A stretch of 64,000 nt of DNA from Agelas oroides (lineage: Eukaryota > Porifera > Demospongiae > Agelasida > Agelasidae): contig OX422200.1 in assembly GCA_949130485.1 (NCBI GenBank), positions 4,262,274-4,326,273 of the forward strand. Direction: 5' to 3'. The notes below the pieces were generated by a model. The model was not told the DNA's origin. It was given only the letters and a program-made list of their open reading frames with translations, and did no database searches. Each line of letters begins with the position of its first letter. The first letter of the stretch is position 1. The position numbers and the translations under genes were made by a program. This document shows positions 1-64,000 of the stretch, in pieces.

Positions 1-1300
1 AATGATCAAGTAACTATGTTCTCATAAATCGTAAAGGGTGCCACCACAATAATAGTTCTCATCCTCTGACCAAATTTTTAGCACATGCATGCCCTGTAAC
101 CTCGTCGAAAAATAGGGTCTGGACACGCTCACTGGGAAAACTGGTCCTAATTATGAAGCATATCAACATGTTGTCCCACTAATCAGATTGCTCAAGTACA
201 TTATACATCACAGCTCGCAGGTTTTTTGCCGCCAAAGCTTATGCTACTTGTAGCTGATACTGTAATTAACACCTACAATTACTGACCACCCTATGTCAAC
301 TGGCCCCAGTTGTCCTAGTGAGAGTGTCAAGACCCTATTTTTCCTACTTTTTGGCAAGTCCGCAGGACACGCAAAAATGTGGTCTGGGGACAAGACTACC
401 ACAATAAGGACTGCCTTTGCCTAGTACATAAGCTGTGAAAACTGCCTTGAAAGAGTAGCTGCCACTACGTCTGAGTCCTTTTAGCTGTCACAAGTAAGGG
501 CTACCTTTTCTACTCTCAGTTAGTACACAAGTGGGATCTCCTGCTTCACTCCCAGAAGCTGTTAGTTGACATAGTACAACAACTTAATTTCACCCTAAAG
601 CTGCTTGCTTGCTACTTGCTTGACATGTTTCCCACTTGCTCAGTCTTACTCCGTGTATTTAGCAACACACATCAACCTTCTGTTGCTGCTCAATCTTTCT
701 GGATTAACTAGTTCCCTAACTACTTTTCCTAACCCTAAAAAATCAATTTTTACCTTAGTACCAGCTTTACAGGCTTCAAAAGTAAACTCTTTCTAAAAAA
801 AGTCTTCTGCATGACTTGAATCTTGGATTAGAGATCTGTAAACGCTGTCCAGTGTCTCCAGCTACCATACAGACAGAGGGAGAAGTTAAACCATAAGCAA
901 TTTAGTGTCAACCATTCAAACAGCTAATTGGTCATGTACGGATGTGTATCATGGAAAAGGCATGTGGTTGTTTTGCACTCTTCTGTCCAATGCTTCCCTC
1001 TTCATGTTTACCTTGGTTTCAGACTGTGCACACCTGCATACCCAGCCACATTATCATGACTGTTCATGGTATCCAAAGTAATTTAAAGAGAATGTGGCAT
1101 AGTGTAATTATGGAAACACGTTTGCAACCTATATACCAACAGATTTCCTCTCTTCACAAAAATCTGTTGAATGGCCTATTTGCCACAGACGTAAATGCAT
1201 ACATAGTAAGACTAAATCACACACAAGACAACACTGAGTCTAATGAATACATCATACATTCAATAGGAACTACGTATAGAAACAGTCAATGCATACATAC
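1..1300. other. Presumed XPO7 intron sequence, nothing recognised
   Basis: The last XPO7 exon seen ends with a GT donor just left of 1301, so this stretch should be intron. I looked on the minus strand for the remaining C-terminal XPO7 codons and found none. The open frames here are short and have no recognisable motifs. Confidence 0.5.
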
Positions 1301-4300
1301 CTCTTCATTAAGTAGAATTAGGCCAAGGAGGGGGCGTGACATGGACCATTGAGTACGACAGTTCTCAAACATGATGATGTCCATGACAGAGGACAACATC
1401 TGCTGCAGAATTTCAGGTTGCAGCTCAAGGATGCGCAAGAAGTTGGTGTGGTGGGAGGGAGAAATTGGGAGGCCCTTGTTCTTACTCAGCCTCTTGAAGA
1501 GGAAGGTTAGGATGTGGTCGAGAGTAGTGCAACATCCTGTGTTTACTATTACATCTGTGAGTGGAGAGAAAGGTCCCCTGTACCCTGCAGTACATATGCA
1601 TCATATTTACATACACTACCGTATTTATTCTAATAAAATGCATGCCGCCACTAATTAGTTTTGGGTTGATCCAATTTAGCGCAATACCAGGAATGAAGCC
1701 TCTCAGTACAGTCAGTTTATTTTGTGACAACAAAGAGCTGTCAAGAACAATTTCCAGGAGAAAGAGCTATCCCATAAATGTTCTACTTTGTCGTTTGTAA
1801 GACTTTTTGTTGCTGCAGCTGCTACTGTCTATCAAGAACCTCACTTCCGGAGAACTGAAGGCCAGGAACTCTTTTCATTTTTATTTGACCCAAAATTTTT
1901 CGCATTTGAATCCATTGCAACGCATGATCTAATCTAACACAAGAAATTCAGTTCCTGGAATTTATGGGTGGATCTAACTTAACACATGCCCACTCAAATT
2001 ATTTAATTTGCACGTGTTTTATTAAATACGGTAACACCATTCTGATGTCTCATAGCAATAACATACAGACATGATAAACATTTCTACCCTTGAATTGTGT
2101 CTGCCTACAATTGATTTAACAAGTGTACTGGCTCACCAGAACACACAATGCGTGCAGACCATATAAACAAACTGGCCATATAGACACTCAAGCAATACCA
2201 AATATGGTCATGGCACATCCATACACCTAGCAATCAGCAAAGATTATTCAGTCATTATGATGGTATCACATGTACCCACATCTCTTACAAAATGTTCGAA
2301 ATGTTCGTATAGGAGATAGTTATCATTAAAAACCACAACAAAACAATTCTGGACTTTCGTCACTCAGTTTATTGTATGGGTGCCCATCAGTGTCTACAGT
2401 CATCCATCAGAGTTTGTTGGTATCCGTCAGCATCTGTGGGTACCTTTAGGAGTCTATGGAAACTTAACATTTGTCAAAGTGGCTAGTTCAAATATTCAGC
2501 AGCTTTTTGGTGTTTCTTTCAGTCCTTATAGGATAGAGTTAGCCACGCTGCATTTACCAGAGACACCATTCTTACCCTCCGTGGTGAAGAGAAACCTTTC
2601 TCACATATTATCGCAGTGGCCTATGGCAAGTTGATAGTATGGTCAACACAATTCTTTCATTTGTTGCCATTTCTGCTGCAACATATATACAACACTCCCT
2701 TGTCACTCACCTAGTCCAGTAAGACCCTCCGAGATAGAAGAAAGAATGTAAATGAATACTTCAGGTTCTAGAGAACTGATGAAGTCCATGTGGTCCTGTG
2801 TTAGCACCTCCAGTAAACCATAGTATGACTGACTCACTTTTGGATAGTCCTACAGGGAAAAGTGCATACATTCAGTGGTTATACACACTCATAGATATAG
2901 CTACATCTGTCCATACCCAATAGTCTTTAAAACTCAGATCTGTAAGTCTGTATGCATGTTTGCAACTACAAGGGTTCAAACCCAACAAGAGCCGATCTTT
3001 TCAATACCCAATTCTTGTGTTCTCAAACTTCAACCAACAGCTGCTATATGCACAAACGTCACATGTGGAGACCTGATCATAATTTGCCACAATGGTGTCA
3101 TCTTTAACAAGATCCTAGAGAAATATATGGCAAACATGTGTGTGAACATGTTACTACAGAAAAACGTGTGGATGGGGACACGTTCAAGTTTGGCTCTCAA
3201 GTTGCTGTGGTGAGGGCCAACCACCACAGAACTGCAGAGCATGTTTTTTGATCTTGACTATCATAGCAAGACAAATGTTTACATTCCAAAGGGTCTGTTA
3301 TGTTTACTGGACTTCATTCAGGGACAATTTTCTTGTTTAATTGTTTAATTAGAAATGAAATGCCTCACCAGCAAGCTCTTGAGAGGTATAGAGATGAGAA
3401 GCTTCACAAACATATTGAGTGCCTTGTCCAGAGCATCGTCTCCATACAATCTGAACACGCCAAAGTTGACATAATTGCCACACAATGCTGCCTTGAGCAT
3501 GTTGAAGCAAGTTGAGATCCCTTTTAGTGTGCAAAAGAGTCAAGGGAAACTGGTATCAGAAATCTTCAGCTACTACAAAACAAAGTGAAAAACCAGCTTT
3601 TGTATCACCTGTAGACTACAATCTTGATGATAATATGTAAGTCTTTGACTACTATAGGTTAACTGCAATCCTATTACATACCATAGATCGGGAAATTTTC
3701 GTGTAGCCTTTTTTTTCGCGTAAGAAATGTTCGTGCATTTAATTTTCGCTGTGTGGCCAAGTGGCAAAAATTAAACTTTAAATTTTAAATTTTCACCACC
3801 TAAGCAACTGGCGAAAAATTTTTAACAGCGAAAATTTCCCGATCTACGGTATACATAATAACATTACTATAAATGTACGTATTTCAGGATATTTGAGTGG
3901 GTAGATCTTGTCCTGTGGTATTTCAGCCAGAGTGAGGATGCGCTCTCCATAACTGACTATGGTTTTGGAAGCCTCCCGAAACAAGAGCACACCATTTGGA
4001 GAAGTGACGTCAAACTGCAAACGCTAAGATGAGAATGGCATCATCATACAGTGGAACCTCTCAAAGGTGAACACCAAAGGGACAACCACAGCATGTCTGC
4101 TATAGGGAGGTGTCTGTATCTTATTTTGGGGGGGGAGGGGTTTAGCATATTTCTGGTAGGTGTGGCAATGTGTACTTGGGCCATGAGGCTATGTTATCAG
4201 AGCTCTCTCTTGCTGTACAGCTTGTACACAGGTGAGAAAAGCTAATGAAAGGCCATCTAGTAACCCTAAACTTCGATTTCCAGTTTGTCTCTTCGCCAAT

Positions 4301-7300
4301 AACGAGCGCTGCAGACGAGATCTCAGCCATTCTAGCAAAAAACATGGCACGAGAATTATACAATGCACGTACCGGAAATACATTTGAAAGCTACATTTAG
4401 TAACACTCAGCATTTTGCCGTCTATGTATGTTGGATGTCCTCTCGCTGTCTTCAGCAGCTTGATGTGCCCTTGGTGAAACTAACAACTAACAAGAAAAGA
4501 CAGACACAAGCAGACACATGATGACAAAGGCATTGCAGAGTGAATGCATGCATACAGCTATATGGCTAGAATATTCATGTGCAAGATGGGTGTATTCTTG
4601 AGTAAAATACCATAGGTTATACCTCTCAAATTATGCCCACCCCCCTCTTTGATGAGCCACTTAAACTCATCTCCCATTTTGGAGATTACTCTGACACACA
4701 CGCACACACCTATTACCTGAGATCTGTTCAGCACTAGTTCCGCCATCAGTTTCAGAACTGGAGTGGTCACAGCTGGGTTATGGTACCAGAGACTGAGCGC
4801 CTCCAGTAAAATACCTGTGTACTTAGGGTAGCTGGAGGATGACAAGGTTAAGGAGATACCGAAAGTTATCTTCTTCATGTGCCAACTTGGGCTACTCTCT
4901 CCAAATAGGCACACACACACCACTATAAGCTTCAGTATGCCTCGGCAACAAACACTGATAGACACCATCACATTCCTCCATCCACAGGAGCACTGCAAAG
5001 GATGTCTTGTCAATTGTTTTGCTTGGAAGTTAGCCTGACAGGTACGCACTGAAGCATCCCATGTCACATAAACATATCCACAACACACTCCTTACATGTT
5101 CAGGCACGGAGACAATTACAGAAACATTTTCCACAACCTTTCCTTTTCGGATCATGAATGTGTCAATATTTTATACGTGCTTAAGTTCATCACAGTCAGT
5201 TTCTCTGTTGTGTTCAGAGCCTGTCCACTCAGTTGTTTCTATCTCCAGCTCTGCAATTCAAGTTGACCTTTGCAAGCAAACTTTGTAAATCTCATTTGAA
5301 GTACCTGGTCATCCAATCCATCCCTCCTCAGCACTTTGCCTCTTGCTAAAATTTTGAATCACTATCAACCAATAACACTACAGTTCTCCATAGCAACAAT
5401 GCATAATACAGCAGTTTTCAAAGCTATGGTAGCCTGGGATTTAACCACCCAACTCGGAGGGTAGAGTCCAAGGACAAGGGTCGTTATTGTAATCCCAGAC
5501 TAACATAAATGGCCACTACAAATTGATGATCAGTTTCCCATTTCCCGCCCACTTGGCAGGCACCAGTAGCTTAATATTGATCATGTGACACGTTTTCCCT
5601 AAATAATGCACACACTGTCAAGCTCATCAAGCTCTTGAATCTCCTTCAATCCATCGCAGTGGGTTGAAACAATGCTCTACACTAGAGTATTTGTGGTAGC
5701 CTCATTCACCACGTATTTCAAGCACGCTGAAGTTTCATTAAGGTCGAGGCTCAAACAAACTGTACATGAGCCCTGCCCCTGAAAGTTAAGCAATACAGCA
5801 CTGAACACAGTGATGCGCTTGAAAATATGATGGTCGATTTCTATGGTGGTGGCTGCATGTTTTGTAGCAGAAGTATGTGTCCTCTCTAGTTTCCAGGAAT
5901 TGGAAAGTTCAGAGTATAATAAGATAATAATAACCCACCCGTCTGCACAGTCATAATAGTTGGCATGCAATCGGAAACTAGTAATTAGTTTGGAGTGGCT
6001 CTAACCCGATTGGTCCTTATTAGAAACATACAAGGTAGATTACACTGTAAACAAGGTAGCTTATAAAAAACATCATTTTACACTTCCTGTGGTATATAAA
6101 ACAGAATCCATCAGTATTTGAAAAACAATACCCACCTGTTACCATAGAAACAAGGGTGAAGAATATACACAAGTATCAGCCAGATCGTGGTTAGTAGATG
6201 TGTACCTTAACCCATTACACCCGATAGCGGCCAAATGCGCCCGCGAAATTTCTTGACCATTACACCCGATAGCGGCCAAATGCGCCCGCACTTCGCTTCC
6301 GCTATTTATCGTGATCACTGCGCCTTTTTGGACTTGGAGTTAGTTATTACGTGTAACAGGAAGTCAATCGAAGCATAATTTGCTGCCGCATCCTATAGGG
6401 ACTTCCCCTGAAAATCGCGTTCGAAGTTTGCCTGCCGATCGTAGTTGGCCACAGTACAGCTTATATCCACACGCTACATGTTCTATCGTCTATATACTAT
6501 CTAATCGTGTCAACGACAGTTGAAACGTACCTTCGCTGGAAATCTCTGCCAACTTTTGCCGTGTATTATCGGTCATTTTCAGGTACACAGCGGGTACCTA
6601 CGTTTCCACCGTTGTAGCTTCTTCGGACTTCACTAGCAGGTCTTCTGACTACATTCTGAGTAAAGCAGGTTTGTTTTCAACTAAGCTAAGCCTAACTATC
6701 ATTGCCTGAACTCAGCTATTTTAAAAGATATAACGCAATGAATCAACACTACACAAAAATCGCCATTTTTTATTAGCTTCTCTCGTAACCACGCGATCAA
6801 TTTCTGCGCATGCGCGTCGGGCTAAAAGGGTTAATTAGTGATGATGTCACCCTCAAGGGAAATTGTTAAACCCACCTCAAGAGTTTCCTTGTGCAGCTTC
6901 TCCTGGTACACATCTACTAGCCATGGTGTATGTATGAAATGTACGTCTAACTATTTAAGGGTTAAAATTGGACCCTTGTGGAGGTGGCTACTACTTGAGG
7001 GTGGAAAAAAGCCTTAGGTCAAAAGTGGCATCTACATACACTTTACCATGTGGTCAGTCCACATATACAGAGGATACATCCAGTCAAAGAGCATCATGTA
7101 ACCAGTTCTGCTGTTGAAAGCAAGAGCCACACCCCTCAGGTCCCGACATAGTCCTATCAGTGTTCTTTGCACCTCTTCCTCACTGACAACATGTCTTGAT
7201 TGCATGAAGGAATGAAGTCGCTCTGCCGTTGCTGAGAGAGAAAATAACCAGCTTATCAACATTACGCATGAAACCAGCCTTCCATCAAAATGCCATGACG

Positions 7301-10300
7301 CTAATATATATGGACCGGGTACAGGTACAAGATCCATCTTCAGGGTTTCATACAGGATTTAAGGCAGGGGTGAAGAACAGCGACCCACGAAGCATGAATC
7401 ACTAGGGGAGTCAAATAATACATATATAGCTGGGTTTTTTTCCTAAGCTCAAGTTGGTAACAGATAACCTTCTCTTCATATAGCTGTTTGGCTACTGAAA
7501 TTTAAGTGGGGGGGGAGGAGGAAACTCGGATTTGGGGGGGATATCCGCACTCCCGTACGAAACTCTACACTTCTTCCATCACTAGTCACTACCCTCTTCC
7601 TCATTCATCCCTCACACCTAACACTCTCTCTCACCAGTCATAGGGCTGATGAATTGCTCAAATCTTTCTTCGTCTTCTCCCAACTCCACCATCAACAACC
7701 TCACCAATGCAGTGTAGAATGTTGTTCGACAGCGCATGTCCAGGTTACTGTGTGTCACACTAAGAAAGGGGAAGTGCTCTTCCTATAGGAAGACAAGCTA
7801 CTATTATGGCCAGGACTTACTATTGTACAAGAACCATAAAGACAGCAGTATGTCACTAGTTAAACTTCGTACCCGTGTTCTTTCTCTACTCCAATTTCGG
7901 GCAAAAAAGAGGAAAAACTAGGCAGGAATTAGCCTCGTTCCCAGGCCTCCCCCATTTTTTGTTCTTCGGTTTGCATTCAGTATAATACACTGAAGTGGAA
8001 GAGCAGCGAAAAATGGGGAAGGCCTGGGAACACTTATCACGTGAATGACGTCTGGTGGATGCGAGGTGGACATGGGGGGAGGGGTGCCCAACTACAAACT
8101 GAGTTTCTTACCGGTGAAGTTGAGTACTGTCAATCTCGTGAACGTCTGGGGTCTTGGCTATCGTTGGAGTGCTCGACTATGACGTCTAGTATGTTATTTG
8201 AAGATGGACCCCTTCCCCCCCTACGTCCACCTCGCATCCACCAGGCGTCATTCATGTGATAGGTGTTCCCAGGCCTTCCCCCATTTTTCGCCACTCCTCC
8301 ACTTCCATGTATTATACTGAACGCAAACAAACGGGGGAGGCCTGGGAACAAGGCTAGGCAGGAATAACTCCTGCTCCTTCAACTTCTTTCATTCAAGTAG
8401 TTATTGCACACAAGTGAAAACAAATCCAGAGAGTAAATCCAGGTGGACAATCTGGCTGCAAACTTTGGCACAGACACTTCATATAGCGCAAGTCACAATT
8501 GCAAGTTGACAGATGCTTCAGCATTGTCAGGTAAGCTTAAACAAGCAGTTTATATAAGCCTTAGAGAGTGACCAACAGGCAGCCATCACTGCTGTAGCAA
8601 TTTTCCACCACACCAGCTTTTGCTGGTACTAAAGCTATTAACTAAAGACTTAAAAAACATTAAAAATGTAAAAAGATGTAGGGATGGCATGCCAAAAAGT
8701 ATGCAAACAAGGTAGGGATAATGCATGAAAGCAAAGGTCAACATATTGGCAAAGCCCCATCCCTACATCTTTTTACATTTTTAATGTTTTTTTTTAAGTC
8801 TTGTTTCTGTACTTTTTTTGATGTTAATCCCAGTTACAGTTAGACCTAAGTGTAACCACAACACCAGAACTTGAAACGGCGTTGACAGTTCAGTAGTGGC
8901 TCCAGGCATCTAATAATTATGTGAAATATAGCCAGCTAGAACCTGATGAAGGGCCAACCACTCTCCCTACCAAGCTTTGTGAAACCAATTTCATGATTCA
9001 GTTGTCAATCACATGACGACTGACCAGCTGCAGCACAGAAAACTATCATACTGACAACTGACCATCCTAGCTTTACAGTTCACTAAAGCTGTGAGTAGGC
9101 TATTTTTAGTGTAGCTACAAGTAGGCAGCTGAATGTAGCGCCTTACCTACGTGGTGTTCATAAGCCTTGCCCAATGCCGCAGGGGGAAAAGACTGTGCCA
9201 GCCATGCGTACTGACCACTAGCGATTTCGCTTGTGTACTAGTCTTGCTCCCAGACCAATGACCGTGGTCTTTGGTCTGGGAACGAGACTTCGTGTGCGCA
9301 TGCGTACAAAATTTTTAAAAATGGCGTCCTAAGCAACGGACAGCAGCCTCAGAGTGTTGTGAATGGCTTTTGTTGACCAGGGTGAATTTGAAACTATGGA
9401 GACGCTGAGTGGTCGTGGAGCTGTGCGCTGTGGTGAGCATCAGTTTCGTGCTAAAATTACGGTGAGTACTCGAACCGTTTTCGAGTTATCGTTGTTTGAG
9501 CAAAAAGTCATAACGAAGAAAGAAGGAGAAAATGGCACTTTCACTACCGCACACTTTTGCGTTTAGTTGTCTTCCGCGAGGCTTTTGGGCACTTATATGA
9601 GTCTTGCTGATCACGAAGGCACTCAAAGAGGAAGCCTGGGCACTTAAATAAGCTTTTAGCGTGTTTGTAGTGAAGTTATACGGCTTTTGCTTAAGTATTG
9701 CATATATTGCGCATCGGCACCATCCCTACATAGAGAGTCTACCGACTCTCTGACATAGTACACTGTGGGAAATACCTTGATGGTCGTGTCATTTCTTTAG
9801 TAGGATTCTAAAGTAGCTAGTATAAGTGACTATTGCACATAATCTGCTACTTACAATCCATATAGCCACCTATCAACTATTATAGAATACACATACACCA
9901 CTGCACCTAAAATCATTACTAACCTCCCTATATACCCCTTAAAACATGACAATCTCAGTATTCAGCATCTCCATTTCAAGAAATCATTCAGACTCTACAC
10001 AGCAGGGAAAAGTAATGTTCATGCGTGGCTCACTGTGTGATTCTCCAGAATGAACTGGACTGACTCCAGCCTGACCAGCTTCCTCACACTGCTATAGCTA
10101 CAGGGATTAAGCAAAACCATTAACCTTCAACAGATTTCAGGTCACCATTTATGTTGAGGACTACCTCCACCAATTATCGAGTGAATTTTGTACCGCAAAA
10201 ACCGCCTGCTTTATGGAATAGTGAGGTACCCGGATTTGGGAGTATTCTCAAAGTATTGTACTAATAGCTCTTCAATCAGGACTGCATCAAGTGGTCGCAT

Positions 10301-13300
10301 TTATAAGTGAGGTGTCCGCTATTAGGAGGTGTCCGTTAAGGGAGGTTCCACTGTACTTAGTTGGAGGTGTGTTTGAATGTTTTCTTGGGGGAAGTATATG
10401 TGTGAGCTAGCTATCTGACTATACAGGCCCACAGTTGTCTTTACAAGGGCTGAACTAGAAACTAAATCTCAACATAGCAATAGCTAACTAAGTTCATTTC
10501 CATATGCACCACAGGAATCTTGACACAGCACTTTATATACTAGATGATTGATCGTCATGGGATGAGCCTGAGCAAAGTGCAGTGCTGACCCCACAGGTTG
10601 TGTACCAGGTTACCACTGAAGTACGTGCATGAAAATATGACGTGAACTCAAAGTTAGGAGGAGAATCTCTAGCTTCTGTGAGCACACAGCCTAGCTAGCT
10701 TATTTGAATGAGAAAAGACGAAATTGACATCAGAAGTAGAAAAATTGTGGTTTTTGAACACATTCTAATTGACACTCCATTTTCTTATACACAATTGATA
10801 TAGCAAGCCGTGGTTCAAACCCCCTCATCAGTGTGTGGTTCACTCACCCCAAGTAGCTAACAGACGGTGACAATGCTATATAACAGTAGTGATAGTGCTA
10901 CATGTCAAATCTGTTCACTTACCCAACAGACAAGTCATTTAGCAACTGCAGAGTCTTCTTAACAATAACCCTACTGCTGGTCCAGTACTTCAGGTTAGTC
11001 ACTCTTCAAAGATTACAAGAAAAGTACTGATCACTCATATATTTTCACATGCACAGAACATTCACACACTGGCTACACATGGTCACAAGGTACCACCCCA
11101 CTTTGTCACATTTATGTAGCTAGCTACTGAAGTCTATTACATGCTGTAAGTTTAACACAAATGCATAAACAATCATTGAACCACATCTCCCTGACAAAAG
11201 CAGGCCTATGGTATGCAAAGTGCGCAGACATGTTTTGGCCAATACCAGGCCTCACCAGCTGTGCTGGGGTGATGGGAAGATAGAGAGATTTCTATCTCAT
11301 GCACAAAATGCAGCAACTCACATCTTTGTGACAAACACATTGAGCACCATAGATTCATCATTCAGTCCTAATCTCTCTGACAATGCCCGATAGACCTGTA
11401 AGAAGAAGAATACAGACTATTAGTACCATGCCACTCTACCTATTTCACCACCAGGCTTTAACTATAAACCAGGCGTACCCCTGATGTTTTCTGCATGACG
11501 TCTCCAACATACACCATCCTAAACTGTTCAAAGAAGTGTAGGAAGGCCTGGTCCAGATACTCACTGCCATGCTGTGGAGATATGTGTGATGATCAGAGTA
11601 AGAGAAGAGAGTGTGAGGGGTATGAGGGATTGCCAAACAGGACACGTGTCTTACTTGAGGTAAGTGGGTGTCAGTGAGGTTCATCAACTGCAAAACCCTG
11701 AGGAAAGAAACACACGTACAGTGCATCAACAATTACCACACTACAAAATGCTTTTGTAAGGTACAAATGTGTACATTTTTTACAGAAAGTTTGTGCCAGC
11801 AAAAAATATCATTACAATATGAGGTTGGTAGCTATTACCTAGCTACATGTAACAACCATAGACTACACTTTTACTATCTAGTGCCTAACTTGCTGGCTCC
11901 ATCGATACTTCCAGCATATCACCCAAGGGTCCAATGAGTTGAGTCCATCATTACACACTGTATACCAAGGTCTTGTGCAAAAACAACCACTATCACATGG
12001 CAAATGCTCAAGCAGTCCACTGATTCATTAAGGAGTATTTTCCAGTATAACCAGCATCTCTTTCTCGGTGAGTGCCACATGAAATGTAGAAGGCATGATT
12101 AAAGATTTTGACCCTTTGCAAAAATTTAAAAGTTTTATTTGCTCCCTGACATCCATAGCTTTTAAATTACTGACCTTAGTCCATGCACAGTAGTTGAAAG
12201 TTTCAGTTGTGCCCTCCTGGTCGGCTATTCTAACCATATACAGTTGATTTATTGTGAGCATAGTATGAGAATATTGTCGTTTCAGTGACGTATCCAGTTA
12301 AGTACAAAATCCTTTTGCAAACATACCAACAGACAGACGTGCAAGCTCGAGACATCACAAGACAACTATCCATCCTCACCTGCACACTAGCTGTCCATCC
12401 ATTGTGTCTGAGTCATCACCATTTGAAGGGGATATTCTTCCTCGAATGAATGAACCAATCAGATACACCATCCATGTCAGCTGACCTGTATAGGAAGTAC
12501 AGCAACCTTGAGTCTATGGCCCTGACCCCTAGACTGGTGGTCCTCCTTCCCACCAACTGTGGTACTTACTAATGGGCAGCATTATGTTGATCCATTAACT
12601 ACAGAGGTACACTTGTCAGTTTTCCAATCTTCCAGTTCAATTAGAGTATTGGCTGTAGAGTCTACAAACCTTCCCTGAGGGCCAGTTGCTCTTGGGTGGG
12701 AGACAGGCTCTGGAGTAGCTCTTGGTAAGACGAGGCTGACTGGTCAAAGAGTGTCACCAAAAACTGACAGGTCTTGCTATACTCACACCTGCAGAGGGAG
12801 GAACGGTCTCATTGCAACCCCTTGGTGAGGGATCTTTGAAGCATCAGTGTTCTCAACCCTGTTGTGTCAAGCAGGCTACCTATAACATGATGAAGGTTAT
12901 GGATCCACCAAGTGGGCGATGGTAGACATGTACATAGTTAAGATATCAACCTCAAGAGCCAGCAAGACCACCTGAATCAAAGTGTCATCATGTGAGAGTT
13001 GAACCATTCACTTTCTTTGAATACATACACTAAAATCATACACTAAAATCATTACAGTACATCCATCCCCCCCAAACACACGCTCACCTTCCAATGGTAG
13101 CCATCTGTTCCAGCTGCTGTGTGACCATGGTCTTATCGTCCAGGGGGTTTTCTGTGTTTTCTCTCAACACTGTTTCAACTGATTCCAAGCGAGAAGTGAC
13201 ATATGCCTTTGTGATCTGGTGATAAGGAATACAACAGTCCAAATTATAGTTGCAAGTACACAGAATTTCCAGACAGTAAACCACATTACGTGCAGCCATA

Positions 13301-13742
13301 GCTGGTGAAGTACTGATAGGTGCATCAAGAGTGTAGTCAAAGAACAGTTCCAAAAGTTATGAAGCCATTTAGAAAAGCACCCAATATTAGAGAGTACAAA
13401 ACCGTAGGTATGAAACGTCAGACTTCTTACAAGTTGTAGCAAAGAGCAGAGAAGGTGTTTCATAGGTTGTTTCTTACGTATGTACGCAAGAAGTGTGTGT
13501 ACTCGCAAAAAATGGCCTCACGAGATCAAAGTTCATTGGTTAGTAGCAAGGTACAGTTTCTGACTACAGAGAGGGAGTAGTATTTATATAGTGGGCATGT
13601 CTGTTACCTCAGGGATGTAGGAGTTTAGGAGATGAGGTTCTGTGATTCTGATGAAGGGGACAGAGCCTACCAGTTTCTGCCAGAAACCCAGAAGGTAGTG
13701 AATACTGTTTGCTGAGAACTGCCAGGACTGCGTGTGTGTGTG

Positions 13743-13774
<32 letters not shown>

Positions 13775-16700
13775 CGTGCATGCGTGCATGCGTGCATGCG
13801 TGCGTACGTGCGTGTATGTGTGTGCGTGCGTGTGCGTGCGTGCGTGCGTGCGTGTGTGTATAGACAAACCGCCACAAACACACTATCTTGATGAATGGCC
13901 TCATATTTGTGTCTGGCATACCCTGACACCAACATACCAACTCATACTAGCCACCTAGCTATCCTAGACCTTTCATAATTGGTGTGTTCACATGAGAGTA
14001 ACCCTTCTTGGTGTAGTCACCTTCCTCATTCATGTATTGTACTATTGGCAACATGCCAACATGTTATTTAGGTACATCACCCTATTATTTTTTTCTACAA
14101 ATACCTGGAGGCTAGAGACAGTGAACTTTGCAACCAGCTCAATCAGTCTTGGGTATTCGTCCAGCCGCATCAGTTCTCCAAGCTGGTAGTTGGACTTCAG
14201 CCGCATCAGCAAACGACAGAACTCATGGTAGCACTCAGGATCAGCTAGCGTCTGAGAGAGAGAATGGCATGCAACATGTTCAATGTGCCTCAATACCTTC
14301 ACTGAAAGTAAGTCCAAGTGGTCATACAATCTTGTGTACAGCCTATTCTATAGCTGCTAGTCAACATAGATATGGTCAGCAATAAAGAGATTTAGATGTT
14401 ATGGGACGAACATAAAGGCCGGCAGCAGCCGGAACTGAACCCAGGACACCTGGCTAGCTGTTGGCCTTTTAGCTGTCCTCTATTTCACCTCATAACATCT
14501 AAATCTCCTTATTTCCAGCGTCAGGCTAGATGATCTAAGCACAAATAAGACTCTCATGGTGGTTAGAACTACATACATGTATGTGTGCACATAGAGAAGG
14601 GCTCCAATAAGCGCATACTTCTTCTAAACTGTCCCATGGACCAACTACAACTCTCAACAATAGAGCTACCTGCCTAGGCAGACGAATGGCTGCATTGTGT
14701 GCTCCCACCGGTTAGAACTGCCTTCAGCATTGTGACAAGCCGTTCTCTACATGCATGACAATTTCTCTAAGGTGTCTCATATAAGGACTTGCACACAGGT
14801 AACTTGCAATGCAAAAAATAAAAATACATTAGCTTAATCAGTAAATTGGAATAAGGAACAGTGGATCTGATTCAGTTCTGTATGCATCTAGACCTGCCTC
14901 TTTGATGTGGTTCACTGATCGTTCATATTACTTGTTGATTGTATACACATACCTGTGGTTGTTCAAGAATGCTTCTAACTCCCTTGACAAGCTGAGCAAG
15001 GAAGTTGGTTCGCTCTACATTGTTGAAGAGGGAGCGCCTCACACTTGCAAGTTGTACCAGGCATGTGATAGACTGAGGATAGTGTGTGTGCGTGTGTGCA
15101 GGGTTAGGGGACAGTATCAGCATCATACAGAATGTTGTGATACTCCACTCCCACAGTAGAACAAGTCTGTTTCCAGTCCTCACTCTCATCTCAGTTGAGT
15201 TCAAGGCTTCTCCCAATACCTATGTTTAGTTAGACATTATGGGATTAGACATTATGGGATTAGACATTCTGGGACTAATTCTTCATAACACTAACACTCA
15301 CCACCTCCCACCACTCACCACACGACTACCACCAACCACACTTACTATACCACTCGCCACATGACTACTACATTGACTGTCACCCATAATACCCACCACA
15401 CTAACTACCACTCACCACACGACTACCACTCACCACACGACTACCACTCACCACACGACTACCACTCACCACACGACTACCACTCACCACACCAAACTAC
15501 CGCCCACCACACGACTACCACTCACCACACGACTACCACTCACCACACGACTACCACTCACCACACGACTACCACTCACCACACGACTACCACTCACCAC
15601 ACGACTACCACTCACCACACGACTACCACTCACCACACCAAACTACCGCCCACCACACGACTACCACTCACCACACGACTACCACTCACCACACGACTAC
15701 CACTCACCACACGACTACCACTCACCACACGACTACCACTCACCACACAACTACCACTCACCACACGACTACCGCCCACCACACGACTACCACTCACCAC
15801 ACGACTACCGCCCACCACACGACTACCACTCACCACACCAAACTACCACTCACCACACGACTACCACTCACCACACAACTACCACTCACCACACGACTAC
15901 CGCCCACCACACGACTACCACTCACCACACGACTACCGCCCACCACACGACTACCACTCACCACACCAAACTACCACTCACCACACAACTACCACTCACC
16001 ACACGACTACCACTCACCACACGACTACCGCCCACCACACGACTACCACTCACCACACCAAACTACCACTCACCACACGACTACCACTCACCACACCAAA
16101 CTACCACTCACCACACTGACTACCGCCCACCACACGACTACCACTCACCACACGACTACCGCCCACCACACGACTACCACTCACTACACAACTACCACTC
16201 ACCACACGACTACCACTCACCACACGACTACCACTCACCACACGACTACCACTCACCACACGACTACCACTCACCACACGACTACCACTCACCACACGAC
16301 TACCACTCACCACACGACTACAACTCACCACACCAAACTACCGCCCACCACACGACTACCACTCACCACACGACTACCACTCACCACACGACTACCACTC
16401 ACCACACGACTACCACTCACCACACGACTACCACTCACCACACGACTACCACTCACCACACGACTACCACTCACCACACGACTACCACTCACCACACCAA
16501 ACTACCACTCACCACACGACTACCACTCACCACACAACTACCACTCACCACACGACTACCGCCCACCACACGACTACCACTCACCACACGACTACCGCCC
16601 ACCACACGACTACCACTCACCACACCAAACTACCACTCACCACACAACTACCACTCACCACACGACTACCACTCACCACACGACTACCGCCCACCACACG

Positions 16701-19700
16701 ACTACCACTCACCACACCAAACTACCACTCACCACACGACTACCACTCACCACACCAAACTACCACTCACCACACTGACTACCGCCCACCACACGACTAC
16801 CACTCACCACACGACTACCGCCCACCACACGACTACCACTCACTACACAACTACCACTCACCACACGACTACCACTCACCACACCAAACTACCACCCACC
16901 ACACGACTACCACTCACCACACTGACTACCGCCCACCACGCAACTACCACTCACCACACGACTACCACTCACCACACGACTACCACTCACCACACCAAAC
17001 TACCACTCACCACACTGACTACCGCCCACCACACCAAACTACCACTCACCACACTGACTACCGCCCACCACACGACTACCACTCACCACACGACTACCGC
17101 CCACCACACAACTACCACTCACCACACGACTACCACTCACCACACTGACTACTGCCCACTACACAACTACCACTCACCACACGACTACCACTCACCACAC
17201 TGACTACCGCCCACCACACAACTACCACTCACCACACGACTACCACTCACCACAAGACTACCGCCCACCACACGACTACCACTCACCACACTGACTACCA
17301 CACTGACTACCGCCCACCATACACCATCTGACTACTGCCCCCACCCCACACTGACTACTGCCGTAACGTACCTACACCACTGGTGATTGTAAGACTTGGA
17401 AGCTATGTGACCAGAGCACAGTTGCAACTACAAAATTATTTCAACATTGAGAATTCTCTGATCGACAGTACCATCCAACACACAATGAAAATCTGGCTCC
17501 ACTCATAGCACCAATCAAAATCCTCACCATGGCAGCCAGCTCTGATGAGAGGTTGTGAAAGAGGTTGAAGAAGAGCTGCATGGTGGAGTACTCAAGGAAG
17601 GTGGACCGCCAGGAAGTGGGGATCTGTACTGTTGTAAGGTCATCTCCTGATTCGTCCGTGGACGTGCCAATGAAATCAAAGGAAAGGCAGGCACATGCCA
17701 GCTTCAGCAGCCAGTTGATCAGACTCCGCTGCGTGTAACGGTTTGTGTGTGTGATGGTGCAGTAGCACACGTGAAAGCATGAGAGAGAGAGTTAAAGGAA
17801 AGAGAATATGACATAATCATAGTTAGCATTGTGAGCAGGCTTACACTCTCATTTCCAGACCTCCACTCCAGCATATGTTGCTTGCAAGTGTCAGTTAAAG
17901 TAGCCATGTTTTTTTTTGTTGTTAAATTCACTGAACGGTGGGTGCTAGTTACATACATTCAGACAGTCAGACATGCAGTAGCCACCCATCTACACTGTGC
18001 ATGCGCAGTAGCCACCCATCTACACTGTGCATGCTATTCAAACCATGATATAACTATATGTTCTTACGCCCAGAGTCTCTCTCTCTGCAATCCCTGTCCC
18101 ACGTTTTGTTGCTTTTCAAGAACCAGAAAACAGTCAGCAAATGAGCAATCCGACCCAAACTACCAATTTATAGCGCATGGAACGTATCTCCGCTAAATCT
18201 TGATTATATACTTCATCACTAGACTATGGTTATTGTTTATTTCATGTCCATAGCTTCTAAATCCAGAGATAAATTTGGTGATACATAGTACATTTGCAGG
18301 ACAACAACTGCTGAGTCAGCAATTCCACCTGGGCAAGGCACAGCTTTGCAAGTAGACAAATAGGTATACTCTACACCCTGTGAAAGAGCTTTAGCGTAAA
18401 AGGGGGATTAGTGCCTGATATGTGGTGGGCATTTGATATATAGTCTACGACAGTAAGCATTTCCAAGCTTCTACAGCAGCATATGTAGCAGGGGGAGGTT
18501 TAGACAGGTGGATGTCTAGAGGAGTGTCACATTCACAGAAAATCACAATTGTTGCTTAGCCGCTCCAGTTTAGACGATAATGTGAACAAATTGGACATTG
18601 ATTTGAACTCAACATGCACAAATCTTTCCTGCCAGTGCTCGTCTGGTGGTAGCCAATGTCACACATTCCAACCTTCCATTAATGTCCCCACACTGTTTCT
18701 CACCACTACAGGCATTTTTCAGACGACTGTCTACCAACAGTTGTCAGATCTTCTACAAAAATACAAATCAGTATCCTACCTGGCTTTCATCACGCACATT
18801 GATCTGCTGCAGCAAAGTGCAAGACAAAGTGAAGATGTCATAAAGCGATTCATCCCGGAAGGAGCTTGCGACCTTGCGGTGCTTGGTGAGGGAGCGCATG
18901 GACTCAGCCTGATTCATTTCTGTTACCAGTTGATGGAGTATCTGCACTCCTATCACACAGTGATCCACTGAGCCCTGTTCATGTGCAATGAAGGGAGGTC
19001 AGGATGAAGGAGAGGGTATGAAAGTTACATAATTTGTCTCCTTTTCTTCTTGTAATGATTACATACAACTGTGAGCAGCTCACCCTGAGGAATTTGCCCA
19101 CTTCATCTAGAATATCCCTGAAGACAAACACCTTCTTGTCACCATCAAACCACCCATGTTTCGTGATCCGAGCAATCAGCTACACGAAAATAAGAGAAAA
19201 GAAAGGAAGGAGACACATAGCAAGACACACTGTGGGGTGGGAAAAGGTGGCAGAAGAGAAGGGAAAGGTGAAGGAGAAACTACTATCATGCAGAAGTAAG
19301 AACACAGCAGAATAATGATGTAAAGTGTACATTCATAAAATTTCATGCATCATACGACCCTGTTATGCACACATAGCCTGCTTCTTTTTATGCCACATTA
19401 TGCACATACAGATTCATGCGTTTATCATGAACACTAGCCTCGTTCCCAGGTCCAAAGAGGAGGAGAAAAGGTTACTACCTTTCTCTTCCCCTATTTTATT
19501 GGGCCTGGGAATGAGGCTACATGAATACTTCCAGTACCTCTGGTGCTTCTGCACGCACATGTGCATATCACATTTCACGGGATGCAGACTTATGATCGCT
19601 ATAGCAATGATTTCAGAAAACAAGAAGGGTGGCCGCACAATGAGATACCAACTTAGAGATACTAATGCTCCACTGTATGGATAAGACTAGCCACCTGACT

Positions 19701-21368
19701 GCCTTTCTTGCACAGGATAGCAGCCCCTATCTCCCAGTGCAGCTGATGAGGCATGGTATTGGCCGAAACGTGTCCTTCACAATAGGTGACTTTGCATGAC
19801 ATCTAGGCCTGCCTTTGTGGTTCACTGGTGGTTCATGCACATGTACAGCTACACCCACATCATATTCTAAACTAATACGCATACACAGATGATGTGGTTC
19901 ATTGATTGTTCATACACAGCAAACAAGTGGCTAACCTGTACCAGTGCCTGTGTCACAAAGGGGGCCAATCTGAGTCTGTTACCTAGGTACTGCAGAACAT
20001 AGTTCCCTTAAAACACAATGAAGAGGAGAGGGAGGAGAGGGAGGAGAGGGAGGAGAGGGAGGAGAGGGAGGAGAGGGAGGAGAGGGAGGAGAGGGAGGAG
20101 AGGGAGGAGAGGGAGGAGAGGGAGGAGAGGGAGAGATAGGAGGGATCATCATTTCTTAGCTGTGCAACAGCTGAGCCAAGCTTATTGTACAAGCATAGCC
20201 CAGGCTACCAAAAAATGAGGCTAGAACACACTGTTTACACATGTGCTGAGCTGAGCCCTAGGGTCACATAGTATCACTCAAGGGCAAGCAATCTCAGATA
20301 TGTTGATTTCACCTTGCTTTGAATGAGTGTGAGCATGAAGCGACAGTGTGAAACGCCAACACTTAGCATGCAAGTACTAGTACGTATGTACACGTACAAC
20401 CACACAACATGCTGATATGCTCACACCACGCTATACAAAGCAAGGCAAATCAACAGTAGCAGCTATGTAGTTCATGATACAGCCTTTAAGGCTCTATATA
20501 TGTATAAATATCTTCGGAAACAAACACGGCAGTCACTTTGGAGGAGAGGGATAGAGCAATGCACAATCTAGACAGATCATCCACTATTACTACAGGAGGT
20601 TTGCATATTGCAGAATAACTGATGGTGCAGCCAGACTACATGCAGACCTCAGTCAGGCTTTAGTACATTTTCGTTTGACTTAGTCTTGTGAATAAACCTA
20701 CAGTCAATTAGCACAATTGTATATTCGTTAATACAAACAAACAGCTTAGACAATTGATCAGTTTAGGCCTTTCTGCATATGCTGGTGGTATATGTAGCTC
20801 ACAAATACGTAGTTAGACATAGGAAAGCACATGATGCAGGCATAATCACTAGCTGGCATTACACATCCACACTGCCGTGTAGAAATCGAAGGTTATTCTG
20901 TCACATATTTCGATCACATTGCTGTGTTTGAAGTGCCGTATTGTTGAACTTCCTTTAAGGGCGGAGCTCATACACACTTTGTAGATCAATCGATATTCAC
21001 GCCTCTACAAAGAGCATATGAGCCCCCCCTTAACGGAAGTTCCACAATACGGCACTTCAAACGCGGCAATGTGATCAAAATACGCGACAGAATAATCTTC
21101 AATTAATACACGCATATCAGAAATATGCAGGTAAATAATTCCACCCCTCCCCTACACAAGTTTGCATGTCAACATGGAGCCTCACTGAGTTGAAGCCTAT
21201 CCTGAATGCTGAGGGATGTGGTGTTCCTGGTGACTAGTTTGGTGAGAGTTGATGCAGCCAACAGCAACGCATATGGACTCTGATGTACACAAAAAATGTA
21301 CATGCATATGTGTTTGAGTACATAGATTTGTGTCAATTGTGTGTGTGTGTGTGTGTGTGCGTGCGTGC

Positions 21369-21407
<39 letters not shown>

Positions 21408-22307
21408 CATGAGGAAGAAGGAATTTTGGTCAGAGAATTGTATAACAGATGAGTGTCTAGCTTTAGATTTGGAAATGGGAATACATACACAACCAGAATA
21501 ATGCTGCTAACAACAGTAATACCTGTAATTTGCAGCCACATACTGATTCCCACAAATAATTCTGGTGCCATACTGCTGCCATATTGGCTGATTCATTCTA
21601 ATCTAAATGCCAAGCACAAATAATTGTGCATACGCCCAAACAGCAAATCATAAACCATAACGCTGTTTGAATATTAAGGACAATCATGTGAAGAGAATGA
21701 CCGAAGCTGGCACAGCAGTATTACAACACCGGAATAATGCATGATATCATGGGGGTGAGCCAGAGTAGGTACATGTACATACACTTGCCTAGTCACCCAG
21801 TATACAGTATACAGGATTTCAAGCTGGTCTTAAAAGCCTGTTCAGTGCAATGGTCGCATGGCCACATAACAGCTTCAACTAACTTAGCCTCCCGCACACT
21901 CAATAGCTAGGCACTTAGTCATTAGTTATGTTAGTTAATATATAAAGCTAGCTTCAACTAAAGCCATTGTACTAATTACGCTCCTTGACTATGCCTGGTG
22001 TTGCTTTGCTGTTCTTAGTTTACGCACAGTAGTAGGTTCACATTACTTGTACCACAGTTTTCATGCCAGTATATGTGTTACGAAAAATTAGACAAGACAC
22101 ACGAACTCAATACCATGTGGGACTCACTCAGGCTCGCCCCAACTAGACTGGGTTTCTCACCTCTGATCTCTCTAGGATGACCTGACAATGAGGCAGTGAT
22201 TCTGTGGACTTGGCAAAGCCGACCAGTGCCTTCTCAGCTTGAGCCCTGATTTGGGGGTCCTGGGACTCATACAGCTGCTGGCATAGCACCTCTAGCTGGA
22301 CAATTTG

Positions 22308-22349
<42 letters not shown>

Positions 22350-22543
22350 CCATGTGCATGTGCATGTGTGTGTATATGTGCATGTGCATGTGTGTGTGTG
22401 TGTGCACGTACGTGGGTATGTGCGTCCATGTGCATATGTATGTGTGTACATGTGGTGTGTGTGCAGGTGTGTGCATGTTGGTATGTGCATACATGTGCGT
22501 ATATGTGTGCATACATATGCATGTGTGTGTGTGTGTGTGTGTA

Positions 22544-22587
<44 letters not shown>

Positions 22588-24981
22588 TGTGTGCATGTGT
22601 GTGTGTGTATGCGTGTGTGTGCGTGCGTGCAACAAGACCATGCAATGCAGGGACACAAAAACTTACAAACCTAATCAGTCAACAGCAAATAACTGTCTAT
22701 AAACTAGCATGCACACTACAGTTGGTACAATGCGCTGGTGTAATGGTCTATTCAATATGAATCTCATACTCACTGCTTTTGCTACATGTTGATGTCTTAT
22801 GAAATAGAGGTTTTTGACAATTCAGCTACCAAGAAACACCAATAAAAGCGACTTCAGGTGTTTAGAAACATGGTTTGTATCAGTAGGTAATGAACCCTCT
22901 TTTCCACTAGCAGTAGGTTGAGGGGGAAGAGCCTGTTACTCAACAGTCATGAGGCTTTCAGCAACACCAAGTGATGGGGTCCACAGCTGAATGACATCAT
23001 CCCCCTACCTCCAACCATGCCACAATGCACATCCTGGACTTCAGAAGGACCAGCAATCCTTGCAACTACCATGGGATTGCTGGTACCTGTAATAGTTACC
23101 AACTTGGAGACCAAAAAGCAAGCCCTCTACATAGTTCTACAGCTCTACAAGGGGTACACTACCCAGGTGATCCAGTCACTCTCTTCTAGGATCACTTTAG
23201 CCAGCTCAATATCAAGACCAAAAAGGATGGCTCCCTTCCGTCCCTAAGTGCCATTCTTAGTTGCAAGTCACACTGTCAATCCAGACAACAGTGGATGTGG
23301 CAAATTGTTACATACAATTGTTAATAAACATTTACACACTAGCTCAGAACACTAATACTCATGTCAAACCCTTTTCATCAAGTGCTCTGAGAAGAAACTC
23401 AGCCCAAGACCTACAGACTCATCAAGGACTCATATGGTCTAACCGTCTAACCATAATCACAAATTCATATGGTAGCCTCATCGCCAGGACTATGGTGTCT
23501 CCAGTATGATCACATTCAGTATGCAAATATGGAGGGGGAAGGCAAAGTGAGTAGGGCAACTAGCATGTAGAAAGCCTCGCACGCAAACTATTACTATAAT
23601 TTGACTGCTATAATTCAAACTTTGTGTTAATCTGTCCTGCGTATACTGAACATCGGTAGTATTGACCAATGCTGCCTTGTGAATGTTTTGAGTTCTAGTT
23701 CTTGGACAGACTTTCTACGAAAGGGCCTCAAGATTCTTCATCAGGCACAACCTCCTATGGACATACCTGATGTCACATGACATCACTGCATGTGACAAGA
23801 TATCCCAGGCCTTCCCCTTCAGTATTTGCATACTGGAAGCAATCAACTACCACAACCAGAGGCAGAGGCAGCAAAGAACCAGGAACAAGGCTACTCGTAT
23901 GATCCAAGCTCGCACAGGTCTAACCTCTCACAGACTGATGATACAGTTCAAGCTCTCGTGGGCTCACTCTAGTCTAAGCTCTCACAAATACTAGAATCTG
24001 GCATACTAGAATCCTGGCATACTAGAATCCTGGCATACTAGAATCCTGGCATACTAGAATCCTGGCACATGAAAGGAAGCCATGAACTGAGAGAACCACA
24101 CCCTAACCTACTCTCACATAATGAGTATTCTTGCCTAATTAGCTAAAATAACCAAAGGGCAAAGGGCAAAGTACTCCCTATAAAAAAAAAATTCCCATAA
24201 AAATAGGATAGGGGGTACATAAGGCAAAAATTAGATGCTATAGGTGGCATATCATCACAGTAGGGTAGCAGCATAGAGAGACGGACCACTCCTGCCCACC
24301 TTTCCTGCCCTTACCATATTTCAGTCTGCATCCTCCAGCCCCTCCCACAAGTATTTAATGCATGCACTTTTCTTCTGAATTCACCCCAACCTAAACCTCC
24401 ACATCCTCACATTTCTCCATTCCATACTTACACATAAGTGTTAACATGCCTGAATAATAAGTTTACATTCCGTCTGGAACTATTACAGTTGCCCGTATGC
24501 TTTCGTGAAGCTGTGAGCTACTTACAGGCACACTGAAAACACTCTTTCTCGCCACTCCAAATGGCAATGCAGAGTCAGGAGGCTTCATTCCACCATATGT
24601 TTTACATGCTACAAATACGCACAGGCTGCACAACAGATTGTATGCACCCGCAGAAACGTCACATAGAAGCACCCCAAAGCCCATGCTGTCTGCAATAATT
24701 GCAGGGAAGTGGGTACTTTGGTTTAGAAGCTAACAGATTACATGATCACATTCATAGCTGCACACAAACCACCCTGATAAGGCTCAGTGATTGAGTTGGT
24801 TAGACCACACCTCACGCTGCTTCACTATCACCAGCCCAGGAAACACACAAAATAGTCCCAACAATACACCTCTACTGAGATAAACAGTTGTTTGAGACAC
24901 ACTACGACGAGCAATGCTAGACCATCTATCAACAACCCCACGTGGACCGTCACGCAAAGCCATTTTTACCTGGTCTTCCAT
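1301..24981 (-). CDS. XPO7: Exportin-7 (XPO7/RanBP16), 25 coding exons, C-terminus beyond left edge
   Basis: Importin-beta family karyopherin that binds Ran-GTP and carries cargo through nuclear pores. Exons in gene order, plus-strand coordinates: 24970-24981, 22161-22307, 21186-21279, 19936-20006, 19084-19179, 18780-18974, 17528-17728, 14953-15072, 14105-14251, 13608-13727, 13088-13215, 12670-12788, 12380-12485, 11655-11697, 11479-11571, 11322-11395, 10923-11003, 10034-10097, 7635-7782, 7047-7231, 4717-4821, 3879-4023, 3369-3520, 2711-2849, 1301-1554. Phases join into about 1013 residues; vertebrate XPO7 has about 1087, so roughly 70 C-terminal residues are missing on the left. Collinear blocks resembling vertebrate XPO7 include [76 protein letters not shown] and [16 protein letters not shown]. 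The start is a four-codon exon (MEDQ) followed by a GT donor, placed by analogy with the vertebrate N-terminus. Least certain junctions are 7047/4821, which adds about seven residues after YPLYM, and 3879/3520. Confidence 0.93.
3678..3852. mobile_element. TACCGTA-family MITE
   Basis: 24-bp terminal inverted repeats (ATACCATAGATCGGGAAATT... and its complement) differ at one base. The interior is AT-rich with no ORF. It lies in an XPO7 intron. Related TACCGTA-type ends occur at 32033, 35113, 49047 and 53050. Confidence 0.65.
6211..6830. mobile_element. piggyBac-type MITE with TTAA flanks
   Basis: The ends are CCCATTACACCCGA and, inverted, CCCTTTTAGCCCGA. Each is flanked by TTAA (6207-6210 and 6831-6834), the target duplication of piggyBac elements, whose termini begin CCC. 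A 31-bp block (ATTACACCCGATAGCGGCCA...) is repeated at 6214 and 6252. There is no transposase. It sits in the XPO7 intron between exons 7047-7231 and 4717-4821. Confidence 0.65.
7445..7479 (+). mobile_element. Penelope-arm end fragment
   Basis: Matches the outermost arm sequence of the Penelope-like element (AAGCTCAAGTTGG through ACCTTCTCTTCAT). No ribozyme-like core or inverted partner is seen nearby. It lies in the XPO7 intron between exons 7635-7782 and 7047-7231. Confidence 0.6.
7932..8352. mobile_element. Large foldback built from two CCCAG hairpins, XPO7 intron
   Basis: The outer arms (about 7932-8075 and 8222-8352) are inverted copies. Each arm is itself a hairpin with GTTCCCAGGCC / GGCCTGGGAAC ends. 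A short unique spacer separates them. Confidence 0.6.
8644..9753 (+). mobile_element. Composite repeat, copy A (XPO7 intron)
   Basis: Starts with AAAGACTTAAAAAACATT, contains ATGTAGGGATGGCATGCC, and ends in CATCCCTACATAGAGAGTC plus a hairpin (AGAGAGTC-TACC-GACTCTCT, 9732-9751). Start, promoter-like part and end are shared with 26704-27824; the middle (about 8810-9230) differs. The inverted ATGTAGGGATG near both ends with a 3' hairpin suggests a second Helentron-like family, but this is tentative. Confidence 0.5.
9289..9469 (+). promoter_or_regulatory. Promoter-like block with first-exon-like ORF, copy A
   Basis: GTGCGCATGCGTAC (NRF-1-like) and AAAATGGCGTCC (YY1-like) precede ATG at 9363. From there 33 codons run open to a consensus donor (ACG|GTGAGT, exon end 9461). 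The same arrangement, 33 codons and same donor, exists at 27426-27524. It reads like a mobile promoter plus first exon. The short peptide ([10 protein letters not shown] start) is not one I recognise. Confidence 0.45.
13731..13860. repeat. TG/CA microsatellite abutting XPO7 acceptor
   Basis: TG with TGCG variants. On the XPO7 strand it is a CA tract ending directly in the acceptor CACACGCAG of exon 13608-13727. Confidence 0.9.
14389..14512. mobile_element. Foldback relative of the tRNA-like element, XPO7 intron
   Basis: The arms TTTAGATGTTATGGGACG and inverted GAGGTGAAATAG match 55154-55447. Only the B-box half of the tRNA-like part remains (GGTTCAGTTCC on the minus strand). Confidence 0.5.
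15400..17330. repeat. 18-bp minisatellite, about 100 units, XPO7 intron 7
   Basis: The unit is CTACCACTCACCACACGA with variants CCGCCCACC, CACCAAA and CACTGA. On the XPO7 sense strand most units contain GTGGTGAGTGG, i.e. the 5' splice-site consensus GTGAGT. Long frames through it (TTTHHT repeats) are repeat artefacts. Confidence 0.95.
19435..19519. mobile_element. CCCAG-family hairpin, XPO7 intron
   Basis: TAGCCTCGTTCCCAGGTCC pairs with GGCCTGGGAATGAGGCTA; a short purine/pyrimidine-rich loop lies between. Confidence 0.55.
20018..20135. repeat. 9-bp purine minisatellite, XPO7 intron
   Basis: GGAGAGGGA repeated about 12 times, starting 12 bp from the acceptor side of exon 19936-20006. On the XPO7 strand it is a CT-rich polypyrimidine run before that acceptor. 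Confidence 0.9.
20882..21107. mobile_element. Compact foldback element, XPO7 intron
   Basis: Two arms of about 110 bp pair almost end to end (GAAGTGCCGTATTGTTGAAC against its complement, with a few mismatches), leaving almost no loop. No ORF. It lies about 80 bp from exon 21186-21279. Confidence 0.6.
21338..21403. repeat. TG/CA microsatellite upstream of XPO7 exon 3
   Basis: TG with GTGC interruptions, about 60 bp before the acceptor of exon 21186-21279 on the XPO7 strand. Confidence 0.85.
22309..22632. repeat. Compound TG/CA microsatellite abutting XPO7 exon 2
   Basis: About 320 bp of TG, TGCA and TGTA units. On the XPO7 strand it runs straight into the acceptor CACACACAG of exon 22161-22307. 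Confidence 0.9.
23996..24066. repeat. 17-bp tandem repeat, XPO7 intron 1
   Basis: About four units of TAGAATCCTGGCATAC. No function suggested. Confidence 0.8.
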
Positions 24982-25569
24982 TAGAAAGACTACTCATATA
25001 GGTGGGAAATGGATCCCAGAATGAGTACAAATCGCCAGGGAGGCTCTTTTGCAAGGAATTGGGCTGCTTTTTCACCAGTTTTGGAATTTCAGACTCATCC
25101 TCAATCGAACGACCATCAGCAGTTGCTCCCGACGCTCAATTAGAGTTTACGGTACAATAATGGCAGGGTTCAAGCAGACCCCGCCCCCCACGTTTGTGAT
25201 GATCATGAGCGCTGAGGTCGAGGCGTCGCTGTATCTGGAAAAGCACCACTGAACAGAAGGTGAGTTGTATCACATGGTTCTTAGTCTATTGCTACTCAAA
25301 GTTATGGGCTCGCAAAACAGTTATTGGAGGCGGTGCGCGAATAGATCGATATTAAATTGCCCCCCCCCCCAGGTCTACGATCTAGAGGTGAAGCCAAGTT
25401 AACACCTACTTGTACCTTGGATAGTATAGTATAACACTGTTTTACTGTCTATGCTTGTTGAACACTAGGTAGTCTCGTGCCCAGACCCCACCCTCTAATG
25501 AGGAAAAGGGTCTAGGTACGACGTGCTCAGCCTAGTGATGCAGTCGTTTGGTATGTGGAATGGGTTATT

Positions 25570-26636
25570 AACCCTCGGCGCGCATGCGCAGTGAGGGTTA
25601 CGGTACTTGGTCTGTGTGTCTGTCTGTCTGTCTGTATGTCTGTTACTCAACATCTCACTTTATACGTGATTATTCGTGCCACAAACGATACTAACCTTCT
25701 CAGCGGCGGATGAAGGGTCGAAAATTTTAAGCGATTTTCTCTGAAAATGCTTCGTTGCGAAGCTAGAGTGTTTCCTGTTGGTACGGCTACATGATAAGTC
25801 GGCCATTTTTTACTCCGCGGAAAACGCGCATGCGTATGAATCTGGACCACGTGGCTAGTGGCAATTTTGTTCTTGGGAGAGACGTTCTTTGCGAGTTCGA
25901 TTATTGGCCATTGGCAGTATGTATGCCTCCAACAAAGGTATGCCCGCAGTGTAAAGCTGCTGTACCTATAAGACGGAAGACATGTGAACGCTGTGATCAT
26001 GTCTTTCAATCCAAACGAAAAGCAGAGTGTAATTTGCGAGAGAAAGCTATGAAACGTATGAGATCAGTAGAATCAGATAGTGTAAAATCAGCTAGGAAAG
26101 CTAAAGATAAGTTGCACAAGGCCTGTGAAAGAGCGTCAGAAACTCGTGAGCGAACTTTGTATAGGCAGGAACAAAACAGAATGCGCATGGCAAGCATGAG
26201 AGACTCTGAAACCTTTGAGCAAACTGTGCAGAGGAAAGAGCGAGATAGAATGCACAAAGTAAGCATGAGATAGTTATTATTGCTAAGTCATAACTTAGTC
26301 ACTGTGCTGTGTCATGTGTGTATAAATGATGTATTGCTGCTCTAAATATAGTATAGATGTAATGACCACAATGCAATGTCATATTGCATAGCTGTGTTAA
26401 TGTAGGTTGCATGATATCAAATAACCACAATGTACTGCACTGTGTTAATATTAGGCCCAAGTGCCTAGCTGTCAGAACAGATTCGAGGACAGACAGTTAG
26501 GAATGAATTAATATCAAAAAGCGTGCCATATCAACTCGAGAGCAAACGTCATGATACTATTGTTCACGAGACAGTGATCGATTCTAGTTAACAATCACAT
26601 GCACTGCTGCGCCGAGGGTTTGGCACTTCAGTGCCT
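25570..26636 (+). mobile_element. Truncated Helitron2/Helentron-like element
   Basis: The 5' end AACCCTCGGCGC (25570-25581) recurs as a perfect 12-bp inverted copy GCGCCGAGGGTT at 26609-26620. That copy is followed at once by a short hairpin, GGCAC-TTCA-GTGCC (26622-26635). A 5' terminal motif repeated inverted just before a 3' hairpin is the asymmetric-terminal-repeat layout of Helitron2/Helentron elements. A TCTG microsatellite follows the 5' end. The interior encodes only the N-terminal part of a Helitron-type protein (25923-26273). The element sits in the divergent XPO7-NUP58 spacer. Confidence 0.6.
25923..26273 (+). pseudogene. N-terminal fragment of a Helitron-type protein
   Basis: Start chosen at MPPTKVCPQCKA because this is the usual beginning of such proteins. 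The upstream frame is open but has no support. It has a CxxC-type zinc knuckle (CPQC, CERC) followed by Arg/Lys/Glu-rich repeats (RMRMASMRDSETFEQTVQR) that resemble the region before Rep/helicase domains in marine invertebrate Helitrons. The frame stops after MHKVSMR with no Rep or helicase domain, so the protein is cut short. Confidence 0.55.
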
Positions 26637-26900
26637 TTCATTCCATTTATTAATCATACACCCCCATAGAAGAGCATTAATTGTGTCTTGGGGATTATAT
26701 GTTAAAGACTTAAAAAAAACATTAAAAATGTAAAAAGATGCAGGGATAGCATGCCAAAAAGTATGCAAACAAGGTAGGGATGATATAATAGTGAAGGTAA
26801 ATTTACAAAGCCCTATCCCTACATCTTTTTACATTACAGTTGCAAACTATAGTGTGAAAAAGATGCAGAGATGAGGCTTTGTATATTTACCTTCACTATT

Positions 26901-27277
26901 ATAGACCATGTGCCTGCGTGGGCGTTGTCCATATATTATACTCGAAAGTATACGATTTTCCGCATACTCACCGCCATTTTGTAGGGCAGTAGAATAGCAG
27001 TAATGTACACGTGGACCCCTTGTTGGCTCCCTACCAGCAATACTGACAGCTGGGATCGCTTAGTGGCTTACGTATGTTATAAGGCTAAAAGTCATACTGC
27101 AGTGATTTTAGATGCGGCTCATGGTAATGTTCAGCAGCCAGCTCACAACCTCGCCGCTGTATAAACTTGCCGTTCACAGAGCCATTTTTTGCCCTACATT
27201 ACGTCATCACAATATGACGCCACAGCCCGTGATGTCACTGCCACTTGTAACCACGCCCATTTAGGCACACGGTCTAT
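26901..27277. mobile_element. Nested MITE in composite repeat copy B
   Basis: The ends ATAGACCATGTGCCT and inverted ATAGACCGTGTGCCT, followed by GGGCGT blocks, form terminal inverted repeats of about 27 bp. It interrupts the composite repeat and is absent from copy A. Confidence 0.55.
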
Positions 27278-27354
27278 ATCATCCCTACCTTGTTTGCTTG
27301 TGCACTAGTCTCATTCCCAGACCAATGATCATGGTATTTGGCCTGGGACGAGAC

Positions 27355-27532
27355 TACATGTGCGCATGCGCACAAATTAGAAAATGGCGTCCTTCGCAAC
27401 GGACGACAACCACAGAGTGTTGTGAATGGCTTTTGTTGACCAGGGTGAATTTGAAGCTATGGTGACACTGAGTGGTTGTAGAGCTCCGCGCTGTGATAAG
27501 CATCAGTTTCATGCTAAAATGACGGTGAGTAC
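27355..27532 (+). promoter_or_regulatory. Promoter-like block with first-exon-like ORF, copy B
   Basis: Contains TGTGCGCATGCGCACA (perfect palindromic NRF-1-like site) and AAAATGGCGTCC (YY1-like). The ATG at 27426 opens 33 codons to the same GTGAGT donor (exon end 27524). It lies upstream of NUP58 in the same direction, so it could serve as an alternative NUP58 promoter; no evidence for that beyond position. Confidence 0.45.
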
Positions 27533-28885
27533 TCAAACCTTTTGTGAGATATCGTTGTTGAACATAGTGGTCTTAACATGAAAGAAAGAAAGAAGAATAC
27601 GAAAAATGGCACTTTCGCTACCTCACACTTTTGCGTTTAGCTGTCTTCCGCATATATAGCTTTTGGCCACTTATATCAGTCTTGCTGATCACAAAGACAC
27701 TTAAAGAGGACGTCTGGGCACCTAAATAAGCGTGTTTGTGGTGAAGTTATATGGCTTTTGCTTAAGTATTGCATATATTGCGCGTCGGCGCCATCCCTAC
27801 ATAGAGAGTCTACTGACTCTCTGATAGTTATAGCAAAGGTGCCAGGGATTTATGGCAGTAAACAGACTGAGTCTGAGGGCGTAGCCTGAGGACGAGGTTT
27901 GTTTACTACAGCTGTAAATCCCTGGCCACCTAGTACCTGTGCTATAATTATTATATATCCCACCTGATTGGTCCTTTGTTGTTATTACTGTAAACAAATC
28001 TGTACATGTGCAAGTGTTTACAGTAACTTCAATATTATTTACTGTCACAGTAAAGTCTAATCATGTCTAGACTTAAGACAGAGTCTTAATGATGTGTTAA
28101 GGGTATTTTCAAATTCACTCTTCAATGGGGGTGTATGATTAATTAATGGTAGCCCAATGGCCATATTTAGAGTGGCTATCGGTGTATAAATGAAGTACAA
28201 AAGACCAAAGCATTGCCAGTTACTGTCGACAGGAAAACTGGTGGAAACAGGCTACAGCAGAACAAACAGCCGACAACCAAGCAAGACTGGTTACATGAAC
28301 ATTACCAACTGACATGTAACAGAGGCAAATCACTTTGCTATGCTCTAATTGACTTCACAACAACCCAACTCCCCCTCACCAAGTCACCAGCTTTGCTCAA
28401 CTCACATGATTGCCAGTAGTAATTATCTCTAGCAATTTGGTGCTGCCCCTCAAGGTTCGGCAAGATGTCGTATTATAATTGACTAGACCCTTTTTCACAC
28501 GGCGGAGTCAGTGGTCTGGGAACAAGACTATAGCCATCCTGGCGTAGCCTAGGCCCTTGTCTCATTCCCAGACTTCTGGAACGCTGACACATTGTTCTTT
28601 CTAATTTAACTTTAACATATATGTCCATCCTTCAACACACCATATTTTCAATTCTGTCAAAGTCCTCTCTTTAAAACTGAACCTAGGTGCACTTGTTCCA
28701 AGGCCTTCCCCGTTCACTGCTCTTCTGCTTCCATTTATTATTGTGAACGCAAACAGAAAGTTAAGATTTGGTAGGCCTAGGAATGAGGCTACTGAAAGTG
28801 CACTTGAGGTGCAGCATGGGAAGCTACATGTATGTGTGGGTGAGGAAAGGAATCCTGAATGTTCTTAGGATCCTTTAGGTACATG

Positions 28886-28890
<5 letters not shown>

Positions 28891-28923
<33 letters not shown>
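28891..28923. repeat. TG microsatellite upstream of NUP58
   Basis: A run of about 16 TG units about 250 bp before the NUP58 start codon. Confidence 0.85.
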
Positions 28924-28925
<2 letters not shown>

Positions 28926-29171
28926 ATCTGGCCTGTCTGAATATCAGTAGGCAACAATGGACATACTCACACTTGGGTCATGTGACCACTGTACGAGCAA
29001 TACTGTAGCCATTCTTTTGGCTCCCCTCTGCCAAGTTTTACAGAGCACATTGTTAAGAGTACACCCGGTCTCTGTTTGACACTACTGTGAATCGAGAAGC
29101 AATTGCTGCAGGGTTTACCCCCCTCCTTACTGCTGACTGTGCAGGTTGGAGCAGCAGACTACCATCACACA

Positions 29172-32100
29172 ATGGCTGGGATCGGAGGGCTCCAGACTCA
29201 GAGTCTTGGTCAGCAGAAGCCGGGGCTCTCTCTTGGTGGTTTGGGTGAGCTTTGTTGCATAGCACATTCACTTCCCATTGTTCTATGGTGCCGTTTTATT
29301 TCCATTGAATGCCAGATTTCAGAGTACATTCATTGCAAGAGTACAGTGTTTGTTATGAATAGTGCTAGCATAAGCCACGAGGAGTATATTACCCATGTTG
29401 CACAAGGGGGATGTTGGCATGAGGACCAACATCAGCCGATAAACATTATACAAGGCATCATGAGGCAAGCCTAAGCAAGCAGTGAACTGCTAGCCATCCC
29501 CATTTTTAGCTCTTCGGTCTGTGTTCAATATAATTCCGGTTCTGTGTTTTGTATTGAATGCAAACTGAACAACAAAAGTGAGGAAGTCCTGGGAACAAGG
29601 CTAGTGAACTGGTGAGTGGCTCAACTGTAGGCTTGCATCAGCTGATTTCTCATTTGCTGCAACCTGGCCTGTTTGCGAGCAACCCAACCTGCCTCAGTCA
29701 TAAGTCCTTGGATGAAGGATTCGAGCATGTGGTCATCATTTACTGATCAAAAGCAGTACTTAACCAGTGGAATGCATATCCATTAGGTTCATGGTGCACC
29801 TAACCTGAATGAAAGCCTCATTCACCACAGGCCTCAATCTACTAGCTATACTACCTTTATAATCTCTCCAGCCAACTCCAAAAGTGACTTCCCCTCCTTG
29901 TGCCTACATAAACACTATCATGAATGTACTGAGTGCTGCTATGTGCGAGAGCTTTGCACTGCTGTAACACAAGGCAATAAAGTTGGTTAGGCATGTCTTG
30001 AGGTATCGCTGTTTAGGCATCTTGGGATGCAGTTTAGACTTGAATTAATACAACATCTACCAATCAGCTCGCTAGTATGGTGCTGGTTGTCCCAATCAGA
30101 CCGCACAGATGGCAGCTATAGCTTTAGCAAACACATGAGAGCTGCCATCATCCTTGCAGGAAGAGAGGCCATGTCGTTTACTAGAGACATCCAAAGACAT
30201 TTACACTAAAAAGATCCCTGAATCAGATTATGTAATTGTGCATGATCTATGTTGTCCCCAAGTGGAGGTACCAACTGAGGATGACCCTCTGCAATTTGGA
30301 CAACAGACAACAAATGCTGGTACTTTGGGCGGCTGCCTTCTCCCATAGGTAGTCCCTGACCTCCCAGCAGACAACCTCATAATGTACCAGCACTCGCAAT
30401 GTATGTGTTCGTACCTGCAAAGTCATGACAAGGGAAAACTCACAAGTTATTCACCTGCCAACCTGTAAAACAATACCTCAAGAGGTATACAGAGCCTGTA
30501 GTGATCTGAGAGTTTATTACTACACTCTAAAAGAGTGTAATACACCACTTCACTCTCAGGGTTCAAGCGAGCAGCAAGACATAGGCTCATCTAGCCTTGT
30601 AGCTTAGATAGGGGGCTAGAGTTCATCTTTATCAGGAATGGACTCGCTACATTCAATCAACTATAGTTGTGTGTGATTGTGGCTTCTGTTCCTTGGGTCT
30701 GTGTATTTTAATGGAAACTCTGTTCTGCAAGTGAAATTACATATGATGTTTGCTCCACTATAACAGGAACCGGACTACAGTTGGGACAAGCTGGCACTGG
30801 AACCGGATTACAGTTAGGGCAGGTTGGAACAGGTGGAACAGGACTAAATTTGGGGCAAGTTGGCACTGGAAGTGGACTACAGTTGCGGCAAGTTGGCACT
30901 GGAGCCAGGCTACAGTTGGGGCAAAGTGGAATGGGAACTGGACTACAGTTGGGGCAGGCTAGCACTGGAACTGGACTACAGTTGGGGCAAAGTGGAATGG
31001 GAACTGGACTACAGTTGGGGCAGGCTAGCACTGGAACTGGACTACAGTTGGGGCAAAGTGGAATGGGAACTGGACTACAGTTGGGGCAAAGTGGAATGGG
31101 AACTGGACTACAGTTGGGGCAAAGTGGAATGGGAACTGGACTACAGTTGGGGCAAGCTGGAACAGGAACTGGACTGCAGTTGGGGCAAGCTGGAGCAGGA
31201 ACTGGACTACAGTTTAGACAAGCTAGCACTGGAACTGGACTACAGTTAGGACAAGCTGGAACAGGACTAAATTTGGGACAAGCTGGCACTGGAACCGGAT
31301 TACAGTTAGGGCAGGCTGGAACAGGTGGAACCGGACTACAGTTGGGACAAAGTGGAACAGGAACCGGACTACAGTTGGGACAAGCTGGCACTGGAACCAT
31401 CCAAACCAGCCAAACTAGTCAGTCACTTGGAACAGCAGCAACAACGGTGGCAGGATTGAAACTTGGTCAAACGCCAACCACTCAGCCAAGTGGTCTGACT
31501 GGAACAAGTAATACTACCACAGCGCCTACTTTAAGGTTGGGAGCTGGCTTTCCAACTGCTGCCTCTAGTGGAAGTGGATTGGGGCTGGGCTTGAATGCTG
31601 GAATACCTGGACTAGCCAGTTCCTCTGCTACCACTTCAAGTGGTTTGACTACTGACACCTCTGCTGTTGGGGTCCAGCCTGCATTCAGAGGACTAGGGGG
31701 TGTTGATCCTAGTACAGTGGCAGGGAGAAATGGAAGCAAGGATGGGTATGTATTTTTTTTTTATGATTGGCAAGAACAGCAAATTTTAACTGTGTCAGTC
31801 ATCTTTTGTGCTTCACCCTCTATAGCCTGACATCTATTCAGGACTCTCACATTCCCCCTGTCTTGAGTCACCTGGTGGGTTCATTCCAAAAGTTCATGAA
31901 GCAACAGAAAGAGATGAGTGATGAGATAAGCCACTTTTCAGACAAGGCTATGAAGAAAGTCAAACAAGACACCATTGCACAGGCAGAGGTGTGGAAACAT
32001 AGAATGTACCAATTTATTGTAAAAGTAGCGCATACCGTATAGCAGGAAACTTTGGCGAGGTTTTTAATTTGGCGAATTTGCGAATTTGTGGGAAATCGCC

Positions 32101-35100
32101 AAACTTAAAACCTGCCAATATTTAGTATTTTGATGACATAATGGCTAGCTTGCGCGTGCATAGCACATGGCGACAACGTGTGAAAGTCATTCTTCCAGGG
32201 AGATAATGCCGCTACTCAAGTGGATCAAGGTTGAAAAGCCCGTACTTCCTTCTTCATCTACATGTGCCTCAGCAAAAAGGACCTCGACAAAAGTTAAATG
32301 CGCTCTTGAAGTTGGAGAGAACGAGAATTGATTACGTCATGCATTGTTGCGCTTAGTGGCTAGCGCACACACTCGCGATTGGTAGGTCGCCAAATTTAAA
32401 ATTCGCCAATTCTTTCTGGAGACCGATTCGCCAAATTTAATGCTTGCCAAATTTTCCCACTATACAGTAGATAGCTTGGTGTTGCAACAGCCCGAACCAC
32501 TGAGGTAGCTTGGTGTTGCAGCAGCCCGAACCACTGAGGTAGCTTGGTGTTGCAGCAGCCCGAACCACTGAGGTAGCTTGGTGTTGCAACAGCCCGAACC
32601 ACTGAGGTAGCTTGGTGTTGCAACAGCCCGAACCACTGAGGTAGCTTGGTGTTGCAACAGCCCGAACCACTGAGGTAGCTTGGTGTTGCAACAGCCCGAA
32701 CCACTGAGGTAGCTTGGTGTTGCAACAGCCCGAACCACTGAGGTAGCTTGGTGTTGCAACAGCCCGAACCACTGAGGTAGCTTGGTGTTGCAACAGCCCG
32801 AACCACTGAGGTAGCTTGGTGTTGCAACAGCCCGAACCACTGAGGTAGCTTGGTGTTGCAACAGCCCGAACCACTGAGGTAGCTTGGTGTTGCAACAGCC
32901 CGAACCACTGAGGTAGCTTGGTGTTGCAACAGCCCGAACCACTGAGGTAGCTTGGTGTTGCAACAGCCCGAACCACTGAGGTAGCTTGGTGTTGCAACAG
33001 CCCGAACCACTGAGGTAGCTTGGTGTTGTAACAGCCTGAACCACTTCGGGTCTGGCTTGCGAGACTAAGGTAGCTTGGTGTTGCAACAGCCTGAACCACC
33101 AGTGTTGTACACTTCTAGCGCTACTTGTTTAGTGAATCCCCTTGGCCCCTAGGGGCAGCAAGACTGTTGATTAACTCCAGGTCCTATGCGATCTTGTCTA
33201 CAAGCCTTTCATATTTCTCCTTTTGGCCTCAGCATTCCAACTACATTGGACACACTCCACTGCCTCTATTGTTGTGGTAGTATGAATCTGTGCACAGAGA
33301 GCATGACTGTCTACATGCACATCACTAGATGGTGTATAATAGTATATTAAACATGGTTAATACTGGAGGTGACCCTGCACAGGTGCATTGTCAGAACCAT
33401 GCATACATTGTCAGGTCATGGCTTCCAGAGCCGGCTGTCAATTAGCTTCAAAACTCTTTTTTTTTCCCCTAACCCTAACCCTAAAACTAATCCCCAAACC
33501 CGTGCAACGACTTCTACACATCCTGAAGACGACTTGCATAGGGTTTTCTTCCATATTGTATATTCTCTGTGCAGCTCAACTTGCATAAAAGTGCATGAGG
33601 GCATAAGGGATCACCCTATACCACCCTTGACCGGGAAGGAGGCTAGGTAGCAGCAACTCCTTGCATGCTGTATGGTCAGGTGCCCTCATGCTTCTCCTGA
33701 CACACTGCCTACCGTTTGGACAGCTAAGGAGTGATGTGCTCTATTTAAAGCACACTCTCTGCATGTTTTGTCACCTTCCAGTGAGCATTACAACCCATAT
33801 AGGATGTATACATGGACCTCATGCGTTACATTTACAATTTCCACAACACTTTCTGCATGGTATTTATGCTTTCATTTGTACAGTATTGTAAGAAAAGCAT
33901 TACTGCACTTTCAACTTCTATGTGAACCAAACATATTGCAGACCTTCATGTTAATGTGATGATTATACAAATGTGACCAGCCGCATACAATGTGTGAACA
34001 ATCAACAAATCACATCTCCCTAAAAATAGGCCTAGATGTCACACAAAGTCACCCACTGCACAGGACACATTTCAGCCAATGCCAGGCCTCATCAGCTGCA
34101 CTGCAGTGACTGGGAGATGGAGACTGTTACCTCATGCACATAATGCAGTCAGGTGGCTGGCCTTATCAAAAAGATCGGTAGAAGCTCCTTGAAAGCACCG
34201 TCTCTCTGTGCAGTTGTCCTTTGTTTGAAGATTGTTACTGTACAACTGTAATCATCATGTGTTGTATGTGGCTGGTTATACTGTCTGTTAGCACAGATTC
34301 ACAACAATAGAGACATAGAGATCTTGAGAGAAACATGAAATTAAATTAAATCCAAAGGAGAAAGCATCCCAGATAGATTACCAGATGTACGTACATATAC
34401 ATGCATGCATGGAAACAGTGGAAGCATGAACTGATTTAGTCTATCAAGCCAGACTCTCTGGAGTGTGAGAGATGGTCTGGCTTGATAGACTAGAACTGAT
34501 TAAGAAGGTTCCATAAAATTTCTCACTCGTTTAACTTTTTCTTCCTCTATCAAATGTGAGATGCTTCTAGAACTAGCACATGTAACGGTGTTTGGTGCAG
34601 CTTCATAACCCATATTGCCTCCTGCTGTAGGCATTGGGTATCGTGTCTTCCCAGGTCCAGAAAGATGCTCAGGTTGTTGGTTTTCTCAAGCAAGAGAACA
34701 CTGAGGTATGGCATGAATGCAATATATCAGCTAGGCTGAAATATTCGGGTCTCCATCACATTAACCTGATACCAGTACTGCCACCACTTTTTTGGATAAG
34801 GCCAACCACCTAATTTTTCCCCCTTGAGACAGTGATCCCCATCTGCCAACCACCCTAGTTGATGAGGCCTGACAGTGGCCAATATGCATTGTGCCCAGTG
34901 AGTGGCTCTGTCGGTGGCCTGCTTTTCACAGAGACATGTGGTTCATTGACTGTTCATATGCATGTAGGTGAACAATAACATCTGTTTATTTCTTGTTTTC
35001 TCTTAGGAGCTGAGAAATGCTGAGATAGCCAGACGAACTAATGAGCTGCCTGCTGGTCTACAACATGAAAACACAGCCCCAGCTGAGTAAGTTCCTTTCA

Positions 35101-38100
35101 AAAGCATGGGCATACTGTATAGCGCTAAATTTTCGCAGGTCTTTAATTCCACAAATTTTGCAAATTTTCGACCATTCGCAAAATTATTTCCGTGAAAATT
35201 TTTGACAAGTGAACTGCAGATTTCACACTCTGACTGCAAGAACGTCGATGAACAACATCCCAGGGCTAAGCTACCAAATCCGCAAGGAACGCTCTCCAGA
35301 GAGATACCTTCGATGTAGGCATTGCTTTGCTGACAGCTGCGAGCTTGCGTGAACGACGGTGTGACAGTGCATGTTAGATAGAACTAGGCTTGTATCCCAC
35401 ACCCACAGTACATTACATGTGTGGCGTGCACATAGTTTAGGCAGCAAATTCATGAAATTATTTCAACGAAATCTTTAAAAACCACTATTCACGAAAATTT
35501 AGACCCTCAAAAACGTAGCGCTACATGCACAGGGCCACAGTGCACTTTTTTGCTGACGCAAACCCCCTTTTTGCCTTGACCTATGAACCAACCAACCAAC
35601 CATTGCGTAATGATTATAGTATACGGAATTATATGGTACAATTAATAACATAACTGAGGTGCACGGAGCGATTTACACATGCTACAAATGGCTGAATGCA
35701 CGAGTGGTGATGCGCCTCCAACAAAGCGACAGTGCAGTTGTGTAGTGGATTTGTCGACCTTGAGTGAATGCCATATCAACAAGCACTTGACCGGTCTGTG
35801 TGGCTTGTGAGGCCACTCCAAATTATGCTTGTTTCAAAATGAACTCATTTTCCAACCTACTAGTCCCACAGATGACAGTTCTCATCCTTGCTCTAGGGGG
35901 GACAATATTCACTGAGGGGGGACATTATTCACCGGTGAATAATGTCTGGGGGGGGGGGGACATCTTTGGGGGGGACACTGTACACTAGCTATGACACCAT
36001 GTCCAAGCACAAGCAACAGGCCACCACCAGTGTAAAACTAAGAACGCTCGATGCGTTTTTGTAATTTGTTTACTGGGAAGGCCTAGTGTGTACTTAGTCA
36101 CACTTAATGTCTTTCTTTTTGCATTGTCATACCGTTTTGTTAGTAGCGATGTCAAAAGATCCTTTCACAGTAAAAATTTGTTCGGTTCCGCGACAATACT
36201 GTGGTAATGCGGTACGCGTGGTCCTCAAATTTCCGCACCCTATAGCTCCCGTGTAAAAGCAGCCTTCCACTTCAACCTGGGTTTGCAAAGTTGTTCACCA
36301 AAGACAATTTCAGTGGTGTTGTGAAAATCTGATCACTTGGTTGCATCAGTGTATATAATTCCATTTATTTCTATCCATTTAACTTATCCATAGATTATTT
36401 CCAATAACGAACCATCGTTATTCCGCACCCTATAACTCTTCTTAGGCACGATGTATAACTACCATTTTTGCAATGCAAACCATCGATGGTCTCCTCTAAC
36501 AAAATATATTGTCAACTTGTGCAAAGGTCTTACCTTTCAGACGATCATGAATGACACTGTGCGTGCATGTTTTGCCCAGTATACTATCGCTGGCAAATGC
36601 CGCTTAAGGTTACGGGATACAGATTGCTCATTAATATTCATGAGAAAATATTACCTTCCTTTTCTCCGTGCAGGAACCAGTTACAGCACGCAATAGAAGC
36701 GACATATAACAGTACTATGAGTACCTTTTAACCAGTATAGTATTAGTTCTTATGTACAGCGTACTAAGGCGAGCGGCGATGACAAAGTTCGTGACTTTTG
36801 GCGTCAGATTTTGTCTTCAGAGAGGATTGCAGGCACAACTTTTCAACACCTACGGGTAATACTCAACTTACTTGAGGGCGGCTCGGAGCAACTTCGTCGC
36901 TGTGTGCCAGGGGAAGCGAGTGACATGCGTTTCTATCCAAACCCCAGGTGGTTTTTGACCGACCAAGCGACGAAATCTAGGCGTATATCAAAAACGGTAA
37001 GTCGTCTCGGCAAAAACTCTTCGAGCCACCCTGCGCCTGTCTTCGTAGAATTCAAATACAGTGTAATATACAGTAAGATGTTCTTCCAACAGGAAATAAC
37101 TGATGCCGAAGTCAGTACTTCGTACGCGGACTGTTAACCGCAGGCACTGCTATAAATTGCCTGCTCCGGTCCGCCCACCCAACCAGTACAGCTGTTACAG
37201 GCTAATGCAACTTTTTTTTTAGCGGTAAAGTTAAACGCATGCATGCCTGGATCCTGCACGGAGAAAAGGAAGGTAGTATTTTTTCACGAACATTAATGAG
37301 CAAACTGTATCCCGTAACCTTAATAGTAAAATTATCTTGCACCGTGCAACTGGCGCGACTTCATAAACCATCCAGAGGTCAGGCGAAAAGCGACAAACTT
37401 AAGTCAGATCATAGAGTTGACCAGTAGCTCATGTTTGCTCGTGCTAGCCTCATATACTGTGGTGTTGGCTAAAAATGGCATCACAATAAAATTTGGTTAT
37501 AAATATAAAGTGTACGAGAAGCTACACAACGGTCTTTGTCCGGTACAAATCTGTTCACAGTTACAGAGATACGAGTAGTCTTACAGAACCTGGACCACAC
37601 CTACCAATTGCTCTAATTATAGATATTCGTAAGAAAGATTTTCGCAATGCACGAAACGGTCAATGAGGTAACTTGGGTTCCGCTGAACCAGTTTTGATGA
37701 GAAAACCACCGTTCCGCTCCACTCAGGCAGCGCTTTGCGATGAGATTCATCACAGCAGCCCTGAAGAGGGTCAAAATTTTCGTTTGACATTGCTATACAC
37801 CATTACCTTACTAAGGACTTTTTCGCCCCAAGGGGTTATTAATAACAACCAACCACCTTAAGTGGCTTTGTGTCTGGCAATTTAGTAACACTGGCCCTGT
37901 GACTACATGGTAGTTGTTGGAATGGGAAATTGTTCTTCCCCGATTAAAACCACTCTACTTTAAACACTTGAAATTAGGCACCTCTGTATTCAGGACACTT
38001 TTAAACATCCCAAAGTTACGTAAAGTTATCCCTGAAATGAGGACAACTCTCTAATCTGAATGTGTCTCAGGGTGTGCAGAATGGAGTGAGTTCACTATAG

Positions 38101-41100
38101 TCTTACTGGGGCAAGTCTGAGGGAACCCCACACTAACAGGACTGCGTTTAGCATGTGTGTGCGTGTGTTTGCTTGGTTGGTCCAACCACTTACTGTAAAT
38201 TTCAAATGAGCACATTCAAACATTTCATTGAATATCTGCGGCCATGAGTACTTCACTTCAGCTACAGAGAGGTAAAGGGGCTACTGCCAGACTGTAGCAT
38301 TGGCATGAAAGAGACCGAGAGCAAAGGTGATTGAAATTGACTTCTGCCTTCTGTAAGCTACCTGAACTAGACTGTGAAGGCAGATTGCTCAATTAAAGAT
38401 GCCAGAAATTATGCATGATGGTTGAAGTCACTTCATGTAAAGGGTCATTCATGAACAATGCTCATACACGGTGCAAAGATTCAGCTCAGGTTTGTCCCAT
38501 GATGATCAAGCATCTCCCTTGTTTAGAGAAATGTGAGAAAGTTTGTTTGACGGTAAAGTTATGCAGTGGCATAGTTTAGTCTCAGGAGAGCACCCATGGT
38601 CCAGTCACTCGCAACTCAAACAAGCTGAAGTGGGCACTTGCACAAAAAATAAGTGCTTTAATGCCTCTTTACACGCACTTGCCCCCAACTTCTGGATCCA
38701 TAAAGCACCACTGTTGACCCCATGTTCTTGGATTGCTGTGCTAAATGGGTGTATTCACCACTGGTAGATTTGCACAGCAAGACTGGCAGAAAAAAAAACT
38801 GCAAGACGAAAATATAGACGGTGGCAAAGGCACATGCAGAGCTACCGAATGTTGTAGCACCTGAATTGCATCAGAATGGTCACTGTATGCTATGTACATT
38901 AGCTCAGTACCAATACTAACTTCTACCCACTAGTCACCACGATTGCACGTGGTGATCGGTTACATGGAGGACCCCACAAAACTACAGAACTGTCTAAATT
39001 GGGGGATGGGTGCTTGCACAGAGATGCTTGCCTGGACAATACAGTATGTTAATTGAACCAGCAAGGTTTCATACAGCAAAACGTACCTCATTTTCAAGGG
39101 TTTAGAACATGGGAACTCTTGTTCCCAAGTCTTCCCATCATCAAGTTTTTGATCAGTTGCACTATACCAAAATGGACTGAGATGGCCTAGTTCATTTTAT
39201 CCATCAATCTCTACCTAGGTAGACTGAGGAAAGAGAGGTCCCCAACCGAAAAAATGCATTTCACGCAAGCGCTCTTTGTTATGAACAGCAAGCGGTAAGT
39301 TCCTGTTTGAGAAATGTTCAGAACTCCAGCACTTGGACAGACACTGGCAGGAGCTTATCTACACGGTAAAGCGAAGGGAGCATGTAAGCAAAATTCAGAT
39401 ATAATGGCCAATTTCCCAGACACTAAAATTTGATAATACATGTAACAGCCAGTTTTCCAGACAAAGGAATTCAAACATAGCAGCCAATTTCCAGATATGG
39501 AGTAGCTCTCAAATTGAGGCAAAAACAAGAACGAGGCCTTGGTGCTGGTAGCCAGATGCCAGGAAGGGTGTTCAGAAGAAAAACAGGAGAGAGAGATGTG
39601 GTATAGGCAACCACCGGTAAAACTGATCCTGGAGGGGGGAGGGGTGAGGGGGTGGTTTGGAGTTTGGCTCACTGCTTATTGGTTGTCTTGAATTTTGACC
39701 ACACCCACTCCGGGTGTGATGGCATGAGCACAAGTTGAAAAGTACACAACTGGTTTGGTGAATTTTATCCACTTGAATGAGATTGCAGTATACTTGTACA
39801 TCAATACTCATTACTACACCAAACATTGTTATATGGACACACATGTTCAGGGTAAGTGCTCTACTGAGCAGCTCTAGTAGTCGTATTGGTGATTCATTAT
39901 GACTCAACCTATTTCTGTGCAGTAGCAGTCAGCTGTCTTTGCCGCTCAGGTAGCCTTAATATTACATTCCTGACTGCTTGTAGAGTGCCTAGCATCATCA
40001 CCTGCTATATGCAACATTTGTGCACACATCAGGTACTTTCAGCAGATGGTGTCCTTATATGAAGCCAAAATGCAGCTGTACCGCCAGCAAATTGAGGAAC
40101 TGGAGAGCCATCTCTCAGCCCTAGCCAGTGACCATGCAATCTCACCACAGAGTAAGTGTTTGATATGACTGCATGTTAGTACCTATGAAGTGTCACCTGC
40201 AATAGATTGGAGCCTTTTTGACTGGCTGCTTTAGTATACTCAATACCACTATTTGTAGCCATACAATAAGGATACACATCATTACATGCTGGGGGATGGG
40301 GGGGGGGGAGCTGCTGGGGAAAGAGTCACTACACATGTAGATGACAACCTCAGTGAAGCACTTCAACCAAGGCAGAGGAATGGAAGTCACAGATTGCTGG
40401 GCTGCAGTAGCAATCTTCACTGACCTTTGACCTTCAGTCTTAGTATTGCAAGACTGTTACTTAAGTGGTGTTGTTTCACAATTTCCTTGCTTTTGCTCTG
40501 ATGACGACTGAATCATTCACTTTTGGAATCCACACTGCCATGTTGTGTGATTTGTGGAACAATTATCTCTAGTTTTTTTGTCTTTTCTTTCTCTGCAGAT
40601 GTTATTGAGATTCTGCAGCTCCAGTACAAGCCATTCCTCTTGCTAGCGGCACAGCTACAAACCATTCATGAACAGGTCCAGGTAATGTCCAGAAAGAGGT
40701 CCTGGGACAATCAAATAGCTCCAGTAGCATGCTAGTAGGCTCATTGTCAGTCCAAAGTAGCCTCGTCCCCAGGCCACTCCCAGATTTTATCTCGCAGCTG
40801 TGGAGAAAACTCGGGTTTTCTCCACAGCTGCGAGATAAAATCTGGGAGTGGCCTGTGAACGAGGCTAAGTCCAAAGTGTAAGTGCAACTGTCTAAGAAGC
40901 TCTTTAGAATGTGGGTTAAACAATATGTGAAGAGAAGGTTATCTGTTACCAACTTGAGCTCGGAAAATAACTTGCCGATGTTTCGACTGAATGCTCCAGT
41001 CGTCATCAGGGCGAAAGTGAAGAGGTGCAAACAAACGTTGCTATTTATAGCCATGCACTACTGAGGATACACGTCATTGGAGGTCAAAGGTCGGTGAGGA

Positions 41101-44100
41101 TTGCTCCTCCCTCCCTGCCTCCTCATCACAGCAGTCCAGCAACCAGGGACTTCCAGTCCTCCATCTCGGTTGAAGCGCTCCTCTGAGGGTGTCATTTGGA
41201 TGTGCAGGGCCTCCTTCACCAACAGCTCCTTTCCTCTGCCATGGTCTAGCACTGTGGTCTCCTTCCAGTCAATCGGATGGTGATTCTCCCACGCATGCTC
41301 CACTACAGCTGACTTCTCCATCATCCCCCTCTCACAGGCATCTCGGTGTTCCTTCAGTCTCGTCTCCAGTCTCCGTCTGGTCTCCCCGATGTAGACCTGG
41401 CCGCAGCTGCAGGGGATACGATATACCACTTTGGATTGCTTACCAAGAGGTAATGTATCCTTGACCTTGGTCAACATTAAGCGGAGAGTCCGCCCGGACT
41501 TAAAGACTACTCTGATGTTGAACTTCCTGCAAACACGCCTAATGTCCTCACTCATCCCAGCCACATAGGGTATCACCACCAGTGGTCCCCTCTCCTCCTC
41601 CTGTTCCTCATCACGGCTGCTTGTGTCTGTTGTTTCCTGTGTGGGTGGGGCAGAAACATTGCAGATAAAGTTTGCAGGGTAACCATTCTGCTTGAGGACT
41701 CTAGCAAGGTGGTCAACTTCCTTCTGAAGGTTGTCCTGCGTGCTGATGATCTCTCTGGCCCTGTCGTGGAGACATCTCACCACACCTCTCTTCACGTGGG
41801 TCGGATGATGGGACTCGAAGTGGAGATACCGGTCCATGTGCGTGGGCTTCCTGTAGACAGAGATGTCCAGGCTGCCATCCTCTCTCCTCCTGAGTAGCGT
41901 GTTGAGGAACGGGAGTGTCCCGTCTTCTTCCTGCTCCACAGTGAACTTGATGGTCGGCCTGACCCCATTGAGATGGTGTAGGAGTTCTTCGGTTGAGCCC
42001 TTCCTGAGGATGCAGAAAGTGTTATCAACATACCTCTTCCACAGCCTGGGTCTGGTCGGTGCCGTCTCCAGTGCCAGCTCCTCAAAGAACTCCATGTAGA
42101 GGTTGGCCACCACAGCAGAGACCGGGGAGCCCATTGCCGCACCTTCCTTCTGCTCATAGAAGTTTCCTCCATACCTGAAGTAGGTGGACTTCAGGCACAT
42201 CTCCAGTAGCTCTGCAACCCGTTCCGGGGAGAGAATGGTCCTGTCTCCAAGTGTCTCACACGTGGGAACTAGTATGTCTTGCTAGGGGGGATATGAGGGA
42301 TGTGATGTGCTTGGATAGTTGGTAAGTTGGTAAGTTGGTGATCCTATGCACGAAACAATGGGTCTGAGTGGAACATCAGGCTTGTGGATCTTGGGAAGGC
42401 CATAAATCCTAGGGGGTTGGCTTCCTGTGGGTCTCAATCTATTGTACAAGGCACTGGTGATCTCCCCATTCTTCTCTAGTCCCTTACGACTTAGCCTGTT
42501 CTCCTGGGTTGCTGTAGGGTCACCCCTCAGCTTCCCATAGGTGCCCGTCTCCAGCATCTCCTCCATCTTCCGTCATAGTCGCATCTCCTCATCATCACGG
42601 TCGCATTCCCCTTGTCCGCTGGTAGAATCACTTCATCCTCCAATCCCCTGAGCTCCTTCAGCACTGTCCTCTGGTCCTTCGTCAGATTGCTCCTTGGCAC
42701 CTTCGCACGTCTCAGGATCCCACATACCCATCCCTGCAGATCATCAGCATCCTCCAGTGACAATCTCCTAGCTCCACTCTCCACTGCAGCCATGGTGTCT
42801 GTGAGGGGGAGCTTGAAGGGAGCAGGTGCAAAGTTTAGCCCTAGCTTTAACACATCCTCCTGGGCAGGTGTGAGTGTCCGGTCTGTCAGGTTGACCACCC
42901 ATCTCTTGAGACCCTCCGGGTGCAGTTCCCGCTGCCTGGATCGGTGGTTGGCCAGCCTCTCCAGCTTTAGTATCTGCGTCCGTTTGGTCTCGTTGTGAGT
43001 CCTCTCAGCTGCTCGGTAGCTGAGACTCATCACTTTCTGGAAGTCCCTGGTTGCTGGACCGCTGTGATGAGGAGGCAGGGAGGGAGGAGCAATCCTCACC
43101 GACCTTTGACCTCCAATGACGTGTATCCTCAGTAGTGCATGGCTATAAATAGCAACGTTTGTTCGCACCTCTTCACTTTCGCCCTGATGACGACTGCAGC
43201 ATTCAGTCGAAACATCGGCAAGTTATTTTCCAAGCTCAAGTTGGTAACAGATAACCTTCTCTTCATTTATGCAGAAGCCAACTGAGAAGCCACTGAAAAA
43301 AAAACAATATGTTCTAATGCGAAACAATACATATATACAAAGGTCCATGTAAGACAAGTGCTTTAGTGCGTGCCCACAAGTTTCATTCCTTTGTAGCTAC
43401 GTACAACCTCAGTAAACGAAATTAAGATTACAAAACTTTTGGGAGATTGCCTACTGCACAGTAGACCCTCAGGTTATTGGGCTGTTGAGTAGTATGTTTT
43501 GTTGTGCTGGGTTGAAATCTGATCTTGATGTAATCATGATAACCGCAACTATCCCATAACTGTCACTACTCATATATAGTATTTTTCGGTATTGCTTTTG
43601 GTCCCATGGTTTCTCCCCACCTGCTGGATTAGAGTAAGCATAAATTATTGCCATGCACAGCTTTTCTTGTTCCTGTTCTCACCATACCTCACATTACAAA
43701 GGACTGGTAAATGAGCATAAGCCAAAGGAGTGCCTACTTTGAAAAGTTTTTACTCCTCTCCCTCCTGCATCCTTTAAACCCTTCCTCCTGTCCTCTTGTC
43801 CAACCGTCTTGTCCCACCATCCTTTCTCTCCTCCTCCCGCCCTCTTGTCCCACCATCCTATCTCTCCTCCTCCCGCCCTCTTGTCCCACCATCCTATCTC
43901 TCCTCCTCCCGCCCTCTTGTCCCACCATCCTACTTCTCCTCCTCCCACCGTCTTGTCCCACCATCCTATCTCTCCTCCTCCCGCCCTCTTGTCACACCAT
44001 CCTATCTCTCCTCCTCTTGCACTCTTGTCCCACCATCCTATCTCTCCTCCTCCCGCCCTCTTGTCCCACCATCCTATCTCTCCTCCTCCCCGCCCTCTTG

Positions 44101-47100
44101 TCCCACCATCCTATCTCTCCTCCTCCCCGCCCTCTTGTCCCACCATCCTACTTCTCCTCCTCCCGCCCTCTTGTCCCACCATCCTACTTCTCCTCCTCCA
44201 ACCGTCTTGTCCCACCATTCCATTTCTCCTCCTCCTGCCCTCTTGTCCCACCATTCTACCTCTCCTCCTCCCACCCTCTTGTCCCACCATCCTATCTCTC
44301 CTCCTCCCGCCCTCTTGTCCCACCATCCTATCTCTCCTCCTCCCGCCGTCTTGTCCCACCATCCTATCTCTCCTCCTCCCGCCGTGTTGTCCCACCATCC
44401 TATCTCTCCTCCTCCCGCCGTCTTGTCCCACCATCCTACTTCTCCTCCTCCCGCCCTCTTGTCCCACCATTCTACCTCTCCTCCTCCCGCCCTCTTGTCC
44501 CACCATCCTATCTCTCCTCCTCTTGCGCTCTTGTCCCACCATCCTATCTCTCCTCCTCCCGCCCTCTTGTCCCACCATCCTATCTCTCCTCCTCCCGCCC
44601 TCTTGTCCCACCATCCTATCTCTCCTCCTCCCCGCCCTCTTGTCCCACCATCCTATCTCTCCTCCTCCCGCCCTCTTGTCCCACCATCCTATCTCTCCTC
44701 CCCCCGCCCTCTTGTCCCACCATCCTATCTCTCCTCCTCCCGCCCTCTTGTCCCACCATCCTATCTCTCCTCCTCCCCGCCCTCTTGTCCCACCATCCTA
44801 TCTCTCCTCCTCCTGCCCTCTTGTCCCACCATCCTATCTCTCCTCCTCCCCGCCCTCTTGTCCCACCATCCTATCTCTCCTCCTCCCGCCCTCTTGTCCC
44901 ACCATCCTATCTCTCCTCCTCCCCGCCCTCTTGTCCCACCATCCTATCTCTCCTCCTCCCGCCGTCTTGTCCCACCATCCTATCTCTCCTCCTCCCGCCG
45001 TCTTGTCCCACCATCCTATCTCTCCTCCTCCCACCCTCTTGTCCCACCATCCTACTTCTCCTCCTCCAACCGTCTTGTCCCACCATTCCATTTCTCCTCC
45101 TCCTGCCCTCTTGTCCCACCATCCTATCTCTCCTCCTCCTGCCCTCTTGTCCCACCATCCTATCTCTCCTCCTCCCCGCCCTCTTGTCCCACCATCCTAT
45201 CTCTCCTCCTCCCGCCGTCTTGTCCCACCATCCTATCTCTCCTCCTCCCGCCCTCTTGTCCCACCATCCTACTTCTCCTCCTCCCACCCTCTTGTCCCAC
45301 CATCCTACTTCTCCTCCTCCAACCGTCTTGTCCCACCATTCCATTTCTCCTCCTCCTGCCCTCTTGTCCCACCATCCTACCTCTCCTCCTCTTGCGCTCT
45401 TGTCCCACCATCCTATCTCACCTCCTCCCTCCCAGTTCTTGAAAGAGCAGTATTTGAGCTACAGAAAGGTTTTTCTACAAGACTCTACTGATGTGTTTGA
45501 GGAACGAAAGGAGAAAGCAAAGCTAGGTATACACATGTATGTATAAGTAAACTAGACAGATGATTGATCATCGTGGGGTGAGCCTGAGTGAAGTGCCATG
45601 CTGATTCCCACAGCTTAAAAGTACCAAGTAGCACCAAACTTACTAGAAGTAGTTACATGCCCACACTTGGGCATGTAGCAATGACATGTGACCACTACTG
45701 TCTGTAAGTGCACAACCTAGCTACATGGTCTCATTCATTGTTCTTTCCTGGGGTAGCGGTAACAGACTGAATAAGTTGCCATGCAGTCATACATGCTATA
45801 TACACATCAGTAGTGAACTGGCACACTGGCTATTGAACTAGCAGAATTGCATGGCCATTGAACATATAGGCTGTCTTAGTGTCTAGCAGAAGAATCTCAT
45901 GCTACCTTTCAGCAGACCTGCTTATTAGTGACAGCTTGAGAGAACAGCATGGCTTTGCACTAACGCACGTAGCTACTTGCCCTCGTGCATTGTGTTGGGT
46001 TACATCTTTGGTACACATGAGATGGGACGGACACTGTTGGTCAGTCGGATCACGTCTCCTATAGACCATGCTTGCTCAGGCTGGCACCAATCAGATAGTA
46101 CATGCCAAGTCAATATCCAAGAGATCAAATTATGTTGTTTTGTCTTCTGAGAGCAATCGGGTCATGTTATGTCAGTACCCATCAAGTGCCCACCACATAA
46201 CAAGAGTCCACCACATAACAAGAGTCCACCACATAACAAGGTCCACCTTGGTTTTCACTCAAGTTTCTGCACAGAGTTGAGAATGTATTAAGGGCCCACC
46301 TATGCCCAAAGTACCAGTTGCCGACTCAGCAATTTTTGTTACACAAACATTATCTGTGGGTTTAACGTAAATACCATCTTGTAGGCTGTAGCTAAGGTCT
46401 CTCAATGATACATGTCCACGAATCAGTCCCAGGGATACGTTATGTAACCAGATGACTAAGCATGTAGTTCCCAATGTGCATGCTGCACAAACTATGATAT
46501 GTTCCTAGGCCTAGAATCTCCAATCCTTGTCACATGTTCTGTGTTCATAGCTCTTTGAAAAACAGAACTAACTAGAGTTGGCAATCATTGCCATGACCAT
46601 GTCTACCAACTTGAAACTATCTAGCACCCACCCCCCACCATCAGTACTTTCTCATGTCCCAAAACTTGGCCTCATACTCACTCTACAGTGTGTACATGCT
46701 GTTTGGAAACCAATACCATATTTAGACTGCCACACGTTTGTTGATAATCCATATACATGAACATCTGTGCAAAGTTGGATGCCAATTATGTTCCCATAAC
46801 AACGTGAAATAGCCTCACATATATCATGGCGTACGGTAGTACGCCATATGTAGGGATGACCCCGAAAAAAAATGGCGGCCACATTCAAAGTGCACAAATG
46901 ACACGCTCAAAATGTCCGCGTTAGATAAGTCAACGGCCTCCATGAGCCATATCAGACATTATCGAGTGCTTCCATGGGCAACAGGATCGTTAAATTTGCT
47001 GGAAAGCATCGCTAAGCACCTGACAGTCAAGTCGCTAAAAAAGGCAAATCGTCTATCTTCTGACTTCTTCTTCTTCTTCTTCTTTTGCTCACCACGATAG

Positions 47101-50100
47101 CACGACAACGGCTGAAGCTATTACAACGATTCAAACGCGAAAGATCAGCATAAATTACTGGGTCAATTACCCACCACTCATCGTTCTCAAAGAAAGAAGT
47201 CGAATTAATCGGCGATTCTCAGGTAACCCCACGCTTATGCTTGCTGCTATACGCCATTTTGTTAGAATAGAATATTCATAGCGATTACGTCAACAGAAGT
47301 TCAACAGCTACAGCACGTGAAGTTGGCATGCAGCTGCGGTTATTCTACTTCCGTAGAGAACTTGACGATCGGTTGATTCCCAAACGATTGCTACTTTCAT
47401 ACAGCAGTTGACGTACTTGTGCTGGATTTGACAAGGAACGCAGTATGCGTAACGTCCACAAGAAACGGGCGCGGGATAAGCAGAACTATCTGCGAAACAA
47501 AGAAAGCAAAAGGCAAGCGTCCCGTAACAAGTACTGGAAGAACCCGGAAAAACACTCTTACTCTCCAAGGGTTCCTTTACCACAGTTATGCCTTACCTCT
47601 TTATGACCTATGTACCTGCCACCCACCATACACAACCTACACACACCTGCCCACAATGTATAACCAGCTATAGAAACTGTTCCTTGGACAACACACAACA
47701 TACAGTGTTACAACCCTGTCATACAACAGAACAGGTAGACAGTCATGTATATACCACAGTGCCTTAGAACAACCACTCACACACACATGCACATACCCAA
47801 TTAGACAACAGTTACACCCATGATTCCATTGTCAAGTGGATAAGTGCAAACAGCTAACATCCTCCAGAAATCCATCAACATCAACAATAAACTACATAAC
47901 AAGTCATTTCACTTGGGGTGTGGTTACACAACAACAAAAAAAAAACAACAGAAACAAGTCACAAAAAAGTTTGCCAAACGCAAACAAGCACATGTAGGGA
48001 TGAAATCCTCAAAAACCAACCAAACAAGACGGGAACGACACCACAATACTTTTACACCATCCCTACATCTTGTGCCATTTTGCCACTGGTACACAACACA
48101 AAACCCTCTACATTTGTACTTATTAGCCCACACCAACCACAAACAAACATAGTACTTCACTCCATTCAACTATCTCACAAAATAACCCATCCTTCACAAA
48201 GCATTACAAAATTACCACTACTCACTTCACAGCCACCTGTATACAAGACAACCCATATCTATCATGCTAAACAGGCATAAAACTTAACAACATAATGCAC
48301 ATTCCAACATAACACACACACTCACCACTCCTCACTCACTCCACACCTTCTACACACAACTTGGACCATACCTGCTACACTCAGTAGCAACCACCAACAA
48401 CACAACATACTCACTATGCACAACACACCCACGCCACACCCTTCCATCTACAAGACAACCCTCTTCTACACACAACTAAAAAACAAATACAAACACACAG
48501 TTTTGGCAAAATGGCACAAGATGTAGGGATGGTGTAAAAGTATTGTGGTGTCGTTCCCGTCTTGTTTGGTTGGTTTTTGAGGATTTCATCCCTACATGTG
48601 CTTGTTTGCGTTTGGCAAACTTTTTTGTGACTTTACATACTTTCAAACCCATATAAAAGGTGCTTGCCCAGCTGTTTTACATGTTTATCTTGCTACATGC
48701 TTCATCTGTCTGTATGGATAAGACCAACCACCTGACTACATATTCATTTTGTGCATGAGATAGCAGTCCCCATCTCTCAGTCACCACCAGTGCAACTGAT
48801 AAGACCTGGTATTGGCTGAAACACATCCTGCACAGCTGATAACTTTGCATATCATCCAGGCATACCTTTTTATTCAGGGAGATGTTGTTCCTTGATTTTC
48901 ATACATACCCCAGATGCTGAGCACTCCCAGAAAGTGAAAACAGGCCCCCCTCCTTTTTCAGCCATGAGGGGGCAGGCTACAGCTGCTCTCGCTGCATTCA
49001 CCACATCAGGTAGTATGTTTCTCAAGATTTTCAGATATCATATAGATACCGTAAAATCAGGATATTAAGCAGTAGTGCTTATTAGCAGCCAGAATGGGTG
49101 CTAATAATCATGGGGTTCTTGGGGTGCTAATATAATATTCTGGTAGAGTACAGTTATGTGGAAACGGATTACTGTAACGTAACAGTTCTGTATTTTAGGC
49201 CTAATCATATACTTATTTAGTGTCAATACATTTACTCCCATAGAAAGGTGTGCAATTATTTTTGTAATTGGACAGGTAGAAAAGCTTCTGATTGGACAAA
49301 AAATACAAAAGCTACAAAACCCGTGCAAGGTGTAATAGCTCACTGATCTGATTGGTCAGTAGCAATTTGTTGTAAACTATATTAACATAATGTAAACTTG
49401 TAACTTGTAAGTGACAACAATTTGCTGTAAACTATAAAGGCCTTAGAGGTTATTTTCTGCTAATTTCTGTCGAACTTTTATAGGTTTTCTAAGAACCAGA
49501 GATACAGTCAGCAATCGATCGATCGCTGCTAACCCCCGCCCACCAACGTAGTTTTTATTCCATATCAATAGCTTGCTTAGAATCAGAGATAAAAGTTAGC
49601 CACTACATTTGAGAAGCCGAATCAGCAAATTTGTGTCTGTGTACACTGTGACAGGTGCCTTTTGATGTTATGTTGGATGCCTGTTTTTGTATGGGTGCTT
49701 ATAAACAGATGTGGTTGTTGTAATCAAAATGGGTGCATATATTCATGGTGCTTATTTTCCATGGGTGCCTATTATCCCGATTTTACAATAAACACATGCA
49801 GTTCATTATGCACATCTTCAAGCATGCGTGCAACTTTCATGCTTAATTTAAATTTATGGCAATGTTAGATCACATTTTCTACTAGAAGCATGTGGAAAGC
49901 TAAAGAGCCTTGTTATCTTTCTGTCATCTGGTCTACTGTAGCCAGCCAACTTTATGAGCCATGGAGCTGTTCCTATAATGTATCAGACATATGGAACCAT
50001 GCTATTTGTTCTTGAGCAGCATACATACATCCAACTGGCCTCGTTCCCAGGCCACTCACAGATTTTACTTCACATGAAAAACAATTTTTTCCACGGCTGC

Positions 50101-53100
50101 AAGATAAAGTCTGGGTGTGACCTGGGAACAAGGCTAACATCTAACCACACGTTGCTCCTTTGATGCTAGCCTGGTGGTAGAGTAATGCTTGCTACCTTGA
50201 GTTGAAGGATGTAGTTATTATCAATGGTGAAATTGAAGCACTTTTACTATAGCACTGATAAAATGTAGGGTAACAAAACACTGTGTTCTTGGAACATCAA
50301 TGTTACTATAAACATATGCTATTCTGCAGTTCACTTATCAGTTGGGCATAGTCATAACTACGTACAATGCTTCCCTATTTTCTTGTTCTTTAGACAGCTC
50401 CCAGGCACCTGGTTTGATGGGGGTCGGAGGGCTTGGTGGGCTGCAGATGTCATTGCTAGGTGGAGGGGGAGGACTACACCAGAACTCCCTGCTAGGGGGA
50501 AACACACAGTCCACCGGACTGACATTGGGAGGTGGGTGGTGGAGCACAGGCCTTGCCTGCTCTATTTGTACGACTCTGTTTCACACCACATAGAGATTTG
50601 GCCAATCTTGTACTTTATGGCTGTATTGCCACTAGACCTGCAAAACATGACTCCAAAAACACCTAGTATATAGCCTCAGGCTCTCTCCTGTTATTTATTT
50701 TTTTTGATGAGAGAGCCAGGGACGAAGGCTACTGAGCATGATGCTACAGATTTGTTGAATATGCAGTGTGAAGTAATTTGACAAATGACCAGATACTGTT
50801 CATGGAGCCTCGTTTCCATTCCTTCGCCACCTCAAGTCTTTGATCAGTTTTAGTATATGAATATGGAAGAGGGAAGGTCTGGGAGATCTCATCACATGCG
50901 ATGATGTTATGTAATGTCAGATAGACAGAAGATAAGACACATGGGATGCAGTGCCTGACCATTAGACCAAGGTACGAAATTTCCCTATTTCTCAGCTGCC
51001 ATTGATTTTCTGTAACTTACTCAATTAAAAACAAACTACCAAAGTCACAAAAGTTTACTGAAGGAAAACAAGTGCATAGAGGGATGGAACACTCAAAAAC
51101 CAACCAAAATAGACGGAAATGACACCACACTACTTTCATACCATCCCTACATCTTGTGCCATTTTGCCAACTATGCCTTGTGTTTGTTAGTTGTGTGCAT
51201 AGAAGGGTTGTGGAAAGCAGTTAGTGCTGGGTGTGTAGTGCATGGCTGAGAAGTTATGTTGTGGTTGGCTGCAACTTAATTGCTACTGAGCATGGCAGAT
51301 ATGGTTTGTCTTTTATGCAGAAGCTATGGAATGCATGAGTAGTGCTGAGTCAGTATGGCATGCTGGAGTGTGGTATCTATACATGTCCAGGTTTGCCAAC
51401 AATGCATTGTTAGGGGGTGGGGGTAGGGTTAGGGTTGGGATTAGAGAATAAAGAAAGAACAAAAGAAGATCAAAGGCACTACTAAGCCTTTGATGTAAAT
51501 CCTGGACATCTCTCATGATATGTTGTAAACTTTTGTTGCTGCTGAACATGGCAGATATGAGTTGTCTTGTATGCAAAAGGCTGTGGAGTGAGCACTGCTG
51601 AGTGCCTTGTTGATGTATAAGTTATGCATTCATTTGTGGATGTGAATAGGCTGATGTGCATGTAGAGGTTTCCATAGTTGGCAAAATGGCACAAGATGTA
51701 GGGATGTTGTGAAAGTATTATGGTGTCATTCTCATCTAGTTTGGTTGGGTTTTGATGGCTCCATCCCTACATGTGTTTTCCTTCAGAAACTTTTTGTGAC
51801 TTGTTAATTGTTTGTTTGTTTGTTTGTTTGTTTGTTTTTTTTGCTTGTTTTTTTAGGAGGTAATTGAGACAGGAGGGGAGGCGAATGGGAATACGCTTGG
51901 TCTGCAAAGTACGAAAGTATCGTATAGAACTCTGTTATTCACAAACAACAAACACAAACAACAAACAGTTGTCGTAAATTTAAACGCTTTTAAGTGTAAT
52001 TGTAAATCCAGCCATCAAACTTCTCTATGGAAGTAGAAACTGCTGCTCTTGCAAACTGCACATGCTCAGTTGTGTGGAGTCCTCACATACATACATTTTC
52101 ATTTACAGCAGCCCTAGCAATACATACCTTAACTGGAAGCATGCACATATTCCCTCTCTATGTTTTGCATTATACCACATGTCCTTGGCTGTTGCAGTCT
52201 TCACATACATTGTGTCACCTGCTACCTTCTTATCACAGTAAGCTGTGGCATATAGCAGTAAGCATAAGTGTAGGGTTACCTGAGAATCATCGACTAGTTA
52301 GAGTTTTTTGAGAACGATAAATGGTGAGTGCAATACCCAGTGATTTATGCTGTTCTTTCACATTATTAATAGCTTCCGCTGTTATCGTGCTAGCTTGGCT
52401 GACACCAGAAGAAAAAGAAAGCACAACAGAAAGAAAGTCAGAAAATAGACGATTTGCTCGTTTTAGCAAGTTGCAGGTCTGGTACTTCAGCAATGCTCTC
52501 CAGCGACGTTAACAGTCCTGTTGTTCATGACAGCACTCAATAATGACTGATACAGCTCGTAGAGACCTTTGACTAATCTAATGCAGGCATTTCAAGCAAT
52601 GCCATGTTATATGTGCACTTTTAATGTGGCCGCCATTTTTGGAGAGGCATGTGGCTTACGGTAGTAAGCCATGATACTACTTCTACGTAGCTTGCAGAAC
52701 AAGGCACCATAAACTTTGTGCTAGCCTGGCATGGCCGATTCTTTGCTTACCTTCTGCAAAAACATGAGAAAGAGGAAGCTTTGTATTTCAAAAGTGTACT
52801 GAACGAGCTGAATTGACACTGCCTTACAAACATGCCAGCCTCCAGTCGTTAGACAAGACATTACAAGGAAGGGCCTTGAGATTCTTAAGGCCCTGCCTCT
52901 TGTGTGTCTACCTAACATTACATCGCACCACTGCATGTGACAAGATCTCCCAGGTCTTCTCCGTGCATATTCACATACTGGAAGCAATCATAGTGGAGGT
53001 GACAAAGGCTGAGAACAAGACTTCTGTTCATGTGTTAGATCAGTTAATGTACCGTAAATCAGGAAATTTACATTATATGAAATTTTTGTTGGAAAAATTT

Positions 53101-56100
53101 GTGTGTTCAAAAATTTTCGGAGGGTCGACGTCCTACGTAAATATTTTAACACGAAAATTTTAGGAATAGAATAGTACTTTCGATTCGATATCAACAAACG
53201 ATCTCACCTGTTGTATTTGCCACGCTTCGTCTTGTCCACTCTGGAGCCTTCTTTTAACACTTTCTCTACCTCTTTGTTGGCGAGAGCAATGGCTTGTGAT
53301 GGTACATGGAGGCTTAAGGAAACCATAGGTTCAGGAAGCCCGTTGCTTGGCCTAAAGTAGTCTCTGATAGACATTACTGAACCAGCTACACAGTCGCAAG
53401 TGTGAACGTTGAGCATGAGCATGTGGAATGGTGCGCACTATGATTCGCACCGTGATGTTTTAATTATTCGTTGTAAAAAAAAAATTCACTGCAGAAAATA
53501 TTTCGTGAGATAAAATTTTGTAGCCATATCCGACTGCGAAATTTTTCAACAACGAAAATTTCCCAATTTACAGTATATACTGCACAGGAAATTTTCATTA
53601 TATGAAAATTTTTGTTGAGAGGGTGAGGTCTGGGGACAAGACTAGATTATTACATCAAAGCATTCATTGGTCTTATTGATTACATTCAGAATGGAAAAGT
53701 AAGAGTATGCCATCCATGGCCTGAAGGTATAATTGCGGTCACCATAGACAGCTCTCACAGCAGATATGATCCTCTGCACATAAACCAGCCATTTTGGAAA
53801 AATTGATATTATTGCTAGTCTCATGCCCAGTCCACGTGTGCCTCCCAGCAAGAAACAGTCTGGTGAACAAACTTGAATTTCTTGAACCTATAAAATTGCA
53901 AGATCATTAATTATTACATACCACTTCCTGTGTAGCAGCAAGATTTTACCTCTCATCTCAGGTATTCAAACATTTTTTGAGTGGGTGTGGCGTGAAATGT
54001 TGAACATTGCTAGGTTACACTGGTCACAAAGCGCACACTTGCCCAAGAAATTCAACTTGGTTCTCCAAACCGTTTTTCCTCGTGAGAGGGTGAGGTCTGG
54101 GGACAAGAGTAGATTATTACATCAAAGCATTCATTGTTCTTATTGATGACATTCAGAATGGAAAAGTGAGAGTATGCCATCACTATGCAACCATGTTTCA
54201 GTTGTACACAGTTATGGTTTGGTACACATGATAACAACTGATATCAAGAAAGTATATCCTCAAGCTACAAAACGGAAGTTGTACAAATGTTGGAAGTAGC
54301 ATGTACAATCAGTATTTGTATACAATACCTTGAAATCAGTATTTATAGTGAATCAGTGAACGATTTGCAAACTGGGTCACAAGTAAACCACTACTAATAG
54401 CTAGCAACCTGTCCTACCACCACCCTGGTCTGTGTATAGCACATGCTAAGTTACATGCATCAATGCCCTTAGCAGAAGAATAACTGGATAACCTCTAAAC
54501 GTAGGACAGTACAAGTAGAGGCATGATATAGCCACCATTTTTGTAAACTGATAAACAATCCATTTCACAACCTTGTTTACCATCTCAGATTTCAACAGAG
54601 GTGTGAGTGCTTAAACATCTGCCCCTGGAAACCAGACAGTGTGCAGGGAGCAGTAGCATAGTCAGCATACATCAAATGCATTGGCGTGTCAATTTTGTGA
54701 GAACTGCACAAAACACAAAAGCGTCTAGAATGAGTCTCTCAGGTAGACTCTAATCCCTCTTGGCCTATTGTAAGTGCATACTGGCATATCTATTATAGCG
54801 ACTGTATGTTTTGCCAGAATCAAGAGTGCTTCCTATTTGGATGTCTTCAGTAGTATGTACCATACTCACACAAGTAGGTCTCTAGTCCATATGAGATGGC
54901 AAGCTCCTTTAAAGCTTCCGGTGTTGCACAAAAGCTGTCTGGGAACAAGGCTAAGCTAGCTGCTTGATCTTTGCACATACCAGTACATGCCTATGTGTGG
55001 CTACACCACTGGCAGGGAACTAAACTAAACAGAGATATAAAGGAATTTAGATGTTATGAGGCAAAAATAGAGGAAAGTGAGAACTCCGTTAGGGGTTGAC
55101 CGAAAATTTCTCCCCATCAGAAAAGAACCCATGCAAAGTGGTTTTCTCATTCTAAATGCTCAGTGCATCTTGCCTCATGCTGGAAATAAAGGAATTTAGA
55201 TGTTATGAGGCGAAAATAGAGGAAAGTGAAAAGGCCGGCAGCCGCCGGGAGTCAAATCCAGGACACCTCTGGCTTGAGCCGCCAGTGCTCTGCCACTGAG
55301 CTATGGCAACCGGACAACCACCAATCCTCTATATGTACTGCACAGGTGGCACTGAATGCCTCAGTCGCACAATGGTCTTTCCTCTATTTTCACCTCATAA
55401 CATCTAAATTCCTTTATTTCCAGCATGAGGCAAGATGCTCTGAGTGTAAACAGAGATAATATTGTCAGGCTCTAGGCTCAGGATTCTGCAGATTTAAGGC
55501 TCCAACCACACCTACTAATTGACAAGCTTTCAGTGGTCAGTGTTCCCAACCAAAGAACACTCATTCAGAATAAAATTCCCAACAGTGTCAGAAATGAAGA
55601 CCCTACAAGGTGAAAGGAGCATTTCTAAGCCCACTTGTGCAAAGAAGAGATAAACAAGCTGCTACCAGTTGGTATAATGCAATAATTCTGTGCATACAGC
55701 TATGAAGTAAAACTGTAAACTGCTAAGCGAATTCTTTACTCTGCCTTCCACATGTGTTTGGGCAAACTGGTGCTTACAATGGCACCCATTCAGCATGCTA
55801 TGCATCAGTTGCTCTCTGCTGTTAATTACTGCCCTATGCGTGCATGTGTGAAGCAACTGGTTCAGTAAGTCAGTCAGTCACATCCATATTTAATATGATC
55901 AACAATGGCGGAGATGGGGGCATATACAAAACCCTAGATGTGTGTTCTAGCAGAGTATACATTGAAGTATACATGAGAAATACTATGCAAGTGTGGCATT
56001 TGAAGCTCTATGATTCTACTGAAGAGGTAGGCAAGGGAGCAACATATCTGCGAAGGCTATTGCAGTGCAATTGACCAAGTTAACATATATTTATGGCTAG

Positions 56101-56397
56101 ATCCCAGACTGACGGTCTGTTCTAGAATTTATAGTGAATCTACGTACATATTTGGTGTCATGATTGTTATATATATATCTATTCACAGGTGGCAACCTTG
56201 GATTAGGTGGTGGTGGTATTGGTGCGACTGGAGGGCTAGGGGGTCTGGGGATGTCCGGAGGGCAGGGGCTCTCTCTGGGTGCTGTTAGCCAACCATCACT
56301 AGTAGGAGGATCAACTGTTAGTGGGCTGAACCTAGCAGGAACTACTCAGCCCTTCAATCTGCAGAAACCTCCTTTGGGAAAGAGAAGAATCGCATAA
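29172..56397 (+). CDS. NUP58: Nucleoporin p58/p45 (NUP58/NUPL1), 11 coding exons
   Basis: Central-channel nucleoporin, partner of NUP62 and NUP54. Exons: 29172-29244, 30767-31745, 31826-31988, 34631-34705, 35007-35086, 40033-40151, 40599-40681, 45436-45526, 48914-49009, 50394-50531, 56189-56397. All junctions are GT-AG and phase-consistent, giving 701 codons plus stop; human NUP58 is near 600. Residues 25-350 are a low-complexity domain with an 11-residue GLQLGQ-type repeat. Residues about 352-560 are the conserved helical, coiled-coil part, with blocks QKFMKQQKEM, ELRNAEIARRT, PAGLQHENTAPAEYF, YRQQIEELESHL, LAAQLQTIHE and FLKEQYLSYRKVFLQD. The C-terminal tail is Gly/Leu-rich and ends in basic KRRIA, like the vertebrate basic end. 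No FG dipeptide is present in the reconstruction. A good acceptor (ctgtgcag, ending 29145) before the start exon suggests a spliced 5' UTR. Introns 3, 5, 7, 8, 9 and 10 are swollen by repeats. Confidence 0.93.
30772..31400 (+). repeat. 33-bp coding tandem repeat in NUP58 exon 2
   Basis: In-frame 33-bp unit (GGACTACAGTTGGGGCAA core) encoding about 20 GLQLGQ-type units of 11 residues, with a few shortened or lengthened ones (GTGGTGLQLGQ). It also keeps the other frames open, which explains a 230-residue antisense frame. Nearly identical adjacent units point to recent expansion. Confidence 0.93.
32033..32469. mobile_element. TACCGTA-family MITE beside 34-bp array
   Basis: The left end TACCGTATAGCAGGAAAC and right end (inverted TACTGTATAGTGGGAAAA) pair, with matching GCCAAATTT blocks inside both arms. 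The right end meets the 34-bp tandem array directly. Confidence 0.55.
32466..33090. repeat. 34-bp tandem array, about 18 units, NUP58 intron 3
   Basis: Unit GTAGCTTGGTGTTGCAACAG plus CCCGAACCACTGAG, very uniform. It starts at the end of the MITE at 32033-32469 and ends with diverged units. Antisense open frames (WFGLLQHQ repeats) are artefacts of the repeat. Confidence 0.92.
33990..34165. repeat. Interspersed repeat family with GGCCTGGTATTGGCTGAAAC core
   Basis: About 170 bp, shared in either orientation with 11163-11320, 19684-19830, 34792-34965 (diverged), 48720-48900 and 61640-61800. The common order is TTAGGGAGATGTG, AGGCCTA, GTGGGTGACTTTG, the core, then TCATGCA and AGGTGGCTGGCCTT. No coding frame; SINE or MITE origin unresolved. 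Confidence 0.55.
34437..34492. repeat. Short inverted repeat, NUP58 intron 3
   Basis: TAGTCTATCAAGCCAGAC pairs perfectly with GTCTGGCTTGATAGACTA. It resembles the other TAGTCT-ended hairpins but lacks the CCCAG core. Confidence 0.5.
35113..35525. mobile_element. TACCGTA-related MITE
   Basis: The left end (TACTGTATAGCGCTAAATTT) and right end (inverted GTAGCGCTACG...) share the GCGCTA core and AAATTTTCG blocks. Pairing is imperfect. It lies in NUP58 intron 5 just after exon 35007-35086. Confidence 0.4.
35526..40032. other. NUP58 intron 5 remainder with a decayed transposon-like inverted pair
   Basis: Inverted arms of about 70 bp at 36606-36675 and about 37250-37321 (AAGGTTACGGGATACAG, ACCTTCCTTTTCTCCGTGCA) bracket an open frame at 36811-37137 with no recognised motif. 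A short frame at 35688 (MAECTSGDAPPTKRQC) may be another transposon remnant. I see nothing identifiable from about 37.9 to 40.0 kb. Confidence 0.4.
40758..40867. mobile_element. CCCAG-family hairpin, NUP58 intron 7
   Basis: A near-perfect hairpin of about 105 bp from TAGCCTCGTCCCCAGGCC to its complement, with stem GATTTTATCTCGCAGCTGTG. It begins 77 bp after exon 40599-40681. Confidence 0.65.
40980..41009 (-). ncRNA. Hammerhead-ribozyme-like core in left arm of Penelope-like element
   Basis: Inverted counterpart of the motif at 43184-43213, with one base different in the stem-II loop. The stem-II pairing and the GAAAC block are intact. It has the same limits: flanking stems are not resolved. 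Confidence 0.38.
41058..43168 (-). pseudogene. Penelope-like RT plus GIY-YIG endonuclease, inactivated
   Basis: Read on the minus strand, the N-terminal part (43168 to about 42570) contains LPADKGNATVMM, a typical Penelope-like RT motif. A frameshift near 42570 links it to the next piece (PRIYGLPKIHKP, RPIVSCIGSPTYQL). An in-frame TAG follows at 42282-42284. The segment that should carry RT motif A (an SFDV-type block) is absent, consistent with an internal deletion. The palm resumes with GAAMGSPVSAVVANLYMEF. The catalytic motif usually read as YVDD is RYVDNTF here, so the second aspartate is replaced. The C-terminal part has IPCSCGQVYIGETRRRLETR followed by a conserved Glu, fitting a GIY-YIG nuclease with a CxC cluster in front. 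Stop, frameshift, deletion and altered active site together make it dead. Confidence 0.82.
43184..43213 (+). ncRNA. Hammerhead-ribozyme-like core in right arm of Penelope-like element
   Basis: CTGATGA is followed by a hairpin (GACTG, loop, CAGTC) and then GAAAC, the order of conserved core and stem II in hammerhead ribozymes. Such motifs are reported in Penelope-like elements. I cannot place convincing stems I and III, and there is one extra C between the core and stem II, so cleavage activity is not shown. The opposite arm carries the same motif on the minus strand at 40980-41009. Confidence 0.4.
43797..45430. repeat. 36/37-bp pyrimidine minisatellite ending at NUP58 exon 8 acceptor
   Basis: Unit CCCTCTTGTCCCACCATCCT plus ATCTCTCCTCCTCCCG, roughly 45 copies with 36- and 37-bp forms. 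Almost pure pyrimidine on the NUP58 strand, it ends 5 bp before exon 45436-45526 (CCTCCCTCCCAG). Three long frames of more than 540 residues are artefacts. Confidence 0.93.
46823..47230 (+). repeat. Repeat copy in NUP58 intron 8, inverted partner at 52265-52675
   Basis: Begins with a small palindrome (GGCGTACGGTAGTACGCC), then AATGGCGGCCACATT, and continues about 400 bp with a degenerate open frame (KANRLSSDF). The same order occurs inverted at 52265-52675 (KRANRLFSDF). It is a transposon of unknown family. Confidence 0.5.
47445..47603 (+). pseudogene. Possible transposon protein fragment, NUP58 intron 8
   Basis: A 52-codon frame with Lys/Arg/Asn repeats (KKRARDKQNYLRNKE, NKYWKNPEKHS). This style resembles the NPEKK repeats seen in some invertebrate Helitron proteins. 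It is short, and evidence is composition and motif style only. Confidence 0.25.
47956..48633. mobile_element. Foldback element with about 130-bp inverted arms, NUP58 intron 8
   Basis: Arms 47956-48085 and 48504-48633 are nearly identical in inverted orientation. They begin AAGTCACAAAAAAGTTTGCC and contain ATGTAGGGATG near one side and CATCCCTACATCTTGTGCC near the other. The interior of about 420 bp is AC-rich with no gene. A related element is at 51042-51802. Confidence 0.75.
49047..49790. mobile_element. TACCGTA-family MITE in NUP58 intron 9
   Basis: Left TACCGTAAAATCAGGATAT and right (inverted TATTGTAAAATCGGGATAA) form terminal repeats, and GGGTGCTAATA-like subrepeats lie inside both arms. 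It starts 38 bp after exon 48914-49009. No coding content seen. Confidence 0.55.
50037..50136. mobile_element. CCCAG-family hairpin, NUP58 intron 9
   Basis: Ends GCCTCGTTCCCAGGCC and complement, with an interior related to the hairpin at 40758 (ACAGATTTTA, AGATAAAGTCTGGG). Confidence 0.55.
50664..50733. repeat. Short inverted repeat, NUP58 intron 10
   Basis: TAGCCTCAGGCTCTCTC pairs with GAGAGAGCCAGGGACGAAGGCTA around a T-rich loop. It is a diverged TAGCCT-ended hairpin. Confidence 0.45.
51042..51802. mobile_element. Foldback element, second family member, NUP58 intron 10
   Basis: Arms of about 130 bp (51042-51170 and 51672-51802) match each other inverted and match the arms of the element at 47956-48633. 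The interior differs. It also carries the CATCCCTACAT motifs. Confidence 0.72.
52265..52675 (-). repeat. Inverted partner of the repeat at 46823-47230, NUP58 intron 10
   Basis: It reads on the minus strand in the same order as 46823-47230, with small indels. The frame here is longer (TITAEAINNVKEQ), but I do not recognise the product. Confidence 0.5.
52845..52995. repeat. Interspersed repeat shared with 23710-23860 and 50760-50960
   Basis: A shared order of AGGGCCTTGAGATTCTT, ACATCACTGCATGTGAC, AAGATCTCCCAGGCCTTCC and CATACTGGAAGCAATCA links three places, the one at 50760 being inverted. No gene is seen. Confidence 0.45.
53050..53575. mobile_element. TACCGTA-family element carrying a protein fragment
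   Basis: The ends TACCGTAAATCAGGAAATTT and inverted TACTGTAAATTGGGAAATTT pair. Unlike the other copies it holds a coding fragment on the minus strand (53204-53374). It looks like an internally deleted derivative of an autonomous DNA transposon. A further truncated end follows at about 53590-53620. Confidence 0.55.
53204..53374 (-). pseudogene. N-terminal fragment of a transposon-encoded protein
   Basis: About 56 residues beginning MSIRDYFRPSNGLPEP, with SQAIALANKEVEKVL and a basic KTKRGKYNR end. This style of N-terminus is familiar to me from transposon-linked proteins of sponges and cnidarians, where a helix-turn-helix region usually follows. It stops right after the basic stretch. The identification is from memory and tentative. 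Confidence 0.35.
55154..55447. mobile_element. Foldback element enclosing a tRNA-like (SINE-type) sequence
   Basis: Arms of about 68 bp (55154-55222 and 55379-55447; core AATTTAGATGTTATGAGG) pair inverted. Between them, on the minus strand, is a tRNA-like sequence. A shorter relative at 14389-14512 in an XPO7 intron has the same arms, and a lone arm lies at about 55036-55080. Confidence 0.6.
55238..55312 (-). repeat. tRNA-like sequence with pol III A and B boxes
   Basis: On the minus strand, TAGCTCAGTGGCAGAGC gives a D-arm and consensus A box. CTGGC-loop-GCCAG forms an anticodon-like stem with CTC in the loop. GGATTTGACTCC resembles a B box. The acceptor ends do not pair well, so it is more likely tRNA-derived (SINE-like) than a working tRNA. 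Confidence 0.5.
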
Positions 56398-57000
56398 AAA
56401 AAACTTGTCTGCACAACTCTTTGCTACATGCTATCTATGATGTGCAGTTTTATGCTCTGTAACTGGAACTCTCTTATAGCACTTGTGCTTATATATTACC
56501 TATAGTAGCCATTGTTCTGAGACTTTTGTGCATCTCTTTCCACATGAGCTGGGAGAACAACCTTCCAATTTTCTTTTCCATGCAAATCTATAGCCAAACA
56601 CTGCACAGGGCATCATGCTGCATGCCTTACACCGTTACCAAAGTCAGTTGGTATGACCTGCTCAGATTTTTTAATACGAGATTGAATAAGCTTGTTTCTG
56701 ACTGAGCGATCCTTCTCCCTGCATCTCAGACTGAGTTGGAGCTCTATCATTCACACAGTAACAGTTATGTATGCAGTGGCAGCCATTAAATGTCAAGCAG
56801 CCTATTATAATTTTGTAGTTCCTAATCTCCAGCTGTTGTTATTGACAGCAAAGAGTACGTAAACCTTGATTTCAGAAATCTCTACACAGTGGGTAAATTG
56901 GGATCACTATCGATCTGCTCTGTGCACAACATTATTGCTATATGGTAGATGTCCGCGTGATATGGGGATACCTAGCTAGCGATTTGGGGCCTGGGGTTTC

Positions 57001-57065
57001 CCTAGTCTCGTGCCCAGCCGTCTACGCCCCCCGAGGGGCGTGGACAGCTGGGGCACGAGACTAGG
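57001..57065. mobile_element. CCCAG-family hairpin upstream of SRCR gene
   Basis: An almost perfect 30-bp-stem palindrome, CCTAGTCTCGTGCCCAGC to its complement, around a CCGA loop. It lies about 190 bp before the SRCR start codon. Confidence 0.6.
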
Positions 57066-57254
57066 AGTTCCCCATATCACTAGCGATTTGGGCATGGGGT
57101 GCCCCATATTGCGGCATTTCGCCCTGACGAAACCCTTCAAGTGTAGATACATGTACTTGTATTTTGCAGTGATTTCCTGTACGCGCTGCCGACTGGGATG
57201 TATTTTGTGCACTGCCAACGTAGCCTTGTTATTAGTGGCATATGCTGATAGAGA

Positions 57255-58847
57255 ATGATGCTGTCTGTTTGCTCGTTGTTCAGTCTACTGTTGCTTGGAG
57301 TGATTCAGAGGGGTCACAACGCAGCTGATGCTAAGATTGACAGTAAGCGAAAGTTGTGTTGCGGCAGTCAGTGGATAGCTGTCTAATGTATACTGGTCTT
57401 GAATCGTCTACATGTACTTGGCTGTATTAAATAACTCTGATGTGTTTGCCTGCATGCGTATACACTTGAGTAGTCTAAATGCGAATTAAAAATAGTGATG
57501 AGCTTGCTAATACTCCCGTGATAAAACAGGTTGTTCAGATGTCGGTCAAATAAGGCTCACTGAAGACCGTGTACCCATAAGTGGGACCGTCCGAGGACGA
57601 ATAGAAATTTGCAGCAATCAAAGCAGAAGTGTATATTCTTGGGAAGAGCTGTGTGATGATAACTGGACAGTGGAAGATATCACTGTGGCCTGCAGAGATC
57701 TGGGCTACTCAGCTTCCAGTAAGTAAAACTAGTCATGCACATTCATTCATTTGCAATAATTCACCCTCTCTCTTTGTTGCATTCAGATGCCGCTTTGTTT
57801 AATCCAGACATCACTGAAATGAGCCAAGGGTATGCATACAATTGCAGTGGTTCAGAGTCAAGGCTGGCAGATTGCACAAGGCATCCCACAAATAACTGTA
57901 ATGCTGGAATTGGTGTGCAATGTTACAATGTTACTAGTAGCACCACAGTCACTCCGAGTATTAGTAATACAGTCAGTCCAAACACCAGACTGCAGCCATC
58001 GATATATGTGCAAGCAACACCTACTGTTCAACTTGTCACACCATCTCCCCTGTTACAAGCCACAACTCCAACTAAAAACTTATTCCCAATATACATTTAT
58101 GCCACAATAGGAATAGTTACTGTATTAGTACTTGCTATAGTAGGCATTGTGATAGTGGCTATAATAATGTGTAGGATATCTGCAAGAAGAAAGCAGCTAA
58201 CATCTCCACAGTTCACTCAGAACAATGATTATGTACCTAAAGAAGAATCACTGTACAGTAACTCAAAAGACCACACTATGGTGGAGCCATCTAACGAAAT
58301 TACCCAGCATCACATTTACCATGAAGTAGCTCCCCCAGCTATACATACTTATGAAGACGTTAAACCCAATAAACAGAATGAAAAGGGATGTGAGCAAGGG
58401 GGAGACTATGCTTCACTGGACAGCACCAGCAACAGGGAGACCACAACAATGCAACAACAACACTCGTACTCCTGCTTGAACCACAAAAAGCCCCCACCAG
58501 AGAAGGGAATGCCTTACATCCCACATGCAGTCAACCAGCTGTCCTTCCTAATGTCACCAACAAAAACAAACAATACGTTCCCCTCAGACTCCAATAACCC
58601 CCCTACTACTGCAGCATCCAATGGAGTGTATGGTGAGCGGTGTGGAAATCATGTTTATGCAATCTTGGAAGATCCAAGCAAATGTCATACTCAATCTACT
58701 TCTGCCGTCCACTACTCCACTCAAGGAGAAGTGGTTGGGGGACATCAGTATGCCATTCTAGAGGCTCCTACAATGCCTAGCCATAGAGCCATGCATTCAG
58801 ACACTGGCAGCACTACAAGTTCACAACCATCCCATTTCCCTGATTAA
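57255..58847 (+). CDS. SRCR-domain single-pass membrane receptor with tyrosine-rich tail
   Basis: Exons 57255-57342, 57530-57718 and 57787-58847 join in phase to 445 residues. Residues 1 to about 21 form a signal peptide (hydrophobic LFSLLLLGVI core). Residues about 34-138 are one scavenger receptor cysteine-rich domain: GRIEIC, ELCDDNW, VACRDLGY, NCSGSESRLADC and GIGVQC carry the usual cysteines. A Ser/Thr/Pro-rich stalk with N-glycosylation sequons follows (139-190), then a transmembrane helix (about 193-220) and a basic stop (RISARRK). The cytoplasmic tail of about 220 residues has many possible phosphotyrosine sites: YVPK, YSNS, YHEV, YEDV, YASL and two YAIL motifs near the C-terminus. 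SRCR proteins bind ligands at the cell surface; a signalling role through SH2 proteins is inference. An in-frame second ATG follows the first directly. A related gene copy begins at 63542. Confidence 0.86.
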
Positions 58848-61640
58848 AACGCATCGTTGAAACTGACACTTGGTCTACAGAATCCTACTGTGACAAGGAG
58901 ATAAGAAATCATGCTGTTAATCCCCCCATTGTTTATATACCCACTCAACATTCAGCTTACATAACTGCAACGTCCTTGTAGTAATAATGTGTGCTACTGA
59001 ACTCTGCATGTGTGTTTCCATCTGTCAACTTGTGACCATGAAGTTATACAATGCACTAATACATCTGTATCATGTAGGAGTCAGGTAAGGGTACAGGAGG
59101 AAGCATTTACTGTCAGAAGTGTTTAATGTCAGAAGTGTGCATTAACAAGCTCTCCAAAGTATGCTGTCATGGTTTTGAGTCGATCATTCAGAAAGTGCTG
59201 CTCAATTTCCGCATGTTTTCCTGGTTTAGCTAGGGATACAACCTGCAAGTGGGTAGTGGCAAAGGGTATAAAGGAGCTCAAAATACTATGCAGTGTGTGG
59301 GATAGTAGCAACTTGATCAGTTACACTATGACAGAACAGAAAACATATATAGTGATTATGGTTAGGTATACAGGTTCTAGATGTAAATTATAGCATGTTC
59401 ACATTCATTGTACAAATGACCTTTTATACTCATGGTTGCCAGGCAAGGCAAAATAAAAAGTTGGCTTATAGTGACCTACAGGTTCTTAGGAAGAATTCAT
59501 CAGTGTATGATGACTTATTAATTGTTTGGACTTACCTATTTGAGACACTATAATGCTAAACTGTTTTCAATTAACAATTAATGAACATTGGGCAGCCACC
59601 TTTAGAGTACTACTATACATCAGCACAGCAACAGTTTCTCACTCAAAGTTGTATTCTGCGCCAAGTACGAATGAAGCCTGGTAAATTCCTAGCTGGTGAT
59701 CTGTGATTTTTCTGACAGATCTAAATCTGCATAATGGTGTGCACTTCACACACTTCTTATGATAACATAATCCTGAAGCCTTATAGATGTACTACTGACT
59801 TCCTTCTACAAGCCACGTTCCTTTTTAGTGGTATACACAGCTTGTTTCATCAAGTGCACCAGTTGGTTAGCCCATGGAAACACAAGTGCACCAGTTGGTT
59901 AGCCCATGGAAACACCAGTGCACCACTTTGTTTCAAGTATGTACCCCTCTTGTTGTGCACATCATTATGCAGATTATGGCAAAATTCATTTTAGTTGTGC
60001 TATCAGTAAAAGTCATAGGTCTGCAGATGTACTCTATGAGCACAAAAGAGTCAGTGTCGAGTTTGCTAACCGTCTGACTTGGCTTGTTTAGTGCACCAGT
60101 TGGTTAACCCCTAGAAACACCAGTGCACCACTTGTCTAGTTTGAATCAGAATTACAATAATTTATATTCATAGTTACTGTCACAGAAAATTTGGCATTCC
60201 AGGAGATCTGGCAATGCAATTTTCCCTGCAAATTGACCTCCTCATGAAAAGTGCCATCTCCCTATTGCCGTAGTATTTCAGGCACCTCCTGCCTGTTACC
60301 CACTATGTGCCTATAGATAAACAAGCATTATGAAGGAAATACTTTAAGGAACGGGGGGGGCACCCCCAACTTTACATAATTGTTTAAATTGCTCACTACT
60401 CTATGTATAGTTTGAAACTGTGCCCCCCCAATCAAAAAGTCTTTCCTACGCCACTGCAATATGACTAATGCACAAGATGTGCATGTAGCATGTATACCAC
60501 AGTAAATTAGTCCTCTTTTGCATCTACTTCTGCATTTCAGACAACTCTACAACAGGGTATCCCTTTTATCAGTTATCCCTACACAATGATAGTGAAAACA
60601 TGTTTCACATTCAACCACACTGACCATGCAGGGACTCCAGACATCTGGCATGTACAGTATACTGGGATGGTGGCAACTCTCTGGATGCGTGTGGACTGAA
60701 CACTTTGCTCGTTCTATTTCCAGGCATTTCACAAGGGTGTTCTCTCATTGCAGCCAGTGCTGGCAGGAAACCTTGATAGGGTCTTCTCCAAAGGCCAAGT
60801 CAGTCACAATGGCTATCATGAAAAGCCCACAGTCGGCTGATCCAGCTTGTTGCTGAACTGCTGAAATCTCCACTTAGATGATGTCTGATTTTCCTGTGGC
60901 TCCATAGGTCTTGGCAAGCTCACACTGCATATCTTCAGACATGTTGTTTGGTATTCATGACAGCTCCTTGAACACCCAACTGGACATTTTTTGTTATAGT
61001 TCTGAGAAGAGTTGGTTAGCTGAAACTCAGAGAGGCCTGGAAACTGACAAGACAAAGGCTCCAGAAGGGTATGGATACCTACCTACAGTACATAAGTGGA
61101 TTGATTTGAAATATATGCACAAACTCAAACAATAAATCATGCATGTTGACATGCACTTGGCTACTTGATTGCAGAATTCTTTTCCATAATTATAGCTAGC
61201 TGGCTAGTGATGTCTGGACACCTGTAGTGAGGTCAAGAGAAAGTTGACCACATGGACTGTTGGGGCAGCACAAGCTTCTGGCACCACTTGGTGAAGCAGT
61301 CATGGAGTGACTATATAATGAGGTAGGGAAGGAGGTCTGAGATGATCTACTTCCACCCATGCATATTGTTTGGAACCGGTAGCTTTACAGAATGTAGCTG
61401 TGTAGCTGAATGATCACTTCTTTTGCTGTCAGTAGTCACATTGCTGTAGCTACCTGTGTATAAAAATCACAGTCATATGCTATGTTTCACATGATCATAC
61501 AGTGATGAGTGTATACACATTATTTTACAGTGAATAGCTACATGGCTATCATGCAAATAAACCTATACCCAGAATTTCACATCTTTTGTAACACCAGGAC
61601 AGCAATACTTTTGCCAAATCTTGTACGTAGTTTTCAATGT
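58848..61640. other. Spacer between SRCR gene and duplicated segment
   Basis: Contains the SRCR 3' UTR with a candidate polyadenylation signal AATAAA at 59452-59457. Between 59850 and 60135 the block GTGCACCAGTTGGTTA...CC plus GAAACACCAGTGCACCA occurs about three times. No convincing gene was found from 60.1 to 61.6 kb. Confidence 0.4.
59452..59457 (+). terminator. Candidate polyadenylation signal of the SRCR gene
   Basis: Canonical AATAAA about 600 bp after the SRCR stop codon. No other canonical hexamer was noticed between the stop and this point. Cleavage here is not proven. Confidence 0.35.
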
Positions 61641-61804
61641 ATGAACAAACAATGAACCTTAACTCCCTAACAAGTAGGCCTAGATGTTATACAAAGTCGC
61701 CCACTGTGCAGGATGTGTTTCAGTCAATACCAGGCCTCATCAGTTGCGCTGTGGTGATAGGGAGACGGGGACTGCTATCTCATGCATAGTTAGGTGGCTG
61801 ACCT

Positions 61805-62040
61805 TTCTCTTTCCCAAAGGAGGTTTCTGCAGCTGGAAGGACTGAGTAGCTAGTTCCTGCTAGGTTCAGCCCACTAACAGTTGATCCTCCTAACAGCACC
61901 CAGAGAGAGCCCCTGCCATCCAGACATCCCCAGACCACCTATCTCTCCAATTGTCAACTTTTTGCTACATGCATGCTATGTATGATGTGCCATTTTATGC
62001 TCTATAACTGTATCAGATAATTAACTTATAGCTAACACTT
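61805..62040 (-). pseudogene. Broken copy of the NUP58 last exon and 3' UTR, partly inverted
   Basis: Positions 61805-61940, read on the minus strand, match the last coding exon of NUP58 (about 56242-56388) with small deletions and substitutions. One gap removes the SQPSLVG part. Positions 61961-62040, read on the plus strand, match the NUP58 3' UTR just after the stop codon (about 56418-56485). Coding and UTR parts are therefore in opposite orientations, which shows an inversion breakpoint inside the copied segment. There is no start codon or splice context, so it is a non-functional relic of the segmental duplication that also produced the second SRCR gene. Confidence 0.8.
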
Positions 62041-62284
62041 TAATGAAGCACATGCAGAGTAGGTATTAAATTTGTACACCTTTTCCTGCAAGAGCCTGAG
62101 AGCAATTTATGTTACGGGTCAAATGCTCCCTTTTTAGTGGTGTATTACGTCTTCTTCTGGACTGTTGGCGAATTCAGTTTGCTCAGACAATAGCTTACCC
62201 AAATTAGCTATAGATCTATCCATATGATGTTGGGTAAGGTTGCTTCTGATGAATCATATACGATGCATGTCACTTAACTCAGTC

Positions 62285-62462
62285 ATGAAGAGAAGGTTAT
62301 CTGGTACCAACTTGAGCTTGTTCACACCTCTTCACTTTTGCCCTGATGACAACTGGAGCATTCAGTCGAAGCGTCGGCAAGTTAGCTATTTTCCAAGCTC
62401 AAGTTGGTACCAGATAACGTTCTCTTCATTTATGCAGAAGCCAACTGAGAAGCCACTGAAAG
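62285..62462 (+). mobile_element. Solo Penelope-arm hairpin with degraded hammerhead-like core
   Basis: Two 36-bp inverted arms (62285-62320 and 62394-62429) with nearly perfect pairing enclose a hammerhead-like core at 62343-62371. In this core the GAAA is changed to GAAG. Sequence and order match the terminal arms of the element at 40927-43300, including the tail gcagaagccaactgag. There is no coding part. It sits inside the duplicated segment upstream of the second SRCR gene, so it was inserted there or survived there after the duplication. Confidence 0.65.
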
Positions 62463-62845
62463 TTTAACTCAGTCATTTTCAGAAACTTTCGAATTCATGT
62501 GAAACTACCTTATAGTGGTGGTCTACTAGAGTGGTTCGAACAGATTCGAAACTTTCGAAATACATCGAATTCGTGTGAAACTACCTTTTTTTCTTTTCTT
62601 TTTTTCTATGAAACTTTATGCATAATGCAAAGCACAAGAATAGTGAAAGTACACTAATATGGTACTTGTGCCCATAAAAATAAACTATGAGGAGTGAATA
62701 TAATTCTGAAAAACAGAAAGAGTTGGTGCAGAAGTAATAGCACTATGTAAGGTGTTCCATAAGGCAGTTCATGTGGGAAAAAAGAATGCTGAAAATGATT
62801 AGTATGAGCACTGAATTGCATGAAAGAATGTGTATTGCGAAGTAG

Positions 62846-63337
62846 CTACATGCTGAGGTGAATGGGGTACAAGAGGTAGGTTATAGGATACACATGAACA
62901 CCATTAACTATGTTATAAAAGTAACACAGGCTCAAGTGTTTGCGCCGAGTACCAAGATCTGGCAAATGAGACTGGTTGAGCAGCTGGCAGTATGGCATAT
63001 TCCACTGTTTAAGGCAAACTTTTAAGGCAAACTTCTGCACAGATTCAAGAGAGTTGATGTCCTTATTAAATATAGGGGCTCCATGCTGGGGAGGCGTATT
63101 CAGGGGTCTCACTAGTGATACATAGAGTCTGGATAGGGTTGCTGGACTGGACCACTTGTAGAACTGTCTATATAACAGCCCAACAAGCCTCCTGGACTTT
63201 GCTGTGATGTTTCTGATGTGGTCTGACCATGTGAGATCACTTGTTAAAGTGACACCCAGGTATTTATAGCTATCCACCTTTTCAATATAGAACGTAGGTG
63301 GGCTTACAGAGTGTTGTCGAAGCCTTGTCACAGTCAT
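62846..63337 (-). pseudogene. Non-LTR retrotransposon reverse transcriptase, C-terminal fragment
   Basis: An open frame of 163 residues with YKYLGVTLTSDLTWSDHI, SRRLVGLLYRQFY, LYVSLVRPL and DINSLESVQKFALKVC. This is the region after the palm domain that is typical of CR1/jockey/L2-type LINE RTs. The N-terminal RT, endonuclease and 5' parts are absent, so it is a truncated insertion. It lies about 200 bp before the second SRCR gene and accounts for part of the extra length of the duplicated spacer. Confidence 0.8.
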
Positions 63338-63541
63338 ACATTTACATTTCGAGGAATTGTTATAGTGTGAAATGCTTTTTCGTCATGGCACGGTGATAAC
63401 TAGTACTCGCGGTGACTTCCTGCCTACGCGCGCTGACGGTGCGCATGTTAAAAATCGCCGCCGGTTGGGTGCTGGTGTGCATTTGTACAGTAACACACTA
63501 CAAAAGCATAGCTAGTTATTAGTGGCATATGCTGATAGAGA

Positions 63542-63973
63542 ATGATGCTGTCTGTTTGCTTGTTGTTCAGTCTACTGTTGCTTGGAGTAATTCAGAGGGG
63601 TCACAATGCTAAGATTGACAGTAAGCAGCTGTGTTGCGTGGATAGCTGCCTATGTATACCTACTGGTCTTGAATCGTCTACTTGGCTGCATGAGTACACT
63701 TGAGTAGTCTAAAATTAATGCGAATTTAAAAGTAGTGATGAACTTGATAATGCATACTTCTGTGATAAACTCTTTTTCATGCAGAATGTACAGATGTCGA
63801 TCAAATAAGGCTCACTGAAGACCGTGTACCCGTAAGTGGGACCGTCCGAGGACGAATAGAAATTTGCAGCAATCAAAGCAGCAATGAATATTCTTGGGAA
63901 AGGCTGTGTGATGATAACTGGACAGTGGAAGATATCACTGTGGCCTGCAGAGATCTGGGATACTCAGCTTCCA
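63542..63973 (+). CDS. Second SRCR receptor gene, first two exons only (runs off right edge)
   Basis: Exons 63542-63620 and 63785-63973 repeat the signal-peptide exon and first SRCR exon of the gene at 57255 with nearly identical DNA and the same splice phases. The signal exon lacks three codons (AAD before KID) relative to the first copy. The SRCR exon differs at a few residues, such as SSNEYSWERLC against SRSVYSWEELC. It keeps the RIEIC, LCDDNW and ACRDLGY core and has intact donors, so it may be a working gene. The region just upstream, including the sequence before the ATG, is also duplicated. The stalk, membrane segment and tail would lie beyond position 64000. It is a recent tandem paralogue; whether it encodes a full receptor cannot be seen here. 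Confidence 0.82.
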
Positions 63974-64000
63974 GTAAGTAAAAATTAGTCATGCACATTC

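Follow-up and report, generated by a model that had tools for sequence, protein, structure and literature searches.

The NUP58 gene of the sponge Agelas oroides encodes, in its spliced model, a protein without a single FG dipeptide, as had been claimed in a preliminary description of this DNA, and we confirmed that the observation is real and broader than first noted. Judged by its sequence this is a true NUP58, whose predicted disordered channel domain is built on the GLxLG motif that human NUP58 carries beside FG, and NUP62 and NUP54 appear to be built alike. Together, the repeat regions of these three proteins hold 2 FG and 86 LG. Among the nucleoporins examined (NUP58, NUP62, NUP54, NUP98, and candidates for NUP153, NUP214, and RANBP2), near-total loss of FG was observed only in this trimer. 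The explanation towards which we lean, if only slightly, is that the LG trimer forms a weakly receptor-binding lining of the channel, and that transport receptors would travel on NUP98 and on the FG repeats of the peripheral nucleoporins.

The gene lies in a stretch of 64,000 nucleotides (the window; C18:4262274-4326273), and the genome searched comprises 259 Mb in 141 contigs. Our model has 11 exons on the plus strand (29172-51867) and encodes 635 aa, with AG/GT borders and phase kept throughout. Exon 1 (MAGIGGLQTQSLGQQKPGLSLGGLG; 29172-29244) has the ATG, a GT donor, and a phase that fits exon 2 (30767-31745), which is bordered by AG/GT, is in phase with exons 1 and 3, and holds 19 GLQLGQ-type units followed by an LG-containing tail, without FG. 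The coiled-coil region begins in exon 3 (31826-31988), which was placed by its AG/GT borders and by the alignment to human NUP58, while borders, phase, and the same alignment place exons 4 (34631-34705), 5 (35007-35086), 6 (40033-40151), 7 (40599-40681), 8 (45436-45526), and 9 (48914-49009). Exon 10 (50394-50531; AG/GT and phase) carries the C-terminal LG-containing tail. A putative last coding exon (51857-51867), placed by phase only behind a long T-rich tract that precedes the acceptor, contributes eight bases (51857-51864) and the TGA stop. At the other end, an optional coding exon may lie upstream (27426-27524, plus strand; donor GTGAGT, in frame if joined to 29145); with the frame read by eye, its junction to 29145-29171 would lengthen the protein to 677 aa. 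Both ends are the uncertain parts of the model, the last exon being the least certain. The 701-residue protein described earlier was not reproduced with either version.

The predicted protein matches Pfam PF15967 (Nucleoporin_FG2) with an E value of 3.5e-76 and 257.4 bits, against a curated cut-off of 32.3, and its residues 116-593 align to human NUP58 (PDB 5ijn_G) with an E value of 4.2e-65. At the level of sequence, the alignment spans the coiled-coil crystal constructs 5c3l_B and 2osz_A. No other NUP58 locus was found, all four scored PF15967 matches genome-wide falling in the window gene. A scan for the NUP58 coiled coil in other genomes, none of them from a sponge or a cnidarian, gave 93 pattern matches and no confirmed relative. 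In the intron after exon 3, a 34-bp unit is repeated about 17 times (32472-33045), an array so uniform, with 99% matches, that it looks recent. In the intron between exons 7 and 8, inverted copies of a single sequence lie on either side of a GIY-YIG-like putative retroelement frame on the minus strand (41060-43260), both features being recognized by eye, and an array of a 36-bp pyrimidine-rich unit, repeated 45 times (43807-45433), ends directly before the exon 8 acceptor.

The neighbor of NUP58 is XPO7 (exportin-7; 1301-22310, minus strand), divergently transcribed and represented by 23 tblastn matches (E ≤ 1e-3) to a query that we take to be the human XPO7 sequence. The exportin gene pointed out in the preliminary description is thus real, but no functional tie to the repeat was found. 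Inside XPO7, an 18-bp unit is repeated about 109 times (15290-17301). Pfam gave no match in the three minus frames of 53998-63998, nor in the three plus frames of 1-10001, where XPO7 occupies the minus strand.

All 19 GLQLGQ-type units of exon 2, picked by DNA similarity, are in frame. The spacing between them is 33 bp in 15 of 18 cases, 36 bp in two, and 27 bp in one, and Tandem Repeats Finder reports 19.2 copies of a 33-bp unit, in good agreement with the 20 or so copies of an 11-residue unit claimed before; a variant unit, GLQFRQ, is present. The 635 aa contain 31 LG, 14 GLQLG, and 20 GLxLG, and none of the 14 phenylalanines stands before a glycine. Beyond the array, the C-terminal tail has 0 FG and 4 LG. 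As composition alone predicts about 2.7 FG, the absence of FG from NUP58 says little by itself; the array, together with the matching pattern of NUP62 and NUP54, makes strong evidence beyond chance. A scan for missed FG exons (26000-53000, plus strand) returned one open stretch with at least two FG, of 29 aa and non-repeat-like, exons with a single FG being invisible at this threshold. The recent growth that had been proposed for the array holds in part: a central block is near-identical by eye, but pS between units averages 0.33, too high for the whole array to be very young.

A DNA search with NUP58 exon 2 reached a second locus, C2:530711-531312, which is NUP62. The model has nine exons and encodes 728 aa with 2 FG, 35 LG, and 25 GLQLG. 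Its Nsp1_C domain (E 1.1e-25; 90.1 bits, cut-off 24.1) is the only match to this family genome-wide, and the protein aligns to human p62 with an E value of 6.7e-68. Among the variant units are one GLQFGQ and also GIFGQ. With a looser similarity cut, 6 of 32 units fall out of frame, whereas at the strict cut all 25 are in frame.

NUP54 was found at C5:1817066 onward, where two exons are matched by human NUP54 (E 3.6e-7 and 1.2e-5); the second match includes an internal stop because it runs into an intron. LG exons join in phase upstream of these matched exons. The exons upstream of the folded region encode 187 aa with 0 FG, no phenylalanine, 21 LG, and 10 GLxLG, and by eye the LG pattern covers three separate repeat exons without an array like those of NUP58 and NUP62. 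In the 20 kb fetched, only residues 2-109 of the human query were convincingly matched; neither the first exon nor the C-terminal coiled coils could be located, and Pfam gave no match on the assembled 236 aa. On these matches, identity is established for NUP58 and NUP62, and less fully, with two matched exons, for NUP54. The human query was used in place of the family profile PF13874, whose three genome matches were all unrelated RTRLDS tandem-repeat frames and were rejected as NUP54. Long RTRLDSIRTRLDS repeat frames on three contigs imitate the NUP54 profile in family searches.

It is very improbable that the pattern is an artefact of annotation or assembly, such as a misassigned exon 2, pseudogene status, or FG exons that escaped notice, even though the gene models were built from DNA alone, NUP58 is tentative at its last exon and NUP54 incomplete at its first, and the scan for missed exons needs two FG in an open stretch. 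The NUP62 and NUP54 loci agree independently with NUP58, the NUP58 frame is open with proper borders and phase, the units of both arrays keep the frame at the strict cut (19/19 and 25/25), and the three loci together hold four open stretches with at least two FG, of which one corresponds to the repeat frame of NUP62 and the other three are non-repeat-like. The claim that a leucine-based GLxLG repeat stands where the FG repeats of NUP58 belong is supported, and is also true of NUP62 and NUP54.

The printed parts of human NUP58 and NUP62 hold 17 FG and 16 LG. Compared with these, the trimer gives a Fisher p of 6.6e-10, and compared with the NUP98 pieces of the same genome (17 FG, 40 LG) a p of 2.0e-6, values that are descriptive only, since dipeptides within an array do not vary independently of one another and the human count covers NUP58 and NUP62 without NUP54. 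The N- and C-terminal regions of the sponge NUP58 have 0 FG and 30 LG, against 13 FG and 14 LG in the human printed parts. The human N-terminal part alone already has 12 LG to 5 FG, so among the three proteins NUP58 departs least from expectation, and NUP62 shows the sharper contrast, with 2 FG and 35 LG against 4 FG and 2 LG in the human printed part. The GLxLG raw material, already present in human NUP58, is hence not new. The repeat domains of the trimer have a charged fraction of 0.026-0.034 and 5.6-11.2 LG per 100 residues; they share with FG nucleoporins the low charge and the regular hydrophobic motifs, and lack the multiple FG (0 in the 635 aa of NUP58, 0 in the 187 aa found of NUP54, and 2 in the 728 aa of NUP62). 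By our own count, hydrophobic carbons per residue amount to 0.83 in the N-terminal region of NUP58, 0.80 in that of NUP62, and 0.98 in that of NUP54, near the values of the NUP98 pieces (1.02) and of the human parts (0.80-1.12), so that overall hydrophobicity is roughly kept; the corresponding values are 0.67 for GLLG and 0.92 for GLFG repeats.

Selection was examined among core units chosen by DNA similarity, as a choice by amino-acid pattern biases the ratio. The pN/pS was 0.18 in NUP58 (19 units) and 0.12 in NUP62 (25 units), where the looser cut, with 26 units, gave 0.18. In arrays that evolve by duplication and conversion, such a ratio is no more than a rough indication of selection. These low ratios suggest that leucine is maintained in the NUP58 and NUP62 cores. 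The same ratios speak against a neutral takeover, in which GLxLG units would have spread by duplication and conversion and diluted FG with no selected role for leucine. We regard such a takeover as unlikely, although NUP58 and NUP62 are clear tandem arrays, LG already outnumbers FG in the N-terminal part printed for human NUP58, and the single GLQFGQ unit of NUP62 and the single GLQFRQ unit of NUP58 show that one codon can switch. In NUP62, the key leucine is kept by both TTG (14 of 29 units) and CTG (11 of 29), FG is missing also from the NUP58 C-terminal tail outside the array, and NUP54 is alike over its three repeat exons where, by eye, no such array exists.

FG repeats persist elsewhere in the genome. 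The NUP98 locus (C5:2726080-2735654) has Nucleoporin2 matches with E values of 3.0e-17 and 5.2e-9, and its pieces, with edges set by eye, comprise 515 aa with 17 FG (11 of them GLFG) and 40 LG, a count that leaves out a 321-aa linker frame (2 FG, 1 LG) and a 45-aa frame (1 FG). A candidate NUP153 has three RanBP zinc fingers, the C-terminus RKARRRKA, and two repeat frames with 3 and 5 FG and 16 and 5 LG, giving 8 FG and 21 LG. A candidate RANBP2 has four RanBP1 domains, five zinc fingers, and a 2221-aa frame with 6 FG and 9 LG. The candidate NUP214 was recognized by one propeller exon (E 2.1e-5), after which stretches with 4, 2, 3, and 3 FG follow (12 FG and 8 LG; linker frame 4 LG), not counting unrelated-looking 2-FG stretches that start at 2309342, 2307133, and 2302219. 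LG outnumbers FG in NUP98 (40 to 17) and in the candidate NUP153 (21 to 8) as well, so the signal stems in part from a general enrichment in LG that reaches beyond the trimer. An unexpected Nup98 autopeptidase domain was encountered at C18:2079892-2083521 (plus strand), where a polyketide-synthase-like single frame of 1210 aa combines a ketosynthase, two phosphopantetheine-binding stretches, and a C-terminal Nucleoporin2 autopeptidase.

The FG persisting in NUP98 and in the candidate NUP153, NUP214, and RANBP2 bears on whether LG could be a full functional replacement, the receptors of this lineage having adapted to dock on GLxLG and the channel running on LG contacts. Importin-beta, the sole receptor compared, is encoded on C22 and retains seven of the eight residues that we take to form its FG pocket, the exception being I178V and position 263 being taken from a downstream exon. 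A human NTF2 query gave no match at E 1e-3, a search that short exons can escape. The parallel shift in three complex partners would fit receptor adaptation, as would the spacing of LG, mostly 10-11 residues and near the 12-residue GLFG repeats of the literature, and co-evolution of FG domains with NTR binding sites has been suggested by Ng and Gorlich in the excerpted text of their paper (PMC9918544). Given the retained pocket and the persisting FG, we nevertheless consider such an adaptation improbable.

In the weakly binding lining that we prefer, the LG domains would still fill the channel as low-charge, leucine-studded disordered chains, would make weak contacts among themselves and with the FG phase of NUP98, and would bind transport receptors poorly; passage of the receptors would depend on NUP98, through its GLFG repeats, and on the FG of the peripheral nucleoporins. 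The Nup62 complex may be able to do without phenylalanine because the essential barrier comes from NUP98. Xenopus pores containing Nup98 without its FG domain are non-selectively permeable, according to other work cited in an excerpt of PMC4283134. As described in part of PMC9918544, an engineered GLLG//L phase is selective toward an engineered NTR-like probe and essentially excludes importin-beta, transportin, and Xpo1. This exclusion, the Xenopus result, and the importin-beta pocket all favor receptor binding being left to NUP98 and the peripheral nucleoporins. Cohesion of the LG domains is an uncertain element of this model, since plain GLLG repeats show no phase separation at 10 uM (PMC9918544) and the hydrophobicity of NUP58 and NUP62 lies between those of GLLG and GLFG. 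Only tentatively, and short of thinking it probable, do we propose the more specific formulation that NUP62-NUP58-NUP54 is an essentially FG-free complex in which LG repeats under purifying selection form the phase of the channel and contact receptors weakly, phenylalanine being unneeded at the pore centre.

This nucleoporin class is defined by its FG motifs, and here one whole complex has gone over to LG, with FG retained in NUP98 and in the candidate peripheral nucleoporins. Such a genome can be seen as a natural experiment in division of labor: it suggests which FG domains can be lost in evolution, and it leads to the prediction that receptors should favor NUP98 rather than the trimer of the channel. 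Among the matches listed in our literature searches, no title or abstract opening described an LG-based Nup62 complex, and a search aimed at LG-repeat or FG-lacking nucleoporins matched only TDP-43 work.

A close known counterpart is vertebrate NUP58 (p58/p45; human 5ijn_G), the same gene, which also carries GLxLG-type motifs but mixed with FG. NUP98 of the same genome is LG-rich like the trimer, yet retains its FG, most of it as GLFG. Natural departures from FG are also known from Tetrahymena, in the NIFN repeats of the micronuclear Nup98 and in TtNup62, which is described with a low number of FG repeats in the excerpted text of PMC5450191. As far as the excerpts reach, however, the NIFN and FX repeats of Tetrahymena retain phenylalanine, whereas the sponge channel trimer replaces it by leucine (PMC5450191, PMC8421043). 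The LG trimer also offers a native counterpart to engineered GLLG repeats: the GLLG and GLLG//L 12-mers, as they appear in part of PMC9918544, are likewise free of phenylalanine, based on Leu-Gly, and of similar period, but they are synthetic, contain GLLG rather than GLQLGQ, and were modeled on a GLFG template of the Nup98 type.
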